Shown here: piece by piece, positions 1 through 47,587 of the stretch
Layout of the letters: each line of letters starts with the position of its first letter
Position numbering within the stretch: the stretch's first letter is position 1
Origin: Jaenimonas drosophilae
Lineage: Eukaryota; Euglenozoa; Kinetoplastea; Trypanosomatida; Trypanosomatidae
Reading direction: 5' to 3'
Length of the DNA stretch: 47,587 nt
NCBI GenBank assembly: GCA_030849065.1
Contig: JASAON010001527.1
Location: 1 to 47,587, forward strand
The notes under the pieces: model-generated
Seen by the model: the letters and a program-made list of their open reading frames with translations, nothing else
Database searches by the model: none
Told to the model about the DNA's origin: nothing
Program-made: the position numbers and the translations under genes

Positions 1-2200
1 CACTAAGATCACAGCCAATGGTGGGCACTGCACAGGGAAACAACTTTCTTCCGTCTCACCCGAATGGTCTTCCAGGTGTGATGGGAGGGTGGCCCATGAT
101 GCCTAATCGATGAATAGTCTCGTAGGACTATGTGAAGCTGCGATTCATTGCCGATTAGGTTCAAGGATTTCTGATGTTTCTGATTTGCGCGCTGTGTGAT
201 GTTCTTTTGTTTTCCATTGTAGCTCTTTCTTCCTCTTCTGTGGTTTTGGCATTGATGATGTTCGTGCTCTTATTTTCCCTCAGTACGTAGTGAGTCAATT
301 GGGGCCATTCGTTGTTTGTTTGGTCATTGCACCAGGAGCTCTACTGTTGATGCTGGTGGTATCATCGCAAGATGCTGTTTAGAATTGTTTGGCAGTGTGT
401 CTGGTGGCATTACATCCCCTGTATCTGCACTTTCTCTCTATTGAGACGTTTTGCAGGAAGCAATTGTTGTTTCGAAGATTCTGTGTTCATTTACATCGTG
501 TTTCAGCCCACAATCTTCTAATGCCTCGAGTATTCTTCGTGCTTTCCGTGAGAGTGTTGAGTGAGCCACTTGCGTCTTTCTATTTCCTCAGGAGTGTGAT
601 AGCGTGATGCAGAGGTTTGGCCAAAATAAACGAACTTGTGAATCAGATGACGACTTCTGTTGTATATTCTCGGTATTTTCGTGGTCGTCACGATTTCTAT
701 CTTCCGACTCTTTGGTGAAAGTGACGAAACGTCTCTCTGCTCCTCTGCATACTGAGCACGTTGTATGTTCACTGCTTCATTCCATGATTATGTTCAAACG
801 AAGGACTATGTCATTTGCATGTGAACTGGTTCACATTTGATGCAAGGATGGCATGTCGATGCGTGCAGCAGGACCAACGGTCACTCATCGTCTTGCCACT
901 GCGCAGTACCACCTGCGTGATCCATCAACGCGAGTCGTTGTGTCGTAACAACAAACTGATGTGCCCGTCATAACCATAATAATTGCCGATCTAAAGAGTT
1001 TGCTGATGCGGAATGCTTCCGATTCATTCCCTCCATCACACAACAGGAAGTCGAAATTCTTCCTCCTTTTATCCTGTACAGAAGTGTTTTCCCACGTGTT
1101 GCGCAAGAGAACTGTCTTGAGTGTCAAAGTTCGTGTTGTATCGCACCGCGTGTGAAAATGGTAGAAGATGTACTTATTGTTGCTTCTCGAGCCAATGAAG
1201 TGGAAGTCAGATCCTATTCCACCGTTGCGATGCACAAGTGGCTTTCTCGTTCAACAATTTTTCCGCGAACAGCGTACACGAGACCATGCACCGACAAGGT
1301 ATTCCTTTCGAAATTTATATTATCACTTCTTGTTTGTGTCTCTCTCTTCAAGCAATCCTGCAGCGTCACCGTACCCGATATTCTTCCATGGCAAGAAGTG
1401 CAATGGTCGGATGCTACTTGGATTAAGTCCCATTTCCCCTTGAACACCCCCCGTTCGCGTTGTCTTTTACTTGTTTTTGTTTTGTTTACCTACTGGAGGA
1501 AGTTGCAGGACTTTTTTTGATGGCAGAGATGAAGGGCCTGTCTATATTGTTCTACAGAGGCTCCAAACGTAATTGTGTGTGACGACGATGGCCTCGACGA
1601 GTCCGTGTTCGTTCTGTTGCAGCTTTTTGTTATGTACTGTTCAGCCGGAGAACGATACTGGTGAGAATCAATGCCTTCCTCCTCCCCCCACACACACTCG
1701 ATTTGCGCGGAGCGCTGACTCCCCATCGATCGTGATGTGACTACTGTATGTGGGTCTGATGCCTCCTGTCCTCAGTCGTCTTCATTCCGCCCTTCTTGAG
1801 TTTCAGTTTTTTTTTTTGGACCCCTTTCTTTTTGTCGTCTCTGAGAATGTTTTCACACATGTATCTCACCTGCCTTTACGCCATCTCCATGAGCGAGGCA
1901 CGCATCCGTGCAGCACATTCTAAAAGAGCTTCCCCTTTCTCTGATGTTAAGATTTCTCTCTTGTTACCTCAATTCATCCATTTCAATGATGACGTGCGCA
2001 TCATTTTCTCGTCAGATGAATTATGTGGAGACCAAGTGATTGACTCTCACATCATCTGACCACCTCCGACACTGTCCAAGGAATATGATCACTTTCATTC
2101 TATCATTTAGCAGTTATTGAAAACAAACCCCTACGCCTGTACGCTTTGGCATCCTAAGTGTGAAGCATGTGGAACTTTCCGTGAACAAACGGCGCATTAT
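1..2200. other. Intergenic or 3' UTR, no gene seen
   Basis: No frame on either strand holds a convincing protein; open frames are short, overlap one another and often begin at non-ATG codons. ATG occurs at ordinary density, the last one at 2167-2169. The stretch is probably the 3' UTR and spacer of a gene lying before the window. The only local structure I see is the nested inverted repeat at 102-159. Confidence 0.6.
102..159. repeat. Nested imperfect hairpin
   Basis: CCTAATCG (102-109) pairs with CGATTAGG (152-159). ATGAAT (110-115) pairs with ATTCAT (143-148), leaving TGC (149-151) as a bulge. Inside, TAGTC (115-119) can pair with GACTA (126-130) around a 6-nt loop, sharing base 115. The size is like a single-hairpin kinetoplastid H/ACA-type snoRNA, but no convincing AGA box follows the 3' arm, so a functional RNA is only a possibility. 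Confidence 0.25.
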
Positions 2201-2241
2201 CCTCTCTTCTTCTTCCTCGTTTTCTTTCTCTCTTAAAGCAG
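2201..2241 (+). promoter_or_regulatory. Predicted spliced-leader acceptor, outermost
   Basis: A near-pure pyrimidine tract (2201-2234, one G) is followed by AAAG and CAG, giving AG at 2237-2238 and 2240-2241. It lies about 70 nt downstream of the last ATG (2167) before the ATG-free leader, so it is the best candidate for the 5' end of the longest mRNA of the gene at 4996. Confidence 0.5.
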
Positions 2242-2876
2242 GTAATCTCCCCGCAACAACGCAAGCCTCTGTGCATTCGTATCGACGGGAGTACTCTCGC
2301 TGGTTTCTCACCTACGCCGGAAGTTGCTGCGCAGACTCGTGCCGTAGGTTGATAAACAGTCGCAAAACATAAAAGCAAAAACAAAAAAAAACTAAGCTTT
2401 TCTAGCAGTAGTGGTGTCCCTCCTTGCTGAGCAAGTGTTCGTGGCATAGTGGACAGTTCGTTTTCAGAGAACCCCACTCGACCACTCTCTTCGTTCTACT
2501 GTGGATATATACCTTTGTAGGCAACCTATATAACAGCCAGCCACAAGAGAAGCGTTTTCGCATCATCGAACCTCCGCCGTAGGACTAATCTACTGGTGGT
2601 CGATCACGTGTTAGACGACTTCTCATCACTGATTTTTTTTTCTTTTTATTGGATTCAGCTGTTTCCGTTGCTAAGCAAAGCACTCCCTCTTTTTCTCCTT
2701 ATTCCTCTTTGGTGTACTTTGGTTTGCTCCCTTCCCCCATCACCTCCCTCCCCTCTCGTGCGTTTGATCTTCCACTTTTTGTCGTGCTTCTGGTATTTGT
2801 TCTAAGTTTTCTTTTTTCTATCTTTCATTCTGGCCAACAAGCGGCGGCGACTCTAGCTGTGGAGTACTTATCGCCA

Positions 2877-2933
2877 CTTTTTTTTGCCACTTCTTTTTCT
2901 TTTTTCCTTTTTTTTTTTCTGTTCTGTTCGCAG
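2877..2933 (+). promoter_or_regulatory. Candidate internal spliced-leader acceptor
   Basis: About 50 nt of almost uninterrupted pyrimidine, including an 11-T run, ends in GTTCGCAG with AG at 2932-2933. It is the strongest polypyrimidine tract in the first 5 kb. Use of it would give a leader of about 2.06 kb, still without an ATG. Confidence 0.45.
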
Positions 2934-4528
2934 TTTTGGTGCATCATCAGAATTGTCTGCTCCGCTTCCCCTATCTTCCTACACGTACTTCTCCGTTGCC
3001 ACCCCTCTTGCCGCCCCACGACCCTTTTCCTCGTCCTTCCTCTACAACCGGCGCAGGTCTCCTCGACTGGCCATCTTGTCTACTGTTGCTGCCTGAGCAC
3101 TGGTGCAACATCAAACTCCGACGTATCACTGACTTAGAAGAAAGGTGAGGGCAGCGAGTGTCCAATTCTTTCAGTTGTTGCCTCTTTTTTTTGTTTCCGT
3201 CTTTGGCCAGACTGTCAGATCACATTGCGTACAGTTTCAAGAAGTCGTGAAAGGTGTTCTCAAAGAGAAAAGCACGTGGCTACTGGAATATTCACAACAG
3301 CTAGCATTTTTTTTGGCACGACCAACCAGGTTCTTCTTATTGCCGTGCCGCACCACTTTTCTCTGAGACTGCTTTTGTTCCTCACACCCAATTGCTGTGA
3401 GGTGTATTTGTTGATCAGACGTTGGGCTCAGCTCTCTTTCTCTGTGTGATCTGTCGTTCCCCACTGGTTCCTAGGTTGTGCTAAGCGAGCAACTCCAGTG
3501 TCACAGCAACTTCACTCAAGACAGTACCATCACAGAGGTGGAACACACGAGGTTGTGTGGTCTCCGATTATTGAAGAATCTGCATTTCTGCCCTTCTCAA
3601 ATTTGTGGCATCAAGGGGCAACACTTTCTCTCCGATTTGCACGTCAATTGCGGAAGGAGATCCGCATTTTGTCATTTGTTTTTGATCAGGGGCACCAATC
3701 CTGTGTGTCTATCTGTTTCTGGGCATTCATTCTACGTAGCTGCATCCAGTTTCTCATACGAGAATCTTGTGATCTGTGGACGCGACTCGTTGACAAGAGA
3801 GTTCAGTCATCTCGTAGTACTTCTGTTTGTGCCTTTTTCCGTTATTTTTTGTTTTGGAATACTCAGGGGTTTCTCTCTTCCCGTCTTTTTGCTGAATTTT
3901 GTGTGGACGTCTTGCATTGCGACAGTTTTTTGCGGATTTCATCTGGAACAGATTCTACGTCGGGATATACAGAAAACGTCCCTTCCACACAGGTGCCGCA
4001 TACTGCAGTCGCGTGATCCCATCTACATAGGCACCCGTTCTTGCTTGCGTTCACTACCCCAATTTCCTTGCTCGGACCTCCATACACCTCGCTGAGGACA
4101 AAGGTGTGAGTCATCAGATTTTGGTGTGCTTGCTTGCTCAACACTTGCTAGCACATACCCATTATTCTCATACCAGAGGCTTGAAATCAGGGGGTACCCA
4201 CATAGGCTCCACTGTGTGCTGTGAGAATACCCTTCCACCCACACTGATACTCAATATACTGTTTGCTCTAGCAGCGTCTTGCGGCACGCCATTGCGATCA
4301 ACGTGAAGTGGGTCCTTTTCTTTTGGACAAGGGAAGCCTCGTTTTTCACTCCTTCGTCCGTCGAAAGAGAAGCCAGATACATTGCAGGCGATTGTGAAGC
4401 CATCAACGTCTGCATTCCTTCGGTGTGCTGATTCAGTCGAAGGATTGCGCTGCACAGGACCAGAGAGAAAACAAGTGGGCTTTATATAGTCAGTAGATTT
4501 GATCAAAGTGCACGCATTGGCTACACCC

Positions 4529-4566
4529 CCCCTTTTTTTTACACGACTCCTCTTTGTGTTGTTCAG
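4529..4566 (+). promoter_or_regulatory. Candidate internal spliced-leader acceptor
   Basis: A C7T8-type tract followed by CTCCTCTTTGTGTTGTTCAG gives AG at 4565-4566. Use of it would give a leader of about 430 nt, closer to usual kinetoplastid length. Confidence 0.45.
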
Positions 4567-4836
4567 TTTCATCCACTCTTTTCTGAGTTATTCCTTTTTT
4601 CTTCTTTACGTCTATTTCTCACTTTTATTGGGGAAGAGTGAACTTTGGGTTTGCTGCTTCTGTTCTTTTCGTTGTCCTTTGCCACTCTCTCCATTGCTTC
4701 AAAGAGGATTAGTTTGCCAGAAATCTCACGCGCAATCCTTTCCTTCCTCGCTCTAAACAGCAAGTACATTCATACGGTACCTTTGTATTTTCCTTGCTGG
4801 TTTGTGGGCCGCATTCTTCTTCTTCACGTCACGCCA

Positions 4837-4859
4837 GCCTTCTTTTTCGATTCGTCCAG
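4837..4859 (+). promoter_or_regulatory. Candidate proximal spliced-leader acceptor
   Basis: CCTTCTTTTTCGATTCGTCCAG places AG at 4858-4859, 137 nt before the start codon at 4996. No ATG intervenes. This may be the main acceptor if the long leader is not used. Confidence 0.45.
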
Positions 4860-4995
4860 TAATTTCCCATATTTGGTTTCCTTCTTTTCTTGTGTCGTGA
4901 TTTCCTATTTGTGGGTGCTATTTGGGAGACTTCAAAATTGACGGTGACGTAGAATTCCAAAAAGTGTGATCGCTGAGCAAAGCCACTACACCAAC

Positions 4996-7900
4996 ATGGG
5001 CGGCATTCCTTCGAGGGAGTCACCATCCCTCTTCTCGTACTTCAGAGGAAGTTATGAAGTGGGTCTAATTCCACTCACAAAACAATTTTTTGGGAGAGAG
5101 GATGAAGAACCCCGACACGCAGTTGGAAGTTCAAGTGGTCAGAATCAGTACAAAGGAGTGAACCGTGGACAGTTGCGGCGCCAATTGCTGCTAATGCGTC
5201 AGGATCCTGCGGTACGATACTCTAATTCCAGGGATAGTCATAGCATCATTCAATCAATTATGGCCTTTTTGGAGAAAGAAGACAAGAAAACTACTTCGTT
5301 GGGCGATCTCCCGACAGAGAAGGATGTTCACACGAGCCCCTTGCGCAGTTCTTCTGCCGCAACATCCTCTGAAGCTCTCCCAGAAAAGGGGGAACGGGGA
5401 ACTGCTACTGCCGCCGCCAACGAAATCTCTTTGGGAGAACTTGGGGAGGATCTTGAAGCGGCGCTTCATGACTTGGTGAAAGACCCGGCGGAAATTGCAC
5501 GTGTGAGGGAAGCGATTTGGAAGCATTACTGGAGTGTGATGCCCGAGAATCACTTTACTGAAAGTGACTTGGATGCTTTTTTGAATCTCGTTGAAGCCAC
5601 CTTATATGATACAGATCGAGACATGCTTCTTGATCCCTTATACCCCAAGCCTGATCATGCTCAGCTTGGTGAAAACTCATCATCGGCATCCCGACCATCT
5701 GCCTTTTTCCCAGTTCCTTGCGCACTGTGTCTCGCGTATCCGGAGGGGAAGGAGCGTGATGGCTGTTTTACATTGGATGGCCGAAACATCAACATTATTG
5801 GCTACTTCGGCCTCTTGACACAAGACATGGAACGCGCTCTAAAAGTTTCAAAGCGTGATTGCTCATCATCGAAGTCACAGATGAATGGGGGCGAACAGGT
5901 ACAACAGAACGGTAGTGCAGATGTGCCCAAGCATGTGTTTTCACTGCCCAAGAGTAGGACCTCTTTGGACACATTGGACTCAATGCGAGCGGATGGCGCA
6001 GTGTACGAAACGTTGAACAAACCAGAAAACTACAAGAGCGCAGGCGAGCATGAACTGTTCCTCAATACAGCCATCCTTACATCAGCAGGCGATCGTACCC
6101 TTGAGCGCGTTCTCGTTCTTGCAGCTGTTATGCTTCGGCAACAGTTTCATGCAGCCTACCGCCGCTATCTGATTCAGAAAAAAGAACTGTCGGCGTGTGC
6201 GATTCCGTCTGGCGCGATTGAATCCACTTCTGGGCTCAATCCACCCGTTCATATCATCACCGCGCCGCAAGCCAACCCGGTGTATGCCACTTCATCAATC
6301 CCGGGAGTGTCTATCCCTACTTCAGCGCTATCCAACCCTCTGCTAGGATGCACCCTCCCGCCTTTGCCAAGTAACATGTTTACGCCACTTCCACTAGGTG
6401 GAAGTCCAGAAGCAATTGCGAATGCAGCCATTACCCATTCCTACTTTCTTCGTCCGGGAAAGCCTGATAGCTCCACCTCATCATCGCAACTGCAGTGGAT
6501 TGAGGGAACTGGAAGCCAACATTATGTGTGTGAGCAAGGAGGTGTCTCTGGAGGGCTGATTTCAATATCTGCTGCGGAAGAAGACAGCATGTCACAGGCT
6601 TTAGCCAACCGTTTGGAGCAGCTTGCCGTTTCTATTGAGATTGCCAGCAACAACTATACATCCTTGAAGTCGCTGACTGAAAACTTCGCCTTCCTGCACT
6701 GCCAGGTAAGCCTAGATTCCGACGATGCTTGCATGGAACTGGTGGATCTTCCAGTAATCTCAAGCAATACTGCGGTAAGCTTTGAGAAGCAATCCAACAA
6801 CAACAGCGTCAATAACATTAGTTCATACAGTGTTCAGAACGCTAGTATGAGCAGCAAAAATCATGCCATGGCTGGTGAGCCAGAAGGGATGAGCAGCCGC
6901 AGTATGAGCCATGATGTCCACCTGGACTCCGTCGGAAGCCCCGTGCAGAACAGAGAGGATGGTCCGTCGGAGAAACCGCAGGATCACTCTGCTTTTCAAC
7001 TCTCTCCATCCTCTGCTATAATTCTACATATGCAGCCTTCCTACTTCCGTCAGTCCTGCATGTGGGCCAGCTGTCTGTTTCACTTTCCTGCTCGCCTCCT
7101 CGGCCATTGGGTGCAGTATAAGCTCAAGGATGAGTGCGACCATCTTCGTCATGTCCTTCAGAACAAAGATATGCTCATTGCTCAGTGGAGGCAATTCCAC
7201 AGAGAACACGCGCTCAGTTACTTGGGTGAGCACACCGTGCGACTTCTGCAGCACGTCCGCGCACTCCAAGATGAGACAGAGAGGGCACGGACACTCCCAA
7301 TCACCAATTGGGACCCAGATAACTTGTTCATCAATCTTGATGGAAGAAAGTATGCACTGCACAACAGCCAATTTGGAACCATGCTTATTGGAGTTCGCAC
7401 CCCTCATGCAACTGGCGCCAACACGTCCAGCTCCAACAACATTGGATCATTCTCCGGAAAACGAAATGGAAACAGCTCGTCTGCACTGGATTTTATGCAC
7501 GAACATGCAAATGACCTGAATGCGCAGCGCAATCGCAATGCCCCTATGCACTTTCCGGCAGGTGTTGCCTACAACAACGGCGCGACCTTTCTTGCTGCTG
7601 CTCCACAGACAATGCATATGTCGCCACCGCAGTTCCACAATGTGACGACCATGGCGGGTCCTACGGGTCCTGCAGCGGTCCCCACCGCTTTGCCGGGCTC
7701 TGTGGCAATGATGATGGGCCGCACTCCTCCGCAGGCGCACGGCGTTGTACCACAGCCCATGTATCCTGCATTTCAGGCCTCTCCGGGGGCAATTCCGTTC
7801 ACCGTGGCCAGCGGCAACACTGCGGCGATGCCAATGGGAGCACAAAACGCATATATCATTAGCCCAGGCTCCGGTAAAATTACTCCAGGCATTGCTACCG

Positions 7901-8790
7901 GACCGCCGTCCAGCACTGCGTCACCTGCACAAAACATCGTATATATGGATCAATCCCATACCATGATGATGAACGGCATGCGAATGATGCTGCCGACTTG
8001 TTCTTCGCAGGCACTCAACCCCGTCTCCCAGCCGCCCGTATCGTCTTCCCCACAGGCGTCTCCAGGGAATCTGGTTCTGGCTGGCCCTCTACCCACCACA
8101 GCGAATCCCAATACTTACCACGACCCAAGGAATTTCGCACGTACTGCCCTTCCCCAAATGTCGTCATCCCCAACGGGTGCCCCCTTCTTCCCACTTCAAA
8201 CAGCTGGTGTGCCAGCCCCAACAGCGTACTACCTCGGCTCCATGGGAGAAACTCCCGGAAACAAAGCCTCAATGCCCAGTGTGGTCTCTGGCAACGATCT
8301 CACTCCAGGCATGTCGTCCTTTGAACTGCCTTCTGTCTTGCCTACCCGCCCAGTGGCTGACTACACTGGAGGCCACAGTAACAACCCCAGTAACAACAGC
8401 AGTCGCCACACTCTTCCGTCCACTACTGTTCTCCATCCCTCGTTTCAATCCCCTTCTGTACCCCTAATGGCATCCAGTCCAGGTCAGTTTGTGAGTAATA
8501 CTCAAAACATCACGAATACTGTAAAACCTGGTGGAAGTGCACCTCCACAATTCACTTACACCCTGTGCAATGGGGTGCCTGTCATGTGTGTGCCACAGAT
8601 GGATGCACAGGCTGTGCCAACGCGTGTGGACACAACCAGTGGCACAGTTCCGGCGAACCCACTTCAACCGCCTCAGTCACAGTCTTCGACATCGCAACAT
8701 CCGATGTATACGCTCTCCATGTCCCCCCCTGGCGGCTTTCAGCAACCACAGTCAGCTCCATCCTTCATGTACCAGCCAACCTATTTTTGA
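4996..8790 (+). CDS. Predicted N-myristoylated protein, 1,264 aa, unknown function
   Basis: I do not recognise a family. The open frame begins at a GTG (4966), but the first ATG for 2.8 kb is at 4996 and gives MGGIPS, which fits the N-myristoylation consensus (Gly2, Ser6), so that start is chosen. Membrane anchoring is inferred. Residues 1-300 and about 350-400 look folded. A compact block at about 681-802 is rich in Trp, Cys, His and aromatics (around SCMWASCLFHF and ITNWDPDNLFINLDG) and is the best candidate domain. About 803-1264 is low-complexity Pro/Ser/Thr/Met/Asn/Gln sequence, probably disordered, and resembles tails of RNA-binding or scaffold proteins. No transmembrane helix or signal peptide is evident. 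The ATG-free leader suggests special translational handling. Confidence 0.9.
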   Translation: MGGIPSRESPSLFSYFRGSYEVGLIPLTKQFFGREDEEPRHAVGSSSGQNQYKGVNRGQLRRQLLLMRQDPAVRYSNSRDSHSIIQSIMAFLEKEDKKTTSLGDLPTEKDVHTSPLRSSSAATSSEALPEKGERGTATAAANEISLGELGEDLEAALHDLVKDPAEIARVREAIWKHYWSVMPENHFTESDLDAFLNLVEATLYDTDRDMLLDPLYPKPDHAQLGENSSSASRPSAFFPVPCALCLAYPEGKERDGCFTLDGRNINIIGYFGLLTQDMERALKVSKRDCSSSKSQMNGGEQVQQNGSADVPKHVFSLPKSRTSLDTLDSMRADGAVYETLNKPENYKSAGEHELFLNTAILTSAGDRTLERVLVLAAVMLRQQFHAAYRRYLIQKKELSACAIPSGAIESTSGLNPPVHIITAPQANPVYATSSIPGVSIPTSALSNPLLGCTLPPLPSNMFTPLPLGGSPEAIANAAITHSYFLRPGKPDSSTSSSQLQWIEGTGSQHYVCEQGGVSGGLISISAAEEDSMSQALANRLEQLAVSIEIASNNYTSLKSLTENFAFLHCQVSLDSDDACMELVDLPVISSNTAVSFEKQSNNNSVNNISSYSVQNASMSSKNHAMAGEPEGMSSRSMSHDVHLDSVGSPVQNREDGPSEKPQDHSAFQLSPSSAIILHMQPSYFRQSCMWASCLFHFPARLLGHWVQYKLKDECDHLRHVLQNKDMLIAQWRQFHREHALSYLGEHTVRLLQHVRALQDETERARTLPITNWDPDNLFINLDGRKYALHNSQFGTMLIGVRTPHATGANTSSSNNIGSFSGKRNGNSSSALDFMHEHANDLNAQRNRNAPMHFPAGVAYNNGATFLAAAPQTMHMSPPQFHNVTTMAGPTGPAAVPTALPGSVAMMMGRTPPQAHGVVPQPMYPAFQASPGAIPFTVASGNTAAMPMGAQNAYIISPGSGKITPGIATGPPSSTASPAQNIVYMDQSHTMMMNGMRMMLPTCSSQALNPVSQPPVSSSPQASPGNLVLAGPLPTTANPNTYHDPRNFARTALPQMSSSPTGAPFFPLQTAGVPAPTAYYLGSMGETPGNKASMPSVVSGNDLTPGMSSFELPSVLPTRPVADYTGGHSNNPSNNSSRHTLPSTTVLHPSFQSPSVPLMASSPGQFVSNTQNITNTVKPGGSAPPQFTYTLCNGVPVMCVPQMDAQAVPTRVDTTSGTVPANPLQPPQSQSSTSQHPMYTLSMSPPGGFQQPQSAPSFMYQPTYF

Positions 8791-9701
8791 TGTAGTTGTT
8801 TAAGTGCGCGTCAACACTTTCGCTGAGGAAAGTCACAAAACAGCATTTGATGGATGCAAATTGCGCACCTCAATTTTATATGTTGATACTTTTTCTGGGT
8901 TTTCATGTACTGCCGTTAACCGGCTGGCGATTGATGGCAACCTCTCGCATGGGGATGACACTTAACGGATATCAGTGACTTCGCCATTCCCACGCCTTCT
9001 GATGCTTCTTTTTCATTCCAATAAGGGCATTGACCTGCACGTGAAGCTCTCGTGTGTTTGAGGGCGATCTCCTCACAACATTCCCCTCTATTCAACGACT
9101 CCTCTGAGATGGAGCGACACTTTTGCTGAAACTGTTTTATTTTTGTTGTTGCTTGTGCCTGGCGTATTGCCATGTTTTCCGTTTTTCTATATGCTTCTGT
9201 TGGTTATGAAGGTTCTTTCTCTTTCTCTCTTCAATTTCTGTGATCGCCGATTGGTGAGGTATTGAGTCATGGGTGTGGTACAACATGCAGGAGGCCCTCC
9301 ATTTTCGCCTCCCTCACAGTATTGTGTTGTACGTCCTTACGGTTGCTCTCCCTGATTACTGAGGATGGTACACCCTGTCTTCTTTCAACGCCTCTCCAGT
9401 TTCTTTTTTTGGGAGTTGAGAAGTGACCTCAGGGTATCTCCCCTGAAAGGGACACTTGGTGTATTGGTTTTTTCCTGTGAAGGTTTCAATGCTCCAGAGT
9501 ACTTCGCAACTATTTCATTTGCCGTTTTTTCTCTCCATGCCAACACAACTCTCTAATGCATGGTTTCTTCTTTTTGTTGTTTTCTTTTATAATCCTGCGC
9601 GTACTGTTTTCTTTGGAAGTGGAGCTCTTTTACTTTTGTTGCCTGGTGATTCCCCGAACATGGCTCTTTACAGTAATTTCCATGACAAGGCGATTTTATT
9701 T

Positions 9702-9725
9702 CATTGAGTGTCTTGACACTCAATG
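9702..9725. repeat. Perfect 11-bp stem-loop
   Basis: CATTGAGTGTC (9702-9712) and GACACTCAATG (9715-9725) are perfect reverse complements separated by TT. As RNA the loop must open by at least one pair. It could be a 3' UTR element of the upstream gene or a protein-binding palindrome. Confidence 0.6.
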
Positions 9726-9733
9726 GTCATGCG

Positions 9734-9952
9734 ATGCTCACCAAGAGCCGTTGGAACGTCAAGGGAAGTGCACCTTCTCCCAAGAATACAGTTCCATCAA
9801 TTCTACCTTTCTTCCCCTCCCAGCAGTTTTCTGCTGTAGCCCGCTCTTCACAGCGCCATTTTCTTGGCGGAAGAGATTGGCTCGTGCCATCAAATATCAA
9901 CGTGCTCACCGATGCGGCAGCACGTGGTGGAGTTGTGATTGACATGAAGTGA
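9734..9952 (+). CDS. Possible small protein, 72 aa
   Basis: An ATG-started frame gives a basic 72-residue protein ending DAAARGGVVIDMK, with amino-acid and codon composition closer to the neighbouring genes than to the T-rich spacer. Against it, the other two + frames are also open across the first part (ATGs at 9682 and 9723), several upstream ATGs separate it from the nearest candidate acceptor (AG 9672-9673), and I recognise no family. It might be a real small gene, a decayed fragment or chance. Confidence 0.3.
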   Translation: MLTKSRWNVKGSAPSPKNTVPSILPFFPSQQFSAVARSSQRHFLGGRDWLVPSNINVLTDAAARGGVVIDMK

Positions 9953-10937
9953 AATTCATTAGCTCCAGGATGTGAATACGATGACTATCATCTTTTCATT
10001 TGTACATGCTGCCGACTTTGGTGTTTTTGCCTTCCACCACCCTGAGTGACCCCCCCTACCCTTCTTACTGAGCTGCTCCCTTGATGCAGTGAAGTGCGAA
10101 ATTGCTGAGCTTCGCTACCCTCGCAATCAAGCACACAGGCACGACTGCCTTTTGCGTCGAAAACGTTTTCTGTGTTTCTCGCCCCGCTCGTGGTACAGAA
10201 TTGTTTCTACATCCTGCACAATTGGCAGGCCAAACAGAAAACTTTGGGTGCTCTTCAGATGCTGTACCGTTCAGATGCAGTGGACTCAACGACCCGATCT
10301 GTTTTCCTCTCTCCCCTTCCTATGAGGGGGGATGCTGAGCCCCTGTGGGCTCACCATGGGGGAATATATTGTGTTGTTTTTTACTCTCGTCGCTGACGCT
10401 GACACCGTCGTTCTGACGTTACTGGTGCCGTTGCTTGATTCCTGTTTTGCTGAACTCCGCTGTGGAGCGCACAATTGGTCGCGTGTATACACAGAATGAC
10501 ATACTTTTTTTTTACCAGGAACCTCTCTGACGGTGGGAAACACCGCTAACAACTGCCTACAATAGGAAGGGGAGTTTTGAGGCGGAGCTTTCAGCCTCTG
10601 TGAAATCTACCTAACTGGAGTGCACCACACACCTGACCGACACAACCGGTTGGGACAGGAGAGATCCGCTTCTCGTCAATAACGAAACTCAACCAGATAT
10701 AAACCAAGCTGCTACTCTGCTGCGCGCAGAAGGAGCCTCATTTTTTTCTCGTGCTCACTCAGGGATCTCTCTTCATGCCTTTTCAGTAGTTAGACCACAT
10801 GTGGTCACCGTAATACCTTGAAATGTAGCCTCTCACTGCGAGGGGAAAATTTGTGGAAGTGCCTCCCTCTCACCACCTGCAGGCGCTTGCTGCCTGCGCC
10901 GTGAACGTGTGTAGCTGACCCCTCTTCAGAGTCTTCA

Positions 10938-10978
10938 ACTCCCTGTTTTCACTTCTTCTTCTTCGTTTCTTCTCACAG
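10938..10978 (+). promoter_or_regulatory. Spliced-leader acceptor of giant kinase
   Basis: The tract CCCTGTTTTC..TTCTTCTTCTTCGTTTCTTCTCACAG ends with AG at 10977-10978. The next 280 nt to the start codon at 11259 contain no ATG, although ATGs occur just upstream (10774, 10799, 10823). Confidence 0.7.
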
Positions 10979-11151
10979 TAAGGGAAAGAAATTACGCGCA
11001 ACGTGTACTACGCGTTAGCACAACGCATTGCACATCGCCTTCTACTAGTAGTAGTACCATTCGCTATACTCGTGCTTTTTCGGTCCCAGAGGAACTTGGA
11101 CACATAGAACAGCTTTGCAGCGAACTAAGCATCCTGCTGCTGGACCGGATA

Positions 11152-11170
11152 GATCTCTCATTGAGAGATC
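11152..11170. repeat. Short palindrome in kinase 5' UTR
   Basis: GATCTCTCA (11152-11160) and TGAGAGATC (11162-11170) are reverse complements around a single T, 88 nt before the start codon. It could form a small hairpin in the leader mRNA; the central pairs would have to open to make a loop. Confidence 0.5.
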
Positions 11171-11258
11171 ATCATTGCATCCTGCGCTTTATCTCCACTC
11201 TCCGTCAACGTGACCGAAACGTAAATCACGTCATTCATTATAGCGCTGGCTCCTCCTC

Positions 11259-14200
11259 ATGGACGGCCCCCGTCCTGCTGCGGCAGCAGAAGGGCCGGTT
11301 CGGCGCCAAAAGGCCAGTCGAAGCAGCAGCAGTGGAAGCTCAAGCAGCTCTGAAAAAGACATTTTCTCCACTGCTGTAGTCATCTCTCGGCAAGGAGATG
11401 TAGTACCAGCACCCCAACGAGAGCAGAACTCTCGACATCATACTCCTCACCGCCAACGTGTAGCGGTACAGAGCAGTACCGGAACCACATCGGTGATCGC
11501 CACAGTCAGTAGTAGTCGTCACGCCAAACGGGAGCACGGCAGAAAAACATTCGCTTCTTCTCAACTAGGTGGTGGAAGCACGATTGTCCGCGGCCCCCCG
11601 CTGGACCCCGTCACAGCTCACAGCTCTCCAACAAAACCCAGCGCGCCGTCCTCTCCGTCGTGGAGCAACTTGAATGAAAAATCTCCAGCAGGGGGCTCGG
11701 CGGGGGACTTGGTTGGCTTCTCCATGGTGGATGCAGCCTCTTCCATGACAACGTCGCGCGCAACAGACGATCCAGAAAGTGGTCTTCCCTCTGTGGCTCA
11801 TCATCACCACACCAAAGGGAGCGGCCATCATCACTCCCACCGTCATCGTGGTCGCCACGTACCACATCATTCACCCGATGAACCTCCTTCACATCACTCC
11901 CACGCGGACGGCGACCAACACCCCCTAGCAGATTGGTCAGCGCAAACACATGAGGATGGTGAAGCGAGTAGCAAAGACACTGCTGTGGCCAACACACATC
12001 CACGCACTGACTCCTCCGGAGGCACAATCTTCGCCGCAACCCCTAAGGATCCAGCTCCCATCTTTCTCCGGAAGGAAGACCGGAAGGCTTGCATCCTGGA
12101 TGACTCCAGCAGCATGACCGATGAGGCCTACGTGGAGCACCACAAGCTACATCATGTTATTGCTAATCTCAGTGCAGCCTTACTGAAGCAGCGACCAGAG
12201 GACCACGTGGCCTTCTCGTTGGAGTGGCTGAAGCGCCACGCACGCGCCACGAGTGCTCAAAAGTCACGACATCAAAGCACTCGCTCACGACGCAGAGCTG
12301 CTGATGACCCAGACAGTGGAAAGAAATTGGAGGACGTCAACGCGACGAGCATTCGTCGAATGCGGCGTAGGCGGGTCAATGGTGGAGATGCCCGAGGATC
12401 ATCGAGCCGCGTCGTCTCGGCAAAAAGCTCACAACTTCCAAGCCGTCGCCACTCCTTCCACGTCACGGAGAGTGCTACAGGACCGAGCTGCTACTCCATT
12501 CAGGAGGGTAGCCAGTGTGCGCCAGACCGTTCCTTTATGTTCTCGCTTTCCGCTCAACCACTGGAGAACTCATCCGCCCCACCCACTGGAAGCAGTGGCA
12601 TTGGCAGCCCCAACACCAAGAGCGTGCCAGCTGACATGCCTCCCCAACTGCTTAGTTCCCCTGCTTCTTCGGTCGCCACCTCTCTTGCACGACAGACCAC
12701 CCCGACAACGTCGATGGGTGGCGGAGACTTGGGTGCAACCATGACCATCAGCGCTGACCTCTCTTCATTGAGCTCAGGTGCAGCGTGCACCAACTCACTC
12801 CCCCCGACTGAGTCTCCAGTGGGTTCGCGCGGCAAAGAGAGCCTCATTCTGCCTACCCCAGCAATCGAGGTATCCACAGGGGAGTTGCAGGTGAGCTTAT
12901 CCTCATCCAAGACGAGCACCATCGGCATCTTGCGAACAAGCGCCCCCGTTGCCGGGTCAGATTCTGTGTCAGGGAAACCATCCCCAGTGAAGCCTGTGAC
13001 GACGGAGGGTGAGAGTGGGGAAGGTGACGAGGGGGAGGGGGAGGACGATGAATGGGCAGGCATGGCACAATTTCAGCCTGTCATCAGCATTGACGAAATG
13101 ACGAAGGAGGTGGTTGATCACCGCAGCTTTGTGTCTCCAAACACCTCCACCGGAGCCTCACGTCGCCCCGCTGGCGGCGGATTTGCCTTCCCTACACAGG
13201 GCCCTCTTCTCTCCAACTTGGTACCACCCACAGCCCCAGCCTCCACCTCATCGCTGCGGCCACTCGCCAACGTTCGTGGCGCCACAACCAATGCAAGCAG
13301 CTCACAGATTGCAGCGGTGATTGTTCCGAGCACAAATACTACAGCGGGTCTTGCCACGCCCAACACCTCCAGCCCCTCCTTCCAGTCACCTGCAGTCGCT
13401 CCGCGCAACACAACCTTCCCAACCGGCGTTAAGCCTGCGGCAAACAACCGTGTCAGTCTCAATACAATGGCCAGCACAGCCGCAGCAGCCGCGGAGAAGA
13501 GTATCAACACCTCCATTGGTGCTGTGCGCACCTCCTCCGCGAGTACCATCTCGAAGGGCAACAACCAATCGTTCTTGGCGTCTCTGGCCAATCCCATGTC
13601 CCCGACTTACTCCGCAGGCGTCAACGTCAGCGCCGATCTCGCGGGGCTGTCGGAGTCACTCCGTGCAATGACGGATGTACGTGGAGGCTTGAAGGTTGAT
13701 GGAAAGTCCGTCTTGGGTAGATCCGGAGAGGAAAATTCCGGAAGCCCCACGGGGGTACCGCCGTCACTACGGCCAGATGTAAGCAAAAGTGAGGCTTCGT
13801 CGTCGCACGCACCGGCAAGCCCGCCTCCAGTGGTGACCGTCACGCGATCCACGACACTCGATGATCGCAGCATCCATCTCTCCACAAAAGATGGGGTTGG
13901 AGCGACCCTGGAGGGTGGCTATCGCTGCCCTTGTGCGGCAGCTCCCACAGCAACGCCGACGCCTGTGAAGCGAACCATTGTCTGTGACTCTACATCCTCC
14001 TGCTTGTCTGCTCAGGTTCACGCCGATGTGGTGAATCGCCTATACCAAATGATCAGCGAGCTTCCCCCGAGTAAGCACGCCGCCACAACCGTCTTTTTAG
14101 AGGGTCTTCTTGCTACTCGATCTGCATCTGCCCCTGAGTCATCCCTGTCAAGCAGCAACTCGACGAGCGGCGTCGCGGGGGTTCGACGTGAAGCGCTCCA

Positions 14201-17200
14201 CGCCTCCACCCACAATGCCGCCGCTCTGCTCCGAGCTGCTGGAGATGCTACGGGTGATGTGGATCCAGACATTAGTGGGGACGAGGATGCGGATCTCCAA
14301 ATGTGGCAGCCCATGGTTGCATCCCCCGTCCACGGCAACAAGACTGGTCATGGAGCAATTGGCTACGATGGAGGAGCACCCCTTGTGGGCATCGTCAGTG
14401 CTGGTGCCAAGGGTGGAGGTGATGCAAGTCACAGCCCATCTGTGGAAGCCATCGTGAAGGATGCCCTGAGTCAGAGCGTCTTGAAGACGCTACCATCGAC
14501 GCACCGTCCCGACGCTGGAGGTCATGCGAACTTGGTGAACTCGCCCACCACGAGTACCTCCATGCGTCTCATGCCCACCACGAACCCGGTCACAGCACGG
14601 GAAGATTGCACCCCTCTTCATGCAGACCCTGTTGTTGTCACGAACGTGGATGCGCTGAGCGGCAACCGCGACCCCCTCTCGGCCGCCACGTCAGAAGACG
14701 CCTCACCTCAATCCGTGTCCAAGATGGAGACCGCCGTCTTCGAGGTGGCCTCTGATGGCTCAGCTGCTGCAGCCAAGCTGGCACGCTCTACACGTGACTC
14801 ACCCGTTGTCGTTGGCAGCCCCTCTCCTGTGGAACAGAGCAGTGACAGCGAGCATGAGCTGGGGATGTTGAGCAGTGCGACGCAGGAGTTTGATGTAAAA
14901 GGTGAAAGTGACTTGATTCCATCTGGTCCACCACCGAAGTCTCCATCGCAGCACCAAGCAGCACGATCACAGAAGCACTCATCACGACGCCGTCGCAGAC
15001 GCCACTCCCGCTCGCGCGAAGCCACGGAGCGCGTAACACACGCCAATGGATCAAGCCACAACAGCTTCCCCGTCACCTTATCCGCCCCTTCAGATGATGG
15101 CGAAGACTGGGATGAGTGGCAGCCCACCGACCGAAGTAACAGCGAGGTGCCACATGACGCAGGTCCCTTGGGTTCTAGCTATCCATCCCATGCACCTACC
15201 CTCCTCCCACTTCACTCAACCATGATCCTATCAACGACCAGCGCCAACTCATCCACAATGGATCTCCCCCAAATCACATGCACCACCGAGGCTCTTTCGG
15301 ATACAGAAGGTGCACATGTCACAGGTGAGGATCCATCCGACTTCCCACTCTCTCTTCCCGTCAAACGACGCAGTTACTCACGCGGGAGCACTCCAGTATC
15401 TCCATGTGCGGATGGGGAGACCTCCTCCACACGCCACAAGCGACGCCGGCGTCACAATCCTAACAAGTCCGCCATGGACGATGACCTGCACTCGTCACCA
15501 CATCGCCGGGTTTCCCACCGGATCTCACTTCCACGTGGCTTCAGCTCCCTATTCTACCGCAGTAAAGGACGTGGCGAACGACGTGGAAGTCTCCTGGATG
15601 CGGAATCTCCCCAGACGAGCTTCATTCAAGAGCGTGGTGACAGCACCATACCACTCAACGTACCCAACTCCAAGGATTCGATGGATGACGGTTCAATGGC
15701 AGAGAACTCTCCGTTCCAGATGCTCTCGGCTGAGCGCCGCCAACGACGCGATGGGGAGGCCTCCCCCACAAGTGATTCTATCCTGCATCAGTTTCAGAAG
15801 CGCGTGCTACACCCCAACACCGCACCTGTGGTTATTGCCATCTCCCAATTTTCCACCCAGGAACACCTCTTTGTGGATGAGGTGGTGGTACTCCGCCGGG
15901 CGTTGCGGACCATTCAGCCCTTTTCCTCCATGGATGATACGCTGCGGGAGATGGTCATGCGCTCCATGACTCGACGGGTCTGTCACTTGGGTGAACTGGT
16001 CTCACAGCAGGATGGGCCACCTTCTGTGGAAGTCGGAGTGGTTGTATCTGGAACGCTCTCCGTCCTGCGTGATGGTGTTGTGTCTGGAACCATAACCGAT
16101 GGCCAATGTGTAGGCTCAACAGAGCTCTCGCAAAGCACTGAATGCCAGGAAACCATTCGTGTGGAACAAGGATCGGCTGTACTGTACATGATTAGCCACA
16201 ACTACCTGGAGACGCTGCTTCTCTTGGAGAAGGATGTACGACGTTTCTTCTTCCTGCAGTACATCTGCAGGGATGGGCTCCTTCAACGTCTGCCATCTTC
16301 TACAAAGGTGCACCTCGCCGATTCTTTTCGCGTGGCGCAGGTGAGTGCTGGTGATTCCATCGTGGTCCAAGGAGCCACAGTGGATAGCTTCTTCTTTGTT
16401 CTCTCTGGGGAGGCTACGGTGACGGCACCACAACATTTTCTTGCTCAGGCTGAGTCCCCACCGATGGGCTCGGAGAAGAGCAGCACCTCGCACATGGGCG
16501 ACCACCCTGTCTACTCACACTCATCCATTCTTCGCACCCCATCCACCTCCCACACACCGCCGTCCTTGGTGACGAGGGACTCCCTCCACCACCGCACGTG
16601 TGGTCAGACCATTGGTGAGGTGGAGATGTGCTTTGGCTACCCAAGTCTCCTGACCATCGTGGCCACAACCGACGTGGTGGTTGCGCGGCTGAGTCGTCTG
16701 TACTTTAACATGATGGTTGGGCCTCAAGGAGCAGAGGCATTGCGGATGGCGATTGCATGTAGCTCAATCTATAACCACCTTGACTGCATCGCCCCAAAGG
16801 AGCTGCGTTTGGAGCTCCTTCGCAAACGACGCGGTGCAGGTCAACGCCGTCATTCTGCCAATGCCACTACCCGACCAGGTATCGGTGTGCTGCCCAATAC
16901 CATTCTTCGGCAAAGTGCTTCCGTATCTGGCTTAGGTGCGCTCTCGAGCTACGGCGCATCGGATCGAACGGCCTCCAGCACCAGGCTGAATGGTGGACGG
17001 GGAGGCCCGAGCTCCTCGCGCTGCCGCACACTTTCACCTGGCGTGACACTTCCACCATCCAAGGCAACGGAGGAGATGAATGCAGCAGCCTCGGTGACGG
17101 ATCTGGACCGTCTCAGCACCGCACCGCACCCGCATTCCGTACATCGCCGATCCACCCTTCACCGCACGATCCGTGCATCGGACATGCCTGGAGCGAGCCA

Positions 17201-20200
17201 TGGTGCATTGGCGGCCACAAAGAACGGGGGCGCCAACATTGGTTGGAAACACGTCAGCACAGAAGGAGAAATTGTCTTCTCGGGTAGTCGCAACCTGTAC
17301 CGGTTCCCCGCGCATGCCCTTCGTACCAACAACAGCATCATGATTGCAGTGGTGGTGGATGGCACCATCATTCGTTGGAACTCTATTGCACAACGGGTGA
17401 CTGGCTATGCCCCCTTCGAAGTGATTGGCCAGAGCATATTTGATCTACTATCCAACGAGGACCACAAAACGAGGATGCGGGAAGTGCTGGCGACGGCGAA
17501 GCGGTACGCGGGCAATTGGGATGACTACATTGTGGAAAAGCTCGAGAGGCAACACATCTTCAGCTTCCGCCAGAATATGGATCTCTATCAGGTGGGTCTG
17601 GCGCTGAGCATCATTCCTTCCAACTCCGCAGCGTCGGCAGAGGTGGTGCTTCTCTTTGGGCGTGCAGCAAAGTACCGCGCCGCAAGCAACTACGCCGCCG
17701 ATGTAGCCCGATGGCTAGATGACTCTCTGAAGCCGCAGCTACGCCACTTCCAGCGTAGTGTGGCACAACTGGAGCTCAATGATTGGCTTGTTACTCCAGA
17801 TGATGCGATGCGTCTACGTGGACACCTCGACGCCTGTCTTGCCATGGTCAACCAGTTTTCCCAGTTTTCTCTCCTCAATATGGAAACCGTCAATGAATCG
17901 TGGCGTCCATTGCGTCTTCCGGTGCTGATGCAGAAATTCACCGTGGAAGCCTGCAGCCTGGCTCAGAACGCCAACTGCACCTTCTACTGCAATGCGGAGG
18001 AGGTGACGCCCAGGAAGGAGATCTTCATGGATGTGGCTCGTGTGCTTTCTGTGCTCCGAATGCTGGTGACGGATGCCATCGACTCCTCCACCCGAGACGG
18101 AGGACGCTCCGTGGCGATTGAGCTCCACGTCACCTCACTTCGTCCGGGTGACACGGACAGCCGGGCTTCACGGGGTTTGACTGCATCCACTCCGGCCCCA
18201 TCTTCACCTGAGCCAGGCTCCACTGAGGCCTTTGACTTACCTGGGGCTGTGCGGAAACCTACTGGCTTTGCAGCGGCAGCTGACGCACCCGCCTCACCCC
18301 CCTTGGGGCCGCAGCCAATTGTCAATCCCACCACACACGCAGAGAACGTGGCAACCGTCACGCAGTTGGAGAAGGAGGTCAATGGCACACTGCGTCAAAT
18401 CACTGACCTTTCACTGCGTCGTATCCGCTTCGAGATGCGTGACAACGGGCCGTCCATCCGTGACTTTGCCAACGGCACCGGTCCTTCCTCTCCCGACATC
18501 CTAGTGGATGGCTTCACGGACACAGTGGTAGCCTCGCTGCCGCCTCCTGCTCCGCTCACCTCCCCCGTTGGGTCGGACTCGTCAGCGATCATGATGCCAG
18601 TAGGCGTGGCGTCATCGAAGCCCACCCAGCCGCCTGCACGCTCACAGCGTGGAATGAATCTGGCGCATGTGGAGCAATTGGTTTCTTCCATGGGCGGAAC
18701 CTTTTATGGCTTTACACGCCCCGAGGTGGATGGCAATATCATCCGAATGGAGCTACCTCTGCTCCTTGTACCTGGTGGATCATCGGCACCTATCGAGGAA
18801 TCGCCAGAAGAAGATGAGGAGGAGCTCAATCAGACCGCCGGCGGGCCGAATAAGGGCCGCACCTTCACCGTCATCCTCGCCGATAGCAACCGAATGCAGC
18901 AGAATCAGCTCTGTCAGGTTTTGTGGGCCCGTCAGCACGCCGTGGTGCCGGTGAAATCCTACAAGGAACTAAGACGTAAGATGGAAGCCAACACGGCAGA
19001 TATCTTGATTGTGGACCCTCTGCAGCTCATCATCACTGCCGAGGACCATGCGGAGCTACAGGGAGTGGATCCCTTTGATGATATCCGTGACCGTTCTAGT
19101 CGTATGGTTCTCGTTGTTCTTGCAGGCACCGACTTGACGGACTGGCGTATTCAGAAACTGTTGGACCGTAACGCGGTGATTGAACTGCCGAAGCAGCAGG
19201 GCTCCGGCGCATTGGTGCACATTGCCATGCAGGAAGCCGAGCGCATGGTGACAGAGATGCGTGAAGAGGAAGAGCGTATCGATTTACTTCGCCGCGCCTT
19301 CTCCAACTCCGCCGCGGAGGGCCGCCACAAGATTGGCCGCCTTCTCGGTCGCGGTGCATTTGGAGAGGTGTACGAAGTCGAGGACACTCTCACTGGAGGT
19401 CGTCTAGCCATGAAGCGCATGAAGCTGAAGGATGGGGTCCTGGCAGACACCATGGTTCAAGAAATCCTTGCCATGACCTCCTTGCAGCATGAAAACATCA
19501 TTCACTACTTCTACTGTGAGAAAGAAAGCGACTCACAGCTTCGACTATACATGGAGCTAGCTTCGGGTGGCACCTTGCGCGATACCATTCGCCAACGTGG
19601 AGGAGTCGGTCTCCCCTTTGACGACATTGTCCATCACTTGACAGACATTTGCCGTGGTCTTGCCTACGTGCACTCACAGCATTACGTACATGCGGATCTG
19701 AAGAGCGCAAACCTACTTCTTGGAACACGTGGACGAACGAAAATTGGTGATTTTGGTACCGCCAAGCGACTCCGTCCGCGGGAACAGCTCTACGCAATGG
19801 CTGGCACACCGCAGTACATGGCGCCGGAAGTCCTCAATGCGGATGCCGACCTGATGTTGGGCTACGACTACAAGGCAGATATCTGGTCACTCGGATGCAT
19901 CGTCATGGAGATGGCCACAGGCAACCCACCATTTGCCCATTTAGACCGTACTCACGGTATGGGGATGATCAAGTACCTCAGTGAGCTCACCGACGCACCG
20001 GATCTCTCCTGTCTCAAGACAGGCAATCAGCTGATTTATAAGTTTGTGAAGGCCTGCCTGCAGGTGGACCCTCATCAACGTCCGAGCGCGCAGGATTTGC
20101 TTCACTTGGATATTCTTCAAGGAGCTGTCTGTAGCAACCGTGCGGAGTGCAATGTCAAGCGAGCGGCAATGTTGTACACGCTCAATAAGTACGCTGCGAT

Positions 20201-20453
20201 GCGTGAAGAAGGTGAACCCAGTGCCGCCAATAGCAACGATGATGACCATTTCCATGGCACGGACTCCTATGCGAGTGAATCTGGATCAGCATCAACCTAT
20301 GAAAGTGGCTCGGAAAACGGTTCAAGCTATACCTACGACGATGAAGAAGTCTCTGAAAGCAGTGCTGATGAGAAAGAGGAAGACGAAGTCCATCAGCAAC
20401 TGAGAACAAGAGACAGCGACTTCTTCTCATCTTCTACATCCTCTGTACCATAG
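11259..20453 (+). CDS. Giant cNBD-PAS-histidine-kinase-like-receiver-STE11 kinase fusion, 3,064 aa
   Basis: Inferred cytosolic signalling kinase. Domains, by residue: 1-1520 mostly disordered Ser/Thr/Pro-rich, with a His-rich run at 180-223 and an RIIa/DPY-30-like docking helix pair at about 290-332. Two cyclic-nucleotide-binding folds lie at about 1530-1660 and 1662-1821, the second with a Ser/His-rich insertion and only IGE (1785-1787) of its ligand cassette. PAS is at about 2022-2135. A DHp-like helix (2145-2209) has Asp2154 at the usual His position. An ATPase-like domain (about 2215-2510) has Asp2272 in the N box, Asp2395 in DNG and GMNL at 2465. A receiver-like domain (about 2533-2670) has Asp2542, Asp2586 and Lys2645. 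The kinase (about 2691-2953) has GRGAFGEV, Lys2719, HAD with Asp2813, DFG from Asp2831 and APE; DFGTAKRL is STE11/MEKK-like. An acidic Ser tail ends the protein. The start is the first ATG after the acceptor. Confidence 0.95.
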   Translation: MDGPRPAAAAEGPVRRQKASRSSSSGSSSSSEKDIFSTAVVISRQGDVVPAPQREQNSRHHTPHRQRVAVQSSTGTTSVIATVSSSRHAKREHGRKTFASSQLGGGSTIVRGPPLDPVTAHSSPTKPSAPSSPSWSNLNEKSPAGGSAGDLVGFSMVDAASSMTTSRATDDPESGLPSVAHHHHTKGSGHHHSHRHRGRHVPHHSPDEPPSHHSHADGDQHPLADWSAQTHEDGEASSKDTAVANTHPRTDSSGGTIFAATPKDPAPIFLRKEDRKACILDDSSSMTDEAYVEHHKLHHVIANLSAALLKQRPEDHVAFSLEWLKRHARATSAQKSRHQSTRSRRRAADDPDSGKKLEDVNATSIRRMRRRRVNGGDARGSSSRVVSAKSSQLPSRRHSFHVTESATGPSCYSIQEGSQCAPDRSFMFSLSAQPLENSSAPPTGSSGIGSPNTKSVPADMPPQLLSSPASSVATSLARQTTPTTSMGGGDLGATMTISADLSSLSSGAACTNSLPPTESPVGSRGKESLILPTPAIEVSTGELQVSLSSSKTSTIGILRTSAPVAGSDSVSGKPSPVKPVTTEGESGEGDEGEGEDDEWAGMAQFQPVISIDEMTKEVVDHRSFVSPNTSTGASRRPAGGGFAFPTQGPLLSNLVPPTAPASTSSLRPLANVRGATTNASSSQIAAVIVPSTNTTAGLATPNTSSPSFQSPAVAPRNTTFPTGVKPAANNRVSLNTMASTAAAAAEKSINTSIGAVRTSSASTISKGNNQSFLASLANPMSPTYSAGVNVSADLAGLSESLRAMTDVRGGLKVDGKSVLGRSGEENSGSPTGVPPSLRPDVSKSEASSSHAPASPPPVVTVTRSTTLDDRSIHLSTKDGVGATLEGGYRCPCAAAPTATPTPVKRTIVCDSTSSCLSAQVHADVVNRLYQMISELPPSKHAATTVFLEGLLATRSASAPESSLSSSNSTSGVAGVRREALHASTHNAAALLRAAGDATGDVDPDISGDEDADLQMWQPMVASPVHGNKTGHGAIGYDGGAPLVGIVSAGAKGGGDASHSPSVEAIVKDALSQSVLKTLPSTHRPDAGGHANLVNSPTTSTSMRLMPTTNPVTAREDCTPLHADPVVVTNVDALSGNRDPLSAATSEDASPQSVSKMETAVFEVASDGSAAAAKLARSTRDSPVVVGSPSPVEQSSDSEHELGMLSSATQEFDVKGESDLIPSGPPPKSPSQHQAARSQKHSSRRRRRRHSRSREATERVTHANGSSHNSFPVTLSAPSDDGEDWDEWQPTDRSNSEVPHDAGPLGSSYPSHAPTLLPLHSTMILSTTSANSSTMDLPQITCTTEALSDTEGAHVTGEDPSDFPLSLPVKRRSYSRGSTPVSPCADGETSSTRHKRRRRHNPNKSAMDDDLHSSPHRRVSHRISLPRGFSSLFYRSKGRGERRGSLLDAESPQTSFIQERGDSTIPLNVPNSKDSMDDGSMAENSPFQMLSAERRQRRDGEASPTSDSILHQFQKRVLHPNTAPVVIAISQFSTQEHLFVDEVVVLRRALRTIQPFSSMDDTLREMVMRSMTRRVCHLGELVSQQDGPPSVEVGVVVSGTLSVLRDGVVSGTITDGQCVGSTELSQSTECQETIRVEQGSAVLYMISHNYLETLLLLEKDVRRFFFLQYICRDGLLQRLPSSTKVHLADSFRVAQVSAGDSIVVQGATVDSFFFVLSGEATVTAPQHFLAQAESPPMGSEKSSTSHMGDHPVYSHSSILRTPSTSHTPPSLVTRDSLHHRTCGQTIGEVEMCFGYPSLLTIVATTDVVVARLSRLYFNMMVGPQGAEALRMAIACSSIYNHLDCIAPKELRLELLRKRRGAGQRRHSANATTRPGIGVLPNTILRQSASVSGLGALSSYGASDRTASSTRLNGGRGGPSSSRCRTLSPGVTLPPSKATEEMNAAASVTDLDRLSTAPHPHSVHRRSTLHRTIRASDMPGASHGALAATKNGGANIGWKHVSTEGEIVFSGSRNLYRFPAHALRTNNSIMIAVVVDGTIIRWNSIAQRVTGYAPFEVIGQSIFDLLSNEDHKTRMREVLATAKRYAGNWDDYIVEKLERQHIFSFRQNMDLYQVGLALSIIPSNSAASAEVVLLFGRAAKYRAASNYAADVARWLDDSLKPQLRHFQRSVAQLELNDWLVTPDDAMRLRGHLDACLAMVNQFSQFSLLNMETVNESWRPLRLPVLMQKFTVEACSLAQNANCTFYCNAEEVTPRKEIFMDVARVLSVLRMLVTDAIDSSTRDGGRSVAIELHVTSLRPGDTDSRASRGLTASTPAPSSPEPGSTEAFDLPGAVRKPTGFAAAADAPASPPLGPQPIVNPTTHAENVATVTQLEKEVNGTLRQITDLSLRRIRFEMRDNGPSIRDFANGTGPSSPDILVDGFTDTVVASLPPPAPLTSPVGSDSSAIMMPVGVASSKPTQPPARSQRGMNLAHVEQLVSSMGGTFYGFTRPEVDGNIIRMELPLLLVPGGSSAPIEESPEEDEEELNQTAGGPNKGRTFTVILADSNRMQQNQLCQVLWARQHAVVPVKSYKELRRKMEANTADILIVDPLQLIITAEDHAELQGVDPFDDIRDRSSRMVLVVLAGTDLTDWRIQKLLDRNAVIELPKQQGSGALVHIAMQEAERMVTEMREEEERIDLLRRAFSNSAAEGRHKIGRLLGRGAFGEVYEVEDTLTGGRLAMKRMKLKDGVLADTMVQEILAMTSLQHENIIHYFYCEKESDSQLRLYMELASGGTLRDTIRQRGGVGLPFDDIVHHLTDICRGLAYVHSQHYVHADLKSANLLLGTRGRTKIGDFGTAKRLRPREQLYAMAGTPQYMAPEVLNADADLMLGYDYKADIWSLGCIVMEMATGNPPFAHLDRTHGMGMIKYLSELTDAPDLSCLKTGNQLIYKFVKACLQVDPHQRPSAQDLLHLDILQGAVCSNRAECNVKRAAMLYTLNKYAAMREEGEPSAANSNDDDHFHGTDSYASESGSASTYESGSENGSSYTYDDEEVSESSADEKEEDEVHQQLRTRDSDFFSSSTSSVP

Positions 20454-21134
20454 GTGAGAGCAAACAAGACAGAACGATAAGAGGACAGAAACTCCAAGCT
20501 TCTTTGCGTCGTGGTTTGTTCTAAGAATGACCAGTTGCGTGACTTCTTGCGTTGCCCCATGCTGAATGCCTTACTGCGGTAGGCCGTTGATAGTGGGCTT
20601 CGATTATCTCGTTGAGCTATACGTTTTGTTTCTCAGGCAGACGCGCATTGTCGCGGTCTCTCTTCACTCGTCATCTCTTCCTTCGTCCTCCCCCACATCT
20701 TCCGTACGGACCACTAAACCAGGCTGCTCAAGCGTGGAGTGGTGCGAAACATGCTTCCCCCCAATTTGGGCTTCTCTCAGTGTGGCTTTGTTTTTTTCTT
20801 TGAGGGGGGGAGCTTGTGCCACTGAGATATTATACTGGAGTGCTATTTGGTGTGCCCTCCATCCGACTATGCAGATTGCCCTCCATTCGTGGAGCGATGG
20901 ATCGCTTCTTGATCCTTTCACCCCCGCTTGAAAACCAAATTGTCCAGATTACGGAAGATACAGAAAATACAGAAGAAGTTCAGATTGTTGCCCAACCGCT
21001 TTTTTCTCTCTTGTGAGATGGTCTACGCAGAGATCGTAATACAACAATTTCGTTCTGAGGAACTGCTTATGCCGCAGGTAGTTGAGTTGTGGTGGTCGTT
21101 CACCGCGGCAATTCTACTCTCTCCACGCAACATC
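20454..21134. other. 3' UTR and spacer, no gene seen
   Basis: A 121-residue ATG-started frame at 20566-20931 exists, but its composition is that of T-rich spacer and it resembles no family I know. I treat the stretch as the 3' UTR of the kinase gene. Confidence 0.55.
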
Positions 21135-21195
21135 ACCCTTTTTTTTCCTTGTCTTTGCCAGTATCTAAGACCCTTTCGAAGTGGTTTTTTTTTAG
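21135..21195 (+). promoter_or_regulatory. Spliced-leader acceptors of Misato gene
   Basis: Two candidates: an 8-T run then CCTTGTCTTTGCCAG (AG 21160-21161), and a 9-T run then TTAG-type end (AG 21194-21195). Both lie before the ATG at 21221 with no ATG between, whereas the longest frame (from a GTG-like codon at 21089) starts upstream of them. Confidence 0.65.
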
Positions 21196-21220
21196 CTTCA
21201 CAGAATTATTGTTATCCAAC

Positions 21221-23194
21221 ATGCCGAACGAGCGAGAGCTCGTCACTCTTGCCTTTGGCAACTATTCTACCTTGGTGGCTGCACAGTGGGCCAACGGCAC
21301 CTCTATCTACGATGTGCATCATCCGACCTTGTACCAGGGACGTGGTCCGTCATCGGTATGGGGTGTCAGTGGACCATCGTCCGCAGAGATTCGAGTACCT
21401 CGCTTGGTGATGCTCGATGCACCGCATTCCAGCTGCCTGAAGGACCTCGCCCGGTCAGTGGTAAACAGTGCCCATTCTGAAGATGAAGAGGACCACGATG
21501 AAGAAGCGAATGTTCCCCTGTGGGCGAAGAGCAACGACGTAGTTGAATCAGAGGAAGAAGCAGCCTACTCGAAGTTTGCCGCACGTCAGATGCGTCATTG
21601 GCGCCAGGCACGAGAACGGCTCAATAGTGATGAAGATGACGAAGAAGACGAAGAGGATGCCTATGTTACGCGGAGCTGCGATCCAGATGGGACAACCTCA
21701 ACTGACCGCCATGCCGACCCAGCTGGAGGGATGGATCAGCCGCAGTCCACTGACATGGCTGCCCACCCCAAACATCGGCGTCTCTTCCGTCAACGTGACT
21801 ACACCGTTCCATGGTGGAAGTACATCCGTACCGGGATTCGCTCAGACTCGTACGTTCCACTGCATCCGCTTCATCAGGTTGGAACCGCAGGAGAGGTTCC
21901 AGCTCTCCACAGCTTTGGATATGGCCTGGCCAACCTAAAGAGCTCTGCCAACAACGATATGCAGAGTATGAGTGATGCGATTCGTTGTCAGCTGGAGGAT
22001 GCGGACTACCTTCAAGGACTCCAATGTTTTTTGGATGGTGACTCCTTGTTTGGCGGAGCAGCCCACAATGTACTGCAGGAGGTGTGGGAGGATGCGGGGA
22101 GTAAGCTGCCAGTGGCTGCTTTCACCACCTTTGTTCCCCTTCCTGCAGTGATGCAAGCCGGTGCCACACCAGTTGCTGAAGGTATTGCATTTGCCGACCG
22201 TCGGACGGACGAGCTGCTTCTAAATCGCCTGCTCGCCACCACACACCTCTCTCAGCATCATTCTGCCATTTATTTGCCCCTGGAGCAAGCTCATTGGCCG
22301 CAGTTCTTCGCCCGCGGGAAAGAGCCTCCCCCATCGTGGCTCGAAGATGACACCGCCACCGCCCAATACGTCGCTACTGTGGCCGACTCTGCTCTGTTTG
22401 GTTTGCGCGATGGAGCGGGGAGCGTAGGACAGACATCTCCTGCCTATGACCTCCGTGAGTGGGGTCGCACAATTCGGCCCATGCCATCCATGCGTGTGGC
22501 TGCCACCTTGGGTGCTCTACCACTTCGTCTTAACGATGCCCGACGTGCATCACGTGGCGACGATTTGTGGAACTTCTTGGAGGACACCCCACTCCTTCCA
22601 GGGGTGGCGCGTGACCCAAAGGATGAAGTGGACGAAGAACGGCTGCACGACGGTTTTATTCCACTGACCCATACCATGGACAACCCCATCTACTCCGAGG
22701 CAGGACGTGTTGTGGGCCATGCGGTCACCCTTCGAGGTGCCGGTGTGCTTCCTTCCAATATCTACCCCAGCCGAGAAGCCATGCTGCGCTATGCATTGCC
22801 TTTGCGCACCGCCACCTATTTGCCCCTCCTCACGTCCACCAACTATCCCCTATCATCTACCTTTCCGTCTCAACTCCTCTTCCGAACGGAGGCAGAGTTG
22901 GAGTCTGTGCATGCATCTCTTCCCTCAGGCACACAGAGCGTTGCTCAAGCCCTTGGTCAAGCCGATGTGGGAACACACGTCTTGTCGACCTACAACTCCG
23001 GCTCCATGCTCGAGCGCATCTGCGCAGGAGCCAAGCCCGTGCTGCGTCACCGCCAACACCTCTACAACGACACTTACGGCATGGAACGTGACTCGTGGAG
23101 TGAGACCATGGAAGATGGGCTTCAAATTGCAGATGACTACCGCCACGCAGATTACCTCTCTGATGGGGATGACGATGATAACAACGATTGGTAA
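21221..23194 (+). CDS. DML1: Misato/DML1 tubulin-like protein, 657 aa
   Basis: Misato/DML1 proteins combine a tubulin-like N-terminus with a myosin-like segment and are linked in yeast and animals to mitochondrial distribution and inheritance and to tubulin folding. The N-terminus RELVTLAFGNYSTLVAAQWAN matches the family opening (EILTLQLGNYSN-type). The stretch VPWWKYIRTGIRSDSYVPLH and the later DADYLQGLQCFLDGDSLFGG with its following VLQEVWED fit the family's tubulin-like core. An acidic insertion (around residues 85-150) and an acidic C-terminal tail (SDGDDDDNNDW) are lineage features. The ATG at 21221 is chosen because the 44 residues upstream would be encoded across the splice acceptors and are hydrophobic spacer-like sequence. 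Confidence 0.85.
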   Translation: MPNERELVTLAFGNYSTLVAAQWANGTSIYDVHHPTLYQGRGPSSVWGVSGPSSAEIRVPRLVMLDAPHSSCLKDLARSVVNSAHSEDEEDHDEEANVPLWAKSNDVVESEEEAAYSKFAARQMRHWRQARERLNSDEDDEEDEEDAYVTRSCDPDGTTSTDRHADPAGGMDQPQSTDMAAHPKHRRLFRQRDYTVPWWKYIRTGIRSDSYVPLHPLHQVGTAGEVPALHSFGYGLANLKSSANNDMQSMSDAIRCQLEDADYLQGLQCFLDGDSLFGGAAHNVLQEVWEDAGSKLPVAAFTTFVPLPAVMQAGATPVAEGIAFADRRTDELLLNRLLATTHLSQHHSAIYLPLEQAHWPQFFARGKEPPPSWLEDDTATAQYVATVADSALFGLRDGAGSVGQTSPAYDLREWGRTIRPMPSMRVAATLGALPLRLNDARRASRGDDLWNFLEDTPLLPGVARDPKDEVDEERLHDGFIPLTHTMDNPIYSEAGRVVGHAVTLRGAGVLPSNIYPSREAMLRYALPLRTATYLPLLTSTNYPLSSTFPSQLLFRTEAELESVHASLPSGTQSVAQALGQADVGTHVLSTYNSGSMLERICAGAKPVLRHRQHLYNDTYGMERDSWSETMEDGLQIADDYRHADYLSDGDDDDNNDW

Positions 23195-23426
23195 AAGGTT
23201 TCACAGAAGGTGACGGACCGACCTGCAACGACTAAGTTGTGTTAATTTCTTCGTACATGTCATCTTCCTAAGTCTCGATGCAGCAGGGAACACCTACTTC
23301 CCGCATGCATGCATTCTGAATGTCCATGACGTACAACAAAGCTGCTTCACTTGCTTATCTTCTTATTGCTGTAGGCAACTGGTGGAAGGAAGGTGGCATT
23401 GGAGTTGCGCCGCTTTGCACGACATC

Positions 23427-23454
23427 CACTTCCTACACTCACACCTTTTTTCAG
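23427..23454 (+). promoter_or_regulatory. Spliced-leader acceptor of TTLL gene
   Basis: CCTACACTCACACCTTTTTTCAG puts AG at 23453-23454, leaving a 15-nt leader before the ATG at 23470. The in-frame ATG at 23320 lies upstream of it. Confidence 0.7.
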
Positions 23455-23469
23455 GATAGATCATTGAAC

Positions 23470-25584
23470 ATGGCATCTACCGATGTCGTGGATCCAGAGC
23501 TGAACCAGGCGGTTCAAGATCGCAATGCCGCACTCGGCTCAGGCAACTTCCTTCGTGAAGTCCTGGCGCCATTTCTCCAACTCCCCGAGGTGGTTTTTCA
23601 TGCCGCCGCACCAGAAGGGGAGCAAACCGTACGGGCTGCTGTTGGGAAGCCATGGAAAGCAGCTCAAGTGTCCTCCAACGATGTCCCCCTGCTCCCCTAC
23701 ACCCCGTTCATGCAGTCGGATGTGGTAACGCTTGTTCTGAGCCCCTTTCCCAACCGTCGCGCGACGTTGAAGCTGGAGCCCTATGACCGACCATGGGATG
23801 GAGATAAATTCAGCAAGGATGCTACGGCCTACGTTCGTCCTTCTCCGCTTCCCTCTTCTCCTCTCATTCCTCGACTATGTCCCTTTCACGTGAGCCGGGA
23901 GAAGCAGGTGCAACGAGAGGCTGACGGAGCGTATGGAAAGCTCACCTACATTCTTCGTGAAGATGTAAAGGCCTTTACGAACCTCACCTGCACTTTGGCC
24001 CGTGCTGGTTTCTCTTCCATGGATGGAAAGAAGGCGTTGATGGAGACAGGTTGGTCTCTTAAGTGGATCAAACGTTTGCTGCCCAGTGACTGCAGTAAAC
24101 TTCGCTTCAACGCCTTCCAAAAGATCAACCGATTTCCTGGATCGTGGCGCGTAGACAAGAAGGATTCACTACAGCGTCAGATGCAACTTGCCGAACGACG
24201 TTGGAAATATGGCCAACAAAACGGGCAGGTGAAGCAAGACTTCGGTGCGCATCTCTATCCTGAAGGATGGGTATTGCCGGAGGAGGCTGAAGCCTGTGAA
24301 GTTGCACTTCGCTCTGCATCTAATCAAGGTGTTCTATTCATTGCAAAGCCGACGGAGAGTTCGTGCGGGCGTGGCATCTTTCTTCTTCAAGGAGGACCTG
24401 ATGCGCAGCTACCGGATCTATCGGTCCCTGTGGTGGGTACTCCTAGCGCCACTCCCCCAATGAAGTATGTCATCCAACGCTACATTGCCAATCCCTATCT
24501 CGTGCACGGGTATAAGTTTGACCTTCGATTGTACGTGGTCATCACAAGCTATGAACCCTTTCGCATGTATCTCTATCACGAAGGTCTTGTTCGGTTCGCC
24601 ACCACACCCTACAGAGCTCTTTCTGCTGATGGGAAGGAAGGTGCCGTGGCCGATGCGCAGTTCCTTACAGCTCACCTCACGAACTTCACTCTCAACAAGA
24701 AAACAGAGGACTTCCACGCACCAACTCCTGAGAGTACGAATACTGGTGCAAAGTCGAGTGAGTTGAACCCCATGTGGGCTTCGAAGTGGTCATTGTCAGC
24801 CCTTCGCGAACACATGACGCGTGAAGGCGTATACAGCTGGAATGACACAATTGATGCTGTGCAGGACCTACTGGCCAAGGTGTTCCTATCGATTGCACCT
24901 GAAGTTCGTGCTGATACGCGCAAGGCAGAGGCTGCCATGAACCGTTTGAAGCAGCCAAATTCTCCAGTGGATGAAGACGCCTCAAAGAGTCAGTCGAGTA
25001 CATCTCCCCCCTACACGCATCGTGGAATCAGCCCATTCTTTGAGGTGTACGGCGTCGATGTTCTTCTTCGCCAATCCACAACAGCAACAGGCCAACGTTG
25101 TCTGTCTCCCGTCATTATGGAGGTGAACAACGCTCCAGCACTCAGCACGCACTATGCGCCGCTCGATCAGTGCATCAAGGGTAACCTTCTTGCCGATGTG
25201 TTCAACCTTGTTGGTTTGACGTCAATGGCGTTCAAGGTGAGTGGTGGTGCTACACAAGCGCCACCCGGTGGATTCCGTCAGCTTTTTGTGGATGCTGGGT
25301 CCTCCGAGGCAGATATCCGCGAAGGCGCCTTTCTGGATCAGCTGTGCATAACAGATCCCACCCATGTCAAGGTGGAAGCATGTCTCACGGCAAGTGAGGA
25401 GCAGCGCCGCTCACCGTCTTTCCTGTGTGTGATACCCAGTCCAACTTCTGCGAGTGTGTACAGCCCATTGTTTTCCCGTATGCCCGAAGAAGAGACTGCC
25501 GACGGATTAGCGTCGATCACATGTGACGAGTCGTTGGATTCGGTCCTATCCTCCTGGGCCAAGTCTCGCAACACCACAACGTAG
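23470..25584 (+). CDS. Tubulin tyrosine ligase-like (TTLL) enzyme, 704 aa
   Basis: TTLL enzymes are ATP-grasp ligases that add glutamate, glycine or tyrosine to tubulin tails; in flagellates they act on axonemal and subpellicular microtubules. Visible landmarks: NRFPGSW (the usual opening motif), the nucleotide-binding segment KPTESSCGRGIFLL starting at Lys293, the block VIQRYIANPYLVHGYKFDLRLYVV with Lys349, Asp351 and Arg353, FRMYLYHEGLVRFAT, the HLTNFTLNK segment, and the metal-site region VIMEVNNAPALS with Glu551 and Asn553. All catalytic landmarks look intact. The FDLRLYV/LYHEGLVRFAT combination is typical of the polyglutamylase-type TTLLs rather than TTL itself, but I cannot assign initiator versus elongator activity. 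The start follows the splice acceptor; the longer frame from 23320 would add 50 residues encoded upstream of it. Confidence 0.9.
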   Translation: MASTDVVDPELNQAVQDRNAALGSGNFLREVLAPFLQLPEVVFHAAAPEGEQTVRAAVGKPWKAAQVSSNDVPLLPYTPFMQSDVVTLVLSPFPNRRATLKLEPYDRPWDGDKFSKDATAYVRPSPLPSSPLIPRLCPFHVSREKQVQREADGAYGKLTYILREDVKAFTNLTCTLARAGFSSMDGKKALMETGWSLKWIKRLLPSDCSKLRFNAFQKINRFPGSWRVDKKDSLQRQMQLAERRWKYGQQNGQVKQDFGAHLYPEGWVLPEEAEACEVALRSASNQGVLFIAKPTESSCGRGIFLLQGGPDAQLPDLSVPVVGTPSATPPMKYVIQRYIANPYLVHGYKFDLRLYVVITSYEPFRMYLYHEGLVRFATTPYRALSADGKEGAVADAQFLTAHLTNFTLNKKTEDFHAPTPESTNTGAKSSELNPMWASKWSLSALREHMTREGVYSWNDTIDAVQDLLAKVFLSIAPEVRADTRKAEAAMNRLKQPNSPVDEDASKSQSSTSPPYTHRGISPFFEVYGVDVLLRQSTTATGQRCLSPVIMEVNNAPALSTHYAPLDQCIKGNLLADVFNLVGLTSMAFKVSGGATQAPPGGFRQLFVDAGSSEADIREGAFLDQLCITDPTHVKVEACLTASEEQRRSPSFLCVIPSPTSASVYSPLFSRMPEEETADGLASITCDESLDSVLSSWAKSRNTTT

Positions 25585-25754
25585 ACTGGCCTCACCGCTG
25601 GATATGATGCGGATGCAAGTGTTGCGCACGTGGGCGTTTATCGGCCTCTAGTTACACCTCCCTTCTGCAACGTAAGAAGAAGTCTCATCGCGCAGCAATG
25701 TATATTCTTGAACAACGTCGTTGTGAGTCTTTTTCTGCTAAACTCATGCCCACG

Positions 25755-25791
25755 TGCTCTTCTTCTCCTACTTCATCATTATAGATTTCAG
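25755..25791 (+). promoter_or_regulatory. Spliced-leader acceptor of NSF gene
   Basis: CTCTTCTTCTCCTACTTC followed by ATTATAG gives AG at 25783-25784, with a second AG at 25790-25791. No ATG lies between these and the start at 25844. Confidence 0.65.
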
Positions 25792-25843
25792 GTGCACACT
25801 TTACAAAGGCTCATTTCTCATCGGAGCTTCCTAGGTTGCGACC

Positions 25844-28105
25844 ATGAGTGGTACTTCAGTTATGGAAGTGATATCTGTGCCCAGCGATGCACACACGGAC
25901 AACAACTTCGTGTTCGTGTCGGAGCAGAACTTCCGCCAGCTCCAAGCCACGGCGAGTGGCACGTGGCAGAAAAGCCACCTCGGCTATCCTGATGTGGTTC
26001 TCGTTGAGATCAACAGGTTTCCGTTTTCTGCCATGTACGACCCGCTTGTTAAGGTAGATGCAGTCGCCATGAACAGCATTCAACGTGTTACCGCGTCCGT
26101 GACTACTGGTGGATGTGTACAGGTTAGCGTGCTTCCCAGTGCACCGCTTGGCATTGTTCAGGTTACTTTCTCCCTGCAGAATCTTCGCTCACGAAAGGGG
26201 GGAGAGGTCAATTGCAACGAACTGGCAAGCTTCTTTCAAAGTCATTTCCGCGGCCAGTGTTTTCGCTCACCTGAGCCTGGTGTCACGCCACATATGCTGG
26301 CAGTTGTTTTGGAGTCTGGTATGCGCCTGAGTGCGTCAGTGGCGTCCATGGTTACAACGTCTCCGCATGAAGTTGTACATGGCAGTTTGGATGCCTCCAC
26401 GAGCATCTTCTTCGCTGCAAGCGAGGAGAGTGGCCTCGTTCTTACTGGGCTGTCAGATGCGCAAATGGATGCACAGCAGTCACAACTGCTCCACAACTTT
26501 AATCTGGAGGATATGGGCATTGGTGGCCTACGTAACGAGTTCAGCAACATCTTCCGTCGGGCGTTCGCCAGCCGTATCTTTCCTGCTTCATACATTAAGA
26601 AGATCGGCATCAAGCATGTGAAGGGCGTACTGCTGTACGGCCCGCCAGGAACCGGAAAGACATTGATTGCTCGAAAGATTGGTGAAATGCTTAATTGCCA
26701 TCCGCCGAAGATCGTGAATGGACCTGAAGTGTTCAACAAGTTTGTGGGAGGAACAGAGGAAAATATTCGTAAGCTGTTTGTGGATGCCGAGGAGGAGCAG
26801 GCGAGCAAGGGAGATCGATCACGACTTCATCTTCTAATTTTTGATGAGTTTGACGCCATTTGCAAACAGCGTGGCGCAGTGCGCGACTCCACCGGTGTGG
26901 CAGACAATGTGGTGAATCAGCTCCTCTCCAAGATTGACGGTGTGAACTCCTTGAACAACGTACTGCTCATTGGCATGACGAACCGTTTGGATCTGATTGA
27001 TGAAGCCATTCTCCGCCCTGGTCGTTTTGAGATCCACATTGAGATTGGTCTTCCCAATGAGGAAGGACGTGTTGAAATCTTCCGCATTCATACCAAGGGA
27101 ATGCGTGATAATGGAATCATGGCCAAGGACGTACGTCTCGAGACACTTGCTGGCCTCACCAAGAACTACTCCGGTGCAGAAATTGAAGGTGTTGTGCGAG
27201 CTGCCACGGCGAATGCCTTTCACCGACACATTGACGTGGATAACCCCGGGAAAGTGGTGGATGAGGAGCACATTCAGGTAACCCGGCAAGACTTCACCGA
27301 TGCCCTGATTGACGTGCCGCCAGCATTTGGCCAGGCGAAGGAGGAGTGTGCAAGTCTTCGTGGCGGCGGCATCCTACACTACGGGCCACTGTGGCAAGCG
27401 GTGGTGGATAAGTGCGAGCACATTACACGACAGTTCAATCGAGATGGTACCCGCATCAACTCACTTGGTGTCTTGATTGATGGCGAACCGGGCTCAGGAA
27501 AGTCTGCCGCCGCCGCATACCTTGCCGAGGTTGCGGGCTGCCTCTACGTGAAGGTCATTTCATCAGAGAGCATGGTGGGCTACGGTGAACTGCAGAAGGT
27601 GAATATCATTCGCAAGGCCTTTGACGACGCTTCGAAGTCCTCATCAAGTTGCATTATTCTCGATGACCTAGAGCGATTGATTGAGCTCTCGCTCCAAGGC
27701 TCTCGGTACAGCAATGCTCTTCTTCAAGCTCTTCTTGTTCTCATCAAGCGTGCCCCAGCGGATGGAAAGAAGCTACTCGTCATTGCCACAACTGGCCAGC
27801 GAACTTCTATGCAGAACCTGGAGCTAACCAACTGCTTCAACGTTGAACTGAGGATTCCATTGGTGCCTGCACAATCGTTGCCATTGGTTATCTCTGGATT
27901 GAAGATGAAGGTTCAGGGTTCGGGATCCGACATGGATCCTGTCCAACGCTGTGTGAACTTGCTTCCACCGGAAGGTCTTCCCATGAAGCAGCTGTTGTTG
28001 CTACTTGAGATGTCAGTAGATGGAGTTTCTGACGCGGCGATTGCATCGCCCGGTGCAATCAGCTGCAGCTCGTTCGAGCAGGCGCTGTACACCCTCTTAA
28101 AGTAG
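25844..28105 (+). CDS. NSF: N-ethylmaleimide-sensitive factor (NSF/Sec18), 753 aa
   Basis: NSF is the hexameric AAA+ ATPase that, with SNAP adaptors, disassembles SNARE complexes after membrane fusion. The length is as expected for the family. Residues 1 to about 210 are the N domain that binds SNAP/SNARE. D1 follows the signature FNLEDMGIGGLRNEF; Walker A GPPGTGKT is at 266-273, Walker B LLIFDEFD has Asp334/Glu335, and the second region of homology contains GMTNRLDLIDEAILRPGRFE with its arginine finger. D2 has Walker A GEPGSGKS at 547-554 and CIILDDLERL with Asp607/Asp608. D2 keeps its P-loop but the Walker B Glu is Asp, consistent with the known role of D2 in hexamer assembly rather than fast hydrolysis. 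The ATG is the first after the acceptor. Confidence 0.95.
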   Translation: MSGTSVMEVISVPSDAHTDNNFVFVSEQNFRQLQATASGTWQKSHLGYPDVVLVEINRFPFSAMYDPLVKVDAVAMNSIQRVTASVTTGGCVQVSVLPSAPLGIVQVTFSLQNLRSRKGGEVNCNELASFFQSHFRGQCFRSPEPGVTPHMLAVVLESGMRLSASVASMVTTSPHEVVHGSLDASTSIFFAASEESGLVLTGLSDAQMDAQQSQLLHNFNLEDMGIGGLRNEFSNIFRRAFASRIFPASYIKKIGIKHVKGVLLYGPPGTGKTLIARKIGEMLNCHPPKIVNGPEVFNKFVGGTEENIRKLFVDAEEEQASKGDRSRLHLLIFDEFDAICKQRGAVRDSTGVADNVVNQLLSKIDGVNSLNNVLLIGMTNRLDLIDEAILRPGRFEIHIEIGLPNEEGRVEIFRIHTKGMRDNGIMAKDVRLETLAGLTKNYSGAEIEGVVRAATANAFHRHIDVDNPGKVVDEEHIQVTRQDFTDALIDVPPAFGQAKEECASLRGGGILHYGPLWQAVVDKCEHITRQFNRDGTRINSLGVLIDGEPGSGKSAAAAYLAEVAGCLYVKVISSESMVGYGELQKVNIIRKAFDDASKSSSSCIILDDLERLIELSLQGSRYSNALLQALLVLIKRAPADGKKLLVIATTGQRTSMQNLELTNCFNVELRIPLVPAQSLPLVISGLKMKVQGSGSDMDPVQRCVNLLPPEGLPMKQLLLLLEMSVDGVSDAAIASPGAISCSSFEQALYTLLK

Positions 28106-28256
28106 GATGCCATGGTGACTCAACCACATTTTTCAACGTCGTATGTTTGCAGTTGGCGGCGTAGCTTGTTCGATGGAATTGTGTTTTCGGTCACCGTTTC
28201 AGCTTTGGTTTTAATTTCCTGCTAATTCATCTATTCTGTATGTAACATTGTTTGTT

Positions 28257-28282
28257 CATCTCTGTTGTTCTTTGGTTTATAG
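28257..28282 (+). promoter_or_regulatory. Spliced-leader acceptor of GRAM-like gene
   Basis: CTCTGTTGTTCTTTGGTTTATAG places AG at 28281-28282. It lies downstream of the first in-frame start at 28248 and 10 nt before the ATG at 28293, which decides the start. Confidence 0.7.
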
Positions 28283-28292
28283 GCATTTCCAC

Positions 28293-29327
28293 ATGCCAAT
28301 CACGTGGTTAACCAAGAGGCATAACGACCGCAGTGTGTGCGCTGCCACACTTACATTTGATGTGGCGCCATTTCCTTTAGATTCGAGTGGGCCTGTCCTG
28401 AGCCAAGTGGTGTTGAGTGTGTACGCAAAGAACCAAAAGAAGCAGGAAGAAGCAGTGCGCATCCAACTGGAGCGGCAACACAATGAGGCCAAGCCGCATG
28501 CTCTTCGGCGTGTTTCAGGCTGGATATCACATTCCTGGGATAAAGTTCAAACGTTCAAGAAGCACAGAGAGGTTAAACTTCGGCAGGTTTCCTTTGAGCG
28601 CTGGTTTTCCAAGGAGCTCCAGAGTGATGAAGCCAATAGCTCTCCAGGGGCACGCCAGCTAACGATGAGTGCACACTGTGCTCTTCTTTCTTTTGGCATT
28701 CCTCACACTGGCTGCCTATTCTGCACGTCTCACGGCATCTTCTTCGCGTCTGATGGGTCGATGCGTGATGGTAAAGCATCCAGGATGAGCTCCTCCTCCA
28801 CGGAGCAAATGACCAACCTTGAGAGCATCGCTGAAGACGAGGGCGCATTTCCCGAAGGTCGTGAGTGCATCAAGGAGCACATTCCCTTGGAATCGGTTGC
28901 TTCGCTGTTGCCATCCATATTACTTCCATGTACAACAGTGGATAGCTCTGCTGCCAAAGTGGCACAAGGTGCGGTGGCAAACTTTCATATACAAGGAGTG
29001 CCGTGCGCGGAGGTCCTTCCCAGCGCGCTACAAGTATTTTGCGGCCCCATTTCTCGGTTGCATGCTCAAAAGGATGCAATCACACCACCGCAAATATTCC
29101 AATTCGTTCACTTTTCTGAAGTTGTCATGGGCTATCCTGAGGATTCGATCTGCAGCAGCTCCGACACCATTTGGTCTCAAAGGTATGGAGAGACTCTCGC
29201 TAGCCTTCCATCGTCCTACGACACCCTAAAGTGCTGTGCGCATGTATTTCACTTGTGGAAGTTGGATGCGTCTTGTAACAGGCGCCCTCTCCAGAGCAAA
29301 TTTGTTGTTTACGCTCCTCCCCACTAG
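28293..29327 (+). CDS. Probable GRAM-domain-like protein, 344 aa
   Basis: GRAM domains are PH-like folds that bind lipids or proteins at membranes. Residues about 100-212 fit the pattern: an opening FERWFSKEL, then CALLSFGIPHTGCLFCTSHGIFFAS, like the conserved G-x-L-x-x-T-x-x-x-x-F-x-S strand pair, an acidic Ser-rich insertion, and IPLESVASLLPS, like the I-P-L-x-x-I strand. The N-terminal 30-95 region is basic and helical (KNQKKQEEAVRIQLE), possibly coiled coil. There is no signal peptide or transmembrane helix. The assignment rests on pattern only and the C-terminal third is unassigned. The longer frame from 28248 would encode a hydrophobic extension from sequence upstream of the splice acceptor, so it is rejected. 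Confidence 0.8.
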   Translation: MPITWLTKRHNDRSVCAATLTFDVAPFPLDSSGPVLSQVVLSVYAKNQKKQEEAVRIQLERQHNEAKPHALRRVSGWISHSWDKVQTFKKHREVKLRQVSFERWFSKELQSDEANSSPGARQLTMSAHCALLSFGIPHTGCLFCTSHGIFFASDGSMRDGKASRMSSSSTEQMTNLESIAEDEGAFPEGRECIKEHIPLESVASLLPSILLPCTTVDSSAAKVAQGAVANFHIQGVPCAEVLPSALQVFCGPISRLHAQKDAITPPQIFQFVHFSEVVMGYPEDSICSSSDTIWSQRYGETLASLPSSYDTLKCCAHVFHLWKLDASCNRRPLQSKFVVYAPPH

Positions 29328-29534
29328 TACCTGATTCGTATTGGCCTGATCTGTGCTAATACGTTCTATTATTATACTTGTGTTGCTATCGAACCCTCAA
29401 AAACGTCTGCGTAAAGAAAGCTGCTACTGGGTTTGTCTGGAAACATGATCGTGTTGCTAGGCGAATATTGTTGATGTTGATGGGTAGTTCCGTGGAATGC
29501 CGAGCATTCGTTTGATTTTTTGATGCTTGTGTCT

Positions 29535-29552
29535 CCTACGCATCCTCATTAG
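29535..29552 (+). promoter_or_regulatory. Possible spliced-leader acceptor of PPTase gene
   Basis: TCCTACGCATCCTCATTAG gives AG at 29551-29552, only 4 nt before the ATG at 29557. The leader would be almost entirely the spliced leader itself; an acceptor further upstream is possible. Confidence 0.4.
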
Positions 29553-29556
29553 GACC

Positions 29557-30564
29557 ATGGATATCATGGATAGCAACACCCCCTGGAGTCCACGGCTGGA
29601 TTCTCCAAGCAACCTTCGCGTTCGTTGGATTACCGCGAAGCATAGTCGGCTCGTCTCTGCTGATACAATACGTGGGTTCCGTGAGTGGTGGAGCACAACG
29701 GGACAGCATCAACTTCATCATGATGATACCGTGTTTAGGCGCATCGATGCATTTATGAGTAACGAGGAACTTTGGGGAGCTTACCCACAAGACGCCTCAG
29801 TTGCTGATATCCGCGCCTGGGAAATACGCATGACGGAACGTATAAACACTGCTTGTGCATGGTTTGTTGGTGCGAAGCTACTTCTTGACGCTCTGGATCA
29901 GCGTGATCCTATTGTGGTGCCTCGAACTGAGTTTGGAGCTCCTGATGTTGCTCGCCTGCGTCCGGGTCTTTCCGTCAGCCTCTCACACGACTCAAGCAGC
30001 ACTGCCTGTCTTACCACTCATGTTATGTTTACGGCCGATGACGCGACCCCCTTCACTGGAGTAGGATTGGACATCGTCCGGGTGGTTCATCTTAGCGTTG
30101 AGGACGCCAATTTGTATCGCTTGTCCTTCACTGAACGTGAATTTGCACTTGTGAGTGAAGCTGACTCACCCAGCGATAGAGGGAAGCGTGCTGCTTACTT
30201 ATGGGGATTAAAGGAAGCCGTCTTGAAGGCCCTTGGTGTAGGTCTGGCATCCCCTGAATATTCACTGAAAGATGTGGATCTCGGCTACACTAGTGACGGG
30301 GGGAAAGACTGGGAAGTGTTTTCACCTCCGCGGTATCTTAATGGACCCCAGATTGTTGTACCTCTCAAGTCTAGCATCGCAGCCATCAATGCCATCCGCT
30401 GCCGTATTCACTGGGCAGCAATCTGCACAACTCCGTTAGGAGAATCGGAGCCCATGGTGCTCTGTGTGGCCGTATTGCAGCCTTCCTGCCTCGATATGCA
30501 GCTTCTTGTGGATATGAGCAACACTGTTATTACCATGGATGGCACCCTCTCCGCGTATCCATGA
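29557..30564 (+). CDS. 4'-phosphopantetheinyl transferase, Sfp/AASDHPPT type, 335 aa
   Basis: These enzymes transfer the phosphopantetheine arm of CoA to a serine on acyl carrier proteins, for example the mitochondrial ACP of type II fatty-acid synthesis. The family core is present: SVSLSHDSSSTACL, then GVGLDIVRV with Mg-binding Asp172, then the diagnostic helix WGLKEAVLKALGVGL with Lys219, Glu220 and Lys224. The usual acidic residue two places after the Asp is Val174, a situation also found in animal AASDHPPT-type enzymes, which use another residue. The length fits the animal type. The open frame begins at a TTG (29527); the first ATG is at 29557 and a second in-frame ATG follows at 29566. 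No targeting peptide is clear. Confidence 0.88.
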   Translation: MDIMDSNTPWSPRLDSPSNLRVRWITAKHSRLVSADTIRGFREWWSTTGQHQLHHDDTVFRRIDAFMSNEELWGAYPQDASVADIRAWEIRMTERINTACAWFVGAKLLLDALDQRDPIVVPRTEFGAPDVARLRPGLSVSLSHDSSSTACLTTHVMFTADDATPFTGVGLDIVRVVHLSVEDANLYRLSFTEREFALVSEADSPSDRGKRAAYLWGLKEAVLKALGVGLASPEYSLKDVDLGYTSDGGKDWEVFSPPRYLNGPQIVVPLKSSIAAINAIRCRIHWAAICTTPLGESEPMVLCVAVLQPSCLDMQLLVDMSNTVITMDGTLSAYP

Positions 30565-30641
30565 CTCAAGATTGTCCTAGTGCTGCTTGTGATTGCACAC
30601 ACAGAGTATTCATGTTACAGTGAGTTGCCCATGATGACCTA

Positions 30642-30678
30642 TTTCTGCTCCTGTTCCTGTTATTCTTTCTTGACGCAG
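30642..30678 (+). promoter_or_regulatory. Spliced-leader acceptor of 177-aa protein gene
   Basis: TTTCTGCTCCTGTTCCTGTT then ATTCTTTCTTGACGCAG gives AG at 30677-30678. One ATG (30712) lies between it and the chosen start at 30723. Confidence 0.6.
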
Positions 30679-30711
30679 CTGAGAAGCAACCTACTGCATT
30701 ATAACTGCTCT

Positions 30712-30726
30712 ATGACGAGTCCATGA
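30712..30726 (+). promoter_or_regulatory. Minimal upstream ORF overlapping the start codon
   Basis: ATGACGAGTCCATGA encodes Met-Thr-Ser-Pro-stop, and its TGA (30724-30726) overlaps the ATG (30723-30725) of the next ORF in an ATGA arrangement. Every other gene in the window lacks an upstream ATG between acceptor and start. This geometry could favour termination-reinitiation and lower expression. Confidence 0.5.
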
Positions 30727-31256
30727 CACTCGTCTTTGAGGCGCGCCGTCTTCCCTTTGATTGCGTGAATGAAGAGTATGCATCTCAGCTAGAAGCTATT
30801 CTTGGATCAGGCCCAATTGGAGATATAGGCCTATCTTTATGGAGAAGGTGCATGCTTGTGCCTGTACTTCCGCTCGTAACGGAACTTCGGCAGCAGGCAG
30901 CTGATGCGCAAGTGCACTCTTCACCAGATCATAAAGAAGACGATCCATGCATTCCTAGCCCAGAGGACATCTCTATTGCACTAAGAATTCTGGATGAACT
31001 GGATGAGTTGGAGGTGGCACTGGATCACATCCGTAGCCTTCAATCTATTGATGCAGCATCGAGTCGCACAGCTGAAGAAGATCTCATGGACCAACTGCTA
31101 CGTGAACGAGGTGCATTGCTTGACGAACCGCCGCAACCTCATTCAGAAACAGACATGGGTGAAGCGGACTTAGCCATGTGCTTTAGTTTCAACGGAGATT
31201 GCCTTGGCATAGGGCCTGCAGCATTATTTGGTGGGCACGGTATTCACAAGGAGTAA
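30723..31256 (+). CDS. Small acidic protein of unknown function, 177 aa
   Basis: I do not recognise a family. The protein opens MTLVFEARRLPFDCVNEEY, has a central acidic helical part with heptad-like Leu and Ile spacing (ISIALRILDELDELEVALDH, about residues 83-102), and ends in a glycine-containing tail CLGIGPAALFGGHGIHKE. No signal peptide or transmembrane helix is seen. The frame starts at an ATG, is separated from both neighbours by normal spacers, and its composition is like the flanking genes, which supports coding. An upstream 4-codon ORF overlaps the start. Confidence 0.75.
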   Translation: MTLVFEARRLPFDCVNEEYASQLEAILGSGPIGDIGLSLWRRCMLVPVLPLVTELRQQAADAQVHSSPDHKEDDPCIPSPEDISIALRILDELDELEVALDHIRSLQSIDAASSRTAEEDLMDQLLRERGALLDEPPQPHSETDMGEADLAMCFSFNGDCLGIGPAALFGGHGIHKE

Positions 31257-31389
31257 GGAAGCTAACTTCTCAAAGGAACACAACATGGATTTGGCTGCAC
31301 ATATGGTTGTTTTTTTCCACATCTGCGCACCATACAATGATACACTACCGTTATCCTTTCCGTCATATTCACAGGGGTACCCATTTACC

Positions 31390-31407
31390 TTAGCAATCCT
31401 CTTTCAG
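31390..31407 (+). promoter_or_regulatory. Candidate acceptor of surface-protein gene
   Basis: TTAGCAATCCTCTTTCAG gives AG at 31406-31407. A further AG is at 31451-31452. No ATG lies between either and 31471. Confidence 0.5.
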
Positions 31408-31470
31408 GATAGAGTGTACTTCTCTGTAGTGCGAAAGAGCCCCGATTCTTAGTTTTTGCTCAACGCCATC

Positions 31471-33900
31471 ATGATGCCCAGGATTCCACTACTGCTAGTA
31501 CTAGTTCTTCTTTTGGCTTTTCTCCTGACCTGCACAGTTGAATCAGCAGTCATTACTCACTATACAGTTGAAATGGTGACTACATCGAACAGCAGCGGTT
31601 CTTCCTGGGCAACCTACGACGAGACAGTGTGCAGCTCCGGCTCAACAATCAAGGTAAGTGGAAGCGGCTACGCCTTCAATGCGCTCAAGTTCAGCTCCGA
31701 CTTCTACCAGCTGCCATTAACACCGTGGTTTGCATCCCAGTTTGGGTTCTTGAGTCCGATGGCTAGTGGGCTCTGCACCGGATTCTGTGAAGACAAGACA
31801 TTGTCCACATTCAATGGGTTCTACTCGTTTAGCTCCAACCCAAATGACTTGCGTGATGGGGGTGGGGACTGGCCTATGATTGGCCTTTTTGTGTATAATA
31901 TGATGCTCCCCACCAGTGGCAAGGTGTGTTCCCTTGCATCGTCAGCGGACAGCGTCACGGTAGAGTACTCTGGCCTGGTTGCTGTGGGTGCCTCCGCATC
32001 GGCCAAACCGCTGAAAGCTCAAGTGACGCTATCACAGAGTGGAACTATTGTGTTCCGCTACCAATCACTTCCCAAGCTTGCGTCGGCAAAGGACCAGATT
32101 CCACCAAGTGTAGGTCTCATCCTCACCAAGAATCAGCGAGTAGTGGTGGAGGCTCCAACTGAGTCCAACGGCATTGTTGCATACCGCTTCACCCCCCAGT
32201 TGGATACATGCCCAGCAACAAAAGAACAGGGAAGCTGTCTTTCCTCCGCCGACTGTGGCTGGTGCTCAGCCACCTCCTCCTGTATTAGTATCATCACCCA
32301 GCAGGACCGGTGCCCACGCACGCAGTTTGTCACGAGTACCCCCGAAACCCCCACACCAGGATACCAGAAATTCTACAATGTCAAGATGGACTACTCGGGA
32401 CGATTGGTAGAAACCCAGAACCAGTGGCTCACAATTCAGTCGTTGGCGAATGTGAATGAGGTGGAGTTTCTACTTCTGCAGCCGTTTCCGTACTTCATGG
32501 GTGCAAATTCCGTCGGATCCAATCTCAATATCTATGGCACAAATCCCTCCGTACTTGCCCTTAATTCAGCAAGTTTCAACTGCAACCCTATCAAAAATGT
32601 GTGCCCCAATGGCAACTACTCCATGTCTCTCCTCATGGGCCAATCGTCCATGACATGGGCACGAGCACATGCTATTCAGTATACCTACCAATTTTCCAAT
32701 GGAGTGACGTGTGAATCTGCATCACAGGGCGACGACTGTCTCGACTTCGTGATGCAAGTGCTTGGTGTAGTACCTATCAACTTCATCACTATTCTTGCAC
32801 CACCCCAAGTCTTTGCCTACCAGGTTGCGTTAAATCCTGATGGATCTGTGGACATGGTGTTTGAAGTGTCCGCCCCGACCCAACCTCTCGTTTGGACCTA
32901 CCCACCACTCATGATGGGATTGATGCGCAATGGAATCAGTGATCCATCCTCTGTGGTGATTCCTCCCGCTATGATCCAAAACGGTCTTCACCTACGCTTT
33001 ACACCTGTCAGTGCGTGCCCAAACTGTGGAGCTCATGGCTACTGTGACAATGCAACCGGTACGTGTGAATGTGCAATTGGATTCAATGGCCCAACCTGCG
33101 ACTTGTGTGCTCCTGGCTTCTACGGAAGGAATTGCTTACCTTGTCCGAGCTGTGTGAATGGTGGCACCTGCGACGCCGGTATGGGTGGAAGTGGAACATG
33201 CACCTGTCCTGTGGGCTTCACCGGCCCAACGTGCCTACAGAAGTGTACTAAGGTGCATGGAGATGGTACGTGCTCCAAGTGCAAATCCCCTGGTGGACGC
33301 TGCCTATGTGGCCTTTGTGTGTGTAACGATGGATACACTGGTAGCAGCTGCTCTAAGGTGAGCTACGATCCGTGCATGAGGTACACTTTTGATGGGTGTC
33401 CCATCTGCGGAAGTCATCCAGGTTGTGCTTTCTGCTTCTCCAATGTGTGCTACTCTCCATCACTGAGTGGAACCTCACGAGGATACAGCTGTTCCTACAG
33501 CGCAACCAAAGAAGAGTCCAATATTTGCGTCATCACACCGATGCCAGCTACCTCACAGTCGGAAGCTGTGAGCATCTTCATTGTGGTCCTTCTTAGCAGT
33601 GCCTCATTTGTATGTTTTTCATTGGTTGTTCTGATCGCGGTACTTACGTATCGTAGACGCGTGGTGTTAAACAGAATGGTTGAGTACGCTGGAACAGCAA
33701 CTTTGGATGATGCGGTATTCAAAAAGAGGCGGACAGTGGTACAGCACTTTGTGGTACCTCCCGCCGTGATCCTTCCCGATCAGTTTGTGATGGCAGTACC
33801 ATTGAAGCAAATATCCCTTCGTAAGCTTGCGGTACTCCAACTGGAGGAGGAAAAGCATGTATCAGGCAATCAAGAGAGAAGTGTGCACGATCACACATGA
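31471..33900 (+). CDS. Type I membrane surface protein with PSI- and EGF-like repeats, 809 aa
   Basis: Predicted cell-surface protein; ligand unknown. In order: signal peptide (MMPRIPLLLVLVLLLAFLLT then a cleavage region near VESAV), a long extracellular part with possible N-glycosylation sites, a PSI-like cysteine cluster at about 245-275 (CLSSADCGWCSATSSC), EGF-like repeats at about 514-630 (CPNCGAHGYC; CECAIGFNGPTCDLC; CTCPVGFTGPTC; CVCNDGYTGSSC), a second Cys-rich PSI-like cluster (CPICGSHPGCAFCFSNVC), a transmembrane helix at about 697-727, the basic stop-transfer YRRR, and a cytoplasmic tail of about 80 residues. The frame's first codon is TTG (31456); the first ATGs are 31471 and 31474. 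A homologue begins at 47283 with the same layout, so this is a multigene family. Confidence 0.9.
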   Translation: MMPRIPLLLVLVLLLAFLLTCTVESAVITHYTVEMVTTSNSSGSSWATYDETVCSSGSTIKVSGSGYAFNALKFSSDFYQLPLTPWFASQFGFLSPMASGLCTGFCEDKTLSTFNGFYSFSSNPNDLRDGGGDWPMIGLFVYNMMLPTSGKVCSLASSADSVTVEYSGLVAVGASASAKPLKAQVTLSQSGTIVFRYQSLPKLASAKDQIPPSVGLILTKNQRVVVEAPTESNGIVAYRFTPQLDTCPATKEQGSCLSSADCGWCSATSSCISIITQQDRCPRTQFVTSTPETPTPGYQKFYNVKMDYSGRLVETQNQWLTIQSLANVNEVEFLLLQPFPYFMGANSVGSNLNIYGTNPSVLALNSASFNCNPIKNVCPNGNYSMSLLMGQSSMTWARAHAIQYTYQFSNGVTCESASQGDDCLDFVMQVLGVVPINFITILAPPQVFAYQVALNPDGSVDMVFEVSAPTQPLVWTYPPLMMGLMRNGISDPSSVVIPPAMIQNGLHLRFTPVSACPNCGAHGYCDNATGTCECAIGFNGPTCDLCAPGFYGRNCLPCPSCVNGGTCDAGMGGSGTCTCPVGFTGPTCLQKCTKVHGDGTCSKCKSPGGRCLCGLCVCNDGYTGSSCSKVSYDPCMRYTFDGCPICGSHPGCAFCFSNVCYSPSLSGTSRGYSCSYSATKEESNICVITPMPATSQSEAVSIFIVVLLSSASFVCFSLVVLIAVLTYRRRVVLNRMVEYAGTATLDDAVFKKRRTVVQHFVVPPAVILPDQFVMAVPLKQISLRKLAVLQLEEEKHVSGNQERSVHDHT

Positions 33901-34202
33901 AGTGTCTTCAGTGTAGCACAAATTTGCCACTATTTTTGACTTTTCAATTGCCACTACGGATACGTTCACTTTCATGTGCGCATTTTGTGTCTTTAGTTTT
34001 TGGGATGCCTCTGGTGAGGAATACTGATGTGGTTTGGAAGCTCCGTCCCGTGTGTGTCTGTGCACATTTTGCTACGCTGAAAACTGTGAAGTGTACCTAC
34101 GAGGGACGCTCGAATCAAAGAGAACAGAATTTTGCTGCTGTGATCGATTGTTTTCCTCCTGTTTGACTTTGAAATAGTAGCAAAGGTAACCTGGTTGTAG
34201 TA
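33901..34202. other. Spacer: 3' UTR and SCO1 acceptor
   Basis: No gene seen. It contains the pyrimidine tract TTGTTTTCCTCCTGTTTGAC ending in GAAATAG, AG at 34176-34177, the likely spliced-leader acceptor of the next gene; no ATG lies between it and 34203. Confidence 0.6.
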
Positions 34203-35096
34203 ATGAAGGCCTTTTCCCGTGTACGATGTTCCTTAATTCGCCGTCCGATGTCGCGGCGCTGCTCCACAAACTCCCGAAGTGGTGAGCCCGGCTCGACAAG
34301 TTCCAAGTGGAGCTTGAAAACTCCTCATTTACGTCCCCGTTCGTGGGCTGAGTTCTTTGGGCTTGTCCTTGGCGCATCAATATTCCCCCTTTCGGTTACT
34401 CTCATGAATTGGTGGGATAGCGCCAACACGGCGCCACCTCAACTGGCGGAGGAACTCCGCATCGTCCCGAAACACGCTCTTGGTGGTCCATTTCGTCTTC
34501 GTGAAAGCCGAACAGGGTCATACATGACAGACGAAGAAATTTTCAACAGTCACTGGACGCTACTCTACTTTGGATTCTCAAAGTGTGCTGAGGTGTGTCC
34601 CAACACTCTTTCTTTCCTTCGTCAGCTCATGGAGCGTTGCAATACGCTCTACGGCGGAGATGAAGAAACCGCGGAGGGGGTGCGTACCTTGCAAGCTGCT
34701 TTTTTGAGCATCGACTTCATTCGTGATTCTCCCGACGTGGTGGAGAAGTTCGTGCAACGCTACAACCTTGCATCTGGTGAACGTCCTGTTCGTGGGCTCT
34801 GCGGTACTAGTGCGGAGGTGCAGCAAGCTGCAAAGGTTTGGCATGTGTACTACAGCTCTGTGGATGAAACGGATGATGAGCGTGCGGAGCGAGAAGCAAA
34901 GGGTGTTCCAGCACCTGTGGTGGATGACACCTATCAATTTGACCACAGTAGTGCTATTTATCTTGTTGGGCCTGATGGCAAGATGAAGGACTTCTTCTTC
35001 AAGGAGATGGGGATTGATAACGCCGTGGAGCGTCTCGGTGTGCACTTCTCCGACGTGTACGGATTCAGTGATACACGTGAGAAGCAATCAAAATAG
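34203..35096 (+). CDS. SCO1: SCO1/SenC-family copper chaperone of cytochrome c oxidase, 297 aa
   Basis: SCO proteins deliver copper to the CuA site of cytochrome c oxidase subunit II from the mitochondrial intermembrane space. The thioredoxin-like fold is recognisable: LLYFGFSKCAEVCPNTL carries the copper-binding CxxxC (Cys128, Cys132), FLSIDFIRDSP follows, and DHSSAIYLVGPDGK supplies the conserved His248. All three copper ligands are present. The N-terminus is rich in Arg, Ser and few acidic residues (mitochondrial presequence) and residues about 51-70 form the membrane anchor (FFGLVLGASIFPLSVTLMNW). The length is usual for the family. An acidic insertion (around SSVDETDDERAERE) precedes the His segment. 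The start ATG is the first after the acceptor. Confidence 0.93.
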   Translation: MKAFSRVRCSLIRRPMSRRCSTNSRSGEPGSTSSKWSLKTPHLRPRSWAEFFGLVLGASIFPLSVTLMNWWDSANTAPPQLAEELRIVPKHALGGPFRLRESRTGSYMTDEEIFNSHWTLLYFGFSKCAEVCPNTLSFLRQLMERCNTLYGGDEETAEGVRTLQAAFLSIDFIRDSPDVVEKFVQRYNLASGERPVRGLCGTSAEVQQAAKVWHVYYSSVDETDDERAEREAKGVPAPVVDDTYQFDHSSAIYLVGPDGKMKDFFFKEMGIDNAVERLGVHFSDVYGFSDTREKQSK

Positions 35097-35440
35097 GCCG
35101 CAGATGGTGCTGCTGGCTCTTGGTCATTATCGTTATCGATGCGGAATGGTTATTTTGCTGTTTGAGGAGCTGCGTGACTGTCAGCTTGGTGACTGTCAGT
35201 GGTATCCATCTACATTAAATTATCACAGATGCCTCTACTTGTTCTCTGATATCATCAAATGAAGTTTTTTTTTCTTTGGTGAGTTTGCTCGTCCGCTACA
35301 AAGTGTGACGACTCAAACCACAAACGGAGGCAGCCGTGAGGAGCTGCGCCAACAAGCCGTTTGTTGTTTTTTTTCCCCTATAGAGTGCACGCACGCACAC
35401 ACACGTATAAACATAGAAGTAGGCATTTCCATTGTGACAT
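35097..35440. other. Spacer with 11-bp direct repeat and acceptor
   Basis: No gene seen. GTGACTGTCAG is repeated directly at 35174-35184 and 35189-35199. The tract TTTGTTGTTTTTTTTCCCCTATAG (from 35360) gives AG at 35382-35383, the likely acceptor of the next gene, followed by a short CA-rich repeat and no ATG before 35441. Confidence 0.6.
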
Positions 35441-38400
35441 ATGCGACATAGTCATGTATCCTTCAAGCGCCTCTTGTTTGGGCTTAGTGTGGAGGACGCT
35501 CACAGTAAGTTTAGCTCACCTGAATCGCGTGCACTGTTGCGGTTATCTCACGAACGTCACAACAAGGGCATCTATCATGAGTTGGAGATTGCCAAGCGGC
35601 AGCGTGATCGACTCTCGTCAGAGCAGAAGTGCAACATCACGAGGTTCACCAAACCTTCTGTTTCTGGCTTTCAAGGATACACGAAGTCCTCCCCAAAGGA
35701 TTACGCCATCACAGAGTTGTGGCCGACGGAGGTGAAGGAGGAGGCCCCCACCGGATCGAACAAGGAGTCTGAGGTACTTGTGAATAATCTCGTCTCATTA
35801 GATTTGGATGAAGCCGATGCCACAAACCCACCGGACGAATCTGCTGTAGCATGCTCAACACATAGCATTACTCCGCTGAAGCCAACGATTGGAAAGCGTC
35901 TCTCCAAGCAACGAAAGGTGTTTCAGCAATCCAAACAAGTAGTCCTTAAGTCGCTGGAGTCTGCCCTCGACTTGGTATCAGAGCATGTGATGGAGGAGCT
36001 CCGAGAGCGACGCCAGAAGGGCTCTCTCGTTGGTAGTGCGCAGCAGTCATCCTCCGTGGTGGGTCGGCTTGTGGGTGATTCCGCCCTGGCCACAGATTTG
36101 GGCTACAAGACCCTCTCTAGCTCCACCCACCTCCTTGAGTCTGTCGAGATGAGCCTGGCACTCTTCGCGCGCAAGGAAAAGAACATCGCCGCAGCCTTTG
36201 ATTGCGCATCTATCGTGGTTCCCGCCAAAGAAGGTGGGATATCCTACTCATTGTGGGTCAGTGGGGGCCTCATTGCCCACTCCACACTCCAGTCGGAGTT
36301 CCCCTTTCACGTGGCCAAGTTTGTGATGCCGGAAGGTGCCGCAATTGGGTCACGTGTCATACCGAAGGTGCAGGTGGAAGTGTACTTCTCTCCAGACCTC
36401 TTTCAGCTTCACCACACTGTGGGGAAGGATGGTCTCGCTCAATTACGTCACTTCATTGGCCACCAAATGATGCGGCAACATGAGCCAACCCCATCCAGCG
36501 CGGATCTGTTTCTTCTTACCACAACACATGTTGCTGGTGGAATGCACGAAGGCGAACATGTTCGTATTCCGTGGCTGCGGCCCCAAAAATCCACCGTGGC
36601 GGCCCTTACAGGAGTCGTCATGGAAACCACGGAGAGTGTCTTGACGGAGGAGCGCATGCGGGATGCCATCTCGTACGTGTGGCGTGTGTGGGGGCACCTG
36701 GTCAAGGATTTGCACGTTCATGCAGATTTAGATTTTCTCTACGTTTGCATTGATCGACAGAAGGAGATGCGCGAAACCCAAATGGCGGTGCAACACGTCA
36801 AGGAACAGGAAGAGCAGCTCTCCAAGAATCCTACAGCCTTGGTGGAGTCATCCTCAGCAATGGTTCCCCGTCGAGGAAAGAAGGTCGGAGTGAAGGCGAA
36901 ACCGTTGAGTATTCCTGTAGCGACCGATTTTGTGGTGGTGGAGTGCACGCTGGAACGTCGAGGCCTCCCACACAACCTTGTTGTGGAAGACATCACCACA
37001 GCATTAGTGGAGATGCAGAGGGAGATCTTTGAAATGCAACGTCTGGCGTTGCTGGATGAGCTGCGTAACTTAGTGGATGACGGTTTGGTGGAACCATCAA
37101 CGCGTCTGGTTCCAGTGGTGTATGCGCCAAAGGTTGTTGTTTCACATGCTGGTGTCATTGAGAATGGTACCGTGAGCTCCCAACGCATCCGTATTCGAGG
37201 AAGTACATTTGCGCATGTGAATGCCTTGATGGAGGCCCTACGTGATGGCGAGGCCTACTTTACGGATCGCTCTTTTGGTGGACTGCAGGGGAGTACCCAG
37301 ACGGCATCAGAGATGGGAGGAGCTCCATCCGAGACACTTCCAGCAAACCTAGCCTTCTCCCGCACCCACGCACCAGAGAACATGGATGAGCGGCGCAATC
37401 AGCGTCGCATGGTTGGCCACGTACTACCAAACTCGTCGCGGAGATCATACCGGCATCAGTCGTCAACAGCTTATGACCATCTTGTTGTGACGGAGGATGA
37501 ACGGCACTTCTGGCGCGAACACAACTACTGCTTGGCGAATCCACGAATCATCTTTGAGGATCGTGTGGATTCTACCGACGTGGCACAGGGACTCCCTCGA
37601 AACATGAGCACACAACTGAAGCAGCATCTGGAGCTGGTCAGCAGCAAACTGACCGCCGATGAAGAAGAGGAAGAGAACAGCTCCTCCACGGCAGCTGCAA
37701 CCGTCAAACGAAAACGGAAGAAGAAGATTGTTGATGCTAAGTCACTCCCCCTTGAAAAGCTCTTCGAGTGTTTGTGTACGGATGTGGAGGCTCACAGTGC
37801 AACCTACGATCTTCGTATTGGAGATTGCAGTGGATACGACTACCGAATCACAGTTCGAAAGATCCCCTCGCGCGATACACCAAAAGTGGCTCCTGCGATG
37901 CGGTCGCTTTGCAGCAAAGGCTTCATCAACTACTTTGGCTCGACACGATTTGCGTCCTACACGAAGATGAACATGCATCCTGGACTTCATCTCTTGAAGG
38001 GTGAGTTCCGTGCGGCGGCAAACATTATTGTGCAGCAGTTTTACGTGGATGCAGCCATGGCAGCGGAGCGTCGCTTGACGGGTTCAGCCTTTCCGACCTT
38101 GAAGATGCCCATGACGGACTTCACCCGCGGTGGTGCCTCTCGCCGCTCGGTTGGAGAGAAGGGTACTGCCATGCAGCGTGTATTGCACAATGCTCTTCAA
38201 GCAGCAACCTTTTTGGATGGAGAGGCGCATGATGCAAAAACGCGATCACTGCGACCATCTCCACGTGGCAATAAGGTGCTGGGGGAAGATACATCTCCAG
38301 TAAGCCCCTCGACCATTGATCTTGATCCCTGTGCGGAGGCCTTTCTTCACGTTATTGGTCCCAAGGCGTGTCAAGTGATGGTTCATGAGTTTTTATCCTT

Positions 38401-39541
38401 CTTGTGGAACGATATTGTGAATCAGCGTTTTCGTCGCTACGGAACCTTTGCAATTCTGCCAGGAGATTTGGTCGTGCCTCGAATACCCTCAACGGGCTCC
38501 ACATCTGTTGTATCCTCCATGATTTATGATCCGCAGGAGCTCGTACACGCCTCACGTCGTGACATTGAGCAGGGCATCTACTCCCATTGGGATATGGTGC
38601 TTCCCGTGCCAGGTGCACACGTTCGTCTTCCTGACAACCATACATCGGATTTGTATGTTGCCATTCTGAAGCGTTGGGGTCTTGCGTTTGATCCGGAATC
38701 GCTTCAGTGGCCGTGCTTCTTTGGTGGAGAGGGCCAACAGCCTGGCCTTTCCCCCTACCTCCAACTCACGCCAAGCTACGACATCATGGAGGCAGAGGTA
38801 TGTGCATCCACACCTTTCTCCGAATCGCTTGATGGTCCGTCTCGTGAGAGAATGCGTGGATCGTCACGCCCCGATTTGGAATTGATGCATCGCGGCAACA
38901 GCCTCCACACCACCTTCACCGCCAGCTACCGCCATCCCCTCATGAACCCATCTTCTGTACTTCAGTGGAGCCAATTCAGTGGAGTGCGTGGAGATCCACA
39001 CCAACGCTGGGGTCATTCACTCAAACAAGCACTGGCCCCTCGCCACGATGCGTCATCTGGACTCGTTGCCCGCTCAAGCAGCTCCCAGCCGCAACTGGTG
39101 ATGCCAGCAACACCGCAGTTTTTGGCATCGGCACGAACATCATCCGGACCGCGCAACGGCCGCAGGTTTAGCAAATTTTCACTGCCCGCCGCCCCTTATT
39201 GGCTGCCACAGAATAATGAGGGTTATCTCGATCTGCGCTTCACTTTTCCCACTGGTGTGTATGCCAGCTCGATGCTGCGAGAGCTACTGAAGTCGGACGT
39301 GAGCTCATCGGATGTTGTGGCCCTGGATAAGCCAACAGGCCTGTCAATGGAAAGTGGAGCTCAGGAGGCTGCCCGCCGGGAGAAGCAACAAGAGTTCATG
39401 ATGAAACGGCGGAAGCGCGCATTTGCCCAGCAGCCACGAGCCATTAGCCTCGCACTCTTACATCAGCACATCTTCCGTAGTGGTGGAATTCGCCAAAGCT
39501 TGATTCCAACTATGAGAAGCTATGACAGCGTTTCCAAGTAA
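35441..39541 (+). CDS. PUS7/TruD-family protein with altered catalytic motif, 1,366 aa
   Basis: PUS7/TruD enzymes convert uridine to pseudouridine in RNA. Family landmarks appear in order: FVVVECTLERRGLPHNLVVED (substrate-binding strand), AGVIENGTVSSQ (571-581, aligned by me to the catalytic G-T-K-D-x-x-A-x-T-x-Q), YDLRIGDCSGYDYRITVRKI from 789, GFINYFGSTRF (827-837), a WNDIVNQRFRRYG segment followed by LPGDLVVPR, YSHWDMVLPVPG, and the terminal FTFPTGVYASSMLRELLKSD. The catalytic Asp is replaced by Glu574 in this alignment, so activity is uncertain. It is about twice the length of yeast or human PUS7, with Ser/charged insertions (around residues 610-690, 745-785 and 930-980). A basic N-terminus allows mitochondrial targeting. 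It may be a structural or assembly paralogue rather than an enzyme. Confidence 0.85.
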   Translation: MRHSHVSFKRLLFGLSVEDAHSKFSSPESRALLRLSHERHNKGIYHELEIAKRQRDRLSSEQKCNITRFTKPSVSGFQGYTKSSPKDYAITELWPTEVKEEAPTGSNKESEVLVNNLVSLDLDEADATNPPDESAVACSTHSITPLKPTIGKRLSKQRKVFQQSKQVVLKSLESALDLVSEHVMEELRERRQKGSLVGSAQQSSSVVGRLVGDSALATDLGYKTLSSSTHLLESVEMSLALFARKEKNIAAAFDCASIVVPAKEGGISYSLWVSGGLIAHSTLQSEFPFHVAKFVMPEGAAIGSRVIPKVQVEVYFSPDLFQLHHTVGKDGLAQLRHFIGHQMMRQHEPTPSSADLFLLTTTHVAGGMHEGEHVRIPWLRPQKSTVAALTGVVMETTESVLTEERMRDAISYVWRVWGHLVKDLHVHADLDFLYVCIDRQKEMRETQMAVQHVKEQEEQLSKNPTALVESSSAMVPRRGKKVGVKAKPLSIPVATDFVVVECTLERRGLPHNLVVEDITTALVEMQREIFEMQRLALLDELRNLVDDGLVEPSTRLVPVVYAPKVVVSHAGVIENGTVSSQRIRIRGSTFAHVNALMEALRDGEAYFTDRSFGGLQGSTQTASEMGGAPSETLPANLAFSRTHAPENMDERRNQRRMVGHVLPNSSRRSYRHQSSTAYDHLVVTEDERHFWREHNYCLANPRIIFEDRVDSTDVAQGLPRNMSTQLKQHLELVSSKLTADEEEEENSSSTAAATVKRKRKKKIVDAKSLPLEKLFECLCTDVEAHSATYDLRIGDCSGYDYRITVRKIPSRDTPKVAPAMRSLCSKGFINYFGSTRFASYTKMNMHPGLHLLKGEFRAAANIIVQQFYVDAAMAAERRLTGSAFPTLKMPMTDFTRGGASRRSVGEKGTAMQRVLHNALQAATFLDGEAHDAKTRSLRPSPRGNKVLGEDTSPVSPSTIDLDPCAEAFLHVIGPKACQVMVHEFLSFLWNDIVNQRFRRYGTFAILPGDLVVPRIPSTGSTSVVSSMIYDPQELVHASRRDIEQGIYSHWDMVLPVPGAHVRLPDNHTSDLYVAILKRWGLAFDPESLQWPCFFGGEGQQPGLSPYLQLTPSYDIMEAEVCASTPFSESLDGPSRERMRGSSRPDLELMHRGNSLHTTFTASYRHPLMNPSSVLQWSQFSGVRGDPHQRWGHSLKQALAPRHDASSGLVARSSSSQPQLVMPATPQFLASARTSSGPRNGRRFSKFSLPAAPYWLPQNNEGYLDLRFTFPTGVYASSMLRELLKSDVSSSDVVALDKPTGLSMESGAQEAARREKQQEFMMKRRKRAFAQQPRAISLALLHQHIFRSGGIRQSLIPTMRSYDSVSK

Positions 39542-39727
39542 AAGTCGGATGTTTCTGCACTCGTGGAGGAGTACAAAGTCATGTCATCACACAACACCTG
39601 CCTCTCTGAGGATAACATAAATGAAGAATAGAGCACTCTTACATAATTCCACGTCGCACCGTTTTCGTTAAGGGCATCACATTGAAGGATGCATGATGAG
39701 TGCCGCATCAACCAGTGAATCCTCGAA

Positions 39728-39772
39728 CTTCTGTTCTCTCTTCTTTCGTTTCTTTATTTGTTTATGATCTAG
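39728..39772 (+). promoter_or_regulatory. Spliced-leader acceptor of 319-aa protein gene
   Basis: CTTCTGTTCTCTCTTCTTTC then GTTTCTTTATTTGTTTATGATCTAG gives AG at 39771-39772, 25 nt before the ATG at 39798. Confidence 0.7.
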
Positions 39773-39797
39773 GCGAGAGGGTGGCAAATCCATCTGA

Positions 39798-40757
39798 ATG
39801 CAGCGTGATGTATACGCAGCGCTCATCAAGAAGTGGCACAAGAAGAAATTGGGCATTAACGTGCTACAGCTTGATGGATCCATCACCCACGAGTTGTCCT
39901 TCGATGATTGCTTCATTGGATATCGTCGGCGTAAGTTGCTTCTCATGACCCACAACGCCCGTTCGCCCTACCATCGTTCATCCATGGCAGTTGGACTGCG
40001 TGAGGAGGTGGGAGAAGCTGCCACACAATCTCATTATCCACGAGATGTCATCATCTCTAGTTTTGAGCAGCTGCTACGACACCACACACCCGATCAGCTC
40101 TATCAACTTCTACCACTTCTGTGCACGAATGAAGAGGCATTTTGTGCGTTGCAGGGAATTTGCGATTCTCCAGGATCATTTTTTCAGCTGTGCCACCGTG
40201 TTGATCCGCGCAACCTCACGTTGCGCTTCAACAGCGGGTCACCCAATCGCGATGGCATTTGCAGCTTCTTTGAGGGCCACTTTTCGCCGCAGGAGATGAC
40301 GACTCCCACCTCCTACCGAAAGCTACCCATCAGTGGCATTGAATTCAACGGTTTGATGTTGGTCAAAGGAAAGTTTCTGAGAAACCCTGCTCCAACGGTG
40401 GCAGGAGCTGATGCGTGTGAACCAACGCCTCGGATGGTATCCGCAGCCGCATTCCTCACAACACATCAACAACTGACGGAGATTTCCATCATCCAACGAG
40501 CTCTCACATGCGACTTTTTTCATTCTTCGGCCTACAACAGCATTGCTAGCCGCAGTGACCTCCTGGCGGAGGTTCAATCCACAGTGACACACATGCACTT
40601 TATGGCGGTGAAGGATATTCCGAATCAAGTGGTGAGTGCTTCAGGTGATGCGAGAGGCGCGTTCAGTCAGCGAGATCGATTGCTGCAGATGGCCCGCGAG
40701 AAGAAGCTATTCGTGTATGAGCGGCGCCTCGATGGCTCCTACCACTACGCCGTCTAG
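39798..40757 (+). CDS. Conserved-looking protein of unknown function, 319 aa
   Basis: I do not recognise a family. The protein opens with a strongly basic helix (ALIKKWHKKKLGI), then a strand-rich part (NVLQLDGSITHELSFDDCFIGYRRRKLLLM), a helical middle (EQLLRHHTPDQLYQLLPLLCTNEEAFCAL), and a C-terminal part ending in KLFVYERRLDGSYHYAV. There are several Cys and His but no regular zinc-binding spacing, and no transmembrane helix. A mitochondrial or RNA-related role would fit the basic N-terminus but is a guess. Coding is supported by length, ATG start right after a strong acceptor, and codon use like its neighbours. Confidence 0.85.
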   Translation: MQRDVYAALIKKWHKKKLGINVLQLDGSITHELSFDDCFIGYRRRKLLLMTHNARSPYHRSSMAVGLREEVGEAATQSHYPRDVIISSFEQLLRHHTPDQLYQLLPLLCTNEEAFCALQGICDSPGSFFQLCHRVDPRNLTLRFNSGSPNRDGICSFFEGHFSPQEMTTPTSYRKLPISGIEFNGLMLVKGKFLRNPAPTVAGADACEPTPRMVSAAAFLTTHQQLTEISIIQRALTCDFFHSSAYNSIASRSDLLAEVQSTVTHMHFMAVKDIPNQVVSASGDARGAFSQRDRLLQMAREKKLFVYERRLDGSYHYAV

Positions 40758-40864
40758 GCTGGGGTGGAGCCCCTCACAGAATACAACTATCCAGACGTGT
40801 TTCACCGTCCTACACATGTGATGATCCTACTGACCGATACGATTTCTCTGAATCAACCATCATG

Positions 40865-40896
40865 TTCTTCACCTCCCCCTTTCATTGCCTGCGTAG
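40865..40896 (+). promoter_or_regulatory. Spliced-leader acceptor of helicase gene
   Basis: GTTCTTCACCTCCCCCTTTC then ATTGCCTGCGTAG gives AG at 40895-40896; no ATG before 40927. Confidence 0.65.
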
Positions 40897-40926
40897 TTAC
40901 TTCGTCGAGCCCCTCCTCCTTTGTTG

Positions 40927-42927
40927 ATGTCGGAGTGGGCAACGTGCATCGGGCCATCCTCTACGTGGCTCCAGGAGAGCCTGCAAGGTGCTCTGCGCTA
41001 TGAATCGCCACTGCCGGTCCAGAAGGTGGTCGTACCGACCATCTCTCGCGCCATCCTCAGCGGCATTCCCTTGGACGTGAGCCTCACCGCACCCACCGGA
41101 AGTGGTAAGACACTGTGCTACTTGCTACCCATGTTGCGCATGATCACAGAGGAGAAGCGTGGGATGGATGGAACCCAACTACGGGCGTTGGTGCTGGTGC
41201 CAACTAAGGCTCTCGGGCAACAGGTGTTTCGTGAAGTATCCGCCATCATCGCAGGCACATCCATTGTGGCCGTCTCGCTCTGCGAAGACGAAGGTCGAAG
41301 TGTGAAGTCGGAGGCAGACGTTCTTCTTCGGCGTGTTGCTGTCTTGGCCTCATCTGATTCCACGCTGGCAACGGACGCCACTGAGCATGACGGAGGAGAG
41401 GAGACGGGGGAAGATGGCGGTGCTGAGCCGTCTTCCTCTCATGGATCCTGCTACCACTACTTTTCAAAGGCTGATGTGGTTATTTCCACCCCACAACGTC
41501 TGCTCCGTCATTTGGATACAACAACGGGCCTGCGTATCGGAACACTGCGCTTGCTTGTGATTGATGAAGCTGATCAAGTACTCTCCGGGGCTTTCGCCAA
41601 CTTCGTCTCCAAGGTCATGGATCGATACGAAGAGGAGAAGCAGCACGAAAATGAAGTGCTGCAGCGGTCTGTGGGTAGTGTAGGCAGTGCACACTCCAGG
41701 AATGCATCCTATGCACTGCACAAGGTGCTGTGTTCTGCCACCCTCTCCTCGCGTATTGCCCGTATTTCCGAAGTGCGGCTGCGAAACTGCCGCTATCTGG
41801 CCGTTGATAGCCACGGCGTGGAGATGCCATCAGACGAAGGTCGGTCGGTGAATCCCAACGCGGAGGTACGTACGCTTGGATCGACGGTGCGCACCTCTTT
41901 TGCACTTCCACCCAGCCTACGGGAGCACATCGTCTTCGTTGAGGATCGCTATCGTCATGCCGTGTTGCTGAAGCTGGTTTCCAAGTTAGTTAAGAATCCC
42001 CCCATCATCACACCAACTGACAAGAAGACGGAGGTGTTAGCCTACCCAGAATCTACGCGTCAGGATGGTTCTGGCCGACGAATTCTCATCTTTTGTAGCT
42101 CTGCGGAGGAGGCACGTGTGATGGGCCACTTTCTTCAAAGTGCGGGAGTCAAGGGCGTTGTGGAGTTCACCACACTCGCCACGGAAAGCGAGCGGAGGTA
42201 TGCGCTTCTGAGCCCTCAGGCTACCTGTGTGGTGGCTAGTGATGCCCTGATGCGTGGTATCGATATGGTGGATGTTGGCCATGTTGTCATGTACCATGCC
42301 CCGGAAACCATCGCGCAGTACGTTCATCGTGCTGGTCGAACGGCCCGTGCCATGCGAGCGGGCCATCTTCACCTCCTCCTCAACAAGACAGGCCCGAGTG
42401 GCGGGTTGGACGATGGAGAAATGGCACAGTACAAGTCCATCAATCAGCTCGTCACACGCACAGAGCCTGCGCAGTATGAGCGCCACTTCTTCATGTTTGA
42501 TAAGGCACCCGCACAGAGCAAAAAGCGCCCCCCAGAACCTGCGCCAAGCCCTTCTCCAGAACCTACACAAACAAAGGAGGATGCTTCTAATGATACAACG
42601 GCATCTGATGCCACTGCGGTACCTGTGCAGCCTTCCGTAGAAGACAAGCCAAAGAAAGAGTCCCCATCCACTGACAGCGGAGAATACTGGCTATCTCTGG
42701 CCAACAAGTTTTTGGAGCAATCTCAAGGCCATCTGCAAGAACGGTGGATTTCTGCGTTGAGGAGTAAGGCTACTACGGCCGCCACCCCCAAGGATTCTGC
42801 AGTTCCATCTTCTTCAGCCTCACCGCCCAAACAAAACCAACCAGTGCGAACTGATCGCCGCAAACAACCTCGGCAAGGCGGAAACTCGCAGAATAACATC
42901 TCTCCAGCGAAGCGCAGCCGCCATTAG
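40927..42927 (+). CDS. DEAD-box RNA helicase, Dbp6/DDX51-like, 666 aa
   Basis: ATP-dependent RNA helicase; Dbp6/DDX51 relatives act in early nucleolar assembly of the large ribosomal subunit. Motifs by residue: Q-motif region LRYESPLPVQKVVVP, Walker A APTGSGKT (55-62), VPTKALGQQV (Ia), STPQRLLRHL (Ib), DEAD (213-216), SAT (270-272), VVASDALMRGIDMVDV (IV-V) and HRAGRTAR (467-474). All helicase motifs are intact. Acidic insertions interrupt domain 1 (around TLATDATEHDGGEETGED). The C-terminal 130 residues are Pro/Ser/Lys-rich and end in a basic KRSRH tail, compatible with nuclear or nucleolar location. Assignment to Dbp6 rests on the Q-motif, STPQRL, and the MRGIDM and YHAPET segments and is less certain than the helicase call. 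The frame opens with two TTG codons; the first ATG is 40927. Confidence 0.92.
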   Translation: MSEWATCIGPSSTWLQESLQGALRYESPLPVQKVVVPTISRAILSGIPLDVSLTAPTGSGKTLCYLLPMLRMITEEKRGMDGTQLRALVLVPTKALGQQVFREVSAIIAGTSIVAVSLCEDEGRSVKSEADVLLRRVAVLASSDSTLATDATEHDGGEETGEDGGAEPSSSHGSCYHYFSKADVVISTPQRLLRHLDTTTGLRIGTLRLLVIDEADQVLSGAFANFVSKVMDRYEEEKQHENEVLQRSVGSVGSAHSRNASYALHKVLCSATLSSRIARISEVRLRNCRYLAVDSHGVEMPSDEGRSVNPNAEVRTLGSTVRTSFALPPSLREHIVFVEDRYRHAVLLKLVSKLVKNPPIITPTDKKTEVLAYPESTRQDGSGRRILIFCSSAEEARVMGHFLQSAGVKGVVEFTTLATESERRYALLSPQATCVVASDALMRGIDMVDVGHVVMYHAPETIAQYVHRAGRTARAMRAGHLHLLLNKTGPSGGLDDGEMAQYKSINQLVTRTEPAQYERHFFMFDKAPAQSKKRPPEPAPSPSPEPTQTKEDASNDTTASDATAVPVQPSVEDKPKKESPSTDSGEYWLSLANKFLEQSQGHLQERWISALRSKATTAATPKDSAVPSSSASPPKQNQPVRTDRRKQPRQGGNSQNNISPAKRSRH

Positions 42928-43284
42928 TTCCTGGAAAAAAAAAGTGATCTTCATGAGATGTCATGTTGGTGCATCGCATGTGATGGTATCTGCCACTTCA
43001 TAATCCATGCGTCAATAACACCTTTTTTTTTTCATTTAAGTGTGCCGATCGATTAAGGAGGGCTTCAGTAGTGGACTGAGCAATCCATGGCATCATCATC
43101 TAATCGCATGTGTTCACTACTGGGTTGATGCATGAGCATCACAGTGATTTAGTGCGTAACTGCTGACGGAGCACCAAACTATCTTTTCTGTTTCTCGTTC
43201 CTGGGTAGGTGTGGTCAGGCGTGTCTTGGGATATCATATTTCCGCCTGTAGGCAAAGTTTGCTGGACGTCCATCTAATTATACA
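42928..43284. other. Spacer with inverted repeat and Elf1 acceptor
   Basis: No gene seen. CAGTAGTG (43066-43073) and CACTACTG (43115-43122) form an 8-bp inverted repeat with a 41-nt loop. An 11-T tract lies near 43023-43032. The tract ATCTTTTCTGTTTCTCGTTC before CTGGGTAG gives AG at 43207-43208, the likely acceptor of the next gene, with no ATG before 43285. Confidence 0.6.
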
Positions 43285-43764
43285 ATGGGAGGAAAACGAA
43301 AGAAGAGCAGCAGCGGACCCGTCAAGAAGGAGAGTAAGTACAAGATTCCTGCCCGCTTTGACTGTCCGCTGTGCGATGCCAAGTCATCAATTGCCGTCAA
43401 GATTCATCGAGCGTTGGGCATTGCCACGGTGCACTGCCGAGCCTGCAACGTGGGCCGTGGTAGCGAACATGAAATTCGTCCACTAGAGATGGCTGTGGAT
43501 GTCTTTTTTCGCTTTCGTGAAAATTTGATTGAGCAAGATCAACACTTTCTTCAGCATGGCAACTCTGTTAGTGCTGCCTATGCAGATGAGGCTGCTGCGG
43601 GGACTGGACTGGCCTCTCTGGTGAAGCCGAGAGAACTCGCAAAGACGCGATCAGCTGCTGAACGGGATTGGGTGGGTGAACCCAGTGAACTCGTAGAGGA
43701 TGCATCTCACTACTTCGCACAGCAGGAGGCGTCGGACGACGATTTTGATGCACTGCTCCACTAG
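43285..43764 (+). CDS. ELF1: Elf1-like transcription elongation factor, zinc ribbon, 159 aa
   Basis: Elf1/ELOF1 binds RNA polymerase II and helps it through chromatin and lesions. The protein begins MGGKRKKSSS with a Lys/Ser-rich basic N-terminal tail as in Elf1, followed by the zinc ribbon FDCPLC (Cys27, Cys30) and HCRAC (Cys51, Cys54), and then the family's VDVFFRFREN segment, matching PVDVYSDWIDAC-type sequence. It is about twice the usual Elf1 length because of an acidic C-terminal extension (EASDDDFDALLH). A second Elf1-like gene follows directly. The start is the first ATG after the acceptor. Confidence 0.85.
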   Translation: MGGKRKKSSSGPVKKESKYKIPARFDCPLCDAKSSIAVKIHRALGIATVHCRACNVGRGSEHEIRPLEMAVDVFFRFRENLIEQDQHFLQHGNSVSAAYADEAAAGTGLASLVKPRELAKTRSAAERDWVGEPSELVEDASHYFAQQEASDDDFDALLH

Positions 43765-44078
43765 CTCTCATTGGTGGTCATGGTTGGAGGTGTGCTTCGG
43801 CCGCGATGCAACGCAGTCACACAGATAATGCGTGTCGAGCATTCACTCCGTGGCATCAGAATACAACATCATTGATAAATCAAACCTGTTGGAGACGTTC
43901 CTGATATTTCGTGGAAATGTGTGAATGTGTTGGGCTCATCGATATCTTTGTCTTTTTATTCCATCTTTTTAATGTTCTGTTAATCACATTAATTTGTCGT
44001 TGTAACGTAGGCATTGATACACTCAAGGAAAAGACACACTTGGGAACCGTGCTCTGCGTTGTCTCGAGTGGAATTCCA
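43765..44078. other. Spacer and 5' leader of second Elf1-like gene
   Basis: No gene seen. A long T-rich tract (from about 43941) ends in GTTGTAACGTAG with AG at 44009-44010. The open frame extends upstream to a start at 43911, but that part would be hydrophobic sequence encoded by the tract itself; no ATG lies between 44011 and 44079. Confidence 0.6.
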
Positions 44079-44690
44079 ATGCCTGCATCTTCAGACAAAG
44101 CTGTCCCTCAGCTGTCAAAGCATAGTGGATCTTTTATGCGCGCGCGACAGGCGAAAAAAAGCTCTGCAGCTACAGTAGCTCACAAGTATGATGCAAGTCA
44201 GTTTCATCAAAATGCGAACCGTCAAGGCATTAGATCTCTCACTCAGTTTGACTGTCCCGTGTGTCAATGCAAGAACACCATCCGCGTGGAGTTGTGCACC
44301 AAGACACGCATGGCTACTGTCAAGTGCTCCTACTGTATGTCCCTGAGACCGAAACCAGAGGACTTACCCTATCCACATCAGTGTGCGTACGTGCCAAAGC
44401 TGGAGAACAAGGCCGATGCCTTCTTCCGCTTCTCGGAAAAGTATCGACGGATTGTGGAAACTGCAGGCATGAGCCCGAAACCAATGGCCATGGGCAGCTC
44501 TGGAGAAGGCCAACGTGGTACGTTGCAGAGTGATGATCTTTTGGACGCTTTGCTGGAAGAGTTCGATGGGGCAGAGGAGGACCCTGACGTCGAGGAGGCG
44601 AATGCTGATGCAGATGATCCGAAACAGGCAAATGATGAAGATGATGAAGGCGACGACATGGAAGATGCCCATGACTTCTTTTCATCATAA
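44079..44690 (+). CDS. Second, divergent Elf1-like zinc-ribbon protein, 203 aa
   Basis: The zinc ribbon FDCPVC (Cys59, Cys62) and VKCSYC (Cys83, Cys86) has the same spacing as the preceding gene, and ADAFFRFSEKYRRIV corresponds to its AVDVFFRFRENLIE. The N-terminus is extended by about 32 residues and loses the MGGKRK opening but keeps a basic stretch (MRARQAKKSS). The C-terminal tail is strongly acidic (EEFDGAEEDPDVEEANADAD and onward). The two genes look like an old tandem duplication that has diverged; whether both bind RNA polymerase II is unknown. The ATG at 44079 is the first after the splice acceptor. Confidence 0.8.
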   Translation: MPASSDKAVPQLSKHSGSFMRARQAKKSSAATVAHKYDASQFHQNANRQGIRSLTQFDCPVCQCKNTIRVELCTKTRMATVKCSYCMSLRPKPEDLPYPHQCAYVPKLENKADAFFRFSEKYRRIVETAGMSPKPMAMGSSGEGQRGTLQSDDLLDALLEEFDGAEEDPDVEEANADADDPKQANDEDDEGDDMEDAHDFFSS

Positions 44691-44819
44691 TTTGTCTGAT
44701 GGGAGCACAGAATGCCTCCACGCCTCCGCTGAAAGGACCGGTATGCTATGTCTCTGTTGAAACAAAAAAAAGCGTGATAGAACATTGTTTTGTGGCTGAC
44801 ACAGACCACGTATCATGAT

Positions 44820-44878
44820 CCTTCTGTTCCCCTGTGAACGTTCTGCATGAAGATGGAGCATTCTTGTAGGGTCATTAG
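44820..44878 (+). promoter_or_regulatory. Candidate acceptors of RNase III gene
   Basis: CCTTCTGTTCCCCTGTG upstream and CATTCTTGTAG give AG at 44868-44869; another AG is at 44877-44878. No ATG lies between these and 44896. Confidence 0.5.
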
Positions 44879-44895
44879 GGAGATTGCGTGAGGAA

Positions 44896-47070
44896 ATGAG
44901 CTCGAGCTGCACGTGGAGTATGAAGGCGCTTCCTTCTCATTCTTTGTGGCGAACGAAGGAACTACATCCTCATCGGCGGAGTATAGCCTCGGCCGCAGCG
45001 CGGTCTCCCGCCTTCGCCCCCACGCGGCCATTGTTTGCTCTGGAAAAGATGGAGCGTGCGCAGCACTGGAACTTCACCAAATTCCGACCCTCCGTGCCCC
45101 GTGTGGGGTCCTCTGCATCCTACAGCGGCAGCACCACGTACGGATTGGATAGCCAAGCAGACGTGGGAGCGGTGAACTCGACCAACGTCCTACGCTCCCT
45201 TCCATTTCTGAAGACTATGGAAGCGCTGTACTTTCGTGCCGATTCGTGGAGTGCCTCTTCAACTGGAAATGAGGAAGCCCGCTTCTGCCGGCTATGCCAA
45301 CACGATTTGGATGCAGATGAAAGCCCGAACACGCACATCCTATCACCCAACAAATCTAGCCACGTGCACCACGGTACGCGAGAGGTCGTCCTTGACACGA
45401 TGGCGCTCTTTTGCGCGCGTGGGTACAACATTGATGAGATGTTTTGGGTGTGGTCGCACGTCCTCTTTAACAAGGATACATTTCCTCGTCTGCCCAATCT
45501 ATCCTCTCCGTCGTGGTCCATTGAACGCCGCGCTGAGGCGTTGCGCAGTATTCTGCGTGGCCTTCAAGAAGATGGGCTCATCCACATCTCCACCAGCTTG
45601 TGTCAATCCATCAGTAGTTCCGCCAATCTCTCTCCGTACATGACTCAGAAGGCTCACCGCCAGCGGGTTGCTTTTGAACGTTTGGAGTACATTGGAGATT
45701 CCGCGTGGGGGACGCACATGTCAAGCCGCATGATGACGCTCTTTCCCGATCATCAGTGGCAGTACAGTGAAGACTTCAGCCGATTCAATTTCTACCGAGA
45801 TTGCTTGGAGATGAACATCACACTCGAACTGTGCTTTGATAAACTGCAGATTGAACAGCTCTTCACAGCTGCCGAGCGAATGGTTCTTCGCAATGGCAAG
45901 ATCAAGGCAGACATTGTGGAGGCACTGCTGGGGGAGCTCCATGTGTGCGTGTGGGGGTTTATGCCACAGCTGGACGATGAGGCACAATTTGTGGAGCCGA
46001 ATGCTTTGTTGGAGGCCCCATTGTGCTCGTTGATTCAGCACTGCCTGACGGAGCTGTATGACCTCATTGTGTTGTGCCATCTTCAGGATATGATTGGCAC
46101 AGCACTTCCCTTGGCGAAGGAAATCGCTTCACGGCATGTGTGGCGCGAGGTAAAACCCGCACTAAGATCGGGCCGCGTGAAGCGTCAGCGTTCGTCTTCT
46201 GCAGTTGCACTGGAACCCAAGATTGCACTGGACGAGCTTGGACCATCACCATCAGCCTCAAAGACGTCTTTCGCAGATGCGGCATCATTTTCAACAATGC
46301 GTACCTGCCATGTTTTGCCGGCACTGTGTACAGTATCCAACCGCCCGTGCGGCCGAACACCCTTTGCTCCGCCAGCTTTTGACGTGAATGATGTGGCGCA
46401 TAAAAGCTTTATTCGATCTGCAACGAGATGTTCTCATACGGGTGCCGATGTGTTTGCCGAACTCATTAACTCATACCATGAGGTGAAGCCCTCGAGTAGC
46501 CCCGTGAACCGCCGCGTATCAGACAGCAACCTATTGGATGCGTTTGAGTTGCTCGTGGATTCTCTGTCTGGTCAAACGGATGTGCCCACTGCAGCCGCCA
46601 ACCTTCAAACCGAGCCATCGCTGTGCACCTCCGCTACGATCATGTACGATGATTCTACACTGCACTTTGCCGTTGCAAATGTACTTCCACCTCTTTCAGC
46701 CGCTCCAACAGAACCAGCAGAAGCTGAATGCGACTCTCAGAACTCGAACCTGGAAACTGCATTTGCTGCATCACGCTTCATTCTTCGTGGGATAAAACCT
46801 CCATCTTCTGGCATCATCACAGACACAAATCTCTATGCCGGTAAATTTGCCTTTCTCGACCCAAAACTCTGTGACGTTCCGCAATCTAATGAACTGCCAC
46901 AAACAAGAAACGTGGATTCGTCTGATAGAGAGGTCCATCATGGCGATCCTAGTACCGAAGTTTCCGGAGCGGAGTTTCATCAAATGTGGCGCCGTCAGTA
47001 CCACAAGCTCCTTCCAGAATGCAGCAAGTTCTTCCAGACATCATTTTCGGCATCATCCTCGCGCACATAA
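44896..47070 (+). CDS. Mitochondrial RNase III-family endonuclease with U1-like zinc finger, 724 aa
   Basis: RNase III proteins of this type in kinetoplastids are guide-RNA-directed editing endonucleases (KREN), their non-catalytic partners (KREPB) or mitochondrial RNA processing nucleases. The N-terminus is rich in Arg, Ser and Ala without acidic runs (mitochondrial presequence). A U1-like zinc finger has Cys131, Cys134, His147 and His156. The RNase III signature ERLEYIGDS is at 261-269 with catalytic Glu264 and Asp268, and KADIVEALLGE supplies Asp339 and Glu342, so all four metal-binding acidic residues are present. This favours a true endonuclease over a KREPB-type partner. Residues from about 420 are Ser-rich and unassigned; I see no clear double-stranded RNA-binding motif. 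The frame starts at a TTG; the first ATG is 44896. Confidence 0.88.
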   Translation: MSSSCTWSMKALPSHSLWRTKELHPHRRSIASAAARSPAFAPTRPLFALEKMERAQHWNFTKFRPSVPRVGSSASYSGSTTYGLDSQADVGAVNSTNVLRSLPFLKTMEALYFRADSWSASSTGNEEARFCRLCQHDLDADESPNTHILSPNKSSHVHHGTREVVLDTMALFCARGYNIDEMFWVWSHVLFNKDTFPRLPNLSSPSWSIERRAEALRSILRGLQEDGLIHISTSLCQSISSSANLSPYMTQKAHRQRVAFERLEYIGDSAWGTHMSSRMMTLFPDHQWQYSEDFSRFNFYRDCLEMNITLELCFDKLQIEQLFTAAERMVLRNGKIKADIVEALLGELHVCVWGFMPQLDDEAQFVEPNALLEAPLCSLIQHCLTELYDLIVLCHLQDMIGTALPLAKEIASRHVWREVKPALRSGRVKRQRSSSAVALEPKIALDELGPSPSASKTSFADAASFSTMRTCHVLPALCTVSNRPCGRTPFAPPAFDVNDVAHKSFIRSATRCSHTGADVFAELINSYHEVKPSSSPVNRRVSDSNLLDAFELLVDSLSGQTDVPTAAANLQTEPSLCTSATIMYDDSTLHFAVANVLPPLSAAPTEPAEAECDSQNSNLETAFAASRFILRGIKPPSSGIITDTNLYAGKFAFLDPKLCDVPQSNELPQTRNVDSSDREVHHGDPSTEVSGAEFHQMWRRQYHKLLPECSKFFQTSFSASSSRT

Positions 47071-47151
47071 TGCCTACGCAACACGTCATCTAACAAAAAA
47101 CGATTATTTAGGTAAAGCAACTAGTAGCAGTGATGAATCAATGCAATCACT

Positions 47152-47211
47152 TGTTTCGTCTTGCATCTCTTTCAACTCCTCTTCATTCTTGTGCGTGTCT
47201 TCATTGGCTAG
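47152..47211 (+). promoter_or_regulatory. Spliced-leader acceptor of partial surface-protein gene
   Basis: TTGTTTCGTCTTGCATCTCT through TCTTCATTGGCTAG is pyrimidine-rich over about 55 nt and gives AG at 47210-47211; no ATG lies between it and 47283. Confidence 0.65.
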
Positions 47212-47282
47212 GCTAGCATTTGGCAGATTACCTCCTGATACCTCGCTAGCACAACTCGTACAACACAATCTTAGTAGGAGGA

Positions 47283-47587
47283 ATGAGGACAAGTACCTCT
47301 CGTGTTCATGCCATTGTTCTATTTGTGTGGGCCCTTCATACCATTGCGATAGTGGCAACGCATGCTGCCGTGATCTCATATACAGTTGAATCAGTCACGG
47401 CGGACACTTTGGCAGACACACCCTGGGCAGCCTATGAAGATGGTGTTTGCTCAGGGACAATACTTCCTATGGTCAATGCATACACATTTCATACAATTGA
47501 CTATAGTGCCACTTTCTATCAGCTTGAGAATGCATCGTGGTTTGCATCTCCGTTTGGTTTCTTAAGTCCCACGCCGAGTGGGCTCTG
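47283..47587 (+). CDS. Partial surface protein, paralogue of the gene at 31471
   Basis: The gene runs off the window; 101 codons are visible. It begins with a signal peptide (MRTSTSRVHAIVLFVWALHT then IAIVATHA) and the mature start AVISYTVESVTA matches AVITHYTVEMVT of the 31471 protein. Further matching blocks are WAAYEDGVCS versus WATYDETVCS, FYQLENASWFAS versus FYQLPLTPWFAS, and FGFLSPTPSGL versus FGFLSPMASGL. The N-terminal domain is therefore shared, and PSI/EGF repeats, a transmembrane helix and a tail are expected beyond the window. The signal peptide itself is not conserved. Confidence 0.85.
   Translation, partial: MRTSTSRVHAIVLFVWALHTIAIVATHAAVISYTVESVTADTLADTPWAAYEDGVCSGTILPMVNAYTFHTIDYSATFYQLENASWFASPFGFLSPTPSGL

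What the first reader, a model, noticed from the sequence alone, without database searches (positions are those of the whole stretch)
2170..4995. A 2.8-kb stretch with no ATG on the + strand, ending at a start codon
I read every line: no ATG occurs between 2169 and 4996, while CAT (ATG on the other strand) occurs about 45 times and stop codons are plentiful. At this composition a few dozen ATGs would be expected. A good spliced-leader acceptor (AG 2238/2241) sits just after the last ATG. The simplest reading is an exceptionally long 5' UTR, or a nest of alternative 5' UTRs, purged of upstream starts so that scanning ribosomes reach the ATG at 4996. Kinetoplastid 5' UTRs are normally a few hundred bases or less, so this would be a novel regulatory leader.
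Basis: partly seen in the sequence, partly recalled or inferred. Interest (0 to 1): 0.87.

Follow-up and report, generated by a model that had tools for sequence, protein, structure and literature searches.

The report
Giant AUG-free leader in a trypanosomatid
A trypanosome-relative's gene is preceded by 2.8 thousand bases from which the start signal ATG, and only that signal, is wholly missing, which looks like an extraordinarily long messenger-RNA leader kept clear so that scanning ribosomes can reach the true start.

Summary
Confirmed: no ATG on the + strand between 2167 and 4996 (gap 2829). Dinucleotide shuffles expect 27.8, the window's own intergenic rate about 56. CAT is at expectation (47 against 46.9), the other 63 triplets all occur, and near-cognate starts match intergenic controls. 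In 159 kb of the same genome (under 1% of it), both strands, the next longest ATG-free run is 521. The desert ends at a real start: the conserved N-terminus of a protein found here only in trypanosomatids. It begins just upstream of a strong pyrimidine tract with AGs at 2238/2241. The + frames tested do not score as coding. Best explanation: a trans-spliced 5' leader of up to about 2.75 kb, probably with shorter alternatives, purged of upstream AUGs so that scanning reaches 4996. Kinetoplastid leaders rarely exceed 250 nt (PMC6597758), and in T. congolense longer ones carry more uORFs (PMC6084854). This would be an extreme new variant of upstream-AUG avoidance. Transcription, spliced-leader addition and the full-length isoform are inferred. 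Orthologous DNA was out of reach; three extended protein records hint weakly at conservation. The role (damping or gating translation) is inference.

The parts
2170..4995 (+). ATG desert: 2826 bases without ATG in any + frame
2200..2234 (+). 35-nt pyrimidine tract, the only one scoring 14 or more between 1985 and 2618; predicted to serve the most upstream spliced-leader acceptor
2237..2241 (+). predicted spliced-leader acceptors, AG ending at 2238 and at 2241
   Evidence: sequence; not tested by RNA data
2242..4995 (+). predicted full-length 5' leader, 2754 nt plus the spliced leader
   Evidence: inference
2683..2841 (+). largest pyrimidine-rich tract with first AG at 2841: candidate alternative acceptor
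2867..2933 (+). pyrimidine tract with AG at 2933: candidate alternative acceptor
2956..3056 (+). pyrimidine tract with AG at 3056: candidate alternative acceptor
4526..4636 (+). pyrimidine tract containing an AG at 4566 and followed by an AG at 4636: candidate proximal acceptors
   Evidence: tract, AG 4636; sequence, (AG 4566)
4814..4859 (+). pyrimidine tract with AG at 4859: candidate proximal acceptor, leader 136 nt
4996..8790 (+). gene downstream of the desert: 1264-aa protein whose relatives found here are all trypanosomatid or unnamed, MGGIPSRES N-terminus (N-myristoylation-like, recalled), no Pfam family
1..2169 (+). upstream DNA without a recognised gene (longest ATG-started ORF 120 aa, no Pfam match) and with normal ATG density (54 ATG); contig start; upstream 3' UTR, intergenic or strand-switch DNA not decided

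Best explanation
The desert is the 5' untranslated leader of the gene at 4996. The + strand precursor is trans-spliced at the acceptor at 2238/2241 in a functionally relevant share of transcripts, and probably also at several acceptors further down, giving a nested set of leaders of up to about 2754 nt. Ribosomes load at the capped spliced leader and scan to the first AUG, which is at 4996 in every isoform because any AUG arising in the leader is selected against. The length of the leader, its pyrimidine tracts and the possible choice among acceptors probably damp or gate translation of the protein. Shown: ATG-specific, strand-specific absence; conserved start codon at its end; acceptor-like site at its beginning; no coding signal in the frames tested. 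Inferred: transcription, splice-site use, scanning and the regulatory role.
For: ATG 0 against 27.8 (shuffle) or 56 (intergenic rate), CAT at expectation. Near-cognates GTG, CTG, TTG, ACG, ATA, ATC, ATT are at 0.86-1.13 of the control rate, so only the real start codon is avoided. 428 triplets of the leader are one substitution from ATG, among 8262 possible substitutions, so ongoing purifying selection is needed. Next longest ATG-free run in 159 kb, both strands, is 521; next longest upstream of 53 recognised starts is 436. The genome shows ordinary upstream-ATG avoidance: with this gene left out and only frames other than the gene's own counted (so that choosing the first in-frame ATG as start does not bias the count), 33 ATG in 3250 positions (10.2 per kb) within 100 bases of 52 starts, 124 in 6833 (18.1 per kb) at 101-400; CAT 27.7 and 22.1. 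The N-terminus is conserved in orthologues and the main frame is open only 16 codons upstream. The most upstream segment 2242-2658, present only in the longest isoform, has 0 ATG against 8.2 (control, P 3e-4) or 3.6 (local dinucleotides, P 0.03). Pyrimidine tracts scoring 30 or more: 5 in 2200-4995, 1 in 1-2199, 0 in 8791-11258. Upstream-start avoidance fits published data that T. brucei mRNAs with translated uORFs have about two-fold lower translation efficiency (PMC4210626, passages read).
Against: No RNA, spliced-leader or ribosome data. A review says that in T. brucei 5' UTRs over 200 nt lowered a reporter (PMC6597758, passage read), so such a leader looks costly. Several downstream tracts score higher than the one at 2200-2234, so proximal acceptors may dominate. 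The extreme 5' segment taken alone is only moderately significant on local dinucleotides. Orthologous DNA could not be reached. The spliced-leader RNA gene itself was not found in the held assembly by two recalled patterns. TAA, TTA and TGA are also at about 0.54-0.57 of the control rate in the leader; part of the TGA deficit is the missing ATGA, the rest is unexplained.
Confidence: 0.78

Rival explanations
1. Nested alternative leaders with no functionally important full-length isoform: many acceptors between 2238 and 4859 are used, the longest isoforms being minor, and ATG avoidance is the sum of selection on all of them.
For: 15 pyrimidine tracts scoring 14 or more, each followed by an AG, lie in 2200-4995, including very strong ones with AGs at 2841, 2933, 3056 and 4566/4636; T. 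[quoted passage not shown]
Against: Selection acts only on what is in translated mRNA; the outermost segment 2242-2658 is also ATG-free (0 against 8.2 or 3.6), so the longest isoform must matter at least somewhat. This is a variant of the best explanation rather than its opposite.
Confidence: 0.35
2. A separate non-coding RNA, or an upstream processed transcript, that avoids ATG so as not to be translated, followed by a short ordinary leader for the gene at 4996.
For: Processed RNAs without an ORF from intergenic regions are described in trypanosomes (PMC6597758, passage read); acceptor-like sites close to the gene exist.
Against: The desert runs without a break to the very start codon and no ATG marks a boundary between two transcripts; 1-2169, also without a recognised gene, is not depleted (54 ATG).
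Confidence: 0.08
3. Core-promoter-type ATG desert at a polycistron start: several transcription starts, as postulated for mammalian ATG deserts.
For: No gene was recognised upstream in the contig and the 16 ORFs that I took as genes are all on the + strand; mammalian promoters show ATG depletion around the start site (PMC2672154, passages read).
Against: Trypanosomatid mRNA 5' ends are set by trans-splicing (PMC6597758, abstract as listed); depletion stops sharply at 2167 near an acceptor-like site and does not extend upstream of it.
Confidence: 0.06
4. Composition, mutation bias or chance.
For: The region is T-rich and A/G-poor, which lowers the ATG expectation from about 56 to 28.
Against: 0 against 27.8 +/- 4.3 after dinucleotide shuffling, CAT normal, all other 63 triplets present.
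Confidence: 0.005
5. Hidden coding sequence with a non-AUG start in the desert.
For: Stop-free frames of 182, 188 and 206 codons exist at 2589-3137, 3450-4016 and 3475-4095; stop triplets TAA and TGA are below the control rate.
Against: Codon scores of these frames are -0.21 to -0.27 bits per codon against +0.12 for the held-out CDS 4996-8790; a coding frame would not purge ATG from the other two frames.
Confidence: 0.02

Closest known systems
Trypanosomatid trans-spliced 5' UTR with upstream-AUG avoidance
   Same: Pyrimidine tract plus AG, first AUG is the start, avoidance of upstream ATG near starts (in this genome); uORFs go with lower translation in T. brucei (PMC4210626).
   Different: About 2754 nt against a T. 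brucei median of 32-47 nt (PMC2916883), 127 nt in T. congolense (PMC6084854) and 'rarely exceed 250 nt' (PMC6597758). In T. congolense uORF number rises with leader length (r 0.88; median 1.1 per 100 nt in uORF-containing leaders); here zero. Caution: the table of PMC2916883 also lists 153-198 genes with 5' UTR over 2 kb and 235-356 with major 5' UTR over 2 kb per stage, which I could not inspect, so long leaders as such may not be unique.
ATG deserts of mammalian promoters (Lee et al. 2005, known here only through passages of PMC2672154)
   Same: ATG depletion, explained by several mRNA 5' ends that must all give one protein.
   Different: That is a statistical depletion about 1 kb upstream and downstream of transcription starts; this is a total absence on one strand, only downstream of a predicted splice acceptor, at one gene.
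Toxoplasma BFD1 leader
   Same: Protozoan 5' leader of about 2.7 kb on one mRNA (PMC11697163, passages read).
   Different: BFD1's leader holds 37 predicted uORFs and is reported to be translated cap-independently under stress; this one has no AUG, which points to plain scanning.

Membership tests
trypanosomatid trans-spliced 5' UTR | polypyrimidine tract followed by an AG at the 5' border | tested here: met
   tract 2200-2234, AG 2238/2241
trypanosomatid trans-spliced 5' UTR | spliced leader joined to the RNA | not testable with these tools
   no RNA reads; spliced-leader gene not found by two recalled patterns
trypanosomatid trans-spliced 5' UTR | ends at the start codon of a real gene | tested here: met
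   conserved N-terminus, held by 19 of 20 relatives' records
trypanosomatid trans-spliced 5' UTR | usual length, under about 250 nt (a usual property rather than a strict criterion) | tested here: inconclusive
   predicted 2754 nt from the outermost acceptor; an isoform from AG 4859 would be 136 nt; no RNA data
uORF-controlled leader | at least one AUG upstream of the main start | tested here: not met
   0 ATG in 2170-4995
mammalian-type promoter ATG desert | ATG depletion on both sides of the 5' end | tested here: not met
   1-2169, upstream of the predicted 5' end, has 54 ATG; holds only if the 5' end is near 2241
mammalian-type promoter ATG desert | TATA-less promoter with several start sites | not testable with these tools
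   no transcription-start data
cap-independent (IRES-like) leader | initiation without scanning from the 5' end | not testable with these tools
   local folding energy is like that of 1-2238 (-18.6 against -19.1 kcal/mol per 100 nt), no sign of unusual structure; ATG avoidance would not be needed (inference)

The most novel reading that the evidence does not exclude
A conserved trypanosomatid scanning gate: an mRNA whose leader is held at kilobases of length and kept totally AUG-free by selection, so that leader length and splice-site choice, not uORFs, set how much of the downstream, possibly membrane-anchored protein is made. It could be among the longest AUG-free scanning paths in any eukaryote.
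Probability: 0.35. Interest if true: 0.85.

Novelty: new variant of a known kind. Interest (0 to 1): 0.7.

Why it matters
In trypanosomatids gene control is largely post-transcriptional, and leaders are thought to be short. A leader about ten times the usual upper length, without a single AUG, would suggest that a 43S complex can scan, and selection can preserve, nearly 3 kb in a natural mRNA. It would give a clean natural test of scanning processivity and of AUG-only start recognition (near-cognates are not avoided), and would point to a regulated gene of unknown function shared by several trypanosomatid genera.

Tried and rejected
Chance and composition, hidden coding sequence, known RNA families and tRNAs (none), repeats (mostly pyrimidine-tract similarities) and unusual structure (none) gave no other explanation. 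Orthologous DNA: scans of viral contigs with the protein and with alignment A2 and of genome contigs with A2 gave no relative; metagenome contigs was not scanned. A second copy of the leader or gene in the genome: 1 match each, the window itself.

Extended gene models as a proxy for orthologous leaders: of 20 protein records found, 3 carry sequence upstream of the conserved start. P0016 has 0 Met in the 529 codons before the start, against 7 in the 139 before those (Fisher P 1.5e-5). But Trp, the other one-codon residue, is also scarce there (1 of 529, where 8-10 would be expected from the window's non-coding rates), and the model may be stitched from predicted exons, so this is only a hint. 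P0003 has 144 Met-free codons after its first Met, P0001 25. The extensions show no convincing similarity to the window's leader (best E 0.017).

Literature on long AUG-free trypanosomatid leaders: searches. I saw no such case in the listings, but 4 of these 9 returned zero papers (36, 42, 49, 68), probably because the prime sign in 5' UTR breaks phrases, so absence from print is not established.
Full report
WHAT WAS CLAIMED AND WHAT IS THERE. A direct count agrees: ATG at 2167, then at 4996, none between. The other strand is normal: CAT occurs 47 times in the stretch, against 46.9 expected from 500 dinucleotide-preserving shuffles, whereas ATG is 0 against 27.8 +/- 4.3 with a minimum of 15 in 2000 shuffles. 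ATG is the only one of the 64 triplets that is missing. Against the ATG rate of the window's other intergenic DNA plus 1-2169 (165 in 8361 bases) the expectation is 56, Poisson P 6e-25; with the lower dinucleotide expectation P is 8e-13.

HOW UNUSUAL IT IS IN ITS OWN GENOME. The window is a whole contig (C236) of an 18.79-Mb assembly in 370 contigs. I sampled 159,268 bases (the window plus 14 stretches, L003-L016; L001, L002 and L017 left out as repeats of the window) on both strands. The longest ATG-free run is this one, 2829; the second is 521. Upstream of 53 recognised start codons (ORFs of 200 aa or more) the second longest ATG-free distance is 436, before the giant kinase gene at 11259 in the same window. 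The sample is under 1% of the genome, so other deserts may exist.

WHAT IS AVOIDED IS A START CODON. Relative to the same-window intergenic control, GTG, CTG, TTG, ACG, ATA, ATC and ATT are at 0.86 to 1.13 of the control rate. Their excess over the dinucleotide model (GTG 66 against 39.7, ATA 28 against 13.9) is therefore ordinary for this genome's non-coding DNA and need not be a trace of replaced ATGs. TAA, TTA and TGA are at about 0.54-0.57 of the control; the missing ATGA explains part of the TGA deficit and I have no explanation for the rest. 428 triplets in the leader are one substitution from ATG, so keeping it clean needs continuing selection.

THE DOWNSTREAM END. The ORF 4996-8790 encodes 1264 aa. 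Relatives in Leishmania, Porcisia, Novymonas, Leptomonas, Phytomonas, Trypanosoma cruzi and Angomonas, with unnamed records 20 in all, were found in three searches, each of which scored only the candidates sharing most words. 19 of the 20 records hold the N-terminus, of the form MGxxPSxE; P0014 starts later, and those columns are at least 90% conserved in the alignment. The main frame is open only 16 codons further upstream, so ATG 4996 is the true start. The protein has no Pfam or NCBIfam family and its family no PDB match by sequence; a model of the T. cruzi orthologue is too poor to assign a fold. A tree puts the window's protein outside the Leishmania-Leptomonas group, Phytomonas and T. 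cruzi, with the highest identity to Angomonas (43%), but its branch is unresolved; I do not name the organism.

THE UPSTREAM END. The last ATG at 2167 is followed by a 35-nt pyrimidine tract (2200-2234) and AGs at 2238 and 2241. With the upstream ATG rate (54 in 2169), a selection boundary should lie within about 120 nt of the last ATG; this tract is the only one scoring 14 or more between 1985 and 2618. Further tract-plus-AG sites lie inside the desert, several of them stronger: AG at 2841, 2933, 3056, 4566/4636 and others. Tracts scoring 30 or more number 5 in 2200-4995, 1 in 1-2199 and none in 8791-11258.

ONE LONG LEADER OR A NEST. Selection against an ATG works only in mRNAs that contain it. 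The outermost segment, 2242-2658, is in the longest isoform only, and has 0 ATG against 8.2 (intergenic rate, P 3e-4), 6.3 (base composition, P 2e-3) or 3.6 (its own dinucleotides, P 0.03). So the longest isoform probably matters, but this is moderate evidence; one long leader together with alternative shorter ones is what I think most likely.

NOT CODING. Stop-free frames of up to 206 codons exist in the desert, but their codon scores are negative (-0.21 to -0.30 bits per codon for the six + frames tested), against +0.12 for the held-out CDS and +0.16 to +0.26 for four CDSs of the training set. No Rfam family reached its cut-off and no tRNA was found in the window, and local folding is like that of 1-2238.

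MECHANISM. The precursor is trans-spliced at 2238/2241 and alternatives; ribosomes load at the capped spliced leader and scan; every isoform presents 4996 as the first AUG. Across the genome sample ATG is depleted in the 100 bases before starts (7.4 and 8.4 per kb in the two 50-base bins against about 18 per kb at 100-400). Part of that is built in, because the first in-frame ATG was taken as the start; counting only the other two frames and leaving out the gene at 4996, it is 10.2 against 18.1 per kb in 52 genes, with CAT not reduced (27.7 against 22.1). So the same rule that thins ATGs in ordinary short leaders has here cleared nearly 3 kb. If the leader must be long, it must also be AUG-free, since at the local rate it would otherwise carry 28 to 56 AUGs. 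Why it must be long is not known; damping or gating of translation, through length, bound proteins or acceptor choice, is my inference.

COMPARISON WITH WHAT IS KNOWN. From passages read: T. brucei 5' UTR median 32-47 nt (PMC2916883; its table also lists 153-198 genes with 5' UTR over 2 kb and 235-356 with major 5' UTR over 2 kb per stage, which I could not inspect, so other long leaders may exist); most kinetoplastid 5' UTRs under 100 nt, rarely above 250, and 5' UTRs over 200 nt lowered a reporter in T. brucei (PMC6597758); T. brucei genes with translated uORFs have about two-fold lower translation efficiency (PMC4210626); in T. congolense uORF number follows leader length, r 0.88, with a median 1.1 uORFs per 100 nt in uORF-containing leaders (PMC6084854). 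Mammalian ATG deserts are statistical depletions about 1 kb either side of transcription starts, explained by multiple starts giving one protein (PMC2672154, citing Lee et al. 2005, which I did not read). Toxoplasma BFD1 has a 2.7-kb leader with 37 predicted uORFs and cap-independent translation (PMC11697163). The present case may work like an ATG desert driven by several mRNA 5' ends, but does not extend upstream of the predicted 5' end, so it is not a member of that class as defined.

CONSERVATION. Orthologous DNA was out of reach. As a proxy, 3 of 20 protein records are extended upstream of the conserved start; together 698 codons before the start (529 + 144 + 25) hold no Met, but Trp is also scarce in the largest one and that model may be spliced. 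I count this as a hint only.

LIMITS. No RNA evidence; spliced-leader RNA gene not found by two recalled patterns, possibly because contigs under 10 kb seem not to be in the held assembly (C1, apparently the smallest, has 10,105 bases).

Noticed in passing
window 11259-20453: 3064-aa protein with cyclic-nucleotide-binding, PAS and protein-kinase domains, preceded by a 2468-bp intergenic region and the second longest ATG-free upstream run in the gene sample (436).
   Followed up: partly
window 43285-43764 and 43917-44690: Two neighbouring genes both match the Elf1-like zinc-ribbon family; the second match is weaker.
   Followed up: no
window 302-1534: No GGG on the + strand for 1232 bases; with 64 triplets examined this may be chance in G-poor non-coding DNA.
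   Followed up: no
window 2242-4995: TAA, TTA and TGA are also at about 0.54-0.57 of the intergenic control rate, only partly explained by the missing ATGA.
   Followed up: partly
protein P0016 (no window coordinates): A gene model of a relative reads 668 residues upstream of the conserved start, the last 529 without Met and with 1 Trp; its upstream DNA deserves a look.
   Followed up: partly
window 34203-35096, 35441-39541, 44896-47070: SCO1/SenC-like protein, a 1366-aa protein with a TruD pseudouridine-synthase match, and a protein with an RNase III domain match.
   Followed up: no
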